Source: Pelosinus sp. UFO1 (GTDB lineage: Bacteria; Bacillota; Negativicutes; DSM-13327). Taken from it: 64,000 nt of DNA. The notes beneath the pieces are model-generated. The model searched no databases, was not told the origin of the DNA, and saw nothing but the letters and a program-made list of their open reading frames with translations. The stretch spans positions 1,331,693-1,395,692 of the forward strand of contig NZ_CP008852.1 of NCBI RefSeq assembly GCF_000725345.1. Reading direction: 5' to 3'. A program made the position numbers and the translations under genes. How positions within the stretch are numbered: position 1 is the stretch's first letter; each line of letters begins with the position of its first letter. Of this stretch, positions 1 to 64,000 are shown in pieces.

Positions 1-606
1 TTAGAATTTCCAGTTATAAATGAAAAAACTGCTCAACAATTTCTTAGGTCACGTAGATCAATTCGCTGCTATAAGGATACTGCGATTCCAAGAGAACAAC
101 TACTAAAGTTAGTTGAAATCGCTCGATTCGCTCCCACAGCCAGTAATAAGCAAGGGGTGTCCTATATTATTGTTGAGGATAAGAAAATCATTCAAAGGGC
201 TACTGAGATTACGATTGAGTGGATGGAAGAAGAATTGAAAAAGGAAACCACATCCCATTGGAGCTTTCCATATCATGTTCGTAACTATAGGGAAAAAGGT
301 GTAGATACTGTTTTACGTAATCATGCTCCTTTAATTTTAGCAACTGCGCAAAAGAATTTTAACAATGGACGAGAGAATACGATTTTTTCTCTTGCTTACC
401 TTGAACTTTTTGCAACGGCTCTTGGATTGGGTTCTTGCTGGGCGGGACTCTTCGAAATGTGCATATTTGCAAACCATGACCCTTTGATAGAATTGTTCAA
501 AATCCCCGAAGATAAAGTGATAACAGGAGCAGTTATGGTTGGTTATCCCAAATATAAATATAAAAGGCTGGTTGACCGTAATCCATTAGATGTGGCTTGG
601 CTGTAA
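1..606 (+). CDS. Nitroreductase family protein (5' end outside window)
   Basis: The reading frame is open from the first base of the window and ends at TAA 604-606, so the N-terminus lies upstream. The visible 201 residues begin within the typical nitroreductase entry: RSRRSIRCYKD, then a helix with IARFAPTASNKQG, which is the FMN phosphate-binding segment. The C-terminal part has the family's LGLGSCWAGLFE and VGYPKYKY motifs. These are FMN-dependent NAD(P)H oxidoreductases. Several anaerobe relatives carry an N-terminal ferredoxin domain, which could lie in the missing part, but this cannot be seen. An internal ATG at 157 is not the start because homology extends upstream of it. The physiological substrate cannot be told from the sequence. 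Confidence 0.85.
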   Translation, partial: LEFPVINEKTAQQFLRSRRSIRCYKDTAIPREQLLKLVEIARFAPTASNKQGVSYIIVEDKKIIQRATEITIEWMEEELKKETTSHWSFPYHVRNYREKGVDTVLRNHAPLILATAQKNFNNGRENTIFSLAYLELFATALGLGSCWAGLFEMCIFANHDPLIELFKIPEDKVITGAVMVGYPKYKYKRLVDRNPLDVAWL

Positions 607-762
607 TCAAGATAATAAAATAGAAAAGGTAGTAGTCAAAAACTGTACTGCTGATTAGGCCCCCAAAATACCCACAAAAAAGTGTGTAATTTACTACTTA
701 ACTTTGAAATGGTACCATAAGTAATAAATCCAAGGCAGGAAAATTAATAAGGAGGGATTAAG

Positions 763-888
763 ATGAAAGATGTAGAGAAAACAGTAGGTAACTTAATTGA
801 TAAAGTGAATGTTTCTTTATCGGCCCTATAGACAGTGAAGGATTTTTATTTTACTACAAACACTTCGTCTATGAGAGTAAGTCAGTAA
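763..888 (+). pseudogene. Decayed PNPOx-like flavin-binding (general stress protein 26 type) gene
   Basis: A good ribosome site (AAGGAGGG, 749-757) precedes ATG 763, which opens MKDVEKTVGNLIDKVNVS and then stops at 829-831. Shifting frame continues as SFIGPIDSEGF, and a second shift at about 844 reads FYFTTNTSSMRVSQ before a stop at 886. These pieces match in order the start of pyridoxamine-5'-phosphate-oxidase-like proteins, where SSIDSEGFP..KAML is followed by .FYFTTNTSS.R. The linker between the two pieces is deleted and the remaining two thirds of the gene is absent. It is a remnant and not expected to make a working protein. The assignment rests on recognising the motif order by eye. Confidence 0.6.
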
Positions 889-925
889 AATCGAATTTCA
901 CTAATTGTTATAGGGAGATTGCTTA

Positions 926-1543
926 ATGTTAATAAAACGACATCTATTACTATTTATTCTAATTACTGTTTTTATAATGTATACTTCCAGCTCAATATTA
1001 TCAGCAAAATCAATTGAAAGAGAAAGAGGAGTTGAAAAAAATATGATCGTTACTAGTAGTGGTGTTATTAATGGTATAATTGATAAAAAGTATGGGAAAT
1101 ATGGAGCACAATTTTCAAAAGGCATGCCAACTCATTCAATACCATTAGCAATAAAGGAATATCCTAAAGACACTAAGACGTTTGCTATAATCATGGAAGA
1201 TAAGGATGCGATTCCGGTTGTAGGATTTTCATGGCTGCATTGGTCTGTTGCCAACTTAACTAAGGATTCACTAGAGGAAAATGCAAGCATAGACGCAAAA
1301 GATTTTATCCAAGGGACAAATAGCTGGTCTAGTACTTTACTTCCCCAACCATTAGATAGATATGAAGCCGCAAAATATGGGGGACCGACTCCTCCGGACA
1401 AACCTCACAATTATGAAATACATGTGTTTGCATTAGATACTACACTAGACTTACATAAGGGTTTTTATGTGAATGAGCTATATAAAGCTATGGATGGGCA
1501 TATATTAGCTCAATATACATTAAAAGCAATTTATAATAACTAA
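926..1543 (+). CDS. YbhB/YbcL-type PEBP (Raf-kinase-inhibitor-like) protein, exported
   Basis: The 205-residue product has a positively charged start and a hydrophobic segment at about 6-27 (signal peptide or anchor). This is followed by a phosphatidylethanolamine-binding-protein fold at about 40-203. Visible family motifs are MEDKDA (ligand pocket, about 91-96), SWLHW about 103-107, and YGGPTPPDKPHNYEIHVFALD near 150-171 (the conserved PPD-x-PHxY strand). The ATG at 926 has GGGAGA upstream. Bacterial members are small, mostly uncharacterised, and often called kinase-inhibitor-like by homology only. The next gene is an HxlR regulator on the same strand 63 bp downstream, which may control this locus. 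No function beyond the fold is claimed. Confidence 0.85.
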   Translation: MLIKRHLLLFILITVFIMYTSSSILSAKSIERERGVEKNMIVTSSGVINGIIDKKYGKYGAQFSKGMPTHSIPLAIKEYPKDTKTFAIIMEDKDAIPVVGFSWLHWSVANLTKDSLEENASIDAKDFIQGTNSWSSTLLPQPLDRYEAAKYGGPTPPDKPHNYEIHVFALDTTLDLHKGFYVNELYKAMDGHILAQYTLKAIYNN

Positions 1544-1606
1544 GATAAACCATCTTGGGATTTTCATTAATTGTAGCACAGGCTAAGTTAGGCGGGAGGA
1601 TAAATA

Positions 1607-1960
1607 TTGAAAATACGAAGCGAATTTACTTGTCCTTTAGAATTAACACTTGATATGATTTCTGGGAAATGGAAACCGATCATAATTTGGAGACTACGCC
1701 TAGGAAAGCAACAACTCTCTACACTTAATAAAGATATTCAAGGCATAAACCAAAAGATGTTAATACAGCACTTGAGTGAATTAATTGAGTGTGGAATTGT
1801 TGAGAAAATTACGTACCTAGGTTATCCTTTAAAAGTAGAATATTTTCTTACAGAAATCGGTTTCAAATTCTTAGAGGGTTTAGAAGTTTTTCAAAAAATA
1901 GGTCAAGAATACTTTAATCGATATCAAGGGGCGGTTCCGCAAAAGGAAGTCATTATATAA
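1607..1960 (+). CDS. HxlR-family winged-helix transcriptional regulator
   Basis: The 117-residue protein opens with CPLELTLDMISGKWKPIIIWRL, the hallmark N-terminus of the HxlR family (cysteine, then GKW-x-x-xI). It continues through the recognition helix INQKMLIQHLSELIECGIVEK and the wing YLGYPLKVEYFLTEIG. The start is a TTG at 1607 with GGGAGG seven bases upstream; no ATG fits. Family members are dimeric repressors or activators, and some sense aldehydes or oxidants through the N-terminal Cys, which is present here. Its targets are unknown. The neighbouring PEBP gene, or the nitroreductase further upstream, are the natural candidates by proximity. Confidence 0.88.
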   Translation: MKIRSEFTCPLELTLDMISGKWKPIIIWRLRLGKQQLSTLNKDIQGINQKMLIQHLSELIECGIVEKITYLGYPLKVEYFLTEIGFKFLEGLEVFQKIGQEYFNRYQGAVPQKEVII

Positions 1961-2080
1961 TTATGTGGAATAAGTATGGCTTGTTATTAAGTCATGACCA
2001 GGTGGCATCGATATCATGTTAAGGCACTATCGATTATTTGCTGAAGGCCTTAAGTAAATAGGTGAATACAGTAGTTGGAA

Positions 2081-2119
2081 TAATCACCCCGGTAGCATCG
2101 GCGGTGATTATTTTTTTTT
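2081..2119 (+). terminator. Rho-independent terminator after the HxlR gene
   Basis: TAATCACC (2081-2088) pairs with GGTGATTA (2103-2110), followed at once by a run of T to 2119. It lies 120 bp after the HxlR stop. Confidence 0.85.
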
Positions 2120-2193
2120 GAGTAAGCATAGAGGTAAATGAAAGAATTTAGAGTGTGGAAAATGGTTGCTCTTTACAAGGATATCTTTTCAAC

Positions 2194-2266
2194 ATTACAG
2201 CTTATCTTCCTAATATTACAGCTTACTTGTGGGTGTATTGAATGGAGTAATTTATTAACATATACT
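2194..2266 (+). promoter_or_regulatory. Candidate LytTR operator and promoter for the LytTR/DUF3021 pair
   Basis: ATTACAGCTTA occurs twice, at 2194-2204 and 2215-2225, exactly 21 bp apart. LytTR-domain regulators typically bind two direct repeats about two helical turns apart. Directly downstream is TTGAAT (2238-2243), a 17-bp spacer and TATACT (2261-2266), a good sigma-A-like promoter. The repeat sits just upstream of the -35 box, the position expected for activation. Autoregulation is an inference. Confidence 0.6.
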
Positions 2267-2283
2267 AGAAATAGGAAGAGGGG

Positions 2284-2730
2284 GTGGTCAAGATAAAAAT
2301 TACCATTGAAAATATACCTGATGGAATTGAGCCAGAGATAATTATAAGATGTAACGAAGTTGATGATTCATTACTGCAGCTTATCGATTCCATTAAATCA
2401 GCTTCCAAAAAGCTAGTAGGAATCACAGATTTGCAACTGCATATTATCAATCCTAAAGATGTATTTTATTTTGAATCAGTTGACAATAAAGTATTTATAT
2501 ATTGTCAAGAAAAGGTTTTTGAATCAAGGCTAAAGCTTTATGAGATTGAAAAGGCATATGAGAACTGGGATTTTTTTAGAGCATCAAAATCAACAATCCT
2601 TAATATTACAAAAATAGACTCTATAAGGCCAGTTTTTTATGGAAAATTTGAAGCGTTACTTCAGAATGGAGAAAGAGTAGTTATTTCCCGGCAATATGTT
2701 CCTGTATTCAGAAAGAAATTAGGATTATAG
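2284..2730 (+). CDS. LytTR DNA-binding domain transcriptional regulator
   Basis: The 148-residue protein has no receiver domain. Residues about 1-50 form a short alpha/beta lead (KIKITIENIPDGIEPEIIIRC), and about 55-148 are a LytTR domain: DVFYFESVDNKVFIYC, ESRLKLYEIEKAY, FFRASKSTILNITKIDSI, and the closing ERVVISRQYVPVFRKKLGL. This is the stand-alone LytTR type that is usually paired with a DUF3021 membrane protein, which is exactly the next gene 13 bp downstream. The start is a GTG at 2284 behind an AGGAAGAGGG stretch. It probably controls its own operon through the 21-bp-spaced direct repeat upstream. Confidence 0.88.
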   Translation: MVKIKITIENIPDGIEPEIIIRCNEVDDSLLQLIDSIKSASKKLVGITDLQLHIINPKDVFYFESVDNKVFIYCQEKVFESRLKLYEIEKAYENWDFFRASKSTILNITKIDSIRPVFYGKFEALLQNGERVVISRQYVPVFRKKLGL

Positions 2731-2743
2731 GGAGGTTTTATTA

Positions 2744-3175
2744 ATGAGATTAAGTCAATATTTAAAACATTTCATGGCGGATACTTTTAAAGCTAGTGGA
2801 TGTTTGATGATGATTGCTGCTATATTTTTGGGACTTAACTCTATAGAGACAGTTAAAGCCACACTGCTATGGCAAATTATCGTAATAGCATCAGCATATA
2901 CACTTTTCAAATTTGCGTTTGTAAATAATCTTGATTTAGGGAAAAAAGCGCAATTAATCGTATTTATTATTTGTTCTACACTAGCAAATATAATGGTAGT
3001 ACTATGGCTGTATTTAATTAGTCCTAATATAGATAGTAATCTTATAATAATGTATATCATTGTAATTTTAATTGTGAAGGGAGCAGCTTTTGCAATGATG
3101 TATATTGACGGTCAAGAACAAGCAAAACAGCTCAACGAAAAACTAAGCGAGTATAAAAACGGCACTAGTGAATAA
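2744..3175 (+). CDS. DUF3021 family membrane protein
   Basis: The 143-residue product has four hydrophobic segments at about 15-30, 42-60, 70-90 and 98-118, and a polar, charged C-terminal tail (GQEQAKQLNEKLSEYKNGTSE). This topology and length, and the position directly behind a LytTR regulator, match the DUF3021 family. In streptococci and other Firmicutes such membrane proteins act as the inhibitory partner of the LytTR regulator. That role is inferred here from gene order. The ATG has GGGAGG eight bases upstream, and translation is likely coupled to the regulator. Confidence 0.82.
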   Translation: MRLSQYLKHFMADTFKASGCLMMIAAIFLGLNSIETVKATLLWQIIVIASAYTLFKFAFVNNLDLGKKAQLIVFIICSTLANIMVVLWLYLISPNIDSNLIIMYIIVILIVKGAAFAMMYIDGQEQAKQLNEKLSEYKNGTSE

Positions 3176-3219
3176 AAAAAATATATTCAAATTTAATTCC
3201 AATGAGAAACAGTTTTTAA

Positions 3220-3250
3220 ATGACAATGGTGTCATGTCCATAAAAGCAAC
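3220..3250 (+). repeat. Short intergenic hairpin repeat, copy 1
   Basis: ATGACA-ATGG-TGTCAT hairpin followed by GTCCATAAAAGCAAC. Related copies with core CAATGG and the tail TAAAAGTAAC-like lie at 6484-6525 and 34081-34113, and a tail-only match at 5074-5103. All are downstream of genes. Confidence 0.45.
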
Positions 3251-3272
3251 AAATCCATTAAGTTAAGATAGC

Positions 3273-3320
3273 AACTGCGGGGTCTAATTTAGTTTGAAAA
3301 CTAAATTAGACCCCGCAGTT
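3273..3320. terminator. Perfect 20-bp inverted repeat, probable bidirectional terminator
   Basis: AACTGCGGGGTCTAATTTAG at 3273-3292 is perfectly complementary to 3301-3320 with an 8-nt loop. T-runs are weak on both sides, so it could also be a stable processing or mRNA-end hairpin. It lies about 100 bp downstream of the DUF3021 gene. Confidence 0.55.
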
Positions 3321-3367
3321 AATTTTATGTAAAAATAAAAAACAAATCGATTTCTATTCATTTGTTC

Positions 3368-3400
3368 ATGTCTTTGTTCATTTATGAAAGTAAAGACATG
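3368..3400. other. Inverted repeat upstream of catalase
   Basis: CATGTCTTT (3368-3376) and AAAGACATG (3392-3400) are perfect complements around a 15-nt spacer, 120 bp before the catalase start. It could be an operator or an mRNA leader hairpin. It does not match the PerR box consensus well, so no regulator is assigned. Confidence 0.35.
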
Positions 3401-3519
3401 TGCAGAGTGAAGCTCTCCTAAGTCATCATTAATTTCGCCGGTGTTTCAATCTATTCATAAGTAATCCTTAAATTAATATAAATCATAATAGGATTTATCA
3501 TTTAAGGAGGAGATGGATT

Positions 3520-4971
3520 ATGCCGAAACGCTATCTTACCAGCAATCAGGGAGCTCCTGTTACTGATGATCAAAATTCATTAAGTGTAGGTGAAAGGGGA
3601 CCAATAGTACTTGAGGATATAGTTTTCCTCGAAAAGATTTCACATTTTGACAGGGAGAGAATTCCTGAAAGAGTAGTACATGCTAAAGGAGCCGGAGCTT
3701 TTGGTTTTTTTGTACCCTATCAATCAATGGCTTCATTGACCAAGGCAAATTTTCTACAAGATCCTGAAAAGAAAACACCTGTTTTTGTTAGATTTTCGGT
3801 AGCAGGCAGCTCTGTCGGTGGCGCAGACACAGTGCGGGATATCAGAGGATTTGCTGTAAAATTTTATACAGAAGAAGGTAATTACGATCTTGTTGGCAAC
3901 CATATTCCAGTGTTTCCGATTCGAGATCCTCTTCAGTTTCCTGATTTGTTTCATGCCTTAAAGCCAGATCCGGTTACGAATGTCCGGGGAGGGCCGATAG
4001 CAGCTAGCCGTTTTTGGGACTTCATGTCGTTAAGGCCAGAGTCAATGAATTTTCTTACCTACTTGTTTGCAGATAATGGGACTGTCAAAAGCTATAGAAC
4101 AATTCCAGGGTACGGAGTTAACACATATAAGTGGGTTAATTTGTGTGGGGAAGCGGTATATGTTAAGTATCACTGGGAACCTTGTGAAGGTGTTGAATAC
4201 ATAGACAGCAAGACAGCAGTTCAACTTGCAGGCATGGACCCTGACGTAGCAAGCAGAGATTTATTCGATGCCATTGCGGCAGGGCATACTGTTGAATTTG
4301 AGATGCGTGTACAAATAATGAGCCTTGAAGATGAATGTGAGCAAGCGTTTGATCCATTGGACTCTACAAAAATTTGGCCGGAAGACTTATTTCCATTAAT
4401 GCCAGTAGGTAGAATGGTGTTAAATAAGAATCCAGGGAATTTTTTTGTTGAAGTCGAGCAGTCAGCCTTTTCACCGGCGGCTATTGTACCGGGCATCGAT
4501 TTTTCGAATGATAGAATTCTACAAGGCCGTATTTTTCCTTATGGAGATACCCAAAGATACCGTATAGGGGTCAATTATTTACAACTTCCAACAAATATGC
4601 CTAGAAAATCGATAGCAAATATGATGCAAGATGGAGCCATGCAAACTATGTATAACGAAGGTATTGCCAACTACTTACCAAATACATTAGGTGGTGGGAT
4701 GCCTATGGAGGCACCTAAGAAAGGGCAACCCGATCAGGAATTTGTTTCAGGCAGTATAACTCGGCAGGAAATAGCACGCGACAATTATTATCAAGCTAGG
4801 CTTAGATATCGAACTATGACTGCGCTGGAAAGGAAACATCTGGTTTCCAATATTGTAGAAAGTTTAAATCAAGCGTATGAGCCTATTCAAAGAAGAATGA
4901 TTGAACATTTTATGAGGCTAGATAGTGAATTTGGTAGCAGAATAGCACAGGGAATAAATTTGATGATATAA
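3520..4971 (+). CDS. katA: Monofunctional haem catalase (small-subunit clade)
   Basis: The 483-residue length is that of clade-3 small-subunit catalases, which dismutate hydrogen peroxide to water and oxygen in the cytoplasm. The opening MPKRYLTSNQGAPVTDDQNS is typical. Catalytic residues are visible: distal His54 in RVVHAKGAGAFG, Asn127 in LVGNHIPVF, and the proximal haem-ligand Tyr341 in GRIFPYGDTQRYRIG. The start ATG has AAGGAGGAG upstream. It stands alone between two hairpins, so it is probably monocistronic. A catalase in an anaerobe would serve oxygen tolerance, together with the ferritin and EFR1 ferredoxin elsewhere in the window. Binding of NADPH is possible but cannot be judged here. 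Confidence 0.97.
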   Translation: MPKRYLTSNQGAPVTDDQNSLSVGERGPIVLEDIVFLEKISHFDRERIPERVVHAKGAGAFGFFVPYQSMASLTKANFLQDPEKKTPVFVRFSVAGSSVGGADTVRDIRGFAVKFYTEEGNYDLVGNHIPVFPIRDPLQFPDLFHALKPDPVTNVRGGPIAASRFWDFMSLRPESMNFLTYLFADNGTVKSYRTIPGYGVNTYKWVNLCGEAVYVKYHWEPCEGVEYIDSKTAVQLAGMDPDVASRDLFDAIAAGHTVEFEMRVQIMSLEDECEQAFDPLDSTKIWPEDLFPLMPVGRMVLNKNPGNFFVEVEQSAFSPAAIVPGIDFSNDRILQGRIFPYGDTQRYRIGVNYLQLPTNMPRKSIANMMQDGAMQTMYNEGIANYLPNTLGGGMPMEAPKKGQPDQEFVSGSITRQEIARDNYYQARLRYRTMTALERKHLVSNIVESLNQAYEPIQRRMIEHFMRLDSEFGSRIAQGINLMI

Positions 4972-5073
4972 AGGTGAAACGTATCACTGGTAATAGTGAC
5001 ACTTCCCTTGATATTTTGATCTATTCTTGAATGCGGATACATAAGGAGAACATCAAACCGAAACATAAAAAGA

Positions 5074-5103
5074 GGGCTATGACTATAAAAGTAATAAGGT
5101 GAC
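5074..5103 (+). repeat. Short intergenic repeat, partial copy
   Basis: GGGCTATGACTATAAAAGTAAT resembles the tail of the hairpin repeat at 34081-34113 (GGCATGCCTATAAAAGTAAC). It lacks the paired stem. It lies after the catalase gene. Confidence 0.3.
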
Positions 5104-5121
5104 TTCCGATAGTAAGATAAT

Positions 5122-5165
5122 AAAAATTTACCCCATGGAATATGAATCCTTGGGGTAAATTTTAT
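5122..5165 (+). terminator. Terminator after catalase
   Basis: AAAATTTACCCCA (5123-5135) pairs perfectly with TGGGGTAAATTTT (5151-5163). The T-run forms part of the stem, and its symmetrical A/T ends make it potentially bidirectional. The rest of the 306-bp gap between catalase and arsR holds the partial repeat at 5074 and the promoter below. Confidence 0.75.
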
Positions 5166-5198
5166 AGCAATACAGATGAATAATTATTAATGATTCAA

Positions 5199-5227
5199 TT
5201 GACAATAACGTCAATATAAGATAAACT
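5199..5227 (+). promoter_or_regulatory. Promoter of the ArsR-family gene
   Basis: TTGACA (5199-5204), 17-bp spacer, TAAACT (5222-5227). A small inverted repeat TTGAC-N6-GTCAA overlaps the -35 box, and another, TTCGA-N6-TCGAA, follows the -10. Either could be the ArsR operator. Confidence 0.55.
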
Positions 5228-5277
5228 CAATTCGAGACTTATCGAACTTTAATACAACTAAAATAGGAGTTGCAAAA

Positions 5278-5583
5278 ATGGATACAAAAAAAATGGCGAA
5301 AATATTTAAAGCTCTTTCGAATGAGAATCGATTAGAATTGTATTTGAAAATTGCCGAGGCTCATGAAGCCAGTTTTGAGACGGGTGGGGAATGTTGTATT
5401 GCAGATATCATGGTTTGTTTGAATATTGGTGCGCCGACAATTTCACATCATATTAAAGAATTGGTGAATGCAGAACTCATTTTCACTGAAAAAAGGGGAA
5501 AATTTCTAGTGTGTAGGGTAAATGAAGAACTAGTGACTGAAGTAAGCAAGATGTTAGCCCTACAAAATTCGTTACAGAAATAG
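5278..5583 (+). CDS. ArsR/SmtB-family transcriptional regulator
   Basis: The 101-residue winged-helix protein contains KIFKALSNENRLELYLKI (helix 1-2) and the recognition region GAPTISHHIKELVNAELIFTEKRGKFLVCRVN, the ArsR signature. Two cysteines in GGECCIADIMVC, together with Cys79-region VCRVN, could form a metal or thiol sensing site, but no classical ELCVC metal box is present. The gene has a readable promoter and lies 130 bp upstream of an EFR1-type ferredoxin gene on the same strand, which is the probable target. A TTTGCAATA/TATTGCAAA inverted repeat (5594-5602, 5612-5620) sits between the two genes and is a candidate binding site. Confidence 0.87.
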   Translation: MDTKKMAKIFKALSNENRLELYLKIAEAHEASFETGGECCIADIMVCLNIGAPTISHHIKELVNAELIFTEKRGKFLVCRVNEELVTEVSKMLALQNSLQK

Positions 5584-5593
5584 ATATAATTTT

Positions 5594-5620
5594 TTTGCAA
5601 TACAATTCGATTATTGCAAA
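5594..5620. promoter_or_regulatory. Inverted repeat between arsR-type gene and EFR1 gene
   Basis: TTTGCAATA (5594-5602) is the exact reverse complement of TATTGCAAA (5612-5620), with a 9-bp gap. It is preceded by a T-run, so it could be an operator for the downstream gene or a weak terminator on the minus strand. Confidence 0.4.
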
Positions 5621-5712
5621 AGTATTAAAGTATAAAATTATAATGAAAGAGTTCAAATGAGATATTTATAAGCAAGATAAAAATTAATAATAGAAAGATA
5701 AGGGAAATAAAA

Positions 5713-6477
5713 ATGAAAATATTTTATTTTACAGCTACAGGAAACAGTTTGTACGTTGCCAAAAGAATCGGTGGAGAACTATGTTCAATTCCTCAGATGT
5801 TAAAGGAAGGAAAGCGTGAGTTTGCAGATGAAGCGATTGGCTTTGTATTTCCCTGTTACGGCTTTGCCCCCCCAAGGATGGTAATGAATTTTATTAAGGG
5901 GTCAAAGTTTAAGGCCAATTACTTTTTTGCAATTATGACTTATGGTAATAAGGCATCCGGGTTAGGGGACATGGAAAAAATCGGGAATCAGGCAGGCATT
6001 CAGTTCAACTATACAAATAAAGTTCTTATGGTTGATAATTATCTTCCTATATTTAAAATAGAAGACCAGCTAAAAAAAGAAAACACGAAAAAAACGGAAG
6101 AAAAGCTAGAGCAAATAGTAAGAGATATTAAAAGCAGAAAAAAACAGCTCATAAGAAAAGGATTTGTATCAAATGTCTTATCTAAAGGTGTCTCTAAATT
6201 CATCAATAAACTTCATCGTGATAATGGGGATAAGCAGTTTATTATTCGAGACAATTGTAATGGTTGCAAAGTATGTGAAAAGGTTTGCCCTATAAGCAAT
6301 ATTAAAGTTGATAGAAAACCCGAGTATTTGCATAAATGCGAAGGATGCTTTGCGTGTATACACCATTGCCCGCAAACTGCAATACATCTAAAAATTGAGC
6401 GCAGCAATACTAGATTCATGAATCGGAATGTGAAACTAAAAGAAATCATTGATGCGAATAATCAGAGCAAGGTCTAG
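5713..6477 (+). CDS. EFR1-family ferrodoxin (flavodoxin-like domain plus 2[4Fe-4S])
   Basis: Residues 1-about 150 are a flavodoxin-like domain starting MKIFYFTATGNSLYVAKRI, where the TATGNS loop would hold FMN phosphate. The C-terminal third has two ferredoxin motifs: CNGCKVCEKVCP at about 184-195 and CEGCFACIHHCP at about 210-221, giving two [4Fe-4S] clusters. This domain order defines the EFR1 family, common in anaerobic Firmicutes and used for low-potential electron transfer of unknown partner. A lysine-rich helix (about 115-165) links the domains. It follows an ArsR-family regulator. Start ATG 5713 has AAGGGAAAT upstream. Confidence 0.88.
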   Translation: MKIFYFTATGNSLYVAKRIGGELCSIPQMLKEGKREFADEAIGFVFPCYGFAPPRMVMNFIKGSKFKANYFFAIMTYGNKASGLGDMEKIGNQAGIQFNYTNKVLMVDNYLPIFKIEDQLKKENTKKTEEKLEQIVRDIKSRKKQLIRKGFVSNVLSKGVSKFINKLHRDNGDKQFIIRDNCNGCKVCEKVCPISNIKVDRKPEYLHKCEGCFACIHHCPQTAIHLKIERSNTRFMNRNVKLKEIIDANNQSKV

Positions 6478-6483
6478 ATGTGA

Positions 6484-6525
6484 AGTGACAGTGGCGGCAC
6501 GTCCGTAAAATTATCTATAGTAACG
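6484..6525 (+). repeat. Short intergenic hairpin repeat, copy 2
   Basis: GTGACAGTGGCGGCACGTCC followed by GTAAAATTATCTATAGTAAC. Compare 3220-3250 and 34081-34113. The core TGACARTGGYG-CA is kept, and the tail is expanded. Confidence 0.4.
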
Positions 6526-6540
6526 TGATAAAAATAGCAA

Positions 6541-6579
6541 AAATCCTGCATCCTTATATAAGTGATGCAGGATTTTTTT
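6541..6579 (+). terminator. Terminator after the EFR1 gene
   Basis: AAATCCTGCATC (6541-6552) pairs with GATGCAGGATTT (6564-6575), followed by a T-run. Confidence 0.92.
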
Positions 6580-6709
6580 ACTAGCAGTATAATTGGTAAA
6601 TGTTACCATATATTATTAACGTACTATATATTCTAAATAATCCACTCTCTTGCAGAGCCTGAAGCGAACATAACATTATAAAATTTAACATTACGAGAGG
6701 AGATGAACT

Positions 6710-7876
6710 TTGAAAAATTTATTTAACATACTATTTATTACTATTTTCCTTTGTCTTATTACTGCTATTACAGTAACGGCAGAGGTAGAAACACGCTTTA
6801 TCAATGGAATTCCAGTCACTGGTGAGTTTGATGTAGCTTTGGAGGTTTTTGATACTAAAATTGTTGAAATTATGAAGGAACATAACATACCTGCAGGAAC
6901 GATGGCGGTTATGCATGATGGACAAATAGTTCTAAGTCATGGGTATGGTTATTCTGATAAGGACAGGAAAATACCTACCCAGCCCGGAACACGAATGAGG
7001 ATAGCAAGTATAACAAAATCTTTCACTAATGCTGCTATTAAACATCTCATTAGCGAGGGGAAAGTTAGCTTAGATGAAAAAGTGGTTGATGTACTAAATA
7101 TTAAGCCGCTTGGAGGTAATTACTATGATCCAAGGTGGGAAGATATTACCATTAGTCATTTAATTTATCATAAGGGCGGCTGGGACAGCCAAGCTGCTTT
7201 TGATCCTATGTTTTCGATGAAAAAGATATCTAATGAAATGGGGCTAAATGGTCTTCCTTCCATAAGCGACATTGCAGCATTTATGATGTCGCAGCCGCTG
7301 CAATATAATCCGGGGGAAAAGTATGCTTATTCGAATTTTGGATATGCATTACTAGGCATTATTATTGAACAGGTAACAGGGAAGTCCTATTACGATTATC
7401 TTTATACAGTAGTCTTACATCCACTAGGGTTAGAAGATGTAAAGCCTGGCTATTCGCTACCTGAAAAACGCGATTCAAATGAGGTAGGGTGGTATTCCGA
7501 CCCTTTTATAACTCAATCCTTATTTGACCAACGAAAAGATGTGTATTTGCCTGATGGCGGGTTCTATCTAGAAAACTTAGATGCAAACGGAAGGTTAATA
7601 GCTTCTACGGAAAGTCTTGTGAAATTTGCTCAAGTATACTGGCTAAAAGGAGAGATTCGGAATCCAGGGGAAAAGCAACAGTGGATACATACTGGAAGTT
7701 TACCTGGAACGGCATCAATTTTGCTATGGCGGGCAACTGGCACTAACATAGCTGTTATATTTAATCAACGTAATAATTCAACCGACGTGGTTCCAGACGG
7801 AATAGGTAGAAATGATTATTATCAAACCATTACTAAAAAGGCGATAAGTGAAGCGGCAGATAGTGTTTCTTTTTGA
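6710..7876 (+). CDS. Serine hydrolase of the class C beta-lactamase / penicillin-binding-like family
   Basis: The 388-residue protein starts at a TTG (6710) with GAGAGGAG seven bases upstream; the nearby ATG 6703 opens only a seven-codon frame. Residues 1-24 are a signal peptide ending at VTA-EV. Catalytic motifs of the beta-lactamase (DUF/AmpC) superfamily are present: SxxK as Ser100-Ile-Thr-Lys103, YSN as Tyr207-Ser-Asn209, and HTG in WIHTGSLPG near the C-terminus replacing KTG. Such exported hydrolases include esterases, D-aminopeptidases and peptidoglycan-related enzymes. Resistance to beta-lactams is not implied. It is flanked by terminators and therefore monocistronic. Confidence 0.88.
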   Translation: MKNLFNILFITIFLCLITAITVTAEVETRFINGIPVTGEFDVALEVFDTKIVEIMKEHNIPAGTMAVMHDGQIVLSHGYGYSDKDRKIPTQPGTRMRIASITKSFTNAAIKHLISEGKVSLDEKVVDVLNIKPLGGNYYDPRWEDITISHLIYHKGGWDSQAAFDPMFSMKKISNEMGLNGLPSISDIAAFMMSQPLQYNPGEKYAYSNFGYALLGIIIEQVTGKSYYDYLYTVVLHPLGLEDVKPGYSLPEKRDSNEVGWYSDPFITQSLFDQRKDVYLPDGGFYLENLDANGRLIASTESLVKFAQVYWLKGEIRNPGEKQQWIHTGSLPGTASILLWRATGTNIAVIFNQRNNSTDVVPDGIGRNDYYQTITKKAISEAADSVSF

Positions 7877-7892
7877 TGATAAAAATGCTTAG

Positions 7893-7928
7893 TAAAAAAC
7901 CTGCTAGTTCAGACTAGCAGGTTTTTTA
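7893..7928. terminator. Bidirectional terminator between convergent genes
   Basis: TAAAAAACCTGCTAGT (7893-7908) and its exact complement at 7913-7928 with a 4-nt loop. A/T tracts on both sides suit both the serine hydrolase (+) and the lipase (-). Confidence 0.92.
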
Positions 7929-7972
7929 CTGACTTATTTTCTTAGATGCTTTACTTATTTTTATGTTTTACA

Positions 7973-9181
7973 TTAATTACTTATTGTTAGTTCACCTAGT
8001 TTTTCAGCAAGACTCTTATACCAGGAAGAAGTTAATACATTTGTTCCAATACCGCACGCATCCATATGATCAATCGTATCTAACAAGGGCATGGAATTCC
8101 ACTTGCCTATTTGTGGCACCCCATTATAGTTGACGATTCTATCGGAAGACCAGATTTTTGGACCATTCTGAGAAATGGTATTGACCACGCCATCATTGGG
8201 CTTCCAACTGTCATCAATAATAACACGCCCTTGTTCATTACGCGTATAACTTCCTATGAATGTTCCAAATGGATATAGCAAGGGAGTCATATTAATTACA
8301 TGGGGAAGCTCATTGTTCGTCAGAATACTTGGGACAGTTGCACAAGTAGAATAAGAAAAATAGTATACATCAGATTGTGCCTTAACCCATGAATTCAGCA
8401 CGCGAGCGCCATCAGTACTTAAATCCCAATTTGCAAGATCATTCGTACTATTCCAGATGTTGCTGTTAAACACCCTGTTTGTATAGTCTGTAAGACTTTC
8501 TCCTAACTTTCTATTCAAACCCCACTGATCAAGTTTAAAATCATAGATAAGCTCTTCCCCTGCACCGGTAAAGGAGGCAAGAGAGGCCACCAAATTCTTG
8601 GCGAAATCATCAAAGATATTGATTCCGTCTGCAAGGGTGGTACCATCATGAGTAGAAGCAATAGTCGTAACACTGTGAACCCACGATTTACCACCTGCAA
8701 AGAGGGGACTCAATTGGGTCGACGTTGCAGTTCTTTCCTCTGCGCTTCCTTCCTTCAGTAGTTGAACAAGGGTACGCACTGTTTGACCACCCATACTATG
8801 AGCTACAAGATGAATTTTATTTATTTTACCTTCTGTTGTGAGATTGCCCCATTCAGGATAGAGACCGGGATATGTTCTTCCATACCTGCTATGCCCCTTC
8901 TGTGTAGAATGTGCTTGACCGTAGTCTACCGTTCCGCTCTTGATATAGGCATACAACTCACATGCTCTGTCCCAGTTGCTAGATACAGGTCCTACCGTTG
9001 CAGTATAAGTCGTATAACCGCTTGAGGCAAGTTCCTGTTCATAATCAGTCACGCCGCCCCAATATTTTAGTCCCAGCACCTCGTTTCTACCCCAACCCAT
9101 AAATCCATGGACGAGCACGATCGGGTAAGAGTTGGCTTTTGTTCTCATTACCTTTTCTTTCGTTTGACTTACAAAATCCAT
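7973..9181 (-). CDS. Triacylglycerol lipase/esterase, bacterial family I.5-like
   Basis: The 402-residue alpha/beta hydrolase resembles the Geobacillus/staphylococcal lipases. YPIVLVHGFMGWGRNE (about 19-34) gives the oxyanion region. Ser129 in VAHSMGGQT is the nucleophile, Asp330 in KPNDGVVNTISQNGP the acid and His372 in DHMDACG the base. The spacing DGVVxTxSxNGP and DHMD are family I.5 signatures, whose members bind Zn and Ca. The ATG has AAGGAGG upstream, and the protein begins MDFVSQTKEKVMRTKANS with no signal peptide, unlike the secreted relatives. It may be cytoplasmic, use another export route, or have lost its leader. It is convergent with the upstream gene and monocistronic. Confidence 0.9.
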   Translation of the reverse strand: MDFVSQTKEKVMRTKANSYPIVLVHGFMGWGRNEVLGLKYWGGVTDYEQELASSGYTTYTATVGPVSSNWDRACELYAYIKSGTVDYGQAHSTQKGHSRYGRTYPGLYPEWGNLTTEGKINKIHLVAHSMGGQTVRTLVQLLKEGSAEERTATSTQLSPLFAGGKSWVHSVTTIASTHDGTTLADGINIFDDFAKNLVASLASFTGAGEELIYDFKLDQWGLNRKLGESLTDYTNRVFNSNIWNSTNDLANWDLSTDGARVLNSWVKAQSDVYYFSYSTCATVPSILTNNELPHVINMTPLLYPFGTFIGSYTRNEQGRVIIDDSWKPNDGVVNTISQNGPKIWSSDRIVNYNGVPQIGKWNSMPLLDTIDHMDACGIGTNVLTSSWYKSLAEKLGELTISN

Positions 9182-9344
9182 TTTAAATTCCTCCTTTTAA
9201 TTGTGATATACTTACTACATTCTGGTGTGGATTGGAATTCAACCAGTAATGTAAAATTTTCCCTCATTCTTTATCCGTACATAATTAGCTAGTTGAAGAT
9301 AGGTATAAGAAGTGAATTGAATCAGTTTTAACGGAAATGAAAAC

Positions 9345-9380
9345 CCCTCATTCGTGGGAAAATAAAACGACGAATGAGGG
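9345..9380. other. Inverted repeat in the lipase/phzF divergent region
   Basis: CCCTCATTCGT (9345-9355) and ACGAATGAGGG (9370-9380) form an 11-bp stem with A/T tracts on both sides. It lies in the 353-bp gap between divergent genes, so termination has no obvious customer. Regulatory hairpin or remnant. Confidence 0.45.
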
Positions 9381-9410
9381 ATTTTAAAAAAATAATTGAA
9401 GAAGTAGCTA

Positions 9411-9454
9411 TAAAATTCCTACAAGGGTTTTCATTAGAGTTTGCAGGAATTTTA
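9411..9454. other. Second hairpin in the lipase/phzF divergent region
   Basis: TAAAATTCCT (9411-9420) pairs with AGGAATTTTA (9445-9454). It is 80 bp upstream of the phzF-type gene and could be an attenuator or leader structure. Confidence 0.35.
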
Positions 9455-9534
9455 TGTTAAAACATTAACTGTATTAACATAAGCAGTGATATGCTGATGA
9501 ATTAATATATTTTTTGGAAAGTGAAAGGGAGCAG

Positions 9535-10410
9535 ATGAGAGTAATCGTATATACATTAAATTCTTTTGCAAAAACAAAAGATGGAGGAAATCCTGCAGGA
9601 GTTGTATTGCAAGCAGATGGTCTTTCAGATGAAGAAATGTTAGATATCGCACAGCAGGTAGGCTTTTCTGAGACAGCGTTTGTACAAAAGTCAGAGAAAG
9701 CAAATTATAAAGTACGTTTTTTTACCCCTAATTCTGAGGTTGAATTATGCGGTCATGCGACAATCGCAACGTTTGCTTTATTAAAAAATAAAAAGATGAT
9801 TGACGATGGAATTCTGTGCCAAGAAACAAAAGCAGGTATTTTAAATATTGACGTTGATCATGATAAAATTTATATGAACCAGAATACTCCAGAGTATTTA
9901 AATATCATTGATAAAAATGAAATTACAGAGAGCTTAAATATTACTCAGAATGATTTTATTTCCCATTTGCCGATTCAGATAGTTTCTACAGGATTAAAGG
10001 ATATAATGATTCCTGTCAAAAGTTTGGATAGGTTATTTTCAATAAAACCAGATTATAAGAAAATAGCTGCACTAAGCAAAAGGTACAATATAATTGGCTT
10101 TCATGTTTTTTCCTTAGAAACTAAATTTGATTCTACTGCACATTGTAGAAATTTTGCACCTCTTTATAATATAAATGAAGAATCGGCCACGGGCACATCA
10201 AATGGAGCTTTAGCTTGCTATTTATATAATCATGGCGTTATTAATCAAGAACAGTCCTCTGAACTTGTATTTGAGCAGGGATACTCTATGAAAAAACCTT
10301 CTGAGATTTTAGTAAGGTTAAAGATAGATAATAATAAAATTTGTGAAGTTAAGGTTGGAGGGACGGCTATTATAAAGCGAAAATTGGAGTTTAGGCAAAT
10401 CATTCGATGA
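9535..10410 (+). CDS. PhzF-family isomerase/epimerase-like protein
   Basis: The 291-residue protein has the PhzF fold signatures. The N-terminus reads YTLNSFAKTKDGGNPAGVVL, then GFSETAFVQ, a motif carrying the conserved catalytic Glu of PhzF, and VELCGHATIATFALL. The second half repeats the fold with RNFAPLYNINEESATGTSNGALACYL. PhzF itself isomerises a phenazine precursor, but most members are of unknown substrate and no other phenazine genes are present. A frame-extending TTG exists at 9514, but ATG 9535 is preferred because AAAGGGAG lies immediately upstream and homology begins there. It is a single gene between hairpins. Confidence 0.88.
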   Translation: MRVIVYTLNSFAKTKDGGNPAGVVLQADGLSDEEMLDIAQQVGFSETAFVQKSEKANYKVRFFTPNSEVELCGHATIATFALLKNKKMIDDGILCQETKAGILNIDVDHDKIYMNQNTPEYLNIIDKNEITESLNITQNDFISHLPIQIVSTGLKDIMIPVKSLDRLFSIKPDYKKIAALSKRYNIIGFHVFSLETKFDSTAHCRNFAPLYNINEESATGTSNGALACYLYNHGVINQEQSSELVFEQGYSMKKPSEILVRLKIDNNKICEVKVGGTAIIKRKLEFRQIIR

Positions 10411-10509
10411 TGTAAGGTATCTTTGTATGTAGGCTTGAAAGCTGTTGTAACATTCAATATTTCATATTTACTGAGTTCTCCCGGGCATACAAGAAAAATA
10501 GTAATCGCT

Positions 10510-10563
10510 AAGTGCGTTTTAGGTTTCCTCAGACTTAGGTCTGAAAAAATTTAAAACGCACTT
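10510..10563 (+). terminator. Terminator after the PhzF gene
   Basis: AAGTGCGTTTTA (10510-10521) pairs with TAAAACGCACTT (10552-10563), with a nested TCAGAC/GTCTGA hairpin inside the loop. The remaining 220 bp up to the OPT gene hold no recognised element. Confidence 0.7.
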
Positions 10564-10783
10564 TTACTTGAATTTGTAAGTATACAAGAAATAGACAAAG
10601 GACTTTGCGTAAAAATATAGAAATTTACCAATATAATCCTTATTGCAATATTATCCAGTTTACTACTGATAATCAAAAAGGAGCATATACTTACAATGCA
10701 TTAGAGATTGGGGGGAGGGTTGATAAATTTGTAAAAAAGGTTTGGCAAGCCAGTAGTAAAATTTATTAACGAGGAGTGTGCAT

Positions 10784-12826
10784 ATGAAAAAGGTAGATTT
10801 TATGAGTCATGACCTGCAAGTGCCTGAACTAACACTTCGGGGAATGTTGCTAGGAATGCTAATTACAGTCCTTTTTACAGCATCCAATGTTTATTTGGGC
10901 TTAAAAGTAGGGCTTACGTTTTCGTCTTCTATTCCTGCAGCAGTTATTTCGATGGCAGTTTTGAAGATGTTTAAAGATTCCAATGTCTTGGAAAATAATA
11001 TGGTTCAGACCCAGGCATCGGCTGCGGGTACTCTTTCAGCAGTTATATTTATTATTCCCGGTTTATTAATGCTAGGGTATTGGCAGGGATTTCATTTCTG
11101 GCAGACCTTGATGGTTTGTGCTTGTGGCGGCTGCCTCGGCGTGTTGTTCACGATTCCATTGCGCCGTGCTATGATTGTCAATAGTGATTTGCCTTACCCT
11201 GAGGGGCTGGCAGCTGCAGAAATTTTGAAAGTAGGTAGTGGTAACGCTGCTGGAGCCAAAGAAAATGGCATAAAGGATATTATGGCCGGTGGTATTGTTT
11301 CGGCTATTGTCAGTTTGTGTGCGGATGGTTTTCAAGTTATTTCATCGGGAGTGCACTATTGGTTCACCTTTGGCAAATCTACTTCCCAGCTGCCTCTCGG
11401 CTTTTCTTCTGCTTTATTGGGAGCTGGTTATTTGATTGGTATTGCCAGTGGTATGGCAATGTTAGTGGGTACTATTTTGGCGTGGGGTGTACTTGTGCCG
11501 TATCTTACATCTGTGATGTCACCGGCAGCTGGACAGAGCGCCAGTGCGTTTGCATCCGCTGTGTGGGCACAAAAGGTTCGCCTAATCGGTGCTGGGGCGA
11601 TTGGCATTGCTGCAATATGGACGCTGATCACTTTAGTAAAACCTATCATAGAGGGTATGCGCATTTCGATACAAGCTATGAGGAGTTCTGAAACAGGAAA
11701 AGGTTTGCACCGTATGGATACAGATTTGTCCCCTAAAACGACAGCGATGGTTTTGGCTATTATTGTTATCGGCTTACTGGGAACGTTTTATTCCTTTATT
11801 GCGGACGGGAATTTGTCAGCAGGTGCCACCTGGATGTTTATTATTGCAGGCGTTGCCGTCGCAATCTTAATGGGATTTTTTGTAGCTGCTGCGTGTGGCT
11901 ACATGGCCGGATTAATTGGTACATCGGCTAGTCCGATTTCGGGGATTGGCATTCTGGGAATTATTGTATCCTCACTTGTCGTATTGGGCATCGGTACAGC
12001 AGTGAGTCTTTTTGATACGGAAGCAGGAAGTAAATTCGCTACTGCTTTAGCTATTTTCATGACGAGTGTTATTGTCAGCATTGCTGCTATTTCCAACGAT
12101 AATTTGCAAGATTTAAAGACTGGTTATCTCGTCGGCGCTACGCCATGGAGGCAGCAAGTATCCTTATTGTTGGGCTGCCTTATCGGAGCTTTTGCTATTG
12201 CACCAGTACTGAACTTATTATATGAAGCATATGGTTTTGTTGGGGCTATGCCGCGCGCTGGAATGGACGAAAGTCAAGTTCTATCTGCACCACAGGCGAC
12301 TTTGATGACTACGATAGCCAAAGGGATTTTTAGTCATAATCTAGATTGGAATTATATTCTTTTCGGCGTAGGAGTCGGGATTGTGATCATTATTGTAGAT
12401 TTACTATTGAAAAAGAACTCAACAAAATACTACCTGCCGCCGTTAGCTGTAGGCATGGGAATTTATTTGCCGCCTACATTGGAAGTTCCGCTTATCATAG
12501 GTGCTGTCATGGGTTACTTTGTCAATCGTTATCTGCGTAATCGGGCGATTGAACGGAGTCCGAAAAATATTGAAGAAGATGTGGAAATTTGCAACCGCCA
12601 TGGCGTACTGTTTGCATCTGGGCTTATTGTTGGTGAAAGTTTAATGGGGGTTATCATTGCCATTATCATTGTATTTTCAGTAACAAGTGGTGGCAGCGAT
12701 TCGCCGCTGGTACTCGTAGGCAAGGAATTTGGCCCCACAGCGGATTGGCTTGGATTGACCGTATTTATCGCAGTACTTGCAACATTTATTTATCGCGTTG
12801 TTAGTGTAAAATTTAAAGCCAATTAA
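10784..12826 (+). CDS. OPT-family oligopeptide transporter
   Basis: The 680-residue integral membrane protein has about 14-16 hydrophobic segments. It carries OPT family motifs: LTLRGMLLGMLITVLFTASNVYLGLKVGLTFSSSIPAAVISMAVL near the start, NNMVQTQASAAGTLSAVIF at about 75-95, and DLPYPEGLAAAEILKVG at about 140-155. A late segment reads KYYLPPLAVGMGIYLPPTLEVPL. OPT carriers are proton-coupled importers of peptides or metal chelates; the substrate here is unknown. A GTG at 10778 is in frame, but ATG 10784 has GAGGAG at ideal spacing and is preferred. It is flanked by terminators. Confidence 0.93.
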   Translation: MKKVDFMSHDLQVPELTLRGMLLGMLITVLFTASNVYLGLKVGLTFSSSIPAAVISMAVLKMFKDSNVLENNMVQTQASAAGTLSAVIFIIPGLLMLGYWQGFHFWQTLMVCACGGCLGVLFTIPLRRAMIVNSDLPYPEGLAAAEILKVGSGNAAGAKENGIKDIMAGGIVSAIVSLCADGFQVISSGVHYWFTFGKSTSQLPLGFSSALLGAGYLIGIASGMAMLVGTILAWGVLVPYLTSVMSPAAGQSASAFASAVWAQKVRLIGAGAIGIAAIWTLITLVKPIIEGMRISIQAMRSSETGKGLHRMDTDLSPKTTAMVLAIIVIGLLGTFYSFIADGNLSAGATWMFIIAGVAVAILMGFFVAAACGYMAGLIGTSASPISGIGILGIIVSSLVVLGIGTAVSLFDTEAGSKFATALAIFMTSVIVSIAAISNDNLQDLKTGYLVGATPWRQQVSLLLGCLIGAFAIAPVLNLLYEAYGFVGAMPRAGMDESQVLSAPQATLMTTIAKGIFSHNLDWNYILFGVGVGIVIIIVDLLLKKNSTKYYLPPLAVGMGIYLPPTLEVPLIIGAVMGYFVNRYLRNRAIERSPKNIEEDVEICNRHGVLFASGLIVGESLMGVIIAIIIVFSVTSGGSDSPLVLVGKEFGPTADWLGLTVFIAVLATFIYRVVSVKFKAN

Positions 12827-12852
12827 TGAGTCAAAAGACGTTTATAAGAGCG

Positions 12853-12891
12853 ACAACTCCTGCAAAGTTCGGCTTTGCAGGAGTTGTATTT
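12853..12891 (+). terminator. Terminator after the OPT transporter
   Basis: ACAACTCCTGCAAAG (12853-12867) and CTTTGCAGGAGTTGT (12873-12887), loop TTCGG, followed by ATTTTAATT. Confidence 0.92.
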
Positions 12892-12993
12892 TAATTAAAA
12901 TAAAGTGCGATATGAGATTTTTGAAAAAAAGTAAAATAAGTTTTGTCGTTATAGCAAATTTTCCATTAAATGCATCCATTACAAAGAGGTAGG

Positions 12994-13026
12994 AACCAAA
13001 CTGTACCAATACAGTTTGGTTTTTTT
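12994..13026 (+). terminator. Terminator-like hairpin in the leader region of the GH1 gene
   Basis: AACCAAACTGTA (12994-13005) pairs with TACAGTTTGGTT (13010-13021), followed by six T. A second terminator 100 bp after the OPT terminator and 130 bp before the beta-glucosidase gene suggests an attenuator in that gene's leader. However, no BglG-type antiterminator target was recognised overlapping it. Confidence 0.75.
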
Positions 13027-13136
13027 CAATTGTAGTGATATGGGTATGACACTATAATAATCTAAGAAGATAAAACAAATGATACTAAATAAGAGGATCA
13101 TTGCTGATTCTATATTTTGAGTACTTTTATATTTGA

Positions 13137-14591
<1,455 letters not shown>

Positions 14592-14662
14592 AGGCAACCA
14601 CTGTCCGCGTATTTGACTGCTGTGAGCGAAATGGGTGAACAGAATATAACGCATTACAAAAG

Positions 14663-14703
14663 AACGGCTGGAATCTTTGAACTCAAAGATTCCAGCCGTT
14701 TTA
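14663..14703. terminator. Strong hairpin after the GH1 gene
   Basis: AACGGCTGGAATCTTTGA (14663-14680) pairs perfectly over 18 bp with 14683-14700, followed by TT. The T-tract is short but the stem is very stable. Confidence 0.8.
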
Positions 14704-14872
14704 GCCTGATATCCAATTTTCTTATCGGCCAATATAGCACAAATGTATTTTATATTTATCTGAAGATTAGCTATAATACGATTATATATGACAGCGTTTT
14801 TCCAGATACGAATGAACTCGGTCATACTTTAAGTTACAAGTTGTTCCTAATTTAAGAAAAGGAGATGAAATC

Positions 14873-15124
14873 ATGGGTTTTTTAGATGGACTTTTTGGTG
14901 AAAAACCGGCTGAAAAAAGAAGAAAAAAGGTTGCCTCTCAGCAACAGCCGACGGTAGTACCGATAGAGGATACTAAAGAAGATATGGAGGAAGTGGTAGC
15001 TGTTATAGCTGCAGCGGTATATCAGATGATGGGTACAACTGATGTTGCACTGAAGATTACAAGAGGTAATAACATCTGGGCACTCGCCGGAAGACAGCAG
15101 TTGATGGATAGACGTGGAAGCTAG
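14873..15124 (+). CDS. OadG/MmdD C-terminal-like small subunit of a Na+-translocating decarboxylase
   Basis: The 83-residue soluble protein has a lysine-rich N-terminus and then EEVVAVIAAAVYQMMGT, KITRGNNIWALAGRQQLMDRR. The pattern (V/I)AVIAAAV followed by IxR..NIWALAGRQ..M..R is the conserved C-terminal domain of OadG and of the delta chain of methylmalonyl-CoA decarboxylase, the part that binds the carboxyltransferase (alpha) subunit. It lacks the transmembrane helix of full OadG. That helix appears to be supplied by the separate gene at 16366. RBS AAAGGAG is clear. First gene of the beta-subunit operon. Confidence 0.72.
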   Translation: MGFLDGLFGEKPAEKRRKKVASQQQPTVVPIEDTKEDMEEVVAVIAAAVYQMMGTTDVALKITRGNNIWALAGRQQLMDRRGS

Positions 15125-15192
15125 AAGCAGTATTACAATACAACCATTTATGGGTAGTACTTTTGGAAAAATGAATATAGGAGGAATAAAAA

Positions 15193-16350
15193 ATGGAAGC
15201 TTTGATTTATCAATATCCCTGGTTAGACGAGCTGCTTATGGGCTTCATCGCTCTTTCCTGGAAACACATAGTTATGTGGGGCATTGGGGCATTACTTATC
15301 TATCTTGCTGTAAATCGTGATTATGAACCGGCACTCTTATTGCCAATTGGTTTTGGTGCAATATTGGCTAACATTCCTCATTCTTCGGCAGTTTCGAAGA
15401 TTGTTGGGGAAGAAGGATTTTTGTGGGTTTTATATCAGGGGGGCATCGCCAACGAGTTGTTTCCTGTCTTAATTTTTATTGCAATTGGTGCCATGTGTGA
15501 TTTTACACCGCTTATTTCCCGGCCCTCTGTTATGTTGTTTGCCGCAGCCGCTCAGTTTGGTATTTTTGCCACTGCTGTTGGTGCAACCTTTTTAGGGTTT
15601 TCCTTTGAACATGCTGCGTCCATCGGGATTATCGGCGCGGCTGACGGACCTACCACCATTTATGTAGCCAGCCGTTTTGCAAAAGAAATGCTTGGCCCTT
15701 TGTCTGTAGCAGCCTATTCTTATATGTCACTGGTTCCCGTTATTCAACCGCCGGTAATCAGAGCGTTGACGACCGAAGCGGAACGTAAAATGAAAATGAG
15801 TTATGAAGATCGGGAACCTGTTTCTCAAACAACTAAGTTTTTGTTTCCCGTGATGATTACACTGATTTCCGGTATCGTAGCTCCTATTTCAGTAGCTCTG
15901 ATCGGCAGCTTGATGTTTGGCAATATTCTTAAAGAATCAGGGGTAGTAGAGAATCTTTCCAATGCTGCCCAGAATGAGTTGGCAAATTTGGTGACTTTAT
16001 TGCTGGGGATAACCATTGGCGGAACCATGTCAGCCGAGAAGTTTTTAACAGTTGAAGTGGCTATGATTATGGGATTGGGTGCAGTGGCTTTCGTATTTGA
16101 CACTGCTGCTGGAGTGTTATTCGCTAAATTTATGAACTTATTTAGTTCTACTAAGATTAACCCTATGATTGGTGCTTGTGGTATTTCCGCATTTCCCATG
16201 TCAGGGCGGGTTATTGCTAAGATGGCGTTGAAGGAAGATCCGACTAATTTTATCATACAGCATGCCATTGGTGTTAATGTAGCTGGGCAGGTGGCATCAG
16301 TTGTAGCTGGCGGGTTAGTACTGGCATTGATACCTGCGTTAGCAAAATAA
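15193..16350 (+). CDS. oadB: Na+-translocating decarboxylase beta subunit (OadB/GcdB/MmdB family)
   Basis: The 385-residue polytopic membrane protein catalyses decarboxylation of carboxybiotin coupled to Na+ export. Residues shown to be essential in Klebsiella OadB are all present at matching spacing. Asp151 (GAADGPTTI) and Tyr177 stand for Asp203 and Tyr229. Asn323, Gly327, Ser332 and Arg339 in NPMIGACGISAFPMSGR stand for Asn373, Gly377, Ser382 and Arg389. It should therefore be active. The biotin-carrying alpha subunit is not encoded nearby. Given the citrate genes downstream, oxaloacetate is the most likely substrate, but glutaconyl- or methylmalonyl-CoA decarboxylases share this subunit type. 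Confidence 0.93.
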   Translation: MEALIYQYPWLDELLMGFIALSWKHIVMWGIGALLIYLAVNRDYEPALLLPIGFGAILANIPHSSAVSKIVGEEGFLWVLYQGGIANELFPVLIFIAIGAMCDFTPLISRPSVMLFAAAAQFGIFATAVGATFLGFSFEHAASIGIIGAADGPTTIYVASRFAKEMLGPLSVAAYSYMSLVPVIQPPVIRALTTEAERKMKMSYEDREPVSQTTKFLFPVMITLISGIVAPISVALIGSLMFGNILKESGVVENLSNAAQNELANLVTLLLGITIGGTMSAEKFLTVEVAMIMGLGAVAFVFDTAAGVLFAKFMNLFSSTKINPMIGACGISAFPMSGRVIAKMALKEDPTNFIIQHAIGVNVAGQVASVVAGGLVLALIPALAK

Positions 16351-16365
16351 ATGGAGGTGTAACCG

Positions 16366-16506
16366 ATGGATGGAGCATTGATTAAGGCCCTTACCATGAT
16401 GTGTATTGCTTTACCGACTATGTTTTGCGTTATTTTGGTTTTTATATTGGCGACGAAAATGTTGCATAAGGCTTTTCCTGTATCTCTTGAAGATGAAGAA
16501 GAGTAG
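16366..16506 (+). CDS. Small OadG-like membrane (gamma) subunit
   Basis: A 46-codon gene begins at ATG 16366, 13 bp after oadB, with GGAGGTG upstream. The product has one transmembrane helix at about 8-30 (LTMMCIALPTMFCVILVFI), then KMLHKAFP and an acidic end SLEDEEE. This matches the N-terminal membrane part of OadG. With the soluble piece at 14873 it would rebuild a complete gamma function from two genes. It is too short for many gene finders. The role is inferred from topology and operon position. Confidence 0.72.
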   Translation: MDGALIKALTMMCIALPTMFCVILVFILATKMLHKAFPVSLEDEEE

Positions 16507-16543
16507 AAGGCTAGCGGAATTTTAAACTTAATAGATTAATACA

Positions 16544-16578
16544 ATATAGGTGGGAAAACTCTTTCCCACCTATATTTA
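16544..16578 (+). terminator. Terminator of the decarboxylase operon
   Basis: ATATAGGTGGGAAA (16544-16557) pairs with TTTCCCACCTATAT (16562-16575), then TTATTTA. It ends just before the ribosome site of the next gene. Confidence 0.85.
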
Positions 16579-16596
16579 TTTACAGGAGGGCTCTAG

Positions 16597-17157
16597 GTGT
16601 CTAAAAAAGAAACAAATAGGAGTAGGTTGGTGGTTGAATCTAGGGTAGCAAAGAAGAATCTGATTGTAATGGCCACAGCCATAATAATATTTTTAATCAT
16701 GGCGACTATGGCAATTGTAAAATGGTTTGTGTTGCAAATATATCAGCCGGCAGAACTGTTATTTTATGTTGTTATCCTAATAGCCCTGGTGAGGCGGGTA
16801 AGTGCAAAATATAAATACGAAATAGATTCCACATGCCTGCGGATTGCCAAACATACAGTAACTGGTGAGACGGCTTATGAAGTGCCCTACCAGAATATAA
16901 TCGGGATATATCATTACCAGCCAAAGCTCATTGGCGTTATAAAATTCAGAAGGACGTATTCTCTGCATTCAGCTCTTGATGGACGAGAAGTGTGGACGTT
17001 GGCGTATACTGTGACTGGTCGACAAGGCAAGACGGAAATATGCCGGATATATTTTAAACCTGGGGAAGACCTATTATTAGAACTTAAAGCTGTCATGCCG
17101 GATAAAGTAATGGTAGCTGAAGATGTAGTAATAAAGAAAACAATAACCGATGACTAA
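16597..17157 (+). CDS. Uncharacterised membrane protein with PH-like cytosolic domain
   Basis: The 186-residue protein starts at GTG 16597 with AGGAGGG upstream. Two hydrophobic segments (about 26-48 and 52-68) are followed by a beta-rich region (about 72-165: YEIDSTCLRIAKHTVTG, VPYQNIIGIYHYQPK, LIGVIKFRRTYSLHSALDGREVWTLAY). This looks like the two-TM plus pleckstrin-homology-like arrangement seen in bacterial PH-domain membrane proteins. I do not recognise a specific family. It lies between the decarboxylase operon and the citrate carrier, so a link to this island is possible but unproven. Confidence 0.65.
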   Translation: MSKKETNRSRLVVESRVAKKNLIVMATAIIIFLIMATMAIVKWFVLQIYQPAELLFYVVILIALVRRVSAKYKYEIDSTCLRIAKHTVTGETAYEVPYQNIIGIYHYQPKLIGVIKFRRTYSLHSALDGREVWTLAYTVTGRQGKTEICRIYFKPGEDLLLELKAVMPDKVMVAEDVVIKKTITDD

Positions 17158-17175
17158 TGGGGAAATTGTAGCAAA

Positions 17176-17209
17176 AAAGGCTTCACGACATTCAAGTCGT
17201 GAAGCCTTT
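17176..17209. terminator. Bidirectional terminator between convergent genes
   Basis: AAAGGCTTCACGAC (17176-17189) and GTCGTGAAGCCTTT (17196-17209), preceded by an A-run and followed by TACATTT. It serves the membrane gene (+) and the citrate carrier (-). Confidence 0.9.
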
Positions 17210-17239
17210 ACATTTGCGTCCAGTATGCTAGTTAGCTGC

Positions 17240-18550
17240 TTATAAGTGAATTAAGCCTGTGACGACTGCATATCCAAACCAAAGCAGAGATATAGCGATT
17301 GCAGGAAGTAAACAGAACTTTTGGAAGTCGCCGAACTCAACTTTATTTAGACCTACTAAAAGGTAAGTGGAAGGAACAAGTGGACTTAAGAGATGGCAGC
17401 CTTGACCGATGAGAGCTGCACGGCCCATTTCAGCGGCACTGATGCCATAAACTGAAGCAGCTTTAGTCAAGACAGGCAGAACTCCAAAGTAAAACGCATC
17501 ATTAGTTAAGAAGAAGGTACCAGGTAAGCTGATAAGCGCTGTAATGGAACCAAAATGGGGTCCCATAGAAGGCGGAATAGCGGCTATAATCGTTTGGGAC
17601 ATGGCATCTACCATTTTTGTTCCGGACATAATTCCCATGAAAATACCTGCGGCAAATACCATGGAAACTACTGGGATCGCATTCGCACCGTTGGCAATAA
17701 TGCGTTCATTTTGTTCTTTCAAGCTGTGATAGTTGACTAATAAAGCTAAGCCTGTACCAATCATAAATAGGATACCCAAAGGTAGAACTTCTTTAACCAG
17801 GCAAACCATAAGAAGTACAGTCATACCAAGATTTATCCAGAACATTTTTGGACGTTTTAGTTTTTCAGCTTCAGGATCAACGGCAACCGAAGCTGAAACC
17901 TCAGCATGAGCATCATTTAACACCAATGTACCAAGTCTAGAACGTTCTTTTAGGCCCCATCTGTAGGCCACAAATAGTACCCAAAGAGAACCTATGGCCA
18001 TGGCTGGAATAAGAGGAACGAAAACATCGCCAGCCTCAAGCTTCAAGGAAGCTAATACACGACCAGTAGGCCCCCCCCATGGGATAATGTTCATTACACT
18101 GTTCATCATAAGTACAATCGAAGGTAAAATCAAAGGATTAAGTCCTAAGCGTCTGTGTACTGCTAGCATAGCAGAACAGGTTACCATGTAGGTCGTAGAA
18201 CCGTCACCGTCTAGGGAAACAATCATCGCCAGCAGTGCTGTACCTATGGAAACTTTAACAGGATCACCTTTCACGGTTTTAAGAATTTTGTCAATTAGAG
18301 GATCAAATAAACCTGCGTCAATCATGACACCAAAATATAGAATTGCAAAACAGATCATAATACCGGTTGGTGCAACTTGTTTAACTCCATCCCACATCAT
18401 TTTTCCGAGCTTGGGGTCGAAGCCCGATACAGCCACTGCGAAGATTACAGGAATAATCATCAGGGCAGTCATGGCAGACATTCGTTTTGACATAATTAGA
18501 TACATGAAAACAGTAATCATTAAAAACCCAGCAATTGCCAATGTAGACAT
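17240..18550 (-). CDS. Citrate transporter, CitMHS family
   Basis: The 436-residue carrier has about 12 hydrophobic segments and the CitMHS opening ITVFMYLIMSKRMSAMTALMIIPVIFA. Typical loops are SLDGDGSTTYMVTCSAML (about 110-127), MNIIPWGGPTGR (about 152-163) and SLPGTFFLTNDAFYFGVLPVL near residue 345. Family members such as Bacillus CitM and CitH import citrate complexed with Mg2+ or Ca2+ with protons. GAGGAGG precedes the ATG. Position beside citDEF and a LysR gene makes citrate, or a related tricarboxylate or metal-citrate, the expected substrate. Its own promoter region carries a LysR-like palindrome. Confidence 0.92.
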   Translation of the reverse strand: MSTLAIAGFLMITVFMYLIMSKRMSAMTALMIIPVIFAVAVSGFDPKLGKMMWDGVKQVAPTGIMICFAILYFGVMIDAGLFDPLIDKILKTVKGDPVKVSIGTALLAMIVSLDGDGSTTYMVTCSAMLAVHRRLGLNPLILPSIVLMMNSVMNIIPWGGPTGRVLASLKLEAGDVFVPLIPAMAIGSLWVLFVAYRWGLKERSRLGTLVLNDAHAEVSASVAVDPEAEKLKRPKMFWINLGMTVLLMVCLVKEVLPLGILFMIGTGLALLVNYHSLKEQNERIIANGANAIPVVSMVFAAGIFMGIMSGTKMVDAMSQTIIAAIPPSMGPHFGSITALISLPGTFFLTNDAFYFGVLPVLTKAASVYGISAAEMGRAALIGQGCHLLSPLVPSTYLLVGLNKVEFGDFQKFCLLPAIAISLLWFGYAVVTGLIHL

Positions 18551-18743
18551 TAGTAGTCCTCCTCAAAAAAAGATTTTCTGAATAAAAAAGAAATTAGTTT
18601 GTAATAACAGACTGCAAACAGATTAATCAGCATATGTGGATGAGCCTGTCCATTACTAAACAGCAGTTTAAGTTTGTAATCTTCTGATAATTAAACTGCC
18701 GTTCATGCATGGTTCACATGAACTTAGTATAAGATGTTTTCTT

Positions 18744-18783
18744 GCAAATTGTAAAATTCAAACTATTGATAGCTGGCTATCAA
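18744..18783 (-). promoter_or_regulatory. LysR-type operator and promoter for the citrate carrier
   Basis: TTGATAGC (18766-18773) and GCTATCAA (18776-18783) form a palindrome with a 2-bp centre. On the minus strand it sits about 10 bp upstream of TTTACA (18750-18755), which with an 18-bp spacer leads to TATACT. This is the usual place for LysR activation. The regulator is presumably the product of the gene immediately upstream (18807-19676). Confidence 0.5.
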
Positions 18784-18806
18784 ATATAGTTATTGTTGTA
18801 GGAGAG

Positions 18807-19676
18807 TTATATAAACTGGACCATGGTCTTTTGCACAAAATCAATAAATTTTTTCAGAACCGTCATTTCTAAGGCTTCTTCATTGTGAATCATCCAGGAA
18901 GCACGTAAAATCGGTTTTTTTTCTTGGTCTGTCAGCATAATCTTGTGCAATGTGTCCACATCTTGTAATATCCTGCCTGGCATAATAGCATAGCCGAGGC
19001 CATGTTTGATCATTTCTTTACAAGTGGCAAGTTTATCTACTTCCATACTGATTGTAGGGGGTTGTGAAAAATTTTCCCGCCACCACTTATCAATTTTTGC
19101 TTTAATGAGACCGTCAGATTGATAATTGATGCGGGGCAGAGTAGGAAGATCCTTAAGAGTCACTTCATCTCTGGAAGCAACATAAATAGGTTCTTCAAAT
19201 AATAGGTGTTTATGGCTGGACCAGCCATAATCCGAGCTAACAAAGCCGATATGCACCTCTTGATTGTAGACTAAGTTGAAGATATCTTTGCTCCAAGTAG
19301 TTAATACCTTGAATTCTACCTGCGGATTTTGCTGCTTGAACAGCTTTAAAAGGGGTGGCAGCGTCCACATGGTAAAGTAGCTGGAAGCACCTAACCGCAA
19401 AGTTCCGGTAACTGTTCCGTCTAGGTTGAGTACTTGTTCTTGAATCTTACGTAGCTTTAATAAAACTTCCGCAGATGATCTAGCTAAAAACTCTCCTTGT
19501 GGCGTAAATCTAACCCCTTTACTTGTTCGGTGCACAATGGTAATACCGAATTCTTTTTCAATTTGCCGCAAGCGGGCTGTTAGAGCGGGTTGCGAAATAA
19601 ATAGCGCTTGTGCAGTTTTAGTGATATTTTTCTTTTCATGTAGAACCTGTAAAATCATCCAATCCCGATCTTCCAT
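18807..19676 (-). CDS. LysR-family regulator of the citrate genes
   Basis: The 289-residue protein has an N-terminal helix-turn-helix (WMILQVLHEKKNITKTAQALFISQPALTARLRQIEKEFG) and a C-terminal type-2 periplasmic-binding-like effector domain (about 90-285, GTLRLGASSYFTMWTLPPLL onward). A frame-extending TTG lies at 19700, but AGGAGGG sits just before ATG 19676, which is therefore the start. It is divergent from citDEF and in tandem with the citrate carrier, the standard position for a LysR activator of both. The effector is probably citrate, an inference. Confidence 0.9.
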   Translation of the reverse strand: MEDRDWMILQVLHEKKNITKTAQALFISQPALTARLRQIEKEFGITIVHRTSKGVRFTPQGEFLARSSAEVLLKLRKIQEQVLNLDGTVTGTLRLGASSYFTMWTLPPLLKLFKQQNPQVEFKVLTTWSKDIFNLVYNQEVHIGFVSSDYGWSSHKHLLFEEPIYVASRDEVTLKDLPTLPRINYQSDGLIKAKIDKWWRENFSQPPTISMEVDKLATCKEMIKHGLGYAIMPGRILQDVDTLHKIMLTDQEKKPILRASWMIHNEEALEMTVLKKFIDFVQKTMVQFI

Positions 19677-19918
19677 GACGTACCCTCCTGAAGATGTCAA
19701 TAATCTGCTACATTAGGGATACTTACCCCAATATCTTTATTCTAAGCAGCATGATATAAATTTTTCTTATGACTTAGTATAGCATAAATGTATTTTAATT
19801 TTGTCTGAATATTAGATATAATGCAAATAAAATGAAGTTTTTATAATAATGGCGATGTAAGAGACAATCATTGCAGGGTGATGATTGGCGACAAGACCGA
19901 ATTATTGGAGGGAATGTT

Positions 19919-20209
19919 ATGAGCAAAATACAAAAAACAGCCCAAGCGGGAACTGTCGAGTCTTCGGATATTATGATTGTGTTAGCACCAGTTCAGACGG
20001 GCAGTGGTTTAACAATCGAAGTGGTTACGCCCGCTATGAAACAATATGGGGCGCAGATAAAAGAAATTATTGTGAAAACCTTAGTAGCCCAGGGCATCGA
20101 GGACGCACACGTTCATGCTATTGATAAGGGTGCGCTGGACTATACTATCGAGGCTCGGGTAATGACAGCCATCTCACGGGCTTTGGAAGCAGGGGAGGAG
20201 AAATCATGA
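19919..20209 (+). CDS. citD: Citrate lyase acyl carrier protein, gamma subunit
   Basis: The 96-residue carrier begins MSKIQKTAQAGTVESSDIMI. The serine in the GTVESSD motif (Ser15 or Ser16; Ser14 in Klebsiella) is where the phosphoribosyl-dephospho-CoA arm is attached. The C-terminal part, KTLVAQGIEDAHVHAIDKGALDYTIEARVMTAISRA, is typical. ATG 19919 follows GGAGGG, so upstream in-frame codons are not used. It overlaps citE by four bases (ATGA). It carries the acyl group between the alpha and beta subunits. The genes for arm synthesis and acetylation (citC, citX, citG) are not in the window. Confidence 0.95.
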   Translation: MSKIQKTAQAGTVESSDIMIVLAPVQTGSGLTIEVVTPAMKQYGAQIKEIIVKTLVAQGIEDAHVHAIDKGALDYTIEARVMTAISRALEAGEEKS

Positions 20210-21081
20210 AACAAGAAAGACTACGCCGTGCTATGATGTTTATGCCAGGTAACAATCCAGCAATGCTGCAGAATGCGGGAATATACGGTGCAGATACTGT
20301 AATTTTTGACCTTGAAGATGCCGTGGCTATCAGTGAAAAAGATGCTGCACGTCAACTGGTTCATAACGCCATTAAGCGTTTTACATTCCCATGTGAAGTG
20401 GCTATCCGTATCAATCATATTCAGACACCTTATGGAATGGACGACCTGAGGGTGGTGTTGGCAGCCAAGCCCGACTTAATTCGTCTTCCAAAAGCAGAAT
20501 CAGCGGAGGATATCATCATTGTAGATGAGATGATAACCAAAGCCGAAGAACAGTATGGTTTTGCGCCAGGGAGCATTCAAATGATGGCGGCCATTGAGAC
20601 CGCTAAGGGACTTATGAAGGCTTATGATATTGCCACTGCCAGTCCGCGTATGGTGGCATTGGCTATTGGAGGAGAAGATTTCATTGCGGATTTAAAAACA
20701 ACCCGCAGTCGGGAAGGACAGGAGTTATTTGTTGCTAGATCCCAACTTCTGCTTGCTGCCAGGGCGGCTGGTATTGCAGCCATTGACTCGGTATTTAGCA
20801 ATGCCAATGATGAGGAAGGTTTTATTGCAGAGACTAACATGATTAAAAAATTAGGGTTTGATGGCAAATCTGTAATCAATCCACGTCAGGTTCGTATAGT
20901 TCATGAAATTTTTACCCCTACAGAAAAAGAAGTGCTGCATGCTGAAAGGGTTTTGGCCGCTTATCAGGAAGCTGTTGAACGTAAAGCTGGAGTAGTGGCT
21001 TTAGATGGAAAAATGATTGATACGCCGATTGTTAATAGAGCCGAGCGAGTGTTGGCTTATGCAGCGGCTATCAGAAGATAA
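20206..21081 (+). CDS. citE: Citrate lyase beta subunit (citryl-ACP lyase)
   Basis: The 291-residue TIM-barrel enzyme cleaves citryl-ACP to oxaloacetate and acetyl-ACP. It shows the family's RRAMMFMPGNNPAMLQNA start, VIFDLEDAVAISEKDAAR (about 33-50), the Mg2+ ligand Glu in MMAAIETAKGL and Asp in IGGEDFIADL, and the closing SVINPRQVRIVHEIFTPT. CitE-like stand-alone proteins exist, but the citD-citE-citF order makes this the true lyase subunit. Translationally coupled to citD through a 4-bp overlap. Confidence 0.96.
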   Translation: MKQERLRRAMMFMPGNNPAMLQNAGIYGADTVIFDLEDAVAISEKDAARQLVHNAIKRFTFPCEVAIRINHIQTPYGMDDLRVVLAAKPDLIRLPKAESAEDIIIVDEMITKAEEQYGFAPGSIQMMAAIETAKGLMKAYDIATASPRMVALAIGGEDFIADLKTTRSREGQELFVARSQLLLAARAAGIAAIDSVFSNANDEEGFIAETNMIKKLGFDGKSVINPRQVRIVHEIFTPTEKEVLHAERVLAAYQEAVERKAGVVALDGKMIDTPIVNRAERVLAYAAAIRR

Positions 21082-21097
21082 GGAGAGGGGATTGGTG

Positions 21098-22636
21098 ATG
21101 ATAAATTCAGTTGGAAGAGTAATTCCTGAAACGATTAAAGGTCTAAATAACATTCGTCCCTATGCCGGACCATTTGCGTTCACACCAGAAGGCCGGATGG
21201 CTGGAGCTAAAATACGGATAAGTAAACCGGGGGCTGATAAAGTTCTCTCGTCCATTGAACAGGCTATCGAAGCGTCTGGTTTAAAAGACGGGATGACAAT
21301 ATCCTTTCACCATCATTTCCGTAATGGAGATTATATACTTAATCAAGTAATTGAGGCCATTGCCCGCAAAAATATTAAAGGCTTAACATTGGCACCAAGT
21401 TCTCTCAATGGTGTGAATGATGCAATCATACCCTATATTGAGCAGGGGGTTATTATTGCAATTGAAACCAGTGGAGGCCGAGGCAAACTGGGAGAACTTA
21501 TGACCTCAGGGAAGCTTTCTAAGCCTACCATTATACGTTCTCACGGGGGACGGGCCAGAGCCATTGAAAACGGTGAACTGCATATTGATGTGGCTTTTAT
21601 CGGTGCACCTTGCTGTGATCGCGCTGGTAATATGAATGGTATTCATGGTAAATCAGCCTGTGGTTCCTTGGGTTATGCCATGGTGGATGCAGCGTATGCA
21701 GATAAAGTTGTGGCAATTACTGACAATTTGATGGATCATCCGGTGCATCCGATTAGCATTCCCCAAACTCAGGTAGATTTCATCGTAGTTATGGACAGCA
21801 TCGGCGATCCGGCAGGAATTGCCTCCGGAGCTCTTAGAATCAGCCGTAATCCCCGGGAACTTTTAATTGCTGAATATGCTGCTGGTGTTATTGAGCACTC
21901 CGGTTACTTTAAAAATGGATACTCCCTGCAGCTGGGAAGCGGCGGAGCTTCGCTAGCAGCTGCAAAATTTATCAAAGAAAAAATGATCGCGCAAAAAATT
22001 ACCGCAAGCTTCGGCATTGGTGGCGTTACTGCCCCCTTTGTCGAGATGTTAGAAGAAGGCTTAATAGAAAATATTTTTGATGTACAGGATTTCGATATCC
22101 CCTCTATACAGTCTATAAGAAACAATCCAAAACATCGGGAAATGTCAGCTTCATTCTATGCTAACCCCCATAATGGCGGTCCTATTGTTAATGACCTGGA
22201 TATAGTTATCTTAAGTGCTACAGAAGTAGATGTTGACTTTAATGTCAACGTAATTACTGACTCTAATGGCGTAATCATGGGAGCCTCTGGCGGTCACTCG
22301 GATACTGCGGCTGGAGCCAAGCTGGCTATTGTTGTAGCGCCGCTTCTTCGGGGCAGACTTCCAATGGTTATCGACAGTGTCAATACCATTGTAACGCCTG
22401 GTGAGACTGTTGATGTTGTAGTAACAGAACGCGGTATCGCCATAAATCCAAGACGACTTGATTTAATTGAAAATCTAAAAGGAACAGGATTGCCGATAAT
22501 GAGCATCCAAGAACTTCAAAAGATTGCCTATGATCTGGCAGGAAAACCAGAACCAATTAAGGTTAGCGATGAAGTAGTCGCTGTTATTGAGTATCGTGAC
22601 GGCTCAATCATTGATGTTGTACGCAAGCCCGTTTGA
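21098..22636 (+). CDS. citF: Citrate lyase alpha subunit (citrate:acetyl-ACP transferase)
   Basis: The 512-residue CoA-transferase-fold protein exchanges acetate for citrate on the ACP arm. Typical blocks are VIPETIKGLNNIRPYAGPF at the start, GGRGKLGELMTSGKL and ..IRSHGGRARAIENGELHIDVAFIGAPCCDRAGNMNG in the first domain. Later come SLQLGSGGASLAAAKFI and MGASGGHSDTAAGAKL. ATG 21098, behind AGGAGAGGGG and 16 bp after citE, is chosen over longer in-frame starts that run into citE. Last gene of the operon. Confidence 0.95.
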   Translation: MINSVGRVIPETIKGLNNIRPYAGPFAFTPEGRMAGAKIRISKPGADKVLSSIEQAIEASGLKDGMTISFHHHFRNGDYILNQVIEAIARKNIKGLTLAPSSLNGVNDAIIPYIEQGVIIAIETSGGRGKLGELMTSGKLSKPTIIRSHGGRARAIENGELHIDVAFIGAPCCDRAGNMNGIHGKSACGSLGYAMVDAAYADKVVAITDNLMDHPVHPISIPQTQVDFIVVMDSIGDPAGIASGALRISRNPRELLIAEYAAGVIEHSGYFKNGYSLQLGSGGASLAAAKFIKEKMIAQKITASFGIGGVTAPFVEMLEEGLIENIFDVQDFDIPSIQSIRNNPKHREMSASFYANPHNGGPIVNDLDIVILSATEVDVDFNVNVITDSNGVIMGASGGHSDTAAGAKLAIVVAPLLRGRLPMVIDSVNTIVTPGETVDVVVTERGIAINPRRLDLIENLKGTGLPIMSIQELQKIAYDLAGKPEPIKVSDEVVAVIEYRDGSIIDVVRKPV

Positions 22637-22680
22637 GAAAGAATTAAGTCAAGAAAATTCTCTTTGACTAATCCTGAAGA

Positions 22681-22721
22681 AGCAGCCTTCCCTATATGTT
22701 GAGGGGAAGGCTGCTTTTTTA
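22681..22721 (+). terminator. Terminator of citDEF
   Basis: AGCAGCCTTCCC (22681-22692) pairs with GGGAAGGCTGCT (22704-22715), followed by six T. Confidence 0.93.
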
Positions 22722-22904
22722 TGCACAAATGCAAGGTTGCAGGAAGTCCATGATGTAGATATACATGAATATAGGAATCTCTCGTCCTTTACTGAATGGG
22801 AGACTACCTATTTTTTTGATAAATAAGAACGCTTTTTCTCAAGATACAATTAAAAATGGGTGTATATCGATTATATGATTCTTGAGGTTGAAAAAAATAT
22901 ATTC

Positions 22905-22957
22905 TTGATAAAATGCAATTAGTTATATATAATAATTACTATAAGTAACTAATTGCA
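22905..22957 (+). promoter_or_regulatory. Promoter and MarR operator of the marR-MFS operon
   Basis: TTGATA (22905-22910), 17-bp spacer, TATAAT (22928-22933). A perfect 12-bp inverted repeat, TGCAATTAGTTA (22914-22925) and TAACTAATTGCA (22946-22957), brackets the -10 box. This is where a MarR dimer pair would block polymerase. Confidence 0.75.
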
Positions 22958-22979
22958 GTATTAGGAAAAGAGGGATAGC

Positions 22980-23429
22980 ATGACGAAGGATGATATGGTC
23001 ATTCCAATATTAGAAGCTTTGTGGCTTGCGAAAAAAGCAATAGAATGTATGCCAGAATTACCTAAGGATATGAAACCTAGTCATATTCGTGTACTTAATG
23101 TGATTTACAAAAAGTACAATCAAAATGGGAGCGTTCGGGTTACGGATGTGAGTACAGCTATGCAGATTACTAAGCCTAGTATTACAAAGCTGATAAACGA
23201 ACTGGTTGATATAGGAACTGTAAAAAAAACAATAGCTGATGATGATAAAAGAATTGTACTAGTAGAACTTTCCCCTTTTGGTAAAGAATGTGTACAAAAG
23301 TATGTTCTAGATTATCATGCCAAATTGGCGGAATATTTTTCTGAAATTGATCAAGAAAAATACCTCTCCATGATAGAGACGGTAGAGTTTATTTATCAGT
23401 CTATGAAAGAGGTATCGGAGAAAAAATGA
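22980..23429 (+). CDS. MarR-family transcriptional repressor
   Basis: The 149-residue winged-helix protein shows HIRVLNVIYKKYNQNGSVRVTDVSTAMQITKPSITKLINELVDIGTVKKTIADDDKRIVLVELSPFG, the complete MarR helix-turn-helix and wing with the conserved D-x-R in DDDKR. The C-terminal helix would form the dimer. It overlaps the following MFS exporter by four bases (ATGA), a common arrangement in which a drug or metabolite relieves repression of its own pump. The promoter carries a 12-bp perfect inverted repeat, the probable autorepression site. Confidence 0.92.
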   Translation: MTKDDMVIPILEALWLAKKAIECMPELPKDMKPSHIRVLNVIYKKYNQNGSVRVTDVSTAMQITKPSITKLINELVDIGTVKKTIADDDKRIVLVELSPFGKECVQKYVLDYHAKLAEYFSEIDQEKYLSMIETVEFIYQSMKEVSEKK

Positions 23430-24871
23430 TAGATTCTAAGATTAGAGGTATAGAAATGACAACAGAATCTAACATGTCTGAACGAAATACCATTATTGCC
23501 GTTGTATCCATTGCGATTGTTACCTTTATTGGTATTCTCTCGGAAACAGCGTTAAATATTGCCTACGCTTTATTAATAAATGAATTTGGCATATCAGCAG
23601 TTGTAATTCAATGGCTAACCACAGGGTATCTGTTAACGTTATCCATTTTATTGCCACTTTCTCCACTATTTGTAAAGCGTATTCGGACAAAAGTATTATT
23701 TCAGGCAGCAGTCACCATTTTTACTATCGGAACACTTCTTTGCGCTCTCACATTGAATTTTGAAATGCTGTTCTACGGAAGAATTGTTCAGGCAATAGGA
23801 ACCAGTATTTCGTTTCCATTAATGATGAACATCATTTTAGAAAAAATTCCAGTTACTAGGCGAGGCAAATTTATGGGAATCATTGGACTTGTCACTAGTT
23901 TTGCACCTGCGTTGGGTCCTACTTTTGGTGGGTTCGTTATTGAATGGATAAACTGGCACTGGATTTTTATCAGTATGCTGCCAATACTTGTGGTCTCTTT
24001 TATGCTGGGCAGCAAATATATTCCTGACATTCACTCGAAGGAAAAAATATCGGTTGATTATCTATCAGTTCTTTTGTCCACCATTGCTTTTGTGGGTATT
24101 GTCTATGGAGTGAGTATATCAGCTGACTTAGGCTGGAACAGTCCTGCCGTATTTGGCTATATTATGATTGGAGGGCTTAGTCTGGCTACCTTTGCGTATA
24201 GACAACTACATTTGGCTAAGCCGTTGATTCAGGTGCGTGTGTTTTCCAATTCAATGTTTACCATAGGTGCATTTATTGTCATGATCAGTATGATGAGTGT
24301 CTTAGCGGCAGGCTTTGTGTTGCCACTGTATATACAAAAAACATTAGGATATTCCAGCATCGCTGCAGCCTTGGCAATGTTGCCCGGTGCGGTAGTCAAT
24401 GGAATCATGTCTCCGCTTACCGGCGAGTTTTACGATAAACATGGTCCTAGGCTTTTACTTTCTACAGGTTTTTTGCTGCTTAGTCTTACCCTGTTTATTT
24501 TTTCATTTGTATCTATTACCTTCATCGAATTAACCATTACCTATACTGTCTTCATGTTTGGCGCTTCTATGCTGGCAATGCCAGCGCAAACTAATAGTCT
24601 CAATCAGCTGCCTAGGCAATACTATGCAGATGGAGCTGCCATTATGGGCACATTGCAGCAAGTGGCCGGTGCTGTGGGGACCGCGCTTGCCTCAAGCATT
24701 TTAACGATGAACAGTGTAAAGTATAGCCAATCATTTTCCAACATGACGACAGATGGTATCGCTCAGTCGATTGCCTTTGGAACCCAGCAGAATTTCATGG
24801 TTTTTCTGATTTTATCTGTTATCGGTTTGATATTGGCATTGTTTGTGCGAAGAAATATGCTTTGTACTTAA
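23426..24871 (+). CDS. MFS drug efflux transporter, DHA2 (14-TM, EmrB/QacA type)
   Basis: The 481-residue carrier has about 14 hydrophobic segments. It shows DHA2 motifs: the first helix with LSETALNIAYALLINEFG, then VIQWLTTGYLLTLSILLPLSPLF, and motif A-like LFVKRIRTKVLFQ. Motif C is seen as GLVTSFAPALGPTFGGFVIEW. It is translationally coupled to the MarR repressor. An internal ATG at 23456 is an alternative start that would remove ten residues. The exported compound is unknown. Efflux rather than uptake is inferred from family and from the repressor pairing. Confidence 0.9.
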   Translation: MIDSKIRGIEMTTESNMSERNTIIAVVSIAIVTFIGILSETALNIAYALLINEFGISAVVIQWLTTGYLLTLSILLPLSPLFVKRIRTKVLFQAAVTIFTIGTLLCALTLNFEMLFYGRIVQAIGTSISFPLMMNIILEKIPVTRRGKFMGIIGLVTSFAPALGPTFGGFVIEWINWHWIFISMLPILVVSFMLGSKYIPDIHSKEKISVDYLSVLLSTIAFVGIVYGVSISADLGWNSPAVFGYIMIGGLSLATFAYRQLHLAKPLIQVRVFSNSMFTIGAFIVMISMMSVLAAGFVLPLYIQKTLGYSSIAAALAMLPGAVVNGIMSPLTGEFYDKHGPRLLLSTGFLLLSLTLFIFSFVSITFIELTITYTVFMFGASMLAMPAQTNSLNQLPRQYYADGAAIMGTLQQVAGAVGTALASSILTMNSVKYSQSFSNMTTDGIAQSIAFGTQQNFMVFLILSVIGLILALFVRRNMLCT

Positions 24872-24975
24872 TAACAAGAATGTCATTGCTATTGCTGATC
24901 CATCTCTATTACCAACACGTAGAGTATGAGGGTACGGATAATGACGGAGCTATTGATGTTATTAAAAGAATAGTA

Positions 24976-25060
24976 TGAGGGGCTGTCTCAAACTAATATG
25001 CTCCCCTAAAGGTAGATCGATTAAATAATAAAATACTACCCTTAAGGGGAGCATTTTCAT
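24976..25060 (+). terminator. Long terminator hairpin after the MFS gene, beside an IS-end-like sequence
   Basis: ATGCTCCCCT-AA-AGGTAG (24998-25015) pairs with CTACC-CTTAAGGGGAGCAT (25036-25054), followed by TTTTC. Just before it, GGGGCTGTCTCAAA (24979-24992) resembles the terminal sequence of IS1182-type elements, but no transposase or second end is seen. The rest of the 359-bp gap has no gene. Confidence 0.6.
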
Positions 25061-25230
25061 CTCAAAAATAAACCAATACAGCGGCTTGGAAAAACTAACA
25101 ATCTCACTTGAAGGATAAATATAGGATTTGTTTAACTAGTTATAGAAATATCCCAAAATCAATGAAAAATTCTTAATAATAATTGAGTATAATCGCTATC
25201 TAAAGAATATTGAAATGGGAGGGTAAACAA

Positions 25231-25827
25231 ATGGAAAAATCTTATTGTGTAGGTATACTTTTGTTTGACGAGGTTGAAGTATTAGATTTTGCAGGGCCAT
25301 TTGAGGTTTTTTCTATCGCTTCTGCTCCAGAGCAATTGAACAAACCGTTTTTAGTACAAACGGTATCGCAGTATGGTAAGATGATAAAGGCTAGAAATGG
25401 ACTGATGGTGCAACCAAATTTTAGCTTTGAAAATGCTCCTGATTTCGATATTCTTATTGTTCCAGGTGGATATGGAGCTGAAGAAATAGAAATAAATAAT
25501 GGAACGGTAATACAGTGGATTAAGAATCAAAAAAACAAAGTGGAATTAATTGCTTCTGTATGTACAGGTGCCTTTTTGTTAGCGAAGGCAGGATTGCTTA
25601 ATGACAAACGAGCCACTACCCATTGGATGGATATTGACCGCCTTGAAAGGGAATTTCCCAATGTGAACATGGAGAGGAATTGCAAATTTATTGATGAAGG
25701 TTCAATTATTACTTCTGGCGGAATCTCTGCTGGAATACATATGTCATTTCACATCCTTAAGCGGCTATTGGGTGAAGATGTTGTGAAAACAACTGCAAGA
25801 CGTATGGAGTATGATATTACTATTTAG
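25231..25827 (+). CDS. DJ-1/PfpI-family protein (isonitrile hydratase / GATase1-like)
   Basis: The 198-residue single-domain protein has VGILLFDEVEVLDFAGPFEVF, DILIVPGGYGAEE and the nucleophile elbow SVCTGAFLLAKAGLLNDKRATTHW with Cys111. The THW after the elbow and the absence of a C-terminal AraC domain place it with stand-alone isonitrile-hydratase or DJ-1-like members. ATG 25231 with GGGAGGG is preferred to the in-frame TTG at 25210. Chemistry of many members is uncertain (glyoxalase, deglycase or hydratase claims), so no substrate is given. Confidence 0.88.
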   Translation: MEKSYCVGILLFDEVEVLDFAGPFEVFSIASAPEQLNKPFLVQTVSQYGKMIKARNGLMVQPNFSFENAPDFDILIVPGGYGAEEIEINNGTVIQWIKNQKNKVELIASVCTGAFLLAKAGLLNDKRATTHWMDIDRLEREFPNVNMERNCKFIDEGSIITSGGISAGIHMSFHILKRLLGEDVVKTTARRMEYDITI

Positions 25828-25869
25828 ATTTGTATCTTGGAAAAAGGATGAAGCAAGTTTAGCTACAGA

Positions 25870-25920
25870 AGTATTAGCGTAATGCTAATACTTTTTTTAT
25901 ACATACTAAGGAACGTGCCA
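25870..25920 (+). repeat. Terminator-containing repeat, copy 1
   Basis: AGTATTAGC-GTAAT-GCTAATACT followed by seven T is a perfect terminator for the DJ-1 gene. It and the following roughly 25 bases up to GAACGTGCCAT are nearly repeated at 39618-39670 (TTAAGAACATGCCAT), so this is more than a chance terminator. Confidence 0.7.
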
Positions 25921-25968
25921 TATTTGGTAAATAACACTAAATAAATGTAAATTCTTTTATTCATTATC

Positions 25969-26028
25969 TTGACAGGGGTTTTGTCTAAGATATATGATTG
26001 TCATAACAATAAATGTCATGACAATCAT
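25969..26028 (+). promoter_or_regulatory. Promoter and operator of marR (26041)
   Basis: TTGACA (25969-25974), 18-bp spacer, TATGAT (25993-25998). Overlapping and following it, ATGATTGTCA (25994-26003) and TGACAATCAT (26019-26028) form an inverted repeat. It contains two TTGTC-N2-RACAA-like cores (TTGTCATAACAA, ATGTCATGACAA). The same core recurs at 26478, 31731 and 32219. Confidence 0.65.
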
Positions 26029-26040
26029 ATGGAGGAAAAT

Positions 26041-26463
26041 ATGCATTTTAAATTGGATGATTCACTCGGCTTTTGGATAAATGTCGTTGCTGGAAAAATG
26101 AAAAATGAACTGAATCGTAGTATCAGCAAGTATGATATCACGGCTGAACAGTGGGCCGTTTTAAGTAGGTTGTGGGAAGAGCAGGGGATAACACAGAAAG
26201 ATTTAGCGGAAAGAACAGGCAAAGACCAGCCCAATACTGGACGAATTTTGGATAAGTTAGAAAAGAAAGGATTGGTTAATAGAATTCCTGACACACAAGA
26301 TCGGAGAATAGTTTTAGTTTACCTTACTGACACGGGGTGTGAACTGAAAGAGAAACTCATCCCGATTGCTACTGATGTTCTAATCCGTGCCCAAAGAGGT
26401 ATAGATGACAAAGACATTACATATTTAAAGCAAATTCTTGAAAAGCTTTCTCGAAACATCTGA
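26041..26463 (+). CDS. MarR-family regulator (paralogue of the one at 31773)
   Basis: The 140-residue protein begins MHFKLDDSLGFWINVVAGKMKNEL and has the HTH AEQWAVLSRLWEEQGITQKDLAERTGKDQPNTGRILDKLEKKGLVNRIPDTQDRRIVLVYLTDTG, with D-x-R in the wing. ATG 26041 is chosen because GGAGG lies five bases upstream; longer frames start without a ribosome site. It is clearly paralogous to the MarR at 31773, which opens MKFKLDDSLGFILNKVNTKLKNEL. The palindromic operator at its promoter and a matching one before the SDR gene downstream suggest it represses both. Confidence 0.92.
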   Translation: MHFKLDDSLGFWINVVAGKMKNELNRSISKYDITAEQWAVLSRLWEEQGITQKDLAERTGKDQPNTGRILDKLEKKGLVNRIPDTQDRRIVLVYLTDTGCELKEKLIPIATDVLIRAQRGIDDKDITYLKQILEKLSRNI

Positions 26464-26476
26464 TTTTTAAATTTAA

Positions 26477-26494
26477 TACTTGTCTCGACAAGTA
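26477..26494 (+). promoter_or_regulatory. MarR operator upstream of the SDR gene
   Basis: TACTTGTC-TC-GACAAGTA, arms of eight with a 2-bp centre. It shares the TTGTC-N2-GACAA core with the other sites in this region and lies 65 bp before the SDR start. Confidence 0.65.
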
Positions 26495-26558
26495 ATTAAT
26501 AATCTGTAAATAGTAAACGGAACATCACGTACTTTAACTCTTTTATGGAGGTATCTGT

Positions 26559-27419
26559 ATGGAATCAAATGAAACAATTCGAGTTTATAATGGGGCTGTT
26601 GCGATTATTACTGGTGGTGCATCGGGAATTGGTGCTGCACTTGGCAGAGAATTGGCAAAACGGGGTTGTGAAGTGGTTCTTGCCGATCGGCAGATAGACT
26701 TGGCGGAGGAGGTTGCTGAGACAATCCGTACTGCAGGTGGGAAAGCAAGCGCAGCAGAGCTTGATGTTACTAGTTTTGATGCTGTCGAAGCGATGATTTA
26801 TAAAACCATCAAACGCACTGGCAGATTAGACTATATGTTTAATAATGCTGGAATTGGTACATTCGGCCCAGCTTCTGTTTACAAAATCGAAGACTGGGAT
26901 TCTGTTCTTGATGTCAATCTCCGAGGCGTAATACATGGAATTCAGGTAACTTACCAGATTATGCGGGAGCAGGGATTTGGCCATATCGTTAACACCGCCT
27001 CATTGGCTGGTTTGTTAGCTTCGCCAGGGAGTATAAGCTACACAACCACTAAACATGCTGTTGTCGGACTGTCAAAGACACTGCGGATTGAAGCCGCTCC
27101 GTTAGGGATTCGCGTAAGCGTTCTCTGTCCCGGGTTTATTCGTACCCCGATTCTCAAAGGGGGCGGAAAGTATGGGAAAATGCTTATGGATATTTCGCCA
27201 CAGCAACAGGAAAATATGGAAAAAATGATAGAGAAGTTAAGGCCGATGCCACCGGAGCTTTTTGCTGTAAAAGCAGTGGATGCGATCGCCAAGAATAAGG
27301 CAATTATTGTTCTTCCGAGCTGGTGGAAGCTCTTCTGGTGGTTGGAGCGGTTATTTCCGGCATGGAGTTTGCATTTGGCGCAGAAAAGATATAAAACCCA
27401 AGTCGAAAACTTTAAGTAG
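26559..27419 (+). CDS. Short-chain dehydrogenase/reductase (SDR)
   Basis: The 286-residue NAD(P)-dependent oxidoreductase has TGGASGIG at 18-25 (dinucleotide binding), NNAGIG at 95-100, catalytic Ser148 in NTASLAG, and Tyr161-x3-Lys165 in SYTTTKHAVVG, then LCPGFIRTPI. The C-terminus is longer than classical SDRs (about 250) and ends in a hydrophobic and basic stretch (SWWKLFWWLERLFPAWSLHLAQKRYK), possibly membrane associated. GGAGG precedes the ATG. A MarR operator lies directly upstream, so expression is probably induced by a lipophilic or phenolic compound. Substrate unknown. Confidence 0.92.
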   Translation: MESNETIRVYNGAVAIITGGASGIGAALGRELAKRGCEVVLADRQIDLAEEVAETIRTAGGKASAAELDVTSFDAVEAMIYKTIKRTGRLDYMFNNAGIGTFGPASVYKIEDWDSVLDVNLRGVIHGIQVTYQIMREQGFGHIVNTASLAGLLASPGSISYTTTKHAVVGLSKTLRIEAAPLGIRVSVLCPGFIRTPILKGGGKYGKMLMDISPQQQENMEKMIEKLRPMPPELFAVKAVDAIAKNKAIIVLPSWWKLFWWLERLFPAWSLHLAQKRYKTQVENFK

Positions 27420-27632
27420 GGACAACGACCATACCTTCTAAATTGGGCGAAAAGATATTTTAATAACTCAACTTTTGCAGCAAGAAATAGGCAAATAAGC
27501 CTACTACTTTTCATTAGCAGTGTACGATGGTATGATAAAGATATATATGCGTTACTCTCTAAAAAACAGGCTAAAGATAATGTAGGATAGAATACACGCA
27601 TATGAAAACATTTGAGGAAGGACTAATGCCCA

Positions 27633-28445
27633 ATGAAGATTATTGACGCCCACATCCACTTTTGCCAGGAGCCTTACTTTGACCAGATTGCAGAATTGGC
27701 GGGCCATAAAAATACCAGTGCACATCTGAAAGACCAATATGCTGCCCATAATATTGTCCATGGTGTGGTCATGGGCAACCGGAGTCTGGAGCTCTGCGAG
27801 CATGATTACCCTGACTATCTTAGCTATTGCATCGGACTGGATAGCACCTGCTTTAAAGTGGAAGAGGTGGTGCAGCAAGCGTATTTGGTAGAAAAACATT
27901 TGCAAAGAAAAAATTGTGTAGGCATTAAGCTATATCCAGGCTACAATCACTTTTATATTTACGATCCGGTGGTTGACCCGTTTTATCAGCTGGCAATGCA
28001 GTATAAAAAACCAGTGGCCGTTCATACCGGATTGACTGCTACCAGCAATGCCTTGTTGAAATACAGTCATCCTATGACTTTGGATGAGGCAGCGGTACGC
28101 TATCCTCATGTTCAGTTTGTTATGTGTCATATTGGCAATCCCTGGCTTGTAGACGCTATCGCGGTTATTGAGAAAAATGAAAATGTAGCTGCCGACCTTT
28201 CGGGAATTTTGGAAGGCCGGATCGATAGCATGCCGGATTTTTTCGAAAAAAAGCATGGCTATATTAACTTCTTAAAAGTATGGTTGGAATACCTGGACAA
28301 CTATGAACGCCTGCTGTATGGGACAGATTGGCCGCTGGCTAATATCTCCAACTATATTGAGTTTGTTGCGCATATTATTCCAGAAAAACATCATGACAAA
28401 GTGTTTTTTAACAACGCCAACAGGATTTATGATTTAGGTCTTTGA
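27633..28445 (+). CDS. Amidohydrolase-2 family metal-dependent hydrolase
   Basis: The 270-residue TIM-barrel protein has the metal-binding DAHIHF (His7, His9), then GIKLYPGYNHFYIYDP, AVHTGLTATSN, VMCHIGNPWLVDA and the C-terminal YGTDWPLAN with the metal-ligand Asp. These are amidohydrolase-2 (ACMSD/uracil-5-carboxylate decarboxylase-like) features. Members decarboxylate or hydrolyse aromatic or cyclic acids; the substrate here is unknown. It lies 213 bp downstream of the SDR gene with no strong terminator between, so co-transcription is possible. Confidence 0.87.
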   Translation: MKIIDAHIHFCQEPYFDQIAELAGHKNTSAHLKDQYAAHNIVHGVVMGNRSLELCEHDYPDYLSYCIGLDSTCFKVEEVVQQAYLVEKHLQRKNCVGIKLYPGYNHFYIYDPVVDPFYQLAMQYKKPVAVHTGLTATSNALLKYSHPMTLDEAAVRYPHVQFVMCHIGNPWLVDAIAVIEKNENVAADLSGILEGRIDSMPDFFEKKHGYINFLKVWLEYLDNYERLLYGTDWPLANISNYIEFVAHIIPEKHHDKVFFNNANRIYDLGL

Positions 28446-28495
28446 CAGTATCAAAGCTAATGAAATTGTAGTGCATCCTTCGTTAAACTATAAAA

Positions 28496-28530
28496 AGAGG
28501 GCTGATCTAAATTATTTAGGTCAGCCCTCT
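28496..28530 (+). terminator. Terminator after the amidohydrolase
   Basis: AGAGGGCTGA-T-CTAAAT (28496-28512) pairs with ATTTAG-G-TCAGCCCTCT (28514-28530), followed by ATTAGTCTTT. Confidence 0.85.
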
Positions 28531-28635
28531 ATTAGTCTTTCGTTTAAAGAGTTGGCAGTTTGTGCTCACCAGCTAGTTCTTTCTCATACTCACAATCATA
28601 TTATATACTAAATTGAGTATAAGGATGATGCTAGG

Positions 28636-29010
28636 ATGGCTTTTGAAAATCTGACAGAGAATCCTCAAGATTCTACAATTGTTTTAACCATTGTAGGATT
28701 GTTTCTTGCTCAAGGATTAAATGCTGTGAATGCTGGTTTACTTGGACGAATTCTTATTTATCTAGGCGAAGTAGTGGCACTGATTGCCGTCTTGACGGCA
28801 GCCAAGGAGGCCGAAGAAAATACCCTGGCTAAACAAGTGGAAGCAACAAAAGAAAATAAAATAACGACAGTCAGTAAGGAAGATGCGGCGAAAACTGATG
28901 GAGATAATATCAGAGAAATAATTAGCGAATTGCAGCAGCGAAATCAATATTTACAGGATCAGATCTGGGCATTGCAAGAAGAATTATTAAGGATACAAAA
29001 TAAGCAGTAA
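28636..29010 (+). CDS. Uncharacterised single-TM protein with C-terminal coiled coil
   Basis: The 124-residue protein has a hydrophobic segment at about 15-55 (TIVLTIVGLFLAQGLNAVNAGLLGRILIYLGEVVALIAVLTA), which could be one long or two short membrane helices. A charged linker follows, and then a predicted coiled coil at about 88-124 (REIISELQQRNQYLQDQIWALQEELLRIQ). I do not recognise the family. It sits between a terminator and the promoter of the next MarR gene, so it is monocistronic. The ATG lies seven bases after a GGATGATGCTAGG stretch, a weak ribosome site. Confidence 0.7.
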   Translation: MAFENLTENPQDSTIVLTIVGLFLAQGLNAVNAGLLGRILIYLGEVVALIAVLTAAKEAEENTLAKQVEATKENKITTVSKEDAAKTDGDNIREIISELQQRNQYLQDQIWALQEELLRIQNKQ

Positions 29011-29080
29011 GCTATCTCAAAAACCGGATACATTATTTCCAATTTGCCGTTGCCTTGGAATTTTTTTATTAAAAATAAAC

Positions 29081-29109
29081 TTGCTATTAGTTCGGTGACG
29101 AACTATACT
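29081..29109 (+). promoter_or_regulatory. Promoter and operator of marR (29144)
   Basis: TTGCTA (29081-29086), 17-bp spacer, TATACT (29104-29109). The palindrome TAGTTCG-GTGA-CGAACTA (29088-29105) fills the spacer, and the same palindrome recurs before the nitroreductase gene at 29591. Confidence 0.7.
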
Positions 29110-29143
29110 TATAGTAATAATTACAAAAGTGAGAAGACTGTTT

Positions 29144-29578
29144 ATGATGAATAAATATTTAGCTATATCTAAAATCTCAAAAATTAGAAATGAAGTTATC
29201 GACTACATTGAGTGTGAACTAAGAAAGCGTGGTATTGAGGGACTTGTAGTATCCCATGGCAATATATTAGATATACTCTATGAGAATCATAGAAAATTAA
29301 CTATGAAAGAAATAAGTGAAGGAATTGGCCGTTCAAAGTCTACAGTTACTCAGTTAGTTGATAGATTGTTGAAAGCTGGATATGTTACGAAAGAATCAAA
29401 CTTAGAAGACAAAAGATACTCATATATAGTATTAACTGAAAAGGGGTTAAGCATAAAAACAGACTTCAAAGAGATTTCACAAAATGTAATGAAAGAGTTC
29501 TTTAAAGATTTTAATGAAGAGGAAATTGAAATATTACTTTCATTATTAGATCGGGTAATATATAATTTTACCCGTTAA
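29144..29578 (+). CDS. MarR-family repressor of the adjacent nitroreductase
   Basis: The 144-residue protein has MKEISEGIGRSKSTVTQLVDRLLKAGYVTKESNLEDKRYSYIVLTEKG, the MarR HTH and wing with D-x-R as EDKRY. The start is uncertain among GTG 29129, ATG 29144 and ATG 29147; none has a strong ribosome site, and 29144 is a compromise. The palindrome TAGTTCG-N4-CGAACTA occurs both inside its own promoter and just upstream of the nitroreductase gene 90 bp downstream. A self- and target-repression circuit is therefore well supported by sequence. Confidence 0.88.
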   Translation: MMNKYLAISKISKIRNEVIDYIECELRKRGIEGLVVSHGNILDILYENHRKLTMKEISEGIGRSKSTVTQLVDRLLKAGYVTKESNLEDKRYSYIVLTEKGLSIKTDFKEISQNVMKEFFKDFNEEEIEILLSLLDRVIYNFTR

Positions 29579-29590
29579 TTTTTACAGTAA

Positions 29591-29608
29591 TAGTTCGGCG
29601 GCGAACTA
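29591..29608 (+). promoter_or_regulatory. Second copy of the MarR palindrome, before the nitroreductase
   Basis: TAGTTCG-GCGG-CGAACTA, with flanking ACAG/CTGT extending the symmetry. Same arms as 29088-29105. Confidence 0.7.
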
Positions 29609-29670
29609 CTGCTGTAAATTAAAGTGGGGGAATACAAATAGGAAAGATATATTTTAAGGGAGTGTTAACA

Positions 29671-30486
29671 ATGAATGAGACTATAAGAATAATAGAAAAT
29701 CTTAAAACCGTTAGAAATTTTTCTGATAGAAATATACCAAAGGAACATTTGTCAGTTATATTAAAATCATGCGTAAATGCAGCTACAGCATCAGCCAGAC
29801 AGACCTATTCAATTATAGTTGTAGATGATAAAGAAGTCATGAAGGAAATCGGATATGTTGGCAGCATAATGCTTGTATTCTGTGTTGATTATAATAGAGT
29901 AATCGATGCTGCTGAATATTTGGGATTTCAATATAAACAGGGAATACCTATTGTAGATTTTATAACTGGTAGTACGGATACAATTCTTGCTGCACAAACG
30001 GCTGCTATTGTTGGAAAATCCCTTGGAATTGATTCTTTTTTCAGTAATTGCGTACACAGAGGAAATATTGATAGAATGTACAAGTTGCTAAATCTTCCTG
30101 AGAAATATTGTTTTCCTCTAATTACATTACTACTTGGTTATTCAGATGAGAAAAAGTCAAAATTAACAAAGAAAGGACGATTAAGTGGACCAGGTATAAT
30201 ACACTTTCATAAATACCAGAGATTAAATAATCAAGGATTGGAAAATATAGTTTTAGAATATGATAGTAAAGAGAAACACTTTCTATCATTAATTGATGAT
30301 TGGAGAGAAAAAGGATACAATCATTATCTAGAATATTTTTATGAAAAATGGTGCGGATGCCTCAGGCAAGATGAGAAAAATGAGTATCAGATAAAAGCGA
30401 ATAATTCATATAATCAAGTAGAAGAAATGCTAATCAAGACGGGATTTTTATCAGATGATATTCATAGAAAAACGCCTGCAAAGTAG
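29671..30486 (+). CDS. Nitroreductase family protein (NfsA-like/NADPH-dependent)
   Basis: The 271-residue protein opens with NETIRIIENLKTVRNFSDRNIPKEHLSVILKSCVNAATASARQTYSIIVV, the nitroreductase FMN-binding N-terminus. It continues with GIPIVDFITGSTDTILAAQTAAIVGKSLGIDSFFSNCVHRG and LPEKYCFPLITLLLGYSD. The C-terminus (about 175-271) is a longer extension with CGCLRQDEKNEY that I do not recognise. ATG 29671 with AAGGGAG at good spacing is preferred to GTG 29662. It is controlled by the adjacent MarR protein, to judge from the shared palindrome. The substrate could be a quinone or nitroaromatic. Confidence 0.88.
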   Translation: MNETIRIIENLKTVRNFSDRNIPKEHLSVILKSCVNAATASARQTYSIIVVDDKEVMKEIGYVGSIMLVFCVDYNRVIDAAEYLGFQYKQGIPIVDFITGSTDTILAAQTAAIVGKSLGIDSFFSNCVHRGNIDRMYKLLNLPEKYCFPLITLLLGYSDEKKSKLTKKGRLSGPGIIHFHKYQRLNNQGLENIVLEYDSKEKHFLSLIDDWREKGYNHYLEYFYEKWCGCLRQDEKNEYQIKANNSYNQVEEMLIKTGFLSDDIHRKTPAK

Positions 30487-30503
30487 CTTGACTTTGCAGG
30501 CGT
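30472..30503 (+). terminator. Terminator overlapping the nitroreductase stop codon
   Basis: ACGCCTGCAAAGT (30472-30484) pairs with ACTTTGCAGGCGT (30491-30503). The upstream arm encodes the last codons, and the T-tract is weak (TGCATTT). Confidence 0.65.
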
Positions 30504-30544
30504 TGCATTTAAATATTTTGCTGATTTTCACGCTACTTTTTTGC

Positions 30545-30572
30545 TTGCAATCCAAGGGAAAAGTAATATAAT
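30545..30572 (+). promoter_or_regulatory. Promoter of the putative structured RNA
   Basis: TTGCAA (30545-30550), 16-bp spacer, TATAAT (30567-30572). Transcription would start near 30579, just ahead of the structured region. Confidence 0.6.
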
Positions 30573-30578
30573 TAGAAA

Positions 30579-30836
30579 TAGGTGGAAATTAAAAAGTCGC
30601 CGTGTCCTAAGAGTGTTGGAGCACTCTCAGGCACGAGCAGGTGTATAGGCACCTACACGTAACAGTTACCTGTCTACGACGACAATTTATTATACCGTGA
30701 TCTTTCCTTGAAAACAAGGGATGGTATGTTCGGGATAGTAGGATTGTAGCTCTGGCAGAGGCTGAGCGTCTGCATGCAATCAAGATGAAGCAAAGCGCAT
30801 GTGTAGGTTTAAAAAACCTCGCATGGGCTTTTTAAT
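30579..30836 (+). ncRNA. Probable structured non-coding RNA of about 255 nt, family not recognised
   Basis: There is no plausible ORF, but the stretch is more GC-rich than its surroundings and dense in stems. An outer GTCG/CGAC helix (30596-30599 with 30680-30683) encloses two hairpins. The first is GTG-CCT with AGGCAC topped by AGAGTG/CACTCT (30602-30634). The second is AGGTG/CACCT (30639-30654) within CAGGT/ACCTG. Then come ATACC/GGTAT enclosing CCTTG-AAAA-CAAGG (30692-30726), GATTG/CAATC (30742-30781), and a final terminator with AGGTTT/AAACCT and flanking GC-CATG pairs, ending CTTTTT at about 30828-30834. A consensus promoter sits at 30545-30572. Signatures of tmRNA, RNase P, SRP and common riboswitches were not seen. 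6S-like or another Firmicute orphan RNA remains possible. Confidence 0.6.
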
Positions 30837-30862
30837 TTCTCCCATTATACTAGCTGTGTGCT

Positions 30863-30898
30863 GGCTTCTTCTATTCGTATCTTTAGGTAGAAGAAGCC
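30863..30898 (+). other. Hairpin ahead of the hypothetical gene at 30930
   Basis: GGCTTCTTCTA (30863-30873) is perfectly complementary to TAGAAGAAGCC (30888-30898). No T-run follows on the plus strand. It could shape the leader of the downstream mRNA or end minus-strand transcription. Confidence 0.45.
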
Positions 30899-30929
30899 CC
30901 CATGCAGTATGAATATGGGGGGATATAAA

Positions 30930-31328
30930 TTGGTATCAATAAAAGCTAAGAGAAAAATGATAAGCCGGCGCTGCCAAAGGAATTTGAAAGAAAGAGTGGA
31001 GACCATTCAACCCCAGAAGGGGAGAGAAGAGATTAACGTGCCCATTAAAAGTATGCTTACCGGCCAATGGATGGATAAAGGGGATGCATTACGTGATTGG
31101 CAAGAATTTATTTTTATGCGCCAAGAGAAAGCAGAAGAGAAGTTACAATTTGGTGCCTTCTCGAGTGAATATACAACGATAATGGAACAAGTCGATCAAC
31201 TATTAGAAGGGCAGCCGGGAAAAGTGAGTGAAGCCGTTACCCAGTTAGTTGTGACAGCTACGTATATGCACTATAACAAGGGCTTTTTTGATGGCATGAA
31301 GATTGGCATGGTTATGGGGAATTTATAG
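30930..31328 (+). CDS. Hypothetical protein
   Basis: The 132-residue product has a very basic N-terminus (SIKAKRKMISRRCQRNLKERVETIQPQKGR), then MLTGQWMDKGDALRDWQEFIFMRQEKAEEKLQFGAF. A C-terminal helical part ends TATYMHYNKGFFDGMKIGMVMGNL. No family is recognised. TTG 30930 is preferred because GGGGGG lies seven bases upstream; the alternative in-frame ATG at 30909 has no ribosome site. It lies directly downstream of the structured RNA, with about 95 bp between the RNA terminator and the gene. Whether they are functionally linked is open. Confidence 0.6.
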   Translation: MVSIKAKRKMISRRCQRNLKERVETIQPQKGREEINVPIKSMLTGQWMDKGDALRDWQEFIFMRQEKAEEKLQFGAFSSEYTTIMEQVDQLLEGQPGKVSEAVTQLVVTATYMHYNKGFFDGMKIGMVMGNL

Positions 31329-31596
31329 GTAGATATACTATTTAGGTACTAAGGTGATTTTATGAATGAACTTGAATTATTGCTGTCTAGTAAATGAGTA
31401 TCCTAAATTGTGGAAGTATATTGGAGAAAGAGTTTATATATACCGATGGGGAAATTCTACAAAAATTTTGGGTTTCCCCATAAAAGTGAGTTGTTTTTAA
31501 AAAGGAACCATATATAGCTATTGGTTTAATTAGAAGATGGTTGCAAAATTCTAAGTGGAATACATTAAAAAACTGCTCCGACGAACTGACCCTTAA
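31329..31596. other. Gene-free stretch
   Basis: Only two tiny frames are visible: 11 codons after ATG 31362 (MNELELLLSSK) and about 29 codons after it in another frame (MSILNCGSILEKEF...). Neither is recognised. Together they may be a frameshifted remnant. Confidence 0.3.
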
Positions 31597-31680
31597 AAAT
31601 TAAATTTCCATTAGCAAACTGATGCGGCTAGCATTTCCACGTCAGTTTTATACTATACTGGAGATAATTTAAGTTTAGCT
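31597..31680 (+). repeat. About 90-bp repeat family, copy 1
   Basis: Contains TTAAATTTCCATTAGCAAAC, then CTGATGCGGCTAGCATTTCCACGTCAG (imperfect hairpin) and ACTATACTGGAGATAAT. Copies 2 and 3 at 41302-41400 and 42784-42875 flank gltS. See the finding on this family. Confidence 0.7.
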
Positions 31681-31726
31681 CGTAGTTATTTTAATAATTG
31701 ACTAATCGTTGCTGGAAACGTAAAAT

Positions 31727-31746
31727 ATAGTTGTCAAGACAATTAT
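31727..31746 (+). promoter_or_regulatory. MarR operator at the promoter of marR (31773)
   Basis: ATAGTTGTC-AA-GACAATTAT, arms of nine with one mismatch. It has the same TTGTC-N2-GACAA core as the sites around the paralogue at 26041. Confidence 0.65.
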
Positions 31747-31772
31747 ATTATGATGATATAAAGGTGATATAA

Positions 31773-32198
31773 ATGAAGTTTAAGTTAGATGATTCTTTAG
31801 GGTTTATACTAAATAAAGTTAACACAAAACTAAAAAATGAATTGTTTCAACGATTAAAAGAAAATGATATTACTCCAGAGCAATGGGCTATACTTAATTG
31901 TTTATGGGAACAAGAAGGCATTACCCCTAAAGAGTTGGCAGATATGACGTTTAAAGATAAACCGAATACGAATCGCATTCTGGAGAAACTAATCATAAAG
32001 GGGTTCATTGTTCGAAATCATCATCCAGTGGATAAGAGAGCATTTCAAATATTTTTGACAGACAGTGGGTGGGCATTGCGTGAACAATTAATTCCCAGGG
32101 TTATGCACCTATTGGATAAAGCAACAATAGGATTGGAAAAACATCAAGTATCAGAGATGAAAAAAATGTTAAATCAAATATACGATAATATTAAATGA
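31773..32198 (+). CDS. MarR-family regulator (paralogue of 26041)
   Basis: The 141-residue protein starts MKFKLDDSLGFILNKVNTKLKNEL and has the HTH PEQWAILNCLWEQEGITPKELADMTFKDKPNTNRILEKLIIKGFIVRNHHPVDKRAFQIFLTDSG with D-x-R as DKRAF. It is the close paralogue of the MarR at 26041 (same N-terminal KLDDSLGF and the same helix order). The ATG follows AAAGGTG. Operators of the shared TTGTC-N2-RACAA type lie at its own promoter and in front of the DUF169 gene downstream, the likely target. Confidence 0.92.
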   Translation: MKFKLDDSLGFILNKVNTKLKNELFQRLKENDITPEQWAILNCLWEQEGITPKELADMTFKDKPNTNRILEKLIIKGFIVRNHHPVDKRAFQIFLTDSGWALREQLIPRVMHLLDKATIGLEKHQVSEMKKMLNQIYDNIK

Positions 32199-32212
32199 CT
32201 GTTTTTTTGTGA

Positions 32213-32236
32213 TTTTAGTTGTCACAACAACTAAAA
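32213..32236 (+). promoter_or_regulatory. MarR operator upstream of the DUF169 gene
   Basis: TTTTAGTTGT (32213-32222) and ACAACTAAAA (32227-32236) form a perfect inverted repeat around CACA. It contains the core TTGTC-AC-AACAA. It lies just after the marR stop. Confidence 0.65.
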
Positions 32237-32405
32237 TAGATAATAATCATAATAATTATCTATGTAAACTCATCAAGATACCCTGTTTATTATTTTAGGA
32301 TTGTAGCTAATTACTCAAAGGGGGAATGTTATAAGAAGACACCTATAATTTGGACAAGTGATATTTGTGGAGCCATTATTAAATAAGAAAAGTGAGGTAG
32401 AGTAT

Positions 32406-33140
32406 ATGGAAAGCTGTTTGGTCGAAAAATTGAACTTGCGTTATGAACCTGTAGCTATTTTACTTAGCAATGAAAAACCAGAAGGGGCACTCCAGGGTAA
32501 GGAAGGGCAGTGGAGTTGCACAATTCCGTTATTTATTGCTGCGGCAAAAGGCAAAATATCAGTTTTTGAACGTAAAACGACAGTATGTAATGGCGGTAAA
32601 ACAGGACTAGGGTTTGGCCAATTTCCCAATTATCCAGGTGGAATTGAATATTTTTTGTCAGTTGGTAAAAGCGGTCAATTTGAAGGGGAAGGATATAAAA
32701 AAAATCCAGAACTAGGAACAGAATATGTTGAGTGCTTACCAATAACTGATATTCCCTATCAGTATGTCGTCTTTAAACCTTTATCACAAATTGATACTAC
32801 GAAGGAAATACCCGAGTTAATTGTGTTTTATGTTAATACTGATCAGTTATCATCACTTACGGTACTTGCAAACTATTATAGACCAGGAAATGAAAATGTT
32901 ATGATACCTTTTAGCTCAGGGTGTCAGTCTATTTTTCTTATTCCCTACGCTGAAGCACAGAAGGAAAATCCAAGAGCAGTAGTGGGGTTGACTGATATTA
33001 CAGTGCGCCCCATGGTCGAAGCTGACATGCTGTCATTTTCTGTTTCGTACAAAATGTTTTTGGACATGGAAGACAGTGTAGAGGGAAGTTTCTTGGAAAA
33101 GCACTTGTGGCATAAGCTAGTAGCGAGAATGGGAAAATAA
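32406..33140 (+). CDS. DUF169 family protein
   Basis: The 244-residue protein shows the DUF169 pattern: LRYEPVAILLSNEKPEGA at the start, GQWSCTIPLFIAAAKGKISVFERKTTVCNGGKTGLGFG with conserved cysteines, and SSGCQSIFLIPYAEAQKENPRAVVGLTDITVRPMVEADMLSFSV. DUF169 proteins occur widely in anaerobes, with conserved Cys residues suggesting a metal or cofactor, but no biochemical role is established. ATG 32406 has a GAGG ribosome site; a GTG at 32358 would extend it by 16 residues with no site. A MarR operator precedes it. Confidence 0.87.
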   Translation: MESCLVEKLNLRYEPVAILLSNEKPEGALQGKEGQWSCTIPLFIAAAKGKISVFERKTTVCNGGKTGLGFGQFPNYPGGIEYFLSVGKSGQFEGEGYKKNPELGTEYVECLPITDIPYQYVVFKPLSQIDTTKEIPELIVFYVNTDQLSSLTVLANYYRPGNENVMIPFSSGCQSIFLIPYAEAQKENPRAVVGLTDITVRPMVEADMLSFSVSYKMFLDMEDSVEGSFLEKHLWHKLVARMGK

Positions 33141-33184
33141 TGAAATTTCTTTGACTTTACTGCTGTTCCCAATGGTCGTTTTGA

Positions 33185-33224
33185 AAATAATAATACAGAC
33201 AAGTGTCTGTATTATTATTTTTAT
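33185..33224 (+). terminator. Terminator after the DUF169 gene
   Basis: AAATAATAATACAGACA (33185-33201) pairs perfectly over 17 bp with 33204-33220, then TTTAT. Confidence 0.9.
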
Positions 33225-33296
33225 CAGCGAGGTCGTGAATGTTATTGCAAGGTTAGGCAAATCATAAGATGAGACGATTTAAAGAGCGGTGGTCAT

Positions 33297-33457
33297 ATGC
33301 AAAAAAAATAAGTCCCCAATCGATTAGCCGAGGAAAAGTCGCCGTACCTTCTGCAACACGCTTACAATCCTGTAGATTGGTATCCTTGGGCGATAAAGCT
33401 TTCCAAAAGGCTAAAACAGGAGATAAGCCTGTCTTCTTATCTATTGGGTATAGCTGA
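33297..33457 (+). pseudogene. YyaL/DUF255 N-terminal fragment, copy 1 (frameshifted)
   Basis: Reading AAT 33318 onward gives [25 protein letters not shown] single missing G at about 33390 then shifts frame, and the other frame continues [22 protein letters not shown] to TGA 33455-33457. This is the signature start of the thioredoxin-fold DUF255 domain (YyaL/Spermatogenesis-associated 20). The fragment stops exactly before where the redox motif TCHWC should follow. About 150 bp of unassigned sequence separates it from the VOC gene. Confidence 0.8.
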
Positions 33458-33613
33458 TTTCTTTTACAAAATTATAGAATTAAATTGAAGAGGAAAAAAA
33501 GGAGATAGTCACTGGAATGTTGGTTATACTAGGTGTCAGCAGGACGAAGAACATCGCTTCTGGCTAGTGAAACTTACTGAAAAAAAGCAATTGAGTAGGA
33601 GTGTGGAAAAAAT

Positions 33614-33988
33614 ATGGATAACGAAATTAATCCGGTCATTTGGTTCGAGATTCCTGTAGTAGACATGGGAAGAGGTAAGGCATTCTATGAAGCGGTGTTT
33701 GATCGAAAATTAACTGTTATTGACATGGGGCCGAGACAAATGGCTATGTTTCCGATGGAAATGGGGGTTCCGGGAATTGGCGGGGCACTGGTCAAAGAGG
33801 AACACTTTGTGCCATCCTACGCTGGTACGATGGTATACTTTTCTGTGGCTGACATTGCCGGTACTCTGAACAAGGTAGTTGCGAATAAAGGTAAAGAACT
33901 GATCCCTAAGACGAGTATTGGAGAATATGGTTTCTGCGCTTATTTCGAAGACAGTGAAGGCAACCGGATTGGATTACATACAATGTGA
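33614..33988 (+). CDS. VOC-superfamily (glyoxalase/bleomycin-resistance-like) protein
   Basis: The 124-residue protein shows the VOC fold pattern: NPVIWFEIPVVDMGRGKAFYEAVFDRKL (first beta-alpha-beta), the GTMVYFSVADIAGTLNKVVANKGKELIPKTSIGEYGFCAYFEDSEGNRIGLHTM second half with the F-D/E-S-E-GNRIGLH metal-side motif. The opening residues and length match small VOC proteins of unknown substrate common in bacteria. ATG 33614 is preceded by AGGAGTGTGG. It is a single gene. Confidence 0.87.
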   Translation: MDNEINPVIWFEIPVVDMGRGKAFYEAVFDRKLTVIDMGPRQMAMFPMEMGVPGIGGALVKEEHFVPSYAGTMVYFSVADIAGTLNKVVANKGKELIPKTSIGEYGFCAYFEDSEGNRIGLHTM

Positions 33989-34080
33989 TGGGATGGTAGC
34001 TCATAATCCTTTAACGGCAATTTATCAAGCAGAATTCGATTATAAAGATATATTATTTCCGAAAAAATGATAAATGGTTT

Positions 34081-34113
34081 GCATGCCAATGGCGGCATGC
34101 CTATAAAAGTAAC
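34081..34113 (+). repeat. Short intergenic hairpin repeat, copy 3
   Basis: GCATGCC-AATGGC-GGCATGC stem-loop followed by CTATAAAAGTAAC. Related to 3220-3250 and 6484-6525. Confidence 0.5.
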
Positions 34114-34143
34114 ATTTTATATGAAAATTTTACATTGTATATC

Positions 34144-34178
34144 ATCAAGAAACCCGCGAATTTCGCGGGTTTCTTGAT
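34144..34178. terminator. Terminator between the VOC and dynamin genes
   Basis: ATCAAGAAACCCGCGAA (34144-34160) pairs with TTCGCGGGTTTCTTGAT (34162-34178), followed by CTTGATTTTTA. Confidence 0.85.
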
Positions 34179-34296
34179 CTTGATTTTTATAATTACTGTA
34201 GGATACTGCGCGTAGTGGATAACATAACGTTGCTCATTAGTGGCAGTATAGTATAAAATAAAGTATTACGAAGTTTGTTATAAGGGGAAATTGTTT

Positions 34297-37200
34297 ATGA
34301 TCCAAACTGAGAATCGTCAAGTGACAATTCGATCATTAAAGGGGAAGCTTTTAGCTGCTTATGAATATTTAGTAAAACACAATGATCAAGAAAACGCGGT
34401 CAAAGTTAAGCAATTAGCAGGTAAATTAGTAAATAAGGAATTTGCCATTGCATTTTGCGGACATTTTTCTGCAGGGAAATCAACGATAATTAATCGCTTG
34501 GTGGGGGAAAATTTACTGCCTTCAAGCCCAATTCCAACCAGTGCCAATCTTGTAAAAGTCAAAGCGGGAGAAGAGTATGTAAAGGTATTTTTTAAAAATG
34601 AAAAACCTCGTTTATATCTCGCTCCCTATGATTATAAAATGGTAAAAAACTATTGCAAAGATGGGGACCAAATTCAGGCAATTGAAATTAGCCATTCTGA
34701 TTCTAAGCTGCCAAGTCAAACCGTTATTATGGATACTCCCGGTATTGATTCTGCAGATGATGCCCATCGTATTGCCACGGAATCCGCCATTCACCTTGCT
34801 GATTTGATTTTTTATGTAATGGATTATAATCATGTTCAATCAGAATTGAATTTTATGTTTACAAAAGAGTTAACAGAGGCTGGCAAAGAGGTTTATCTTG
34901 TCATTAACCAAGTTGATAAGCATTCCAATCAGGAACTTTCCTTTTCGGAATTTAAAACAAGTGTGGTTGAATCTTTCTCATCATGGGGAGTAAAACCAGC
35001 GGATATTTTTTATACCTCTTTAAAACAAGATGATCATGAATATAATCAATTTCTAGAGCTGCAGGCTTTTTTGGCGGAGCGATTAAAGGAAAAAGATAGC
35101 TTACTCCTTCAATCTATTTTTCATTCACTGCAAAAAATCATCAAAGACCATTTGGATATAACAAAGAAGAAGAATGAAATGGAGCTAGAGCCATTCAAGG
35201 ATATCTTAAATGAATTATCCGTTAAGGAGCAGGAAGATTTAGCAGATAACTACAACAGGCTGAGTGAAGAGAAAAACGCTTTAGGCGAGGGGCCCGAAAA
35301 GGCAGAAAGCGAATTTGATTCCGAGGTCAATAAAATCATGGCAAATGCCTATTTAATGCCGTTTGAAACCAGGGCGCTTGCGGAGGGCTATCTTGAATCG
35401 TGTCAGAGCGAATTTAAGGTTGGATGGCTGTTTACAAAACAAAAAACCTTAGCTGCAAGAGAGGAAAGACTAAATCTCTTTTACCAGGGAATACTCGAAA
35501 AAACAAAATCACAGATAGAGTGGCATCTTCGTGATTTTCTGTTGCGATTTTTAAAGGACAAGCGGGTTGAAAATAAAGAACTGCTCGCCAAAATCCAGAA
35601 CTTCAATGTTCATTTTTCAAAGGACTTATTAGAAGCTGCTGTAAAAACGGGGGCACGTTTATCCGACACTTATGTTATAAATTACACGGATAATGTAGCA
35701 ACTGAAATTAAACTTTTGGCTAAAAGCGGTTTAGCTGAGCTTAAGATCGAAATACTAAATGCCCTGCAGGATAGAAATACAGCACTCCAAGCAAGAATAA
35801 CCCAAAAATCAGCAAACTTAGAACGGTATATCACTGCACTTGAGCAGGTGAAAAAATATGAGTCAGCTGAGAGTCTTGAGCAAAGGTCGCTCGAAATGCT
35901 GCTTATCGAGACAAATGGGGTGGAGGATGACCGTTTCCATTTGTTTGATCTGAAAGAAGAGGAATTTGAGGTAGTTTATGGGGAAACCGGACAGGCTGAG
36001 CAGGTGCAGAAAAAATCGAGTCTCCCGATGAACAAGCCGATCCTAAAAGAAAAAACTCCATTACCCGCTAACGCCTCAGACCGGATGAAACAGACAGCTG
36101 AAAAATTGAAGAAGACGGCACAGCTTGTTCAAGGGTTGCCAGGCTTTAAGAAGCTTGCAGGTGAACTGAAGGAAAAAGCGGAAAGATTAGATCATAAAGG
36201 TTTTACTGTTGCCTTATTCGGGGCATTTAGTGCTGGTAAATCTTCTTTTGCGAATGCGTTAATCGGAGAAAGAGTGTTACCTGTTTCACCAAATCCAATG
36301 ACAGCGGCAATAAACAAAATTAAGCCGATCAATGAGTCATATTCACATGGGACTGTTCTCATTAAGCTTAAAGAGGAACGTGCGATGCTCGAAGAGGTAA
36401 ATCATGCCTTGAAACTATTTGATTTTCATGGGGAGAGCTTAGCCGATGCAAGGACAAAAGTAGAAAAGCTCAATGGGCATTTGGGCCAGCAGGGTGCAGC
36501 CGAGAAGACAAATTATGCTTTTTTGCAGGCATTTACCCGGGGGTATGCTGCTTTTAGTGAACAGCTAGGTACTGTACTCAAAAAAACGGTAACGGAATTT
36601 AGTGATTATGTTGCAATAGAAGAAAAATCCTGCTTTGTCGAATGGATTGATCTTTATTATGATTGTCCGTTAACCCGTAAAGGAATTACTTTAGTCGATA
36701 CCCCGGGGGCGGATTCCATTAATGCCCGTCACACGGGAGTGGCCTTTGAATTTATCAAAAATTCAGATGCGATTTTGTTTGTAACCTACTATAATCATGC
36801 ATTTTCAAAAGCAGATCGAGAGTTTTTAATTCAGTTGGGGCGTGTAAAGGATTCATTTCAATTAGATAAAATGTTTTTTATGATAAATGCCATTGATTTA
36901 GCCGATAACGAGGAAGAAAAGGAAACCGTTACTCTATATGTCCACGAGCAGCTAATGAAATATGGAGTCAGAAATCCTCACTTATATCCATTATCAAGCT
37001 TACAGGCACTGAAAGAAAAAGAGGAAAAGACAACCCTTCCCGTTTCAGGAATGTCAGCTTTTGAGGAGGCTTTTTATCATTTTATTACCAATGATTTGGC
37101 TAACTTGGCGGCTCGAGCATCTGAAAATGAACTGAACCGTGTTTCTCGTTTAGTAGCAAAGCTCATTGATAGTACCAGAGAGGATGCTGCAGTTAAGCAG

Positions 37201-37953
37201 CGAAAACGGGCAAATATCCAAGCGGAGAAAGCGGGTATAAACGAAATTCTTGTTAAGCAGACGGCACAAGATTTAAAAAACCGCCTGTATCAGGAAACAG
37301 AAGAATTAATTTATTATATCAAGCAGCGGGTATTTTTACGTTTTACTGATTTCTTTAAAGAAGCATTCAATCCTACTGTGTTACGCGATGATGGCCGTAA
37401 CCTGAAAAAAGTTCTGCAGAATGCACTGGACGAATTACTCGAACAAATTGGGTTTGACTTTGCCCAGGAAATGAGAGCAACGACGGTAAGACTGGATCGC
37501 TTTGCTGAAAAAATAACAGCAGAGTATCAAGAAATGCTTGTCGAAAAGATTCGTGAGATGAATCAGGATTTATCTTTTTCCCTTTTTGAATTTGAGAATA
37601 AAGCACAAATTGATTTTGAAGTCGCTTTCAAAGATATTCAGTACGGGCTGTTTTCGCAAGCAATGGCTTATTTTAAAAATCCAAAATCATTTTTTGAAAA
37701 AAATGAAAGTAAATTAATGAGTGATGAGATGTATCGTGTGCTGAGCTCTGCAGCAGATGAGTATTTACAGAATGAACAAAAACGGATACAGGCTCTATAT
37801 GGAAATGTCATGGAAGATGAGCTTGAACAATTAATCTCGCACATGACGGAACAGGCTGATGACTTTTATTTAAGTTTGCTCTCAGCCTTAGATGGCGGAG
37901 TTCCAGCCGAACAGCTAATGGAGATCCAGCAAAATTTAACAGAACTTAAATAA
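34297..37953 (+). CDS. dynA: Tandem bacterial dynamin-like GTPase (DynA type)
   Basis: The 1218-residue protein carries two complete dynamin-like GTPase domains in one chain, as in Bacillus DynA, which acts in membrane fusion, membrane repair and phage defence. Domain 1 has the P-loop GHFSAGKS at 55-62, switch DTPGID near 147 and NQVDKH near 204. Domain 2 has GAFSAGKSS at about 641, DTPGAD near 806 and NAIDLAD near 865. Each is followed by long helical stalk regions rich in Lys/Glu (about 270-560 and 940-1200). ATG 34297 with AAGGGG is preferred to TTG 34291. Flanked by terminators, so transcribed alone. Confidence 0.93.
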   Translation: MIQTENRQVTIRSLKGKLLAAYEYLVKHNDQENAVKVKQLAGKLVNKEFAIAFCGHFSAGKSTIINRLVGENLLPSSPIPTSANLVKVKAGEEYVKVFFKNEKPRLYLAPYDYKMVKNYCKDGDQIQAIEISHSDSKLPSQTVIMDTPGIDSADDAHRIATESAIHLADLIFYVMDYNHVQSELNFMFTKELTEAGKEVYLVINQVDKHSNQELSFSEFKTSVVESFSSWGVKPADIFYTSLKQDDHEYNQFLELQAFLAERLKEKDSLLLQSIFHSLQKIIKDHLDITKKKNEMELEPFKDILNELSVKEQEDLADNYNRLSEEKNALGEGPEKAESEFDSEVNKIMANAYLMPFETRALAEGYLESCQSEFKVGWLFTKQKTLAAREERLNLFYQGILEKTKSQIEWHLRDFLLRFLKDKRVENKELLAKIQNFNVHFSKDLLEAAVKTGARLSDTYVINYTDNVATEIKLLAKSGLAELKIEILNALQDRNTALQARITQKSANLERYITALEQVKKYESAESLEQRSLEMLLIETNGVEDDRFHLFDLKEEEFEVVYGETGQAEQVQKKSSLPMNKPILKEKTPLPANASDRMKQTAEKLKKTAQLVQGLPGFKKLAGELKEKAERLDHKGFTVALFGAFSAGKSSFANALIGERVLPVSPNPMTAAINKIKPINESYSHGTVLIKLKEERAMLEEVNHALKLFDFHGESLADARTKVEKLNGHLGQQGAAEKTNYAFLQAFTRGYAAFSEQLGTVLKKTVTEFSDYVAIEEKSCFVEWIDLYYDCPLTRKGITLVDTPGADSINARHTGVAFEFIKNSDAILFVTYYNHAFSKADREFLIQLGRVKDSFQLDKMFFMINAIDLADNEEEKETVTLYVHEQLMKYGVRNPHLYPLSSLQALKEKEEKTTLPVSGMSAFEEAFYHFITNDLANLAARASENELNRVSRLVAKLIDSTREDAAVKQRKRANIQAEKAGINEILVKQTAQDLKNRLYQETEELIYYIKQRVFLRFTDFFKEAFNPTVLRDDGRNLKKVLQNALDELLEQIGFDFAQEMRATTVRLDRFAEKITAEYQEMLVEKIREMNQDLSFSLFEFENKAQIDFEVAFKDIQYGLFSQAMAYFKNPKSFFEKNESKLMSDEMYRVLSSAADEYLQNEQKRIQALYGNVMEDELEQLISHMTEQADDFYLSLLSALDGGVPAEQLMEIQQNLTELK

Positions 37954-38000
37954 AGGATGAAAGCTGGAATGAACGATTAGCTGTCAAGGCTCGGAGGTAT

Positions 38001-38095
38001 ACCAATAGAGATTAGCCAAAGAAAAGTCGCCAGATCTTATGCAGCGTGCTTACACTCCGTGGATTGGTTCCTATGGAAAGGCAAGCAGTTCATGA
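38001..38095 (+). pseudogene. YyaL/DUF255 N-terminal fragment, copy 2 (heavily decayed)
   Basis: Reads RLAKEKSPDLMQRAYTP, then with a shift DWF-LW, aligning with [25 protein letters not shown]. At nucleotide level it closely resembles 33318-33390 (TTAGCCAAAGAAAAGTCGCC against TTAGCCGAGGAAAAGTCGCC). A GGAGGT ribosome-site relic lies at 37993-37998. Confidence 0.7.
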
Positions 38096-38112
38096 TTTTG
38101 AGATAACTTATA

Positions 38113-38150
38113 GAAACCTGCATGGAAAATGTTTCCATGCAGGTTTCGTT
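38113..38150 (+). terminator. Terminator in the dynA downstream region
   Basis: GAAACCTGCATGGAAA (38113-38128) pairs with TTTCCATGCAGGTTTC (38132-38147), then GTTCAATTCTT. Confidence 0.75.
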
Positions 38151-38242
38151 CAATTCTTGAAATAATAACAAGCAAGTCTATACTACACCTAACGTGAGTT
38201 GTAGACCTTTAAGATTTTTCAGTACTCAATTCCATTACTTTT

Positions 38243-38536
38243 TTATTGTTCTTTAATACTGTGTTCGGTTAATTCAGAAAGTTTTTCAATTCTTTCATTA
38301 ACCATACTTCTAAAGCAATTTGGAAGATGGTCTCTGTGTGCTCGGTGTATAGCAACACATTCTATGCATTTTCCATGATGCTTACATGCTTTTTTACAGG
38401 TGCAATGGTCTACTTTCCCTATGCTTTCTCTCAGTTCTGCTACAAATTCATCTTGAAGTTTATACCCTAGTGAGCGTTCATCTCTTTTAAATGCCTCCAT
38501 GGCTTCTTTTTCTTTTGGATTATTATCAATAATCAT
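38243..38536 (-). CDS. Small cysteine-rich protein with probable zinc or Fe-S knuckle
   Basis: The 97-residue product has an acidic helical N-terminus and a cluster CTCKKACKHHGKCIECVAIH followed by RDHLPNCF: six cysteines and several histidines. The pattern C-x-C-x3-C...G-x-C-x2-C...H...LP-x-CF resembles small DUF6485-like proteins of anaerobes. The motif is thought to bind metal, but no role is known. ATG 38536 has GGAGGGG on the minus strand at good spacing; a longer GTG frame exists. It is divergent from a LysR gene 115 bp away, which may regulate it. Confidence 0.7.
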   Translation of the reverse strand: MIIDNNPKEKEAMEAFKRDERSLGYKLQDEFVAELRESIGKVDHCTCKKACKHHGKCIECVAIHRAHRDHLPNCFRSMVNERIEKLSELTEHSIKEQ

Positions 38537-38651
38537 TATAAGCCCCTCCACATAATATAAGATGTTGATTAATGCCCCCTTATTAATTATAATTGTTTCA
38601 TTGATATATTTAAAATTGATATCTAATATAGGAGATATAAGGTGTAGTTAT

Positions 38652-39536
38652 ATGTATATTAATTTGGAACTTTATCGTGTATTCTATGTGACTGCTACGA
38701 TAGGAAGCATATCAAAAGCTGCTAAAGAACTTTGTACATCCCAACCAGCGGTAAGCCAATCTATTAAAATGTTAGAATATAAGCTGGGCGGTCAATTATT
38801 TATTAGAACTCCTAAAGGAGTTAAATTAACTGATGAAGGAAATGTCTTTTTTAAATATATTGAACAAGGATATAGCTTTTTCAAAACTGCGGAGCAAAAA
38901 TTTTTGGAAATGCAGAACCTTCAAGCTGGGCAAATAAGAATTGGTGTAAGCGATACACTTTGTAAATATTATCTTATTTCATATTTGGAAAAGTACACAG
39001 TGGCATATCCAGACATAAGAATTCATGTAACTAATCAAACTACGTTTGAAATTATTGATTTGTTGAAAGGGGGAAAAATCGATTTAGGAGTTATAAATCT
39101 TCCAATAAAAGATGATTGTTCTCTTGAATTGACACAAACTCTCAAAATTCAGGACTGCTTTATTGTGGGAAAAAAGTTTAAGCATCTTAGCTTATTACCT
39201 ATTTCGCTAAAAAAATTAGTAGAGTATCCAATGATGCTACTAGAAAAAGATAGTAATTCAAGAAATTTTATTGACAACTATGCTGAAGCAAATGGTACAA
39301 AATTATGCCCCGAAATTGAACTAGGTTCTGTAGACCTTTTAGTGGAATTTGCTAAAAGAGGTTTAGGAATTTCTTGTGTAATCAAAAATTTTATAAAGGA
39401 AGAGCTAGAAAATGAAGAAGTTTTTGAAATGACTGTACAGGAAGAAATACCTGAAAGAGCGATTGGGGTTGTTCAATTGAAAGGAACTCCAGTTTCTACA
39501 GCTGTAAAGAAGTTTATTGAAATTTTAACAAATTAA
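38652..39536 (+). CDS. LysR-family transcriptional regulator
   Basis: The 294-residue protein has the HTH YRVFYVTATIGSISKAAKELCTSQPAVSQSIKMLEYKLGGQLFIRTPKGVKLTDEG at the N-terminus and a substrate-binding effector domain from about 90 (GQIRIGVSDTLCKYYLISYLEKY). The ATG at 38652 follows AAGGTG; a longer in-frame opening from 38562 has no ribosome site and would add a hydrophobic stretch foreign to LysR proteins. It is divergent from the Cys-rich gene. It ends before the terminator-containing repeat at 39618. Confidence 0.9.
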   Translation: MYINLELYRVFYVTATIGSISKAAKELCTSQPAVSQSIKMLEYKLGGQLFIRTPKGVKLTDEGNVFFKYIEQGYSFFKTAEQKFLEMQNLQAGQIRIGVSDTLCKYYLISYLEKYTVAYPDIRIHVTNQTTFEIIDLLKGGKIDLGVINLPIKDDCSLELTQTLKIQDCFIVGKKFKHLSLLPISLKKLVEYPMMLLEKDSNSRNFIDNYAEANGTKLCPEIELGSVDLLVEFAKRGLGISCVIKNFIKEELENEEVFEMTVQEEIPERAIGVVQLKGTPVSTAVKKFIEILTN

Positions 39537-39617
39537 AAAAATTGAGAGAACAATTACCAATCTTGGAAGACATAATATTAGTTGGTTTTTTATTGCTATA
39601 AGATATAAATTTAAGAA

Positions 39618-39670
39618 AAGTATTAGCGTAATGCTAATACTTTTTTTACATATTACTTAAGAACATGCCA
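39618..39670 (+). repeat. Terminator-containing repeat, copy 2
   Basis: AGTATTAGC-GTAAT-GCTAATACT plus T-run, continuing to AAGAACATGCCAT, matches 25870-25920 over about 50 bp. It serves as the terminator of the LysR gene. Confidence 0.7.
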
Positions 39671-39700
39671 TGTAATGGAACTAACTTTGGAGGTGTTTTT

Positions 39701-39880
39701 GTGGACAAAAAGCCAAATAGATTGATAAATGAAAAGAGTCCATATTTGCTCCAATTGCCTATAACCCAGTCGATTGGCACCCTTGGGGTGATGAGGCATT
39801 CGAAAAAGCGAAACGAGAAGACAAGTCTGTGTCTTAAGCATAGGCTATTCCACTTGCCATTGATGGCGCGTGTGTAATAG
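39701..39880 (+). pseudogene. YyaL/DUF255 N-terminal fragment, copy 3 (frameshifted)
   Basis: GGAGG and GTG 39701 open [18 protein letters not shown]. After a small deletion, the next frame reads [23 protein letters not shown], then LSIGYSTCH, then a stop where CHWC should complete. It then runs out within about ten codons. No downstream part of yyaL follows. The ribosome site and start are still recognisable. Confidence 0.8.
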
Positions 39881-39923
39881 ACACCCAAATAACTGACGTG
39901 AATCGTTCTACTGGCAACAGCTA

Positions 39924-39970
39924 AAACGCCTTCAGCCTGATATTTAGAAGGGCTGAGGGCGTTTGTTTTA
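39924..39970. terminator. Terminator hairpin between yyaL remnant and LysR
   Basis: AAACGCCTTCAGCC (39924-39937) pairs with GGCTGAGGGCGTTT (39951-39964), followed by GTTTTAG. A/T flanks on both sides. Confidence 0.85.
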
Positions 39971-40043
39971 GACAATTGGGCAGGATTTTGGAGCGCTTCG
40001 TGTCCAACGAAACTAAAAGAGATTACTAACGATTTAGTTAGTG

Positions 40044-40988
40044 TTAGCTATCTGTTTTTTTTGCTATTTTTATAAATTCTTCCATAGCTTTGGTGATATA
40101 TTTATTTTGTTTATTGTAGAAGAATACGTTGCGGAATGTGTGAGAACTATTTATTTTGTAATATAGCATATCTGAAGAGTAGTTTGTTTTTTGAGCTAAG
40201 GTATCGCTAATGATGGTAATTCCCATGCCAGAACAAGAAACATTATAAGCTGTAGCTAACTGATCTAATTCCAAAATGATTTTGGGTGTTATGCCGTGTT
40301 CTTGGAAAATTTTATCTGCACGAATTCGCGTATCGTTTCCGGCCCTTAAAAAAATGCATGGATCGTGGGTAAATAGTGACAAAGGCACGGGCTTTGTCGC
40401 TGGTTTTAAGTGTATCCCTTTGCGGATATCGTCTATTGATAATTGGTATTCTTGGGCAAGACTGTTTGAAGGAAATTTTTGAGGAACGGTAAGAATTAGA
40501 CATTCACGGTAGAAAAAGTGTTTTTCACAGATTAGTTCATTCTGGGGGTTATTATCAAATACAAAATCAAGTGAGCCCGAAAATAGTTGATCTTCTAAAT
40601 GGGTACTATTGGCTTCCGCTAGATTTACTTTAATAGAAGGGTATTTAGTGGTGAATTTGGTGATGATTGCCGGAAGAATATATGAAGCAAAAACATTACT
40701 TGCGCCAATAGAAAGGCGGCCTGTTTTTAATTGGTTTAAATTGCTGAGATAGTTTTCAAACCGATTTTCAATATCCATAATTTTTTCTATGGATTTTACA
40801 TACTCGGTGCCGGCTTCTGTTAAGTGAACAGGGTTACTGCTTCGGTCAAATATACAACATCCGAGGCGCTTTTCAATTTTTTTGATTGAAGCGCTTAAAG
40901 CTGGTTGGCTGATATAGAGATTTTGTGCTGCTTTTGAAAAGCTTTGTTCTTTGTATACTTCATAAATATATTCTTTTCCTCTAAACAT
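40044..40988 (-). CDS. LysR-family regulator, divergent from gltS region
   Basis: The 314-residue protein has the HTH IYEVYKEQSFSKAAQNLYISQPALSASIKKIEKRLGCCIFDRSSNPVHLTEAG and a C-terminal effector domain starting GRLSIGASNVFASYILPAII. GGAGG precedes the ATG at 40988. A perfect palindrome, ATATAACCA-AA-TGGTTATAT at 41001-41020, lies immediately upstream and is the probable autoregulatory site. The next gene on the other strand is the glutamate symporter gltS, 490 bp away, a possible target. Confidence 0.9.
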   Translation of the reverse strand: MFRGKEYIYEVYKEQSFSKAAQNLYISQPALSASIKKIEKRLGCCIFDRSSNPVHLTEAGTEYVKSIEKIMDIENRFENYLSNLNQLKTGRLSIGASNVFASYILPAIITKFTTKYPSIKVNLAEANSTHLEDQLFSGSLDFVFDNNPQNELICEKHFFYRECLILTVPQKFPSNSLAQEYQLSIDDIRKGIHLKPATKPVPLSLFTHDPCIFLRAGNDTRIRADKIFQEHGITPKIILELDQLATAYNVSCSGMGITIISDTLAQKTNYSSDMLYYKINSSHTFRNVFFYNKQNKYITKAMEEFIKIAKKTDS

Positions 40989-41000
40989 GATGCCTCCACA

Positions 41001-41020
41001 ATATAACCAAATGGTTATAT
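41001..41020. promoter_or_regulatory. Palindromic operator at the LysR promoter
   Basis: ATATAACCA and TGGTTATAT separated by AA, directly upstream of the LysR ribosome site. It fits the T-N11-A style of LysR boxes. Confidence 0.55.
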
Positions 41021-41301
41021 TATTTATACTAATATATGTATTTGATTCTATTGTAACTGAAATTTATAATGGAATCAAGGTTGCCGCAGTATTAGCGGCT
41101 GCGGCAATTCGGTTTGTTGAGAAGCCGTTAGTGAGAAGAAACTGCGCCGTTTGCCCCGGGGAAAACACCATCATTGAATCCACTTTGGGGGCTTACGCCG
41201 CGTAAAGAGACACCATGGGACGGGGTTATTGACATACAAGGTTGTCACAACTTCGTTCTCCTGAAAACTCACGGATATGTTAATGCATGACGAGGGGAAT
41301 G
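41021..41301. other. Gene-free stretch with a possible membrane-protein remnant
   Basis: From about 41081 one frame reads KVAAVLAAAAIRFVEKPLVRRN before leading into CAVCPGENTIIESTLGAYAA and stopping at 41203. The FVEKPLVRR part resembles the C-terminus of membrane acyltransferase-3 proteins. No start or upstream part is present. Low-confidence remnant. Confidence 0.25.
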
Positions 41302-41400
41302 GTTCCGCTGACATAACTTAATTCCATTAACAAACTGGCGCGGCTAGTATTTACACGTCATTTAGGGACTATACTGGAGATAATAAAGGTAGTTTAGCCT
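41302..41400 (+). repeat. About 90-bp repeat family, copy 2 (upstream of gltS)
   Basis: TTCCATTAACAAACTGGCGC, then GGCTAGTATTTACACGTCA and ACTATACTGGAGATAAT. It ends about 80 bp before gltS. The ACTATACT stretch may act as a -10 region. Confidence 0.7.
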
Positions 41401-41478
41401 GGCACTTCGGGTAAGCGGCCATAGAGTCCTTAGTATACTAGAACCAGAAATGAAACTAAATTTAAGAGGAGATATACT

Positions 41479-42702
41479 ATGGAATCTAAAATTGTAAGCG
41501 GTCTTTTAATTTACAAGCTAAGCATGATTCAAACAGTTGCTTTGGCTCTTGGTGTGTACTTTCTGGGTTCATTTATTCGACGTAAAATACCAGTACTGAT
41601 ACGCCTTAGTATTCCGGCACCTGTTATTGGTGGGTTAATTTTTGCTGGTTTATCCACTTTCCTGCGTATACAGGGGATTTTAGGATTTGAATTGGATAGT
41701 ACAATGCAAACAGTTCTAATGATTATGTTTTTTTGTACAATTGGCATGGGTGCCAGTGTCACGCTGCTGAAAAAAGGCGGTATGCCGCTAATTATTTTCT
41801 TTTTGTTATCCGTTGTATTGGCGGTGCTTCAAAACGTTGTTGGCATAGCTCTTGCCAAGGCTACCGGCATTGATCCGCTTTTTGGTATTATTAGTGGCGC
41901 AGTAACGTTGATGGGGGGGCTGGGGACAGGTGGTGCCTTTGGGCCGCTTTTTGAAGAGTGGGGAGTAACTGGAGCTACTACTGCTGCCATAGCATGCGCA
42001 ACCTTTGGTATGGTTGCAGGCAGCTTGATGGGCGGCCCCTTAGGTGAATTATTAATAAAAAAATACAAGGTGCCTACTCCGTTACAAAATGGTATTGCAG
42101 CTGCTACTAGCATAGCTGTAGAGTCGGAAGAAGACTCTGTTAGCAGCGATAGTCTAATAAAAACACTGGGCTTCGTACTTGCTGCAATGGGGTTAGGCTC
42201 TATCCTCAGTTTCTACTTAACCGAAGCAGGAATTACACTTCCGGGTTATATTGGGGCCATGATTGTGGCTGCTATAATACGTAACTTGGGCGATCTCACT
42301 AAGACTTATGAAATCAAGGGTAGTGCGCTTGAAGTAATTTCAGATATTTCGTTGGCTGTCTATTTAACCATGGCAATTAATGGTCTAAAACTGTGGGAGC
42401 TCATTAATCTTGCCTTTCCCTTACTGATAATCTTGCTTGGACAAGTTGTTTTAATGGCCTTCTTCTGTTGGCTTGTTGTTTACTTTGTTATGGGACGCAA
42501 CTATGATGCCGCACAAACCTCTGTAGGAATGGTTGGTTTCGGTATGGGAGCCACACCGAATGCCTTAGTAAACATGGCATCTTTAAGCGAAAAATACGGT
42601 CCTGCCCCTCAAGCCATCATGATTGTTTCGTTGGTAGGAGCCTTCCTTATTGACTTTGCTAATGCATTGATTATCACTGGCATGGCATCAATGTTTCGAT
42701 AA
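41479..42702 (+). CDS. gltS: Sodium/glutamate symporter
   Basis: The 407-residue carrier has ten or more hydrophobic segments. GltS family motifs are present: QTVALALGVYFLGSFIRRKIPVLIRLSIPAPVIGGLIFAGL at the start, MFFCTIGMGAS near residue 90, and GAVTLMGGLGTGGAFGPLFEEWG (about 140-162), a family re-entrant loop. The second repeat reads VGMVGFGMGATPNALVNMASL (about 352-372). It imports glutamate with Na+, consistent with the sodium-based energetics suggested by the decarboxylase. The ATG follows AGGAGAT. It is flanked on both sides by copies of a ~90-bp repeat. The divergent LysR gene may regulate it. Confidence 0.94.
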   Translation: MESKIVSGLLIYKLSMIQTVALALGVYFLGSFIRRKIPVLIRLSIPAPVIGGLIFAGLSTFLRIQGILGFELDSTMQTVLMIMFFCTIGMGASVTLLKKGGMPLIIFFLLSVVLAVLQNVVGIALAKATGIDPLFGIISGAVTLMGGLGTGGAFGPLFEEWGVTGATTAAIACATFGMVAGSLMGGPLGELLIKKYKVPTPLQNGIAAATSIAVESEEDSVSSDSLIKTLGFVLAAMGLGSILSFYLTEAGITLPGYIGAMIVAAIIRNLGDLTKTYEIKGSALEVISDISLAVYLTMAINGLKLWELINLAFPLLIILLGQVVLMAFFCWLVVYFVMGRNYDAAQTSVGMVGFGMGATPNALVNMASLSEKYGPAPQAIMIVSLVGAFLIDFANALIITGMASMFR

Positions 42703-42783
42703 TGGCATTCGATTTGTAAAAACTAGATTTCCTTTAACAAAAGCCAGCCGAAGTACATCGGTCAAGCTATTGACTAAGAAATG

Positions 42784-42875
42784 TCGAAGGGGAAGGTTCT
42801 GCTGACATAGTTAATAATATTAAATTTCCATTAACAAACTGGCGTGGCTATCATTTCCACGTCAGTGAATGAGCT
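42784..42875 (+). repeat. About 90-bp repeat family, copy 3 (downstream of gltS)
   Basis: AAATTTCCATTAACAAACTG, then GCGTGGCTATCATTTCCACGTCAG with CTGGCGTGG/CCACGTCAG pairing. The lead-in GAAGGGGAAGGTTCTGCTGACATA matches copy 2's GAGGGGAATGGTTCCGCTGACATA. Confidence 0.7.
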
Positions 42876-43246
42876 AACAAATACTCAGAAGAAGCCATTA
42901 CCAAGGTAATGGATATCCTGTTATTAATCCTGCCATTGCAACTAATTTATTGCGCTGCATAGCGAACGCCTATCCAACCAGACTTCCAGTAAATTCTACC
43001 AGTGTATCGTTAGTCCTAGTATCTTTGAGTCCACATAGTAAAATAACAGGTGAATTCTTACCGCTTTTTTCATGAAAATTCCCTTTCCAGGCGGGCAAGG
43101 TGGTTTTTAAAAATTTTCTCTATTCAAAGAAGAGAATCAGGTCTCATTCTTAACTCTTAATAGGTGTTAATAAAATCCTATATTTTTATTATATATAAAG
43201 TTACAATAAGCTATAGGAATTTATTAAAGTATTAGAAGGTGTTATT
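42876..43246. other. Gene-free stretch before the AraC gene
   Basis: No ORF with a ribosome site is seen. One frame (about 42940-43070) stays open for some 45 codons without recognisable similarity. The last 100 bp are A/T-rich and probably hold the araC promoter. Confidence 0.3.
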
Positions 43247-44119
43247 TTGATACAAAGTTTTATGAAAGCAGATTACACTTCCAATTTTTTAAATGGCAAA
43301 TTGCCTCGCTTATTTTCAGCTAGCAAAATAGATGCTAGTTATAGCGTCTATCCCCGTATCTTGCATAAACATGAAGACATGTTAGAAATTCTATTAGTGC
43401 GCAGTGGCAGTGGGGTTTATATTGTGGATGAGAAGCGCTACTCTATCCAAAAAGGAGATATTATCATTTGCAATTGTAATGTTTTGCATGATGAAGATCC
43501 TAGCCAAAGCAAGAATCTGAATACCTATTGCTGTACATTAACTGATGTAGAGATCATAGGATTTGATAAAAACTGTCTGATCAATAAAACAACTTGCCCG
43601 ATCATTCACAGTAATGAATTGTTTGAAACATTGGAAAATTTAATGGGAATGATTTATTTTTTGCTGGCATCTGACATAGAGCAAATGGAAGAAACTTGCT
43701 CTTATCTTGCGGTTTCTTTAGTGGCTATGTTAATGCAAATCATCCGTAAAACTGAAATGGAAGACACCGCAAATAAAAAAAACACCTATGAATTACTTGG
43801 TATCCGTATTAAGCAGTATATCGACACTCATTATGATGAACCGCTTACGCTGCAATCGATCAGTGAAGCAATGCATATTAATCCATATTATCTGGCACAT
43901 GTATTTAAAGATACAATAGGCTATTCTCCCATGAGATACACTATGCGTCGTCGCATTGGTGAAGCACAGAGCCTGCTGATTACCACACGATATTCCGTTA
44001 CACAGGTTGCCAATATCGTCGGCTATGATAATCCGAATCATTTTAATATTCTCTTTACCAAATACGTTGGTATGCCTCCCAGCAAATATCGTAATTCATA
44101 TACTAAAGAAAAAAGATAA
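43247..44119 (+). CDS. AraC-family regulator with N-terminal cupin
   Basis: The 290-residue protein has an N-terminal cupin sensor (LHKHEDMLEILLVRSGSGVYIVDEKRYSIQKGDIIICNCNVLHDEDP) and two C-terminal HTHs (LTLQSISEAMHINPYYLAHVFKDTIGYSPMRYTMRRRIGEAQSLL and TQVANIVGYDNPNHFNILFTKYVGMPPSKYR). This is the classical sugar-operon AraC layout. The start is TTG 43247 with AGAAGGTG at good spacing; ATG 43262 is an alternative. It lies 700 bp upstream of the sugar ABC transporter and catabolic cluster and is the best candidate for their activator. Confidence 0.92.
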   Translation: MIQSFMKADYTSNFLNGKLPRLFSASKIDASYSVYPRILHKHEDMLEILLVRSGSGVYIVDEKRYSIQKGDIIICNCNVLHDEDPSQSKNLNTYCCTLTDVEIIGFDKNCLINKTTCPIIHSNELFETLENLMGMIYFLLASDIEQMEETCSYLAVSLVAMLMQIIRKTEMEDTANKKNTYELLGIRIKQYIDTHYDEPLTLQSISEAMHINPYYLAHVFKDTIGYSPMRYTMRRRIGEAQSLLITTRYSVTQVANIVGYDNPNHFNILFTKYVGMPPSKYRNSYTKEKR

Positions 44120-44248
44120 TCGTACAATCAACGATAGAGTAGTTGCTGATCTTTCAGAATTTCAAGGGGCTTTGTTTATGGTTTAGCAGGATTTGTTAGC
44201 ACTAATAAAATCTTGCTGTACAATAGACAGTAAAGCGAATATTACACT

Positions 44249-44285
44249 AAGAGACTGGTTCTTTGAACTGGTTTCTTGTTTTTTT
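44249..44285 (+). terminator. Terminator after the AraC gene
   Basis: AAGAGACTGGTTC (44249-44261) pairs, with G-U pairs, with GAACTGGTTTCTT (44265-44277), followed by a T-run to 44285. Confidence 0.75.
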
Positions 44286-44390
44286 GTACCTTGAAATCCA
44301 GTTCTATGTACGTGTGATAAGGAGAGCAAATAGAAGAAGATTCATGTCTATTTCTAGGGTGCTTTTGGCTGAAGACTTTCTTTGCATCTT

Positions 44391-44622
44391 GGCTTGACTA
44401 AACAGATTTTTGGGGCGGATTTTACAGAATAAAAATTTAAATCGCAAGATTATATAGAAACTATAGAAACAAAGTTAACGGAATTTCTTTATATATTTAA
44501 AGTGAAGCGTGAATTGTGAGAATTATGAGAATTGAAGGAATTGCAAGAAAACAAGAATTGTATAGAAAAACATACAGAATAAATCTATGATAAAAGTGTA
44601 GATTGAAATGGAAAAGAGGGCA
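44391..44622 (+). repeat. About 180-230 bp AT-rich repeat, copy A
   Basis: Shares with copies B-D (49154-49745) an ordered set of motifs: CTTGACTxAAxAACAGATT, TTTACAGxxTAAAAxT, TAAATCGCAAGATTxTATAGAAA, then a string of GAATTATAAG-like 9-mers, then AACAAGAATTGTATAGAAA. Copy A and copy D are similar over their whole length, including a purine-rich end that in copy D is the ribosome site of the next gene. Located 210 bp upstream of the ABC operon. Confidence 0.75.
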
Positions 44623-44770
44623 GTCTGAGACACTTGAAAATACTGTAATCGATTAAAAAAGGGTACAACAAATAGGCCTCATTATATTTAAGCTTTCATT
44701 AGATAATAATTTCTTCCTCTTTGAATAAATACATTTAATTTAATATTGGTTGATAGGTAACATTCTGGTT

Positions 44771-44803
44771 ATTCTTTGTATCCGGTTACACTGGATACAG
44801 AAT
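44771..44803 (+). promoter_or_regulatory. Inverted-repeat operator before the sugar ABC operon
   Basis: TGTATCC (44777-44783) and GGATACA (44793-44799) around a 9-bp centre, with ATTCT/AGAAT extending the arms. It lies 30 bp before the first gene's start. The binding protein is unknown; the AraC regulator upstream or a LacI-type protein are possibilities. Confidence 0.5.
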
Positions 44804-44831
44804 AATAAAAAAATTAGAGGGAGGCTATTAA

Positions 44832-45956
44832 TTGAAAATCATGAAAAAAATCTCGGTATTATTACTAGTTTTGCTAATGGTTTTTGTTGCTGCTGGATGT
44901 AGCAAAGACACCGGTTCTTCCCCAAACTCTTCAGGTAAATCTTCAGGAAGTAAAGTAGCCAAAGACATCAAGGATATTAAAATAGGTATTTCAGTTGGTA
45001 CACTTAAGCAGGAGCGTTGGCAGCGTGAAATTGATATGTTTAAGGCTTATGCAAAAGATAAGGGTTTTCAAGTACTTGTCCAGTCGGCAGAGGACGATGC
45101 CCAAAAACAGGTTTCACAGTGTGAAAATCTTATAAATCAAGGTATTGATGTTCTTATCGTCCAGTCTATTGATGCAGATGCTTCTGCTCCCATTGTTAAC
45201 GCAGCTCATGAAGCTAAAATTCCAGTTGTTTCTTATGACAGGTTTATCATGAACGCTGATCTTGATTATTATATTACCTTTGATTCTGTAAAAGTTGGTG
45301 AAGCTGAAGCTAAATTCGTTGTGGAAAAGGCCCCAAAAGGCAACTATATTTGGTTGAAGGGCGGTCCTGAAGATAATAATGCCCACTTAGTTGCACAGGG
45401 CCAGAGGAATGTACTTCAACCTTATATAGACAAGGGAGATATAAAGATAGTTCTTGAACAGTGGTGTAAAGGCTGGGATCCGAATGAGGCTCTCAAACAT
45501 GTAGAAAACGGTCTTACTGCAGCACAAAATAATATTCAAGGTGTTATAGCATCGAATGATGGTACTGCTGGTGGAGCTATTCAAGCTATGGCCGCGCAGG
45601 GACTTGTAGGAAAGGTGCCAATCGCTGGTCAGGATGCTGATCTTGCTGCTTGCCAGAGAATTGTTGAAGGGATTCAGACAGGAACTGTTTATAAACCCAT
45701 TGCCAAACTGAATCAAGCGGCTATGGATGTCGCTGTTGCTCTTGCTACGGGCAAAGATGTTAAGACTGCTGTTGATTCGAAACTGGGGCAGTGGACAAAA
45801 CTTAATAATAAAACTAAGGATGTGGATAGTTTTTCGGTTGATATTATCGCTATTGATAAAAATAATATAGATGAGATTCTTATCAAAAAAGATAAATTCC
45901 AGAAAATAGAAGAAGTCTACAAAAATATTCCTAAAGATAAATGGCCTGCTATCTAG
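44832..45956 (+). CDS. Sugar ABC transporter substrate-binding lipoprotein (XylF-like)
   Basis: The 374-residue protein starts at TTG 44832 with GGGAGG at correct spacing (ATG 44841 is too far). A lipoprotein signal ends at VAAGC with Cys23. The mature part is a periplasmic-binding type-1 domain: IKIGISVGTLKQERWQREIDMFKAYAKDKGFQVLVQSAEDDAQKQ, NLINQGIDVLIVQSIDADASAPIV, KIPVVSYDRF, IKGVIASNDGTAGGAIQAM and the PIAGQDADLAACQRI hinge. D-xylose XylF and Thermotoga inositol-binding InoE belong here. Because the genes downstream are for cyclitol breakdown, inositol is the favoured ligand, by inference. Confidence 0.9.
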   Translation: MKIMKKISVLLLVLLMVFVAAGCSKDTGSSPNSSGKSSGSKVAKDIKDIKIGISVGTLKQERWQREIDMFKAYAKDKGFQVLVQSAEDDAQKQVSQCENLINQGIDVLIVQSIDADASAPIVNAAHEAKIPVVSYDRFIMNADLDYYITFDSVKVGEAEAKFVVEKAPKGNYIWLKGGPEDNNAHLVAQGQRNVLQPYIDKGDIKIVLEQWCKGWDPNEALKHVENGLTAAQNNIQGVIASNDGTAGGAIQAMAAQGLVGKVPIAGQDADLAACQRIVEGIQTGTVYKPIAKLNQAAMDVAVALATGKDVKTAVDSKLGQWTKLNNKTKDVDSFSVDIIAIDKNNIDEILIKKDKFQKIEEVYKNIPKDKWPAI

Positions 45957-46000
45957 AATAATCTGATTTTACAGAATATTAATTCTTTTTGGGATGTTGA

Positions 46001-46039
46001 TGTGGTGTATAGAGTTGTAATTTTCTTCTATGCACCACA
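46001..46039 (+). other. Hairpin between binding-protein and ATPase genes
   Basis: TGTGGTG-T-ATAGA (46001-46013) pairs with TCTAT-G-CACCACA (46027-46039). Such intercistronic hairpins often stabilise the upstream mRNA or cause partial termination, so that the binding protein is made in excess. Confidence 0.6.
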
Positions 46040-46097
46040 AATATCCTTGCAATACCAGCATATTTTTTTATTCTATTTTTTCTTAGGAGGTGTAAGG

Positions 46098-47636
46098 ATG
46101 CAAGAATATTTATTGCAGATGAAAAATATAACGAAAGAGTTTCCAGGGGTTAAAGCTTTAAGTGGTGTGAACTTTAGTGTTAAAAAAGGACAAATACATG
46201 CTCTGGTTGGTGAAAATGGAGCAGGAAAATCTACCTTAATAAAAATTTTATGCGGCGTATACCCTTATGGTTTATATGGAGGCCAGATCATTTTTAATGG
46301 GGAAGAGAAAAAGTTTCACTGTATCAAAAATGTTGAGGATGCAGGCATTGCTTGTATTCACCAGGAGTTAAACATGGTGCCCGAACTTAGCATTTCTGAA
46401 AATATTTTTTTAAATAGTAAACCGAGTAAATATGGTATTGTCAATTTTGATGAGATGTTCAAAAGAACAGCGGAATTACTCAAGGAAATAGGTCTAAATT
46501 CTGATTCGGGAATTTGTGTAAATCCCAATGATAAGATCAAAAATCTGGGGATCGGTCATAAACAACTCGTTGAAATTGCAAAAGCTCTATCTTCGAATGC
46601 GCAACTGTTGATTTTAGATGAACCTACTGCAGCGTTGTCAGAAGCTGAGGCTAAAATTCTTTTAAATATTCTTGATGGTCTAAGAAAAAAAGGCGTTACC
46701 TGTATTTATATATCTCATAAACTTGATGAAGTAATGAAAATTTGTGATACCATCACTGTTCTAAGAGATGGTCAGACGATAGAAACTCGTGATAAAAGAA
46801 GCATGAATAAAGAAACCATGATCACGTTAATGGTTGGTCGTGAACTTAAAAATATGTTTCCCAGGGTACCACATAATAGAGGTGATGTTTCTTTTGAAAT
46901 TAGAAATTACAGCGTGCATCATCCTGATATTCCTGGAAAGATGCTGCTAAAGAATGTAAATATCAAAGCTTATCGGGGCGAAATCTTGGGCATTATCGGT
47001 CTGGTTGGCGCGGGAAGGACGGAATTGTTTACATCGATTTATGGAGCATTTAATGCACTGGCGGTAGGCGAAGTTTACATTGACGGAAAGAAAGTTGATA
47101 TTAAAAGTCCGATGGATGCTTTAAAAAAAGGACTGTTTTTGCTAAGTGAGGATAGAAAAAAGTTAGGGCTTAATCTTATTATGAGTATTAAAGAAAATGT
47201 TATTTTGTCTTCATTCAATAAAATATCTAAGTTTGGGGTGATTAACAATGACCAGACGGTTTTTGAAGCAAAAAAATATGTTCAAGATCTTAAAATCAAA
47301 ACTCCCAATGTCGAGGTTTTAGTCAATACACTGAGCGGTGGTAATCAGCAAAAAGTTGTTATTTCTAAGGGTTTGATGATGGGGCCTAAAGTTATGGTAC
47401 TTGATGAGCCCACACGTGGTATTGATGTTGGCGCAAAATATGAAATCTATAAGATTATGAATCAGCTTGTAGATGAAGGCGTGACAATCATTATGATTTC
47501 TTCGGAGATGGAAGAAATATTAGGCATGAGCGATAGAATCATAACGATGAGTAATGGCATGGTGACTGGTGAATTTGATGTTTTTGAAGCCACTCAGGAA
47601 AAACTGATGCATGCGTCGGCAGGAAGGGAAGGTTAA
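46098..47636 (+). CDS. Sugar ABC transporter ATPase with two nucleotide-binding domains (XylG-like)
   Basis: The 512-residue protein is the fused ATPase type of the ribose/xylose/galactose CUT2 class. Domain 1 has Walker A GENGAGKST (38-46), signature LGIGHKQLVEIAKAL and Walker B LLILDEPTAAL. Domain 2 starts with the degenerate Walker A GLVGAGRTELF and has signature LSGGNQQKVVISKGL and LDEPTRGIDVG. ATG 46098 with AGGAGGTG is used. A longer open frame upstream lacks a ribosome site and encodes a foreign hydrophobic leader. It is two bases from the permease gene, so the three genes form an operon. Confidence 0.94.
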   Translation: MQEYLLQMKNITKEFPGVKALSGVNFSVKKGQIHALVGENGAGKSTLIKILCGVYPYGLYGGQIIFNGEEKKFHCIKNVEDAGIACIHQELNMVPELSISENIFLNSKPSKYGIVNFDEMFKRTAELLKEIGLNSDSGICVNPNDKIKNLGIGHKQLVEIAKALSSNAQLLILDEPTAALSEAEAKILLNILDGLRKKGVTCIYISHKLDEVMKICDTITVLRDGQTIETRDKRSMNKETMITLMVGRELKNMFPRVPHNRGDVSFEIRNYSVHHPDIPGKMLLKNVNIKAYRGEILGIIGLVGAGRTELFTSIYGAFNALAVGEVYIDGKKVDIKSPMDALKKGLFLLSEDRKKLGLNLIMSIKENVILSSFNKISKFGVINNDQTVFEAKKYVQDLKIKTPNVEVLVNTLSGGNQQKVVISKGLMMGPKVMVLDEPTRGIDVGAKYEIYKIMNQLVDEGVTIIMISSEMEEILGMSDRIITMSNGMVTGEFDVFEATQEKLMHASAGREG

Positions 47637-47638
47637 TT

Positions 47639-48895
47639 ATGGAGAAAACAGCTTCAAGTGGGAGAACGTTATTTAGCACGGAAAAGTTTGATGTAAGAAC
47701 GTATACAATGATCGCTGCGCTGATACTTATGTGGATTGGATTTACGTATTTAACAAGTAAGGGGTTTACGGATCTGAACGGTTCGTTTATCACATCAAGA
47801 AATATATCAAACCTTGTTCGTCAGATGGCTATTGTAGGAATAATGGGGACAGGTATGGTATTGGTAATTGTTACAGGTGGTATTGATCTTTCAGTGGGGT
47901 CAGTTATGGGTTTTATTGGCTGTATTGGCACAACACTTCAGGTATGGCATGGTATGGGTACGACGGAGGTAATCGCTATATGCCTTGCTCTTGGATTTTT
48001 AATTGGTCTACTTGAAGGCAGCTTAATAGCTTATACAGGGATACCAGCTTTTATCATAACACTTGGTGGCATGCTTGTGTTTAGGGGCGGGGTTCTTGGT
48101 ATTACACATGGCACAACGGTTGCACCGCTGCAAAAGTCGCTGGTATATTTTGGGCAAGCTTATTTAAGTGAATTGACTAGTTTTATTATTGCGGTAGTTG
48201 CTATATTGTTTTTAGTTGGCGGCGAAATAGTAAGTCGTAAAACGAAAGAAAAATACAATAATTTAGATGAACCCTTGAATAGAATGATATTGCGCTGTAT
48301 CGTCTACAGCTTATTGGTTGTGGCTACCGTGATAATACTGAACAGTTATAGAGGTATTCCTGTCCCTGTTCTTATCATGTTAGTGCTTGTTCTTATATTG
48401 ACATTTATCGCTGAAAAAACAACATTTGGACGCAGAATTTACGCCATTGGTGGAAATATTGATGCGGCAAAATATTCTGGCATAAATGTTGAAAAAAATA
48501 TTACCTTCGTGTATGCTCTCAACGGATTGTTAGTAGCGATAGCTGGTTTAATATTAGCGGCACGTCTCAATGCAGGCACACCCGAGGCTGGATTAAACCT
48601 TGAATTGGATGCGATTGCTGCAGCCGTTATTGGTGGAACGAGTATGACAGGTGGTGTTGGTAAAGTAGTCGGCGCGATTTTAGGGGGCTTGATTATGGCT
48701 ACGATTGACAACGGCATGAGTATGATGAATTTAGATGCATATTGGCAGTATATCGTGAAAGGTCTAATTTTGGTTGCTGCTGTTTGGTTTGATATTAAAA
48801 CCAAGAAGAGTAGTTCAAAAGTCAAAGTAGATACAGGTAGCTCAAATAGTAATACTACTACAGAGAAAAGTTGTACAGGAGCGGGTAAGATATAA
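47639..48895 (+). CDS. Sugar ABC transporter permease (XylH-like, CUT2)
   Basis: The 418-residue membrane protein has about ten hydrophobic segments. It carries CUT2 permease motifs: NLVRQMAIVGIMGTGMVLVIVTGGIDLSVGSVMGFIG (about 55-91), GLLEGSLIAYTGIPAFIITLGGMLVFRG (about 120-147), RIYAIGGNIDAAKYSGINVEK and the late GGTSMTGGVGKVVGAILGGLIM. It is directly downstream of the ATPase (two-base gap). The C-terminal about 25 residues are a polar Ser/Thr tail (SSSKVKVDTGSSNSNTTTEKSC), unusual but not implausible. Last gene of the transport operon. Confidence 0.94.
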   Translation: MEKTASSGRTLFSTEKFDVRTYTMIAALILMWIGFTYLTSKGFTDLNGSFITSRNISNLVRQMAIVGIMGTGMVLVIVTGGIDLSVGSVMGFIGCIGTTLQVWHGMGTTEVIAICLALGFLIGLLEGSLIAYTGIPAFIITLGGMLVFRGGVLGITHGTTVAPLQKSLVYFGQAYLSELTSFIIAVVAILFLVGGEIVSRKTKEKYNNLDEPLNRMILRCIVYSLLVVATVIILNSYRGIPVPVLIMLVLVLILTFIAEKTTFGRRIYAIGGNIDAAKYSGINVEKNITFVYALNGLLVAIAGLILAARLNAGTPEAGLNLELDAIAAAVIGGTSMTGGVGKVVGAILGGLIMATIDNGMSMMNLDAYWQYIVKGLILVAAVWFDIKTKKSSSKVKVDTGSSNSNTTTEKSCTGAGKI

Positions 48896-48920
48896 GCAAT
48901 AATAAAATTAATATCTTTAA

Positions 48921-49082
48921 AAGAAAACTGCAATAAGTAGCGAAAATGCCGCAGAAGCTGAAACTATTTCAGCGGCTAGTGAAGAACAAGCAGCTACCAT
49001 GGATGAAATGTTGTCAGCAAGCAGTGAACTGGCAAAATTGGCTGATGAATTACATTTTTCAACTCATAAGTTTAGGGTGTAG
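48921..49082 (+). pseudogene. Methyl-accepting chemotaxis protein, C-terminal remnant
   Basis: The frame from 48921 to TAG 49080-49082 reads ISSENAAEAETISAASEEQAATMDEMLSASSELAKLADELHFSTHKFRV, the standard end of an MCP signalling domain. There is no start and no upstream MCP sequence, so only the last 50-odd codons survive behind the permease gene. It marks a deletion or recombination breakpoint next to the repeat array. Confidence 0.8.
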
Positions 49083-49104
49083 AGTAGAATATTACAGCGA
49101 GCGT

Positions 49105-49159
49105 CAATCAAAGGAGGCATATAAAACCAAGTTAGGTTTTGTAATGTCTCCTTTGATTG
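49105..49159. terminator. Hairpin after the MCP remnant
   Basis: CAATCAAAGGAGGCAT (49105-49120) pairs with ATGTCTCCTTTGATTG (49144-49159), with one mismatch, plus inner AAAACC/GGTTTT. It is probably the old MCP terminator and may now end the ABC operon. Confidence 0.65.
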
Positions 49160-49334
49160 GCTAAATAACCAGATTTTAGTTGCCAATTTTACAGCGTAAA
49201 AATATAAATCACAAGATTATATAGAAAATATGAAAACAAACGTAGCTGAAATTTTTAGCATTTTTCAAGTAAATTCGAAGTATAGGAATTACAAGAATTA
49301 TAAGAACAACAAGAATTGATATGTTGAAAAACTC
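49154..49334 (+). repeat. About 180-bp AT-rich repeat, copy B (tandem array)
   Basis: Core TTTTACAGCGTAAAAATATAA then ATCACAAGATTATATAGAAA, GTAGCTGAAATTTTTAGCA, and ends with GAATTACAAGAATTATAAGAA. The TATAAATC landmark at 49203 is 187 bp before that of copy C. Confidence 0.75.
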
Positions 49335-49513
49335 TTTTGCTGCTGGGCTTGAACAAAGGACTATGGCGGCAAAATTTACAGCGTAAAAATATAAATCGCA
49401 AGATTTTGTAGAAATTGTAGAAAGAAAAGTAGCTGATTTCTTTAGTATATTTCAGACAAGCTTGCATCATAAGAATTATAAGAAGAACAAGAATTATATA
49501 GTCTAAAATTTTT
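49335..49513 (+). repeat. About 180-bp AT-rich repeat, copy C (tandem array)
   Basis: Begins TTTTGCTGCTGGGCTTGAA; core TTTACAGCGTAAAAATATAA then ATCGCAAGATTTTGTAGAAA; ends CATAAGAATTATAAGAAGAACAAGAATT. Its landmark at 49390 is 178 bp before that of copy D. Confidence 0.75.
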
Positions 49514-49745
49514 TTTTGCTGCTTGACTTGAATAAACAGATTATGTCGGGAATTCAGAGCATAAAAGTATAAATCGCAAGATTGTATAGAAACTGTAAAA
49601 GTAAAAAATAGTTGAATATTTACTATATTTAGAATAAACGCGAATTATAAGAATTATGAGAATTATAAGAAAAACAAGAATTGTATAGAAAGAAATACAG
49701 AATAAATTTATGATTAAGGTGTAAATCGGATATGAAAAGGGGGAC
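49514..49745 (+). repeat. About 180-230 bp AT-rich repeat, copy D, abutting the catabolic operon
   Basis: Begins TTTTGCTGCTTGACTTGAA; core GTATAAATCGCAAGATTG; then GAATTATAAGAATTATGAG and two further 9-mers. It runs on through AGAATAAATTTATGATTAAG into the AAAGGGGG ribosome site of the dehydrogenase gene. It thus probably contains that operon's promoter and 5' UTR. Confidence 0.75.
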
Positions 49746-49749
49746 AAAA

Positions 49750-50922
49750 ATGAGAGCTTTTTATGTTGAAGCAGACTGGGCTCCCAAGGAGGGATACCAG
49801 TTGTCCGAGCGTGAGCTAAGCACTAAGCGGGCACTGAGGGGCAATTCCATTTGGAAAAATATTAAAGGATCTGTAGTTGATCGTCCCATACCCAAATACG
49901 ACGACGATCAGGTATTAATTAAAGTTGGAGCGGCAGGTATCTGTGGCACGGATGCACATCTTCTGCGCCAGGATGAGAACGGCTATTCCAAATATGACGG
50001 ACATTCTAAGTATCCGATTATCACAGGACATGAATTCTCTGGTGAAATTGTTGAAGTTGGTAAAAAGGTCAAAAAATTAAAAGTTGGCGATCTGGTCGGT
50101 GTGGAATCCATGCATTGGTGTGGCGAATGCGACGCTTGCCGCCGCGGGATGTTCAATCAATGTAAGGATTTAGAGGAACCAGGACTTACCTATGATGGTG
50201 GGTTCGCCGAGTATGCTGCTGTAAGAGCAAAATATTGTTATCCGCTCAATGATATTGTCAATTATTATGGCGATAAAATGACGGCGTTAGAGTTAGGGGC
50301 GCTGATTGAACCAACAGGCGTCGCATATAATGGTTTATTTGTACGCGGTGGTGGTATTCGGCCTGGCGGGCATGTGGTGGTGTTTGGTGCAGGTCCAATT
50401 GGGCTTGCCGCAATTTCACTGATGAAAACAGCAGGTGCGGCAAAATTGATTTGCTTTGAAAGCATTCCTGAAAGGGTAGAGCTGGCTAAACAATGTGGTG
50501 CCGACGCAGTCTACAATCCGTTAGATTTTAAATCGCCGGATGAGCAGGCGCAAATGCTTCTGGAACTCACCAATGGAGCTGGGATTTCGCTGTTTGCTGA
50601 ATGTGCGGGCGCAACGAAATTCACCTATCCGGTGATGGGCAAGTCGCTAGCCATCGGTGGTAAAACCATTCAAATTGGGCATACCATTGGTCTTACGCCA
50701 GTTGATATTTTTAACTGGCAATGGAATGCAGCTACCATCAGCGGCTCTAACGGACAATCCGGTCAGGGGATTTATCCAGATGTCATTGCATTAATGGCGT
50801 CAGGTCGTATTGATATGCGTAAAATGGTCACGGGACGTTATCAGCTCGAAGATATTGAAGAAGGAATGAAGATTACAGCTGGAAAGGTTCTGGTTTCAAC
50901 GGCATATGAAAAACGAAGCTAA
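49750..50922 (+). CDS. Zn-dependent dehydrogenase, IolM-like (scyllo-inosose dehydrogenase type)
   Basis: The 390-residue MDR enzyme has catalytic-zinc ligands Cys65 (GICGTDAH) and His94-Glu95 (TGHEFSG). Structural-zinc cysteines are 124, 127, 130 and 138, and the Rossmann motif is GAGPIGLAA. The extended N-terminus MRAFYVEADWAPKEGYQLSE, the RGGGIRPGGHVVV block and the late SGQGIYPDVIALMASGRIDM resemble Thermotoga TM0412 (IolM). That enzyme oxidises scyllo-inosose to a diketo-inositol. ATG 49750 behind AAAGGGGG is chosen over ATG 49732. First gene of the catabolic operon; repeat D forms its upstream region. Confidence 0.85.
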   Translation: MRAFYVEADWAPKEGYQLSERELSTKRALRGNSIWKNIKGSVVDRPIPKYDDDQVLIKVGAAGICGTDAHLLRQDENGYSKYDGHSKYPIITGHEFSGEIVEVGKKVKKLKVGDLVGVESMHWCGECDACRRGMFNQCKDLEEPGLTYDGGFAEYAAVRAKYCYPLNDIVNYYGDKMTALELGALIEPTGVAYNGLFVRGGGIRPGGHVVVFGAGPIGLAAISLMKTAGAAKLICFESIPERVELAKQCGADAVYNPLDFKSPDEQAQMLLELTNGAGISLFAECAGATKFTYPVMGKSLAIGGKTIQIGHTIGLTPVDIFNWQWNAATISGSNGQSGQGIYPDVIALMASGRIDMRKMVTGRYQLEDIEEGMKITAGKVLVSTAYEKRS

Positions 50923-51050
50923 AAAAGTACTCATCGTTACTTGAAGTTAAATGATAAAAAAATCAGCATTAGAAAAAACCGAAAGATACGAGAAGTAAGC
51001 TGAATTACAAAATATCAAAAATAAATAAAAAAATTAGGAGGAATATAACA

Positions 51051-52010
51051 ATGTCGAAATGGCAAATTCCCGCAAAAGGCGGCAATATGGAAGCAGATAA
51101 CGGCATCTACTATCAGAACATGACGAACCGGGAGGTGGCGGAAAGACTCAAAAAGAATGACGTCATTTTGATTCCCGTCGGTTCCACAGAAAATCATGGA
51201 CCGAACTCACCTTATGGTGAAGACACATATCTTGATACGCGCCTTTGCGAACAAGTAGCAAAAGCAACCGGTTGTACGGTAGCTCAACCAATATGGTATG
51301 GTTCACATCCTTATCATCATCTGGGCATGCCTGGTACTATCATGATACCGGAAGAAACACTGGCAGATTATCTTTGCTATGTATTCGCCGGATTCTGGAA
51401 TACTGGTTTTCGGAAGATGATTGTCGTCAATGGGCACGGACAAGATTATGTAATCCCATTGGCAATTCATAAGTTTGGTAAAAAATTTCAAGTACCCGGG
51501 ATTGTCTTATATGTTCATTTCTGGAATTGTGCTAAAGAGCAGCTTGATATTAAAGAAAATGGTGGTCCTTACAATACGCCGTTCATTCATGCTGATGAGG
51601 TGGAACAATCCTGGTCGTTGGCTTTATTTCCTGAACTTTGCAAACAAGAATATGCTGTTGCAACCAAAGCAGCGCCCATGCTGCCGCCGGGACATATCAA
51701 CAATTCGGCCGAACGTGGCGTAGGTCCGATCAAATGGTACAATGCTTTCGGGTCGGTAGGTATGGAGTGTATCTGCACGCCTGAAGGAGTAATTGGTGAT
51801 CCTACACAGGCAGATGCTGAAAAGGCACGTGCTGGCGTGGAACGCACATTGGACTACTTGGAAAAGTTAGTAAATGATATTCTGGAAAAGTATCCGGCAG
51901 GTGAGCTTCCTCCTACTGAAAAAGTAACCCAACGCAAACGTGAAGATATTGAAGCTGTTATCAAAGGCCCGACTAATGGCGGTCGTCATATTTATACACT
52001 GACCTATTGA
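51051..52010 (+). CDS. Creatininase-family amidohydrolase, IolN-like
   Basis: The 319-residue protein has creatininase-fold metal ligands: Glu and His in GSTENHGPNSPYGEDTYLDTRL, with the following Asp, His in VVNGHGQDY, and Glu in HADEVEQSWSLALFP. The creatininase superfamily includes Thermotoga IolN, which hydrolyses 3,5-diketo-inositol to 5-keto-L-gluconate, and it follows iolM there as here. By context this is the ring-opening step. An unusually long N-terminus (about 30 residues before the first strand) is present. AGGAGG precedes the ATG. Confidence 0.85.
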   Translation: MSKWQIPAKGGNMEADNGIYYQNMTNREVAERLKKNDVILIPVGSTENHGPNSPYGEDTYLDTRLCEQVAKATGCTVAQPIWYGSHPYHHLGMPGTIMIPEETLADYLCYVFAGFWNTGFRKMIVVNGHGQDYVIPLAIHKFGKKFQVPGIVLYVHFWNCAKEQLDIKENGGPYNTPFIHADEVEQSWSLALFPELCKQEYAVATKAAPMLPPGHINNSAERGVGPIKWYNAFGSVGMECICTPEGVIGDPTQADAEKARAGVERTLDYLEKLVNDILEKYPAGELPPTEKVTQRKREDIEAVIKGPTNGGRHIYTLTY

Positions 52011-52086
52011 TGTTTGACTTTTTTATCTATTAGAAAATGGTTGAGTAACTTATTCTATAAATTAAGAGTAAAAGGGGATAAGAAGA

Positions 52087-53160
52087 ATGAAAAAACGTCC
52101 AACAAAATGTAAAGCTGCTTTTATGTATGGTCCGAAAGATTTAAGATTTGAGGATTTGGAATTGCCACCGCTGCAACCTTATCAGGTGCTGATTAAACTC
52201 AAAGCCTGCGGTATTTGTGGTTCCGATGTTGAATGCTATGAAGGTGAATCCGCTGAAGGACGTTACGATATAGCGCCGTATGTGCCTGGCCATGAATGGG
52301 CAGGACAGGCTGTAGAAATCGGCAGCGCTGTAACTTCAGTAAAGGTGGGTAATAAAGTTGTTGGTGACTGCGTACTGCCTTGTAACAATTGCGCAAATTG
52401 TAAAGATGGCAAAATGCCTTCTGCCTGCCTGAATATGCGTGAACTTGGTTTTCGTCCCGATTCTCCCGGCGGTTGGGGTGAATATATGATTTTAGAAGAA
52501 CAATATACCCATGTAATCCCTGATGATTGGGGGTATGAATTGGGTGCTTGGGTAGAAACCTTCAATGTTGGCTATTGGGGCGTATGGGGCAACGGTTGCA
52601 ATCCCGATGCTTCCGACGATATTGCCATTATTGGTGCAGGCCCCATCGGTATGTGTGCGGCAATGGTTTGTGCGGCTTCTGGTGCTAATGTTATCGCCAT
52701 TGACCCTTTGGAAAAAAGACGTCAGAATATTTTGAATTATGGTGCAAATCATGTGGTAGACCCGACTGCTTGCAATGTAGAAGAAAAATTAAAAGAATTG
52801 ACAAATGGACGCGGTCCCTCTGTAGTCATTGAATGTTCCGGCAATGACATCGGTATTGCTTCGCTGTTCGATATCGCTGGTCATTCTGCCCGTGTTGGTG
52901 TAGTAGGGCATTCTATTGGACGTAAAGTACCCGTAGAAATCGGCAAGACTATCTGGAAAACGCTTCGCCTTTCTGGTTCTGGCGGTACGAATAAATGGTT
53001 CCCTAAAACGATTCGCTTTATGTCACGTATTAAAGACAAATATGATTTTGCCGCTTTGAATTCTCATCACTATGATTTCTTTGAGCTGGACAAGGCTATG
53101 GATCTTGCCTGCCACCATAAAGATATTGCGCGTAAGGTTATGCTGACATTTAAGGATTAA
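52087..53160 (+). CDS. Zn-dependent polyol/sugar dehydrogenase (MDR family)
   Basis: The 357-residue enzyme has catalytic Cys in ACGICGSDVECYEG, GHE in VPGHEWAGQ, structural-zinc cysteines in CVLPCNNCANCKDGKMPSAC and the nucleotide motif IGAGPIGMCAAMV. Sequence character is that of sorbitol/L-idonate/threonine dehydrogenases. It is distinct from the IolM-like gene at 49750, being shorter at the N-terminus. In the inositol context it could reduce or oxidise a keto-acid intermediate or process another cyclitol. The exact reaction is not assignable. Start ATG 52087 follows AAGGGG. Confidence 0.87.
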   Translation: MKKRPTKCKAAFMYGPKDLRFEDLELPPLQPYQVLIKLKACGICGSDVECYEGESAEGRYDIAPYVPGHEWAGQAVEIGSAVTSVKVGNKVVGDCVLPCNNCANCKDGKMPSACLNMRELGFRPDSPGGWGEYMILEEQYTHVIPDDWGYELGAWVETFNVGYWGVWGNGCNPDASDDIAIIGAGPIGMCAAMVCAASGANVIAIDPLEKRRQNILNYGANHVVDPTACNVEEKLKELTNGRGPSVVIECSGNDIGIASLFDIAGHSARVGVVGHSIGRKVPVEIGKTIWKTLRLSGSGGTNKWFPKTIRFMSRIKDKYDFAALNSHHYDFFELDKAMDLACHHKDIARKVMLTFKD

Positions 53161-53210
53161 GGTATCTGCTTTACTTAATTTTCTACAAATACAAAATCTG
53201 AGTATGAAAT

Positions 53211-53243
53211 TGGAAAGGGTGAGTGTTATGCTTCACTCTTTCC
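53211..53243 (+). other. Hairpin before the IolO-like gene
   Basis: GGAAAGGGTGA (53211-53221) pairs with TTCAC-T-CTTTCC (53231-53243). No T-run. The AAACGTTT palindrome at about 53260-53267 just after it could be part of an operator. Confidence 0.4.
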
Positions 53244-53286
53244 GACTAATCAGGCAATCAAACGTTTAAAGAAGGGGGGGATAAGG

Positions 53287-54108
53287 ATGAAACAGTGGAA
53301 ACTTGCGGTATCTTCTGCTGACGAAGCACCGCATACTGCACCGATTTTACTACAGGGCGATATTTGCAGCAATCTACGAGCGGCAGCTTGCTTAGGCTAT
53401 GATGCGATTGAGGTACATACCAGAGAAACCGCGGATTTAAATTATTCTGCAATTGCACAAACCGTAAAGGAGTGCGGCACAAAAGTTTGTATGGTCATTA
53501 CGGGTCGACTGAACACAGAAGGTCGCTGCAACTTGATTGATGATGTGCCTTACATTACTAAAGCTGCGATGGACGGTATGAAACAGTATATTGATATGGC
53601 ACAAAAACTTAATGCTGATCTTGTGGTCGGCTGGGTTAAAGGTAACATTCCACCCGGCGGTAAACGTGATAAATATATGGATAGATTGGCAAAGCATTTG
53701 AGGGAACTTGCGGATTATGGAGCAAAGCGTAATGTGAAATTAAATCTTGAAGTCATCAACCGCTATGAGGTTAATGTATTCACAACGGCTGAAGAAACGA
53801 TGGAGTTTCTAGAGCACTATAAAATCGACAATTGCTATGTGCACTTGGATACCTTCCATATGGGGATTGACGAAAGTGATCCGGTCACTGCAATTCAAAG
53901 GTGTAAAGGAAAGCTCGGTTATATGCATTTTGCCGATAATTCGCGGCGTTATCCCGGAAGTGGGCAGTTTGATTTTCGGAAGATTCTTAAAACATTAGAC
54001 GAAATCGGTTATGTGGGGTATTTGTCCGTAGAATGCCTGCCAGAGCCGGATGGGCAGACCGCGGCAGAAAAAGCCTCTGTTTTTTTAAAAAAATTATTTG
54101 AGGAGTAA
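53287..54108 (+). CDS. TIM-barrel sugar epimerase, IolO-like (5-keto-L-gluconate epimerase type)
   Basis: The 273-residue xylose-isomerase-like barrel has the four metal ligands of this family: Glu in LNLEVINRYEVNVF, Asp in HLDTFHMGIDE, His in GYMHFADNSRRYPGSGQFDF, and Glu in YLSVECLPEP. INRYE, LDTFHM, HFADxNR..PG.G.FDFR and SVECLP are shared with Thermotoga TM0416 (IolO), which epimerises 5-keto-L-gluconate to D-tagaturonate. The ATG is behind GAAGGGGGGG. It follows the IolM- and IolN-like genes. Confidence 0.87.
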   Translation: MKQWKLAVSSADEAPHTAPILLQGDICSNLRAAACLGYDAIEVHTRETADLNYSAIAQTVKECGTKVCMVITGRLNTEGRCNLIDDVPYITKAAMDGMKQYIDMAQKLNADLVVGWVKGNIPPGGKRDKYMDRLAKHLRELADYGAKRNVKLNLEVINRYEVNVFTTAEETMEFLEHYKIDNCYVHLDTFHMGIDESDPVTAIQRCKGKLGYMHFADNSRRYPGSGQFDFRKILKTLDEIGYVGYLSVECLPEPDGQTAAEKASVFLKKLFEE

Positions 54109-54252
54109 CTTTATATAACATCTTTTTTAAATCATTTAAAATATTCAGAATAGGACGACAACATAGCTAATTACAATGCAATAAAATGACCGCTAGGTCA
54201 AGTTTATTCTCCAATGGAATTTATCAAGTAGTAGAAGGGGACGATAAAGCTC

Positions 54253-55716
54253 ATGGATAATCAAATTACAAAAGAAGAGACACTTCTCCAACAACCAGAT
54301 CAATCATTAAATAAAGAGAAACCCACACCAAAATCATATTTAAGGATTATCGCACTTATATCAACATTTGGGGGATTACTCTTTGGATATGATACAGGTG
54401 TTGTTAATGGTGCTTTACTGTATATGTCGCGCCCGGATCAATTAAATCTTACTCCCTTTATGGAGGGCCTTGTTGCAAGTTCACTTCTTTTTGGAGCGGC
54501 TTTGGGAGCTGTAATGGGGGGGCGTCTGTCTGATAAATACGGTCGGAAAAAAAATATTTCTTATTTGGCTATCGTATTTTTCTTTGCGACAATCGGCTGT
54601 GCGTTAGCTCCAAATTCGGATGTCATGATTGGATTTCGTTTCTTACTCGGTTTGGCTGTAGGCGGTGCTTCAGTTACAGTGCCAACATATTTAGCAGAAA
54701 TGTCTCCAGTGGAAGATCGCGGTCGTGTGGTTACACAAAATGAGCTGATGATCGTAACAGGACAATTTTTAGCATTTCTTATGAATGCGATTCTGGGGAA
54801 TCTTTTTGGGTCAACTGGTCATATTTGGCGCTACATGTTATCTATTGCTACAATACCGGCTGTGGTTTTGTGGGTGGGTATGCTTACAATGCCAGAGAGC
54901 CCGCGTTGGCTGGTATCAAAAGGAAGGATCGGCGAGGCGTTAAATGTGTTAAAACGCGTACGGGATGAAGCACGTGCAGTTGTTGAATTAGGTGAGATTA
55001 AAGAACTTTCTGATGCTGAAGCGCATTTAGAAAAAGCAAATATAAAGGAGTTTGCTATAACACCTTGGATTCGCCGACTTTTATTTATTGGAATCGGAGT
55101 TGGAATTGTTCAACAAATTACGGGTGTAAATGCTATTAATTATTATGGAACGCAAATTCTGAAAGAGGCCGGCTTTAGTATGCAGGCAGCTTTGATTGCC
55201 AATACAGCAAATGGTGCTATTTCCGTAACAGCAACTTTAGTGGGTATGTGGTTATTGGGAAGACTCGGCCGACGAAAAATCTTTCTCATAGGGCTTACAA
55301 TGACGACTATTACACAATGTTTCATTGGCATTTCTTCAATGACATTATCTGATCAATCTTATTTTCCTTATCTTATTCTTTCGATGACAGTTACCTTTAT
55401 GGCCTTTCAGCAAGGATGCAGCGCACCTGTTACCTGGCTTATCATGTCGGAAATATTTCCTTTGCGTCTACGGGGGCTGGGAATGGGTACGGTAGTGTTT
55501 TTTTCGTGGATAGCTAATTTTACCGTCGGATTAGGTTTTCCTGTTTTATTGAGTAGCATTGGTTTGTCACAGACCTTCTTTACATTTGCCTTTGGCGGAT
55601 TTATGGCCATCTTATTTGTTGCCAAATGGCTTCCCGAAACAAAGGGACGTTCTCTTGAACAATTAGAACAATGTTTTCAAAATTACAAAACTATTGATTG
55701 TAGGAAATTGGAGTAG
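54253..55716 (+). CDS. MFS sugar porter, probable inositol transporter (IolT-like)
   Basis: The 487-residue proton symporter has 12 hydrophobic segments after a polar N-terminal tail of about 30 residues. Sugar-porter signatures are GGLLFGYDTGVVNGALLYM, GGRLSDKYGRKK, PESPRWLVSKGR, QQITGVNAINYYGTQIL, GRLGRRKIFL and PETKGRSLEQLE. GYDTGVVNGAL is typical of Bacillus IolT and IolF. It would be a second route for inositol besides the ABC system. Start ATG 54253 is about ten bases after AGAAGGGG. Confidence 0.9.
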   Translation: MDNQITKEETLLQQPDQSLNKEKPTPKSYLRIIALISTFGGLLFGYDTGVVNGALLYMSRPDQLNLTPFMEGLVASSLLFGAALGAVMGGRLSDKYGRKKNISYLAIVFFFATIGCALAPNSDVMIGFRFLLGLAVGGASVTVPTYLAEMSPVEDRGRVVTQNELMIVTGQFLAFLMNAILGNLFGSTGHIWRYMLSIATIPAVVLWVGMLTMPESPRWLVSKGRIGEALNVLKRVRDEARAVVELGEIKELSDAEAHLEKANIKEFAITPWIRRLLFIGIGVGIVQQITGVNAINYYGTQILKEAGFSMQAALIANTANGAISVTATLVGMWLLGRLGRRKIFLIGLTMTTITQCFIGISSMTLSDQSYFPYLILSMTVTFMAFQQGCSAPVTWLIMSEIFPLRLRGLGMGTVVFFSWIANFTVGLGFPVLLSSIGLSQTFFTFAFGGFMAILFVAKWLPETKGRSLEQLEQCFQNYKTIDCRKLE

Positions 55717-55756
55717 AAAAAACGAATTTAAGATAGTTAGGAGGAGGGAAATAACT

Positions 55757-56584
55757 ATGAAACTGGGGATAAATGAAGCTACCTGTAAAGGAAATTCTAC
55801 CTTGGAAAAAGACTTACTGCTTTGTGAAAAGTACCACTATAGTTATATTGAAATTAGGCTGGATATGCTGAAAGATTATTTGAAAGGGCATTCCATAGAA
55901 GAACTGCAAAATTTCTTTAAAACAAGTCATGTCAAGCCTTATGCATTTAATTCTATTGAAGATATTAATTTTCGCACGGAGCAACAATGGGAAGAGGTAG
56001 TTGCGCTATTTACCTTCGCTTGTGAGATGGGGCAAAAAATTGGCAATCCTTATATCATTGTTGTCCCCACAATGGGTGACGATATGATCCAAAAGACGGA
56101 AAAGGAAATATTTGACGATAGTGTTAAAGTACTGCGAAAATTATCCGATATCGCCACATCATATGGAATGAAATTGGCATTTGAGCCTATCGGAAACTCA
56201 CGTTGGTGTGTCCGCAATCTGGAACAATGCATGGACATTATCAATGCAGTAGATCGAAAGAATGTCGGTGTGGCATTGGATGCGTTTAATCTCTTTCTTT
56301 ACAATAAGCTACAGAATATTGATTCCCTTGAACTCGTTCCGGCAGAAAAGATCTTTGTTTATCACATTGATGACAGTGAAAACTTGCCGTTGTCGGTGTT
56401 AGATCATTGCCACAGATTGTTTCCCGGTGACGGTGTTATCCCTCTTGCGGCAATTACACAAAAACTTCATGCAAAAGGCTATGATGGTATTGCTTCGGTA
56501 GAGCTTTTCCGACCAGAATATTGGGCGATGGACCCCGATGAAGTTTTTCGTTTGGCAGCAGAAAAAACAAAACAATTTTTATAA
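55757..56584 (+). CDS. iolI: Inosose isomerase-like TIM-barrel protein (IolI)
   Basis: The 275-residue protein matches Bacillus IolI (2-keto-myo-inositol isomerase) along its length: MKLGINEATCKGNSTLEKDL, LLCEKYHYSYIEIR, LKGHSIEELQNFFKTSHVKP, VLRKLSDIATSYGMKLAFEP, EKIFVYHIDDSENLP and SVELFRPEYWAM. Metal ligands Glu, Asp, His and Glu fall in LAFEP, VALDAF, VYHIDD and SVELF. It interconverts inosose isomers so that other inositols can enter the pathway. ATG 55757 with GGAGG is used; a longer frame from 55694 overlaps the previous gene. 40 bp after the MFS gene. Confidence 0.9.
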   Translation: MKLGINEATCKGNSTLEKDLLLCEKYHYSYIEIRLDMLKDYLKGHSIEELQNFFKTSHVKPYAFNSIEDINFRTEQQWEEVVALFTFACEMGQKIGNPYIIVVPTMGDDMIQKTEKEIFDDSVKVLRKLSDIATSYGMKLAFEPIGNSRWCVRNLEQCMDIINAVDRKNVGVALDAFNLFLYNKLQNIDSLELVPAEKIFVYHIDDSENLPLSVLDHCHRLFPGDGVIPLAAITQKLHAKGYDGIASVELFRPEYWAMDPDEVFRLAAEKTKQFL

Positions 56585-56611
56585 TTAATATATTTTTAGG
56601 AGGAAAAACAA

Positions 56612-57631
56612 ATGATAAAACAGCTAAAAATTGGCATAATCGGAATGGGCAGAATTGGTAAGCTGCATGGCAACAATTTAGCGTTTTCTGTGCCTAATGC
56701 AAAAATTGAAGCGGTAGCTGATCTTTTTCTAAATGATGAAATGCGTGCTTGGGCACAAGGCCTGGGCGTACATAAAATTTATGATAATCCAGCACAGATT
56801 TTTGCCGATCCGACAATTGAAGCCGTATTCATCTGCTCATCGTCAGAAGCGCATGCCGACTTAATCATTCAAGCGGCAGTGGCAAAAAAACACATTTTCT
56901 GCGAAAAACCAATTCATACTGATGCCGCTAAGATTCGCGAGGCGCTTGCAGCTGTAGAGAAAGCAGGTGTTAAACTGCAAGTCGGTTTTGTACGCCGATT
57001 TGACCATAATCATAAAAAAGTAAGAGACATCGTGGCTTCAGGCCAAGTCGGCAAACCACACATTGTAAAGGTTACTTCGCGGGATCCCGAGCAGCAACCA
57101 ATGGAATATATAAGTACATCCGGCGGAATTTTTCTCGACATGACAATTCATGACTTTGATATGGCGCGTTATCTTTCCGGTAGTGAGGTGACTGAGGTCA
57201 CAGCAATCGGCGCAATTAAAATTGATGAAAGAATCCGAGAATTTTCTGATGTAGATACGGCGATTGTTTTGCTCAAATTCGAAAACGGCGCTATTGGCGT
57301 AATTGATAACAGCCGGGCTGCTCACTATGGTTACGACCAGCGCGTGGAAGTGCATTGTGACAAAGGCTGCGTGCAGGATTACAATGATCTCATTGATACG
57401 ACGACGATCAGTACGAAAGATGGTGTTTGCAGTGAACGACCAAAATGGTTTTTCCTCGAACGTTATAATCAAGCGTTTATCGCCGAGGCACAAGAATTTA
57501 CGGCTGCGGTTTTAAATGATACCGAGCCCTCTGTTACAGGAATAGATGGGCTAATGCCTGTATTGATTGCCAAAGCCGCACAAAAATCATTGGATGAAGG
57601 ACGTACTGTCAAATTAACAGAATTCGCCTAA
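56612..57631 (+). CDS. iolG: Gfo/Idh/MocA oxidoreductase, inositol 2-dehydrogenase-like (IolG)
   Basis: The 339-residue NAD(P)-dependent enzyme has the Rossmann start KIGIIGMGRIGKLHGNNLA, the conserved EKPIHTDAAKI with catalytic-type Lys (about 98-108). The C-terminal part has GGIFLDMTIHDFDMARYLSGSEV, where Asp and His fall in the MTIHDFDM motif used for inositol oxidation. It would convert myo-inositol to scyllo-inosose, the substrate of the IolM-like enzyme. AGGAGG precedes the ATG, 28 bp after iolI. Other members act on sugars, so the exact isomer is open. Confidence 0.9.
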   Translation: MIKQLKIGIIGMGRIGKLHGNNLAFSVPNAKIEAVADLFLNDEMRAWAQGLGVHKIYDNPAQIFADPTIEAVFICSSSEAHADLIIQAAVAKKHIFCEKPIHTDAAKIREALAAVEKAGVKLQVGFVRRFDHNHKKVRDIVASGQVGKPHIVKVTSRDPEQQPMEYISTSGGIFLDMTIHDFDMARYLSGSEVTEVTAIGAIKIDERIREFSDVDTAIVLLKFENGAIGVIDNSRAAHYGYDQRVEVHCDKGCVQDYNDLIDTTTISTKDGVCSERPKWFFLERYNQAFIAEAQEFTAAVLNDTEPSVTGIDGLMPVLIAKAAQKSLDEGRTVKLTEFA

Positions 57632-57812
57632 TTCATGATTCGTCTCTGCTAATACAATTCTAATGGTGATGCCACTGTGAAAAGTCTTTTGAGTTATTGA
57701 TATTCATTTTGCATTTGGCTTGTTGCAGTGGCATCATTGGGTTTATGATACTGGATGGATTGAAAAACATATAGTATTAGTCCTTATATAAATACAAAGG
57801 AAGAGCCTTACT

Positions 57813-58556
57813 ATGATGTCTATTACACTCGGGATTTATATATTTATTGTACAATTTATGTCTTTTATTATTAAGGGTCTGGTTGGTTTCGGAAACCCTC
57901 TTTTATCCAATCCGCTCATGGCAATGAAACTAGATAATAAGGTCATTACTCCTGCTAACCTGTTACTGGATACTCCAATTAATGCTTGGATTGTGTGGCA
58001 AAATCGCAAATTTTTTTCTGTAAAAAAAACTGCACCTATTGTAATTCTCATTATGCTAGGTGTCATTCCTGGTACATTATTTTTAGAAATAGGGACTCCA
58101 TGGATCATTAAAGTTCTTCTCGGTGTATTTATTATTGGATTAGGTATCGAAATGGTTACCAGAAACCGCAGTGGCAATATCAAACCTAATGTAGCTCTAA
58201 AGATAATAATATCAATTGCCTCAGGTTTCATGGCGGGCTTGTTTGGCATTAATATGTTATTTTTAACTTATTTTGAACGCATTGCCATAGATCGAAATGA
58301 ATTTCGCAGCAACGTATGCTTTGTCTTTCTGGTTGAAAATATATTTCGTTTTATTGTCTATGCCGCAACAGGAGTATTTCAACCAGTCGTTTTTCAGATA
58401 TTTGCAATATCAGTGCCGGCAGCAGTACTGGGAGTGTTTGTAGGCAGCAAAATTGACAAAAAATTAGATGAAAAAATGGTAAACCAATTGGTAATTGCTA
58501 CTTTTATCTTGGGTGGTATCAGTATTTTGATAAAAGCGCTTATTTTTAAAGAGTAG
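57813..58556 (+). CDS. TauE/SafE-family membrane permease
   Basis: The 247-residue protein has about eight hydrophobic segments. Family traits include a first half beginning FIKGLVGFGNPLLSNPLMAMKLDNKVITPANLLLDTP and a mirrored second half with KIIISIASGFMAGLFGINMLFLTYFERI, ending PAAVLGVFVGSKIDKKLDEKMVNQLVIATFILGGISILIKAL. TauE/SafE permeases move sulfite, sulfonates or organic anions, mostly out of the cell. It stands 180 bp after iolG. It might export an acid product, but the substrate is unknown. Start at ATG 57813 or the adjacent 57816. Confidence 0.88.
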   Translation: MMSITLGIYIFIVQFMSFIIKGLVGFGNPLLSNPLMAMKLDNKVITPANLLLDTPINAWIVWQNRKFFSVKKTAPIVILIMLGVIPGTLFLEIGTPWIIKVLLGVFIIGLGIEMVTRNRSGNIKPNVALKIIISIASGFMAGLFGINMLFLTYFERIAIDRNEFRSNVCFVFLVENIFRFIVYAATGVFQPVVFQIFAISVPAAVLGVFVGSKIDKKLDEKMVNQLVIATFILGGISILIKALIFKE

Positions 58557-58621
58557 AAACTTTAAACACTTATGCCTGATGAAAAGAAATAGTAAGAGAA
58601 TTCCATATACAGGTGAGGGCA

Positions 58622-58711
58622 ATGATAAAAATTAAGAGGACATATGAAATTAAAAAATTATTACGGGAATACCCTTTAATTATGCCGGTTTACGCAATAA
58701 AACCTGCATAG
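58622..58711 (+). other. Small ORF of uncertain status
   Basis: ATG 58622 after GGTGAGGG opens 29 codons (MIKIKRTYEIKKLLREYPLI...) to TAG 58709. The ribosome site is plausible, but the product is unrecognised. A CTGCAT/ATGCAG hairpin follows at about 58704-58728. It may be a remnant or a leader peptide. Confidence 0.25.
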
Positions 58712-58740
58712 AAATAATATCCATGCAGATTTAAACTGAA

Positions 58741-58995
58741 TATTCTGTAACTTGGTGTACTTTTGTAAACGCCATGTGCATTACCGATAGCTACTGCTAA
58801 AGCATTTACGTCAGTGCCTTCATAAAACTGCTTTGCTTCTTGTACAGATGTCGCCATTATTTTGTTAGACCATGATCCAAATGCACAGCGACTGGCACTT
58901 TTGCTTTTTTAGCAGCGTCTATCATAACTGGTCCAATTAAATGTAGAGGTGAATATTTCAACCTACCTTCGGCAATTTGAAGAAAGCTCATCCCT
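58741..58995 (-). pseudogene. Class II (zinc) fructose-bisphosphate aldolase-like remnant
   Basis: Read from right to left, one frame gives FLQIAEGRLKYSPLHLIGPVMIDAAKKAKVPVAVHLDHGLT, then a stop at about 58850. After a deletion, a shifted frame gives ATSVQEAKQFYEGTDVNALAVAIGNAHGVYKSTPSY. Both are hallmark class II aldolase blocks (metal-binding HLDHG and GTDxLAVAIGNxHG). The family includes Bacillus IolJ, the aldolase of the phosphorylating inositol route. Start and end are missing. The remnant sits opposite in orientation to the inositol cluster. Confidence 0.8.
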
Positions 58996-59407
58996 TTAAA
59001 GTGCTACTTTTTTATTCCTGCTCAATAATCAATCTAACGTTATTAGCAGAAAAAAATCACTTCATGGCCTTTTGTTTCAGCATTATTGATTGGTTACTTT
59101 CTAAAGTCTTACAAAGTAACTATTGAGATTATTTTGCGTAACATCAATTTTAAATATAAAGATGTTTGTATTAATCTCGTAACACCTCCTGAACAAAAAA
59201 CGGAAGAAGAATCTAAAACCACGCCTAATAGACGAGTAATTTGTCAGAGGTTCTTTTGTCCTATTTCCGTTTTACGCTGCTAAAACAGAAATATATTATA
59301 ATTGATAATTAATTATTGATTCGGTAAATGTTGCTACTGATGAATGATTGCGTATATCTTCATAATAATGGACAATCTAACCATATAAATTATCGGGAGG
59401 CGTATTC
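58996..59407. other. Gene-free stretch before yyaL
   Basis: A 65-codon frame (59086-59283) has no ribosome site and no similarity I can see. AAAACGGAA (59198-59206) and TTCCGTTTT (59264-59272) form a distant inverted repeat. The yyaL ribosome site GGGAGG lies at 59395-59400. Confidence 0.3.
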
Positions 59408-61554
59408 ATGGAAAATAAAACCTACTACGACCCAAAAACTAAAAATCACGACATCCACAGCCAAAATACTAACAAACCCAATAGATTAATCCACGAGAAA
59501 TCCCCATACTTACTCCAACATGCCAATAATCCAGTAGATTGGTATCCATGGGGAGCAGAAGCGTTTCAGAAAGCACAGCGTGAGAATCGGCCTGTATTTT
59601 TGTCTGTAGGCTATTCTTAGCTGTGCTTAAAATAAATGATAGGATGTTACTTTAATTTACATGCCATTGGTGCCACGTCATGGAGCGAGAATGTTTCGAA
59701 GATCAGGAAGTTGCAGATGTATTAAATGCTCATTTTGTTTCTATAAAAGTGGATAGAGAAGAACGTCCAGATGTGGATGGAATCTATATGTCAGTGTGCC
59801 AGGCACTTACGGGACAAGGCGGATGGCCTTTAACGATTATTATGGGGCCAGATAAGAACCCTTTTTTTGCTGGGACATATTTTCCTAAGCATCGCAAGAT
59901 GGGCAGGATGGGATTACTCGAACTCTTAACCGTAGTACATAAAAAGTGGCAAGATAATCGAGTGGAAATCCTCGAAGCTAGCGATCAAATTGTTAATATC
60001 CTTCAGCGACCTAACCAACCAAATGAAGAAGGGCAAATTGGGAAGGATATATTAGAGAAAGCTTATTTAGAGTTGGAAAGTAGCTTTGATCCTAAATATG
60101 GGGGATTTGGTACTGCGCCCAAATTTCCGACACCCCATAAAATGAATTTTTTACTTAGGTATTGGCGGCATTTTAAGAAAGAGAAAGCTCTTAACATGGT
60201 AGAGAAAACTCTCATGTCGATGTGGCAAGGCGGAATCTACGATCATTTAGGATATGGTTTTGCTAGATACTCTACAGATCAAAAGTGGTTAGTACCTCAT
60301 TTTGAAAAGATGTTATATGATAATGCGTTATTATGCGATAGCTATCTTGAGGCGTATCAATGTTCTGGTAATCAAGAATTTGCTAGAATTGTTGAGGAAA
60401 TCCTGACTTATGTTATGCGAGATATGATGAGCGAGAAGGGCGGATTTTTCTCGGCTGAAGATGCTGACTCTGAAGGGGTGGAAGGCAAGTTCTACGTATT
60501 CACTAGAAAAGAAGTAGTGGATATAGTAGGGGAAGAAGCAGGGACTGTTTTTGCCGATTTTTATGAGGTTTCCTCTCAGGGTAACTTTGAGCATGGGACA
60601 AGTATTTTACATGTCATTGGAAGAGATTTTGAGGCTTTTGCCAGTTCTGTAAATAAAACGACAACAGAATTGGCAGACTTATTACAGCGAGGGCGGGAAA
60701 AAATCTATCAGGTAAGGGAAAAACGTATTCACCCTTATAAAGACGATAAGATTCTTACAGCTTGGAATGCATTAATGATTGCTTCTTTTGCGAAAGCATC
60801 TCGGATATTGGAACGAGATAATTATTCGGTGGTAGCAGAAAGGGCAATTGAATTCATCTACGACAATCTTGTACGCGAGGATGGACGTTTACTGGCTCGC
60901 TACCGTGACGGAGAAGCTGCTCACTTAGCTTATCTTGATGACTATGCATTTTTGTTGCTGGCACTTCTTGAAACTTATCAAACAACCTATAAGGATGCTT
61001 ACTTGCAGCGCGCCATTAAGATAGCTGACGATATGAAGGCTTTATTTTGGGACGAAAAAGCAGGCGGATTTTTCTTTTATGGTGTGGATGGAGAAGAACT
61101 AATTACAAGACCCAAGGAGATTTATGATGGAGCTATTCCTTCCGGCAATTCTGTCGCGGCTTTGGCTTTGCAAAAATTAGCTGACATTACAGAGAATGAA
61201 GATGTAAGTAAAATGGCAGAAAAAATATTGGATCGCTTTGCTGGAGAAGTTAGCCATTATGCAGCAGGTTATACTTATTTTTTGATGGCTGTTGACTATT
61301 ATTTGGCTGAAAAAATAAAAGTTGTCATTGTAGGTGACAAGGATTTGCCTGATACGAAGGCGATGTTACAGGCAATGAATCACGTATTTTTACCTACAGC
61401 AACAGTACGTTTTTATGATATACATTCGCAAAATACTAGTAATTATAAAGGTACTGAGGGGAAAGCTACGGCTTATCTATGTAAAGGCGTTGCATGTCAG
61501 CCTCCAATTACAGATGTGGAATTTTTTCGTACGAAAATTAAATCTAATATTTAA
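59408..61554 (+). pseudogene. yyaL: YyaL/DUF255 thioredoxin-domain protein, split by a 41-bp insertion
   Basis: Reading frame 59408-59620 encodes 70 residues ending [11 protein letters not shown] and a TAG. The match resumes 41 bp later with TCHWCHVMERECFEDQEVADVLN and runs intact to 61554 (about 630 residues). Joined, the two halves give a full-length YyaL: thioredoxin-like domain with redox motif CHWC, then an alpha/alpha six-hairpin barrel with LVPHFEKMLYDNALL and FFSAEDADSEGVEGKFYV. Members are ancient and widespread, of unclear function. The second ORF, if translated alone from ATG 59680, would lack the CxxC site. Because the long half is undamaged, the break is recent, or bypassed, or a sequencing artefact. 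Confidence 0.8.
59618..59658 (+). other. 41-bp insertion between GYS and TCHWC codons of yyaL
   Basis: TCT of GYS ends at 59617 and ACA of TCHWC starts at 59659. The 41 bases between begin TAGCTGTGCTTAAAATAAAT and end TTACTTTAATTT. They shift frame and add an immediate stop. No terminal repeats are obvious except the weak TTAAA/TTTAA. Confidence 0.6.
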
Positions 61555-61561
61555 GTATTAA

Positions 61562-61620
61562 TAATTGTTATTAAATAATAATTAAAACATATTGATAAGA
61601 ATAGAAAAATATGCTAAAAT
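61562..61620 (+). promoter_or_regulatory. Ferritin promoter with Fur/PerR-like palindrome
   Basis: TAATTGTTATT (61562-61572) and AATAATAATTA (61574-61584) form a near-perfect 23-bp palindrome. It is followed by TTGATA (61592-61597), a 17-bp spacer and TAAAAT (61615-61620). Fur or PerR binding is a guess from AT-rich symmetry. Confidence 0.5.
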
Positions 61621-61667
61621 TGAGTTAATAAAAATGATAAGTGGTTCTAATGAAAGGGGAATATAAA

Positions 61668-62156
61668 ATGATTGGTAAAAAACTTCAAGATGCAATTAAT
61701 AATCAAATCCAAGCTGAAATGAGCTCTGCACATCTTTATTTAGCAATGTCTGTAGAAAGTGAAGAGAAGAATCTTAAGGGATTTGCTCATTGGCTTAAGT
61801 TACAATACCAAGAAGAAAACGGTCATGCCTTTAAACTGATTGATTATTTATTAGAGCGAGGCGGTAGTGTTAAGCTACAAGCAATTGAAGCTCCAGCAAG
61901 TGATTTTGGCACTCCTGTTGAGTTATTTGAAAAGGTATTGGCTCATGAAATACACATTAGTAAATTAATTAACAAGTTATATGAAGTAGCCATAGAAGAA
62001 AAAGACTATGCTGCACAAATCTTCTTGCAATGGTTTATAACAGAACAAGTAGAAGAAGAAGCGAATGCTTCTGCAGTATTAGAAAGATTGAAATTTGTTG
62101 GCGATAAAGGCGGCTCCCTTCTTTATATTGATAAAGAACTTGGGAAACGCGATTAA
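61668..62156 (+). CDS. ftnA: Non-haem ferritin
   Basis: The 162-residue four-helix protein has every ferroxidase-centre residue at the same number as E. coli FtnA: Glu17, Glu50, His53, Glu94, Gln127 and Glu130. It stores iron as ferric mineral in a 24-mer and limits Fenton chemistry. Absence of a haem-ligand methionine at the subunit interface and the FtnA-like spacing argue against bacterioferritin. ATG 61668 behind AAAGGGGA is chosen over GTG 61641. Single gene with its own promoter and terminator. Confidence 0.95.
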   Translation: MIGKKLQDAINNQIQAEMSSAHLYLAMSVESEEKNLKGFAHWLKLQYQEENGHAFKLIDYLLERGGSVKLQAIEAPASDFGTPVELFEKVLAHEIHISKLINKLYEVAIEEKDYAAQIFLQWFITEQVEEEANASAVLERLKFVGDKGGSLLYIDKELGKRD

Positions 62157-62164
62157 TAGTATTG

Positions 62165-62207
62165 AAGAAGAATTCATTCCTGGATGGGATGGATTCTTCT
62201 TTTTGAT
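62165..62207 (+). terminator. Terminator after ferritin
   Basis: AAGAAGAATTCATTCC (62165-62180) pairs, with mismatches, with GGGATGGATTCTTCTT (62186-62201), followed by TTTGATTTTTT. Confidence 0.85.
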
Positions 62208-62310
62208 TTTTTTGCTATGGCGACGCTTACTCGTTTTGCTAGGCATGGGAGTAGTTGCCCATTGATTTTAAAGAGCTTAGGATGAAATTAGCAGCCAGTG
62301 AAATCATAAC

Positions 62311-62385
62311 TTGATTATTTTACCAGTTATTACTATAATAGTATTGTTAACGTCACCGTGTTATTTGGTTAACAATACTATTATA
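62311..62385 (+). promoter_or_regulatory. Promoter with BirA-type biotin operator for bioH-bioC
   Basis: TTGATT (62311-62316), 17-bp spacer, TATAAT (62334-62339). A perfect 18-bp inverted repeat (62334-62351 and 62368-62385, 16-bp gap) has inner arms TTGTTAAC and GTTAACAA, the BirA operator consensus. It spans from the -10 box to the ribosome site, so biotinyl-AMP-bound BirA would block transcription. Confidence 0.85.
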
Positions 62386-62399
62386 AAGGAGTGTCTAAG

Positions 62400-63098
62400 A
62401 TGTCAGTCCTTTTCATTCATGGTTGGGCAACTAATAAAGCCATTTGGCCGCAAAGTCTTACGGGGGAAGGAAAGCATATTTATGATTGTGCAAACTACCC
62501 TAATTATCAACATTTGACAAAAACTTTTTTGGAGATATGCAAGCAGGAAGAGGAAAAAATTACACTGGTGGGATGGTCTTTAGGAGGGATGTTATCGTTG
62601 CAATTGGCGGCTGAGTATACCGAGAAAATTGCGCGGCTGATTCTTCTATCCACTACACCGCGCTTTACTTTGTGCCAGAGTTATGAGGGGGGATTACCTG
62701 GAAGTGTAGTAAAAAAATTAAGCCGCAAGCTTCCTCGTAATCCATGGGAGACCCAAATGGAGTTTTATCATTTAATGTTTTCTCCAATGGAAAAAGAATG
62801 GCAACAAAAATTTATTACTCACATAGCGCCTCATTTTTCTAACATTAATGTTAAGAATTTGCAAGCAGGGCTTTCTTATTTAATGGAACAAGATTTACGG
62901 CAGGAGCTGGCGAAAGTTAATATTCCCTGTCTCATTATCCATGGTATGGAAGATAAGATTTGCCCCCCTAACGCTGCTCAATACTTGTTGCAGCATTTGC
63001 CACAGGCCGAGCTAAGGTTGCTGCATGGCACAGGGCATGTTCCTTTTATAACGCAAGAAAAGTATGTAAAAGATCTAGTACTGGAGGGGATATCATGA
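62400..63098 (+). CDS. bioH: Pimeloyl-ACP methyl ester esterase-like alpha/beta hydrolase
   Basis: The 232-residue hydrolase has Ser60 in LVGWSLGGML, Asp185 in HGMEDKICPP and His213 in HGTGHVPF, a complete catalytic triad in BioH/BioV-like order. It begins SVLFIHGWATNKAIWP with the HGW oxyanion strand. It would remove the methyl group that BioC adds, releasing pimeloyl-ACP for biotin synthesis. ATG 62400 has AAAGGAG at ideal spacing. Overlaps bioC by four bases and is under a BirA-type operator, which supports the function. Confidence 0.87.
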   Translation: MSVLFIHGWATNKAIWPQSLTGEGKHIYDCANYPNYQHLTKTFLEICKQEEEKITLVGWSLGGMLSLQLAAEYTEKIARLILLSTTPRFTLCQSYEGGLPGSVVKKLSRKLPRNPWETQMEFYHLMFSPMEKEWQQKFITHIAPHFSNINVKNLQAGLSYLMEQDLRQELAKVNIPCLIIHGMEDKICPPNAAQYLLQHLPQAELRLLHGTGHVPFITQEKYVKDLVLEGIS

Positions 63099-63889
63099 TT
63101 AACAAAACCCAGGTAAGCTGTCATTTTGGCAGAAGGTCTCAAGCGTATGATGAATATGCAGTTGTACAAAAAAACATGGGATATTCCCTATTGGAATTGG
63201 TTAAAGAAGCTGGAGTATTTCAGAATATCTTGGAAATTGGCTGTGGTACAGGATTCTTGACAGGATTGTTAGCACAAATGTATCCGAAGGCAAAAATTAC
63301 CGCTAGCGATATTTCATCAGAAATGTTAACAGTGGCTAGTAAAAATTTATCCCAATATGAGAATGTAAGTTATGTGTTGGAAGATGGAGAAGATCTAAAG
63401 TTGTCTGAGAAGTTTGATTTGATTGTTTCTAATGCTGCGTTTCAGTGGTTTAATGATTATCAACAGGCTTTTACGCAAATGGAGCGTCATTTATTACCTG
63501 GAGGGTGTCTTATCTATGCTACCTTTGGTGAACATACTTTTTATGAATTGAATCAGTCCTTTCAAGCTGCCCATAGGTCTTTAGAAATTACAAAGGTGCA
63601 TCATGGCCCTGAGTTTATTTCTATGCAAAAATTAGCTCATATTACTTCTGGTCTAGGGCTTTCAGTTCACCTTCAGGAAGAAAATATAACAGAAAAATTC
63701 AAATGTGTTCGGGAGTTTTTGACGTCAGTAAAAAAAATAGGAGCTAACAATTCTTCTAACGGGAATAATATATTAATTCATCGACAGCTTATGTTATCGA
63801 TGATGGATTTTTATAAAAATACATTTGAGCAGCTTGGGCAAATACCTGCTACATATCATATTATTTATGGCAGCCACCAAAAAAGCTAG
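63095..63889 (+). CDS. bioC: Malonyl-ACP O-methyltransferase
   Basis: The 264-residue SAM-dependent methyltransferase opens with VSCHFGRRSQAYDEYAVVQKNM, the BioC N-terminal signature. It has the SAM motif ILEIGCGTGFLTGLLA (about 46-61), ASDISSEML (about 72-80) and the VSNAAFQWFNDYQQAF block typical of BioC. It methylates malonyl-ACP, so that the fatty-acid machinery can build pimelate. Coupled to bioH by ATGA overlap. The C-terminal third matches BioC in character (FLTSVKKIGANN). The later biotin genes are not in the window. Confidence 0.93.
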   Translation: MINKTQVSCHFGRRSQAYDEYAVVQKNMGYSLLELVKEAGVFQNILEIGCGTGFLTGLLAQMYPKAKITASDISSEMLTVASKNLSQYENVSYVLEDGEDLKLSEKFDLIVSNAAFQWFNDYQQAFTQMERHLLPGGCLIYATFGEHTFYELNQSFQAAHRSLEITKVHHGPEFISMQKLAHITSGLGLSVHLQEENITEKFKCVREFLTSVKKIGANNSSNGNNILIHRQLMLSMMDFYKNTFEQLGQIPATYHIIYGSHQKS

Positions 63890-64000
63890 GGTGCTTTTGG
63901 AGTCATACTTGTATTATGGTTTGGTAGAAACTTTTTTTGAAATGAATAGCTTTTAAGATAACAGTAGATAATATAGTCAGATCCTCAAAAATCTACTGGA
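63890..64000. other. End of window, no gene visible
   Basis: The last 110 bp after bioC show no terminator hairpin or ORF start. The operon may continue beyond the window. Confidence 0.4.

Follow-up and report, generated by a model that had tools for sequence, protein, structure and literature searches.

The inositol gene cluster described here, from Pelosinus sp. UFO1, is probably an accessory operon for the oxidative degradation of inositols, carried by a Negativicutes bacterium that also possesses a Bacillus-type inositol pathway; our best reading is that it represents a laterally spread accessory branch. It lies within a 64,000-nucleotide stretch of the genome (contig NZ_CP008852.1, positions 1,331,693 to 1,395,692), which we refer to as ‘the window’, and whose numbering we use throughout. 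The core is an uninterrupted run of seven plus-strand genes, from IolM to IolG, with intergenic gaps of 27–144 nt. An earlier note had proposed that enzyme families of the Thermotoga route occur here in a Bacillota genome, together with an IolI-like gene and a second MDR dehydrogenase. This is supported, and most of the gene assignments hold: IolM, IolN and IolG score above their NCBI equivalog cut-offs, although the IolO-like protein falls below its own.

The first gene of the run (49750..50922) encodes a zinc dehydrogenase of the scyllo-inosose 3-dehydrogenase family, IolM, scoring 535.5 bits against NF041097 (equivalog cut-off 450). The start at 49750 is favored over that of a longer ORF, at 49732, because a G-rich stretch lies directly upstream of it. 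The best PDB match, at 276.5 bits, is 3ip1, which we take to be TM0412. IolN (51051..52010) is a creatininase-family hydrolase (3-dehydro-scyllo-inosose hydrolase; NF041098, 546.8 bits, cut-off 245), 54% identical to the IolN of a Thermotogaceae MAG, and 86–88% identical to those of three Planctomycetota MAGs. Next comes the second MDR, a zinc dehydrogenase that we call MDR2 (52087..53160); it matches no equivalog model above cut-off. The IolO-like TIM-barrel epimerase (53287..54108) has TM_0416 (2zvr) as its nearest solved relative, at 30% identity to TM0416, but scores 208.9 bits against the NF041099 equivalog, for which the cut-off is 300. The MFS transporter (54253..55716) belongs to the sugar-porter subfamily TIGR00879 (346 bits, cut-off 237.8), an assignment that is broader than the IolT originally proposed. 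The IolI-like inosose isomerase (55757..56584) exceeds the cut-off of none of the equivalog models; Bacillus subtilis IolI (1i60) is nonetheless its clear top PDB match, with 214 bits versus 42 for the next. The last gene, IolG (56612..57631), encodes an inositol 2-dehydrogenase (TIGR04380, 442.1 bits, cut-off 355) with T. maritima 3ezy as its best PDB match (47% identity). T. maritima proteins are thus the top PDB matches of IolM, IolO and IolG, which counts in favor of an oxidative inositol operon.

Plus-strand genes on either side recur in part near related clusters. Among 15 loci of the same type with readable surroundings (‘window-type’ loci), 10 have a relative, at least 43% identical, of the AraC-family protein at 43247..44119 (Pfam HTH_18 and AraC_binding), a candidate regulator of the cluster. 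The ABC importer noted earlier lies upstream: a XylF-like sugar-binding protein (44832..45956), an ATPase (46098..47636) and a permease (47639..48895), the last two taken from the ORF listing. The XylF-type label is less secure, as the binding protein scores 360 bits against TIGR02634, short of the cut-off of 389.55. The ATPase start is an ATG picked by eye, downstream of the listed GTG at 46002. Relatives of the binding protein, ATPase and permease occur in loci L054 (41, 92 and 88% identity, respectively), L085 (58, 62 and 47%) and L092 (63, 59 and 56%). Downstream, the TauE/SafE-family transporter (57813..58556; PF01925) is a recurrent neighbor, with relatives in nine of the 15 loci.

That the operon is an addition rather than a replacement is suggested by the rest of the genome. 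The earlier note took iolB, C, D and E to be absent, and read the cluster as standing in for a missing Bacillus route. Within the window the absence is real: no intact copy of the four genes is found in 44000–64000, read with translations, and profile searches of the genome for iolD and iolE return nothing above cut-off inside the window. But some 1.95 Mb away the same genome holds a Bacillus-type inositol island. Its iolD scores 982.9 bits (cut-off 715), its iolE 431.5 bits (cut-off 290) and its iolC domain 415.3 bits (cut-off 300), and the IolG it encodes is of the bifunctional type (607 bits, cut-off 540; IolG equivalog 480.5 bits, cut-off 355). An iolA-type gene matches the MMSDH subfamily (561.6 bits, cut-off 448.5) and an iolJ-type gene the class II aldolase model PRK06806 (422.3 bits, cut-off 396), models that are either wider in scope than iolA and iolJ or distinct from them. 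Between iolC and iolE sits an iolB-like gene, which at 110.6 bits lies below the TIGR04378 equivalog cut-off of 205. A CoA-transferase is also present and, judged by eye, enoyl-CoA hydratase-, Etf- and acyl-CoA dehydrogenase-like genes. At the level of gene content the replacement reading is refuted, and we give it next to no credence. Because the two routes share one genome, the variant in the window looks like an added, second route.

Comparison among genomes points the same way. iolD is present in 20 of 22 genomes with the window-type cluster versus none of 48 with other IolM/IolN types, 20 of these 48 being search matches whose neighborhoods were unread. Fisher's p overstates the association because it rests on one gene clade; on the IolM tree, it corresponds to three state changes. 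In the genus of the window, iolD occurs in seven of eight genomes and IolN in three of eight, this genome included, as expected of an add-on. IolM, IolN, MDR2 and IolO were all found in each of the 15 loci with readable surroundings, which likewise favors an accessory operon. Hosts of this cluster type are scattered among the Negativicutes, Lachnospiraceae, Oscillospiraceae and Planctomycetota, with a Treponema represented by partial sequence. Counting against this reading, the cluster does not appear whole in six further window-type loci: IolM stands at the end of the contig in L091, L095, L144 and L148, and no IolN lies next to IolM on the short contigs L093 and L094. In its favor, Bacillus-type iol genes occur near the window-type cluster in five of the 15 loci (L055, L057 with L193, L084, L085 and L096).

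The label ‘Thermotoga-style’, used previously, holds for the enzyme families, but only loosely for the cluster, since some other Bacillota have IolM and IolO proteins nearer to those of T. maritima. The IolM of these bacteria is 64–73% identical to TM0412 (65–73% in L060, L064, L069, L071, L078 and L079), and that of the window 38–39%, a distance that weighs against our preferred reading, as do the low score of the IolO-like protein and its 30% identity to TM0416. In trees, the window IolM falls in a divergent clade, separate from the ordinary Thermotoga type and marked by the additional MDR2. The six named Bacillota loci have IolM, IolN and IolO family genes together, as the window does; their genomes lack MDR2 and iolD, and four of them (L060, L064, L069 and L071) carry a second MDR of their own, from a different clade. 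At nine of 20 other Bacillota loci, IolN-family genes occur with no IolM relative nearby, and so the IolN family may serve other substrates.

MDR2 is a regular component of the window subtype. It is present in 20 of 22 window-type genomes versus none of 17 others and, among the genomes tested, is specific to the window cluster type. Cys, His and Glu residues resembling zinc ligands are invariant in the aligned sequences. Three candidate identities were set aside. MDR2 is not the second MDR of the clostridial Thermotoga-type clusters, from which it forms a separate clade (FastTree tree, the deepest branches of which are weak). Nor is it a plain replacement for IolG, which is found near 10 of the 15 window-type clusters. 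And it has no specific solved relative: a 16-sequence profile matches general polyol-type MDRs, with the ketose reductase 1e3j best at 159 bits, and 3ip1 third at 147. Most likely it would catalyze an additional NAD-dependent dehydrogenation, of a polyol or a keto-acid, either broadening the set of inositol isomers that can be used or tuning the redox balance. MDR2 fits nowhere in the T. maritima scheme, a point against the accessory operon as we picture it.

As we infer the reactions and the flux, inositols would enter through either the ABC system or the MFS porter; IolG would oxidize them to inososes, whose isomers IolI would interconvert. IolM would then form diketo-inositol, IolN would open the ring, and the IolO-like enzyme would epimerize the resulting keto-acid to tagaturonate. 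UxaB and UxaA, encoded elsewhere in the genome, would carry tagaturonate to KDG. UxaB, the tagaturonate-consuming enzyme, is present (672 bits, cut-off 359), in keeping with this scheme, and adjoins a UxaA-like dehydratase, which at 320 bits falls short of the cut-off for galactarate dehydratase, 730.85. In L060 and L078, related clusters of the Thermotoga type, the neighbors of IolM, IolN and IolO include relatives of uxaB and uxaA as well as candidate kdgK and kdgA genes, in line with what the pathway predicts. The window type differs from these two, and from L079, which also carries uxaB and uxaA relatives: none of the 15 window-type loci has uxa or kdg relatives. UxaE, the T. maritima tagaturonate epimerase, has no match in this genome. 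Both absences speak against the scheme.

Alternatively, the ring-opened acid may bypass tagaturonate, with MDR2 acting on the IolN product before phosphorylation by an IolC-like kinase and cleavage by a class II aldolase. The absence of uxa relatives suits this, as does the gene order in the window, where MDR2 directly follows IolN and precedes IolO. In L054 and L055, class II aldolases are found inside the cluster or next to it; L096 has a relative, and IolC-like genes occur in L055 and L096. In the window itself, a decayed class II aldolase lies on the minus strand at 58732..58982, in two tblastn pieces (58982–58863 and 58869–58732) that share 75 and 52% identity, respectively, with the island's intact class II aldolase. 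The broken trace noticed earlier is therefore real, and a class II aldolase, but too short to tell IolJ from others of the class. We consider such a bypass distinctly unlikely: the aldolase family occurs in only three of 22 clustered window-type stretches, and these aldolase and IolC-like genes could be classical iol genes relocated nearby. A further reading, which we regard as unlikely, makes IolM–IolN–MDR2–IolO a distinct, laterally spread module that works only beside the IolD pathway. MDR2 would then be an undescribed enzyme, and the keto-acid product, instead of taking the Thermotoga uronate route, would enter downstream reactions of the classical type: either a kinase followed by a class II aldolase, or a transketolase/PGK-like module such as adjoins the cluster in Lucifera butyrica, itself a member of the Negativicutes. 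Among the open-access papers searched, none dealt with inositol and transketolase together.

A more specific proposal concerns substrates. The operon may be directed at isomers or methyl ethers of inositol that are poor substrates for the classical route, with oxidation at different ring positions by IolM and by MDR2, and with myo-inositol left to the Bacillus-type operon. The proposal overlaps our preferred reading and makes it more specific, and we hold it as a tentative but real possibility. Window and island each encode a separate IolI, IolG and sugar porter, and these paralogues are clearly different (IolI 45% and MFS 63% identical; the island IolG of the bifunctional type). The co-occurrence of the cluster type with iolD points the same way. 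Several hosts come, by their record titles, from the gut of roe deer, goat and horse, where plant cyclitols would be expected. Less easily accommodated, no IolG is found near five of the 15 clusters, which tells against the accessory operon too, and no IolI near seven.

The IolG–IolM–IolN–IolO inositol pathway of T. maritima was reportedly described by Rodionova et al. in 2013. The accessory operon proposed here shares its enzyme families, and differs in the addition of MDR2 and IolI, in a genome without a UxaE match, and in a host that also has the Bacillus-type route. Megamonas, like Pelosinus sp. UFO1, belongs to the class Negativicutes. Megamonas MAGs are listed, by KEGG annotation, with iolU, B, E, D, G, I, N and M (PMC13234733), and so likewise combine both gene sets within one genome; in the portions of that report available to us the listing is incidental, with no analysis of operon, subtype or MDR2. 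Among the open-access papers searched, it was the only one found to name iolM together with iolN; inositol with tagaturonate and iolG led to a single review, and for Pelosinus with inositol we found none. A term search of the main text, as available, of two surveys of bacterial inositol use (PMC12482443 and PMC9430895) found no mention of Thermotoga. The Bacillus-type pathway of Anaerostipes, with its propionate arm (PMC8355322), resembles, as far as the accessible text describes it, the island rather than the window: IolC, IolD, IolE, an IolB-like protein, aldolase, an IolA-type protein and CoA-transferase, along with the enoyl-CoA hydratase-, Etf- and acyl-CoA dehydrogenase-like genes judged by eye, are shared at that separate locus, and the window cluster has a different ring-opening hydrolase. 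In the L-glucose pathway of Luteolibacter LG18, LguG, which has 35% identity to IolO, converts 5-keto-L-gluconate and tagaturonate into one another (PMC12632266, excerpts), and so weak IolO relatives can keep activity. That route begins at L-glucose, and the excerpts make no mention of IolM or IolN.

Among the genomes examined, then, the names IolM and IolN cover two things. The first is a cluster type found in genomes that lack iolD; the second brings an additional dehydrogenase of its own and is confined almost entirely to genomes that have iolD. Anyone annotating from the two names alone would infer the wrong physiology, and MDR2 becomes a defined, testable enzyme in inositol metabolism.

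The genome of Pelosinus sp. UFO1 is a single 5.1 Mb contig that includes the window, where seven uninterrupted genes lie on the forward strand at 49750–57631, separated by gaps of 27–144 nt. IolM, IolN and IolG score above the curated NCBI equivalog cut-offs; the IolO-like protein falls below its own (208.9 versus 300 bits), and no NCBI equivalog model matched over cut-off the second zinc dehydrogenase (52087–53160, +; here ‘MDR2’), encoded between IolN and the IolO-like protein. In sequence searches of the PDB, Thermotoga maritima proteins rank first for IolM, the IolO-like protein and IolG, namely 3ip1 (which we take to be TM0412), TM_0416 (2zvr) and 3ezy (presumably TM0414), and Bacillus subtilis IolI ranks first for the IolI-like protein. 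The IolO-like protein and TM0416 share the Glu, Asp and His that we assume to be typical of the ketose 3-epimerase metal site. In MDR2, the putative zinc-ligand Cys, His and Glu, positions we assigned from MDR enzymes in general, are invariant across 16 aligned sequences. An acidic residue closing the second Rossmann strand favors NAD; judged by eye, MDR2 has Asp there and IolM has Glu, which suggests that both would use NAD. Upstream of IolM, a 125-nt direct repeat occurs in three imperfect copies (49182–49703; 70–76% identical to the first copy, spaced 187 and 178 nt), and a remnant (48936–49079) matches the C-terminus of a chemotaxis receptor at 44% identity over 48 amino acids. In G002, a genome of the same genus, the equivalent interval of locus L054, flanked by the ABC genes and IolM, holds a receptor gene of 573 aa.

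Window IolM is 38–39% identical to TM0412; in other Bacillota clusters the figure is 64–73% (nine proteins). In an IQ-TREE phylogeny of 40 IolM rows, the window-type proteins form a clade of 20, and a separate clade of 13 holds TM0412, each with support 100/100; a FastTree of 136 rows concurs. By sequence, then, the window cluster is a subtype distinct from the Thermotoga type. Its IolM clade in the larger tree spans Negativicutes, Lachnospiraceae, Oscillospiraceae, Butyricicoccaceae and Planctomycetota; a partial relative from a Treponema MAG (73% over 120 residues) lies outside the tree. We call a genome window-type if its IolM is at least 65% identical to the window’s; relatives were drawn from the best 80 matches listed, a lower bound rather than a census. 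Besides the window, the matches listed include 21 window-type loci (L083 duplicates L057), 15 with readable surroundings (L053–L057, L084–L090, L092, L096 and L103). IolM, IolN, MDR2 and IolO occur in all 15 (the contig of L085 begins within IolO), and MDR2 is 74–98% identical to the window’s. The remaining six show the cluster incompletely: IolM is at a contig end (L091, L095, L144 and L148) or on a short contig without visible IolN (L093, 4.7 kb; L094, 3.6 kb). Among the matches listed, MDR2 was found in 20 of 22 window-type genomes (our own, the 15 readable, and those of L093, L094, L095 and L144, but not L091 or L148) versus none of the 17 other genomes searched at E 1e-50. MDR2 thus belongs to the window-type subtype. 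IolG (10/15), IolI (8/15) and TauE (9/15) also occur near the readable clusters listed; in the window, the TauE/SafE-family transporter (57813–58556) is possibly a carboxylate exporter or importer.

The earlier note held that iolB, C, D and E are absent and that the Thermotoga route is used instead. The absence stands for the window, but not for the organism. In model searches of the genome, iolD (982.9 bits, cut-off 715) and iolE (431.5, cut-off 290) lie at ~3.33 Mb. The surrounding island (L050–L052, about 3.313–3.344 Mb) further encodes IolC (415.3, cut-off 300), two types of IolG (607, cut-off 540; 480.5, cut-off 355), an MMSDH/IolA-subfamily aldehyde dehydrogenase (561.6, cut-off 448.5), a class II aldolase (422.3, cut-off 396, by a model not specific to IolJ) and an IolB-like protein below cut-off (110.6 versus 205). 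A CoA-transferase gene, and by eye those for enoyl-CoA hydratase, Etf and acyl-CoA dehydrogenase, resemble the propionate arm of Anaerostipes, a gene cluster that an excerpt of PMC8355322 states was only observed in that genus. Elsewhere (about 4.061–4.066 Mb; L164:1117–6149), three genes resemble nitrogenase components by eye, perhaps of an alternative type.

Among the matches listed, 20 of the 22 window-type genomes carry an iolD that scores over cut-off (our own, G001, G002, G026, G050, G130 and 14 of 16 reached via contigs, the misses being the genomes of L088 and L094), versus none of 48 with other IolM/IolN types. The 48 comprise 39 Bacillota matches of the IolN search (40 minus our own), G066, G534 and G541–G547; G542 and G543 lack IolN at E 1e-30, though they have relatives of IolM. 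Neighborhoods were read in 19 of the 39, in one or two places each, and in 9 of these 20 loci IolN has no IolM relative nearby, so IolN alone is no proof of an oxidative route. The base rate of iolD is 26 of 150 relatives; within the genus it is 7 of 8 genomes, with IolN in 3 of 8 (own genome included in both). Fisher’s test gives p = 1e-15, which is not a fair probability because the trait changes only three times over 39 labeled rows of the IolM tree. The link to iolD is nevertheless credible, since the hosts are mutually distant and Bacillus-type iol genes lie near 5 of 15 clusters (L055, L057 with L193, L084, L085 and L096).

The IolM, IolN, IolO and IolG families are already known and modeled, and a published KEGG annotation of Megamonas MAGs already places iolM and iolN together with iolB, D, E, G and I (excerpt of PMC13234733). 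For two IolM subtypes, or MDR2, no paper was found among titles and abstract openings of the open-access papers searched. A further module adjoins window-type clusters in Lucifera butyrica (L057:12978–16516 with L193:4563–11003) and in L084 (4451–9658). It has GAPDH-like, PGK-family, split transketolase and IolB-like genes and, in L. butyrica, a malic-enzyme-like gene and relatives of iolD, iolE and iolG. This could be a transketolase-type inositol route without need of IolC or IolJ, in which deoxyketogluconate would yield xylulose-5-phosphate and malate semialdehyde, the latter passing via malate to pyruvate; no paper on such a route was found among the open-access papers searched.

Relatives of uxaB and uxaA lie within Thermotoga-type clusters (L060, L078, L079 and L132), two of them (L060 and L078) alongside putative kdgK and kdgA genes, so identified by eye; none of these occurs in the 15 readable window-type loci listed. 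That absence, together with the extra enzyme MDR2 and the class II aldolases found at L054, L055 and L096, leaves room for a fate of the ring-opened acid other than tagaturonate. In our own genome, UxaB exceeds its cut-off and lies next to a UxaA-like dehydratase (sole model match galactarate dehydratase, below cut-off); UxuA also scores over cut-off, a UxuB-like protein scores below, and UxaE has no match. The weak IolO score is compatible with tagaturonate formation, because LguG, an IolO relative at 35% identity, performs that epimerization (excerpt of PMC12632266). T. maritima failed to grow on inositol in one study (excerpt of PMC3750489), which counsels caution about the pathway’s physiological role even there. 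The most economical reading is that the window operon would provide a second, oxidative branch of inositol catabolism, with tagaturonate as its end product.
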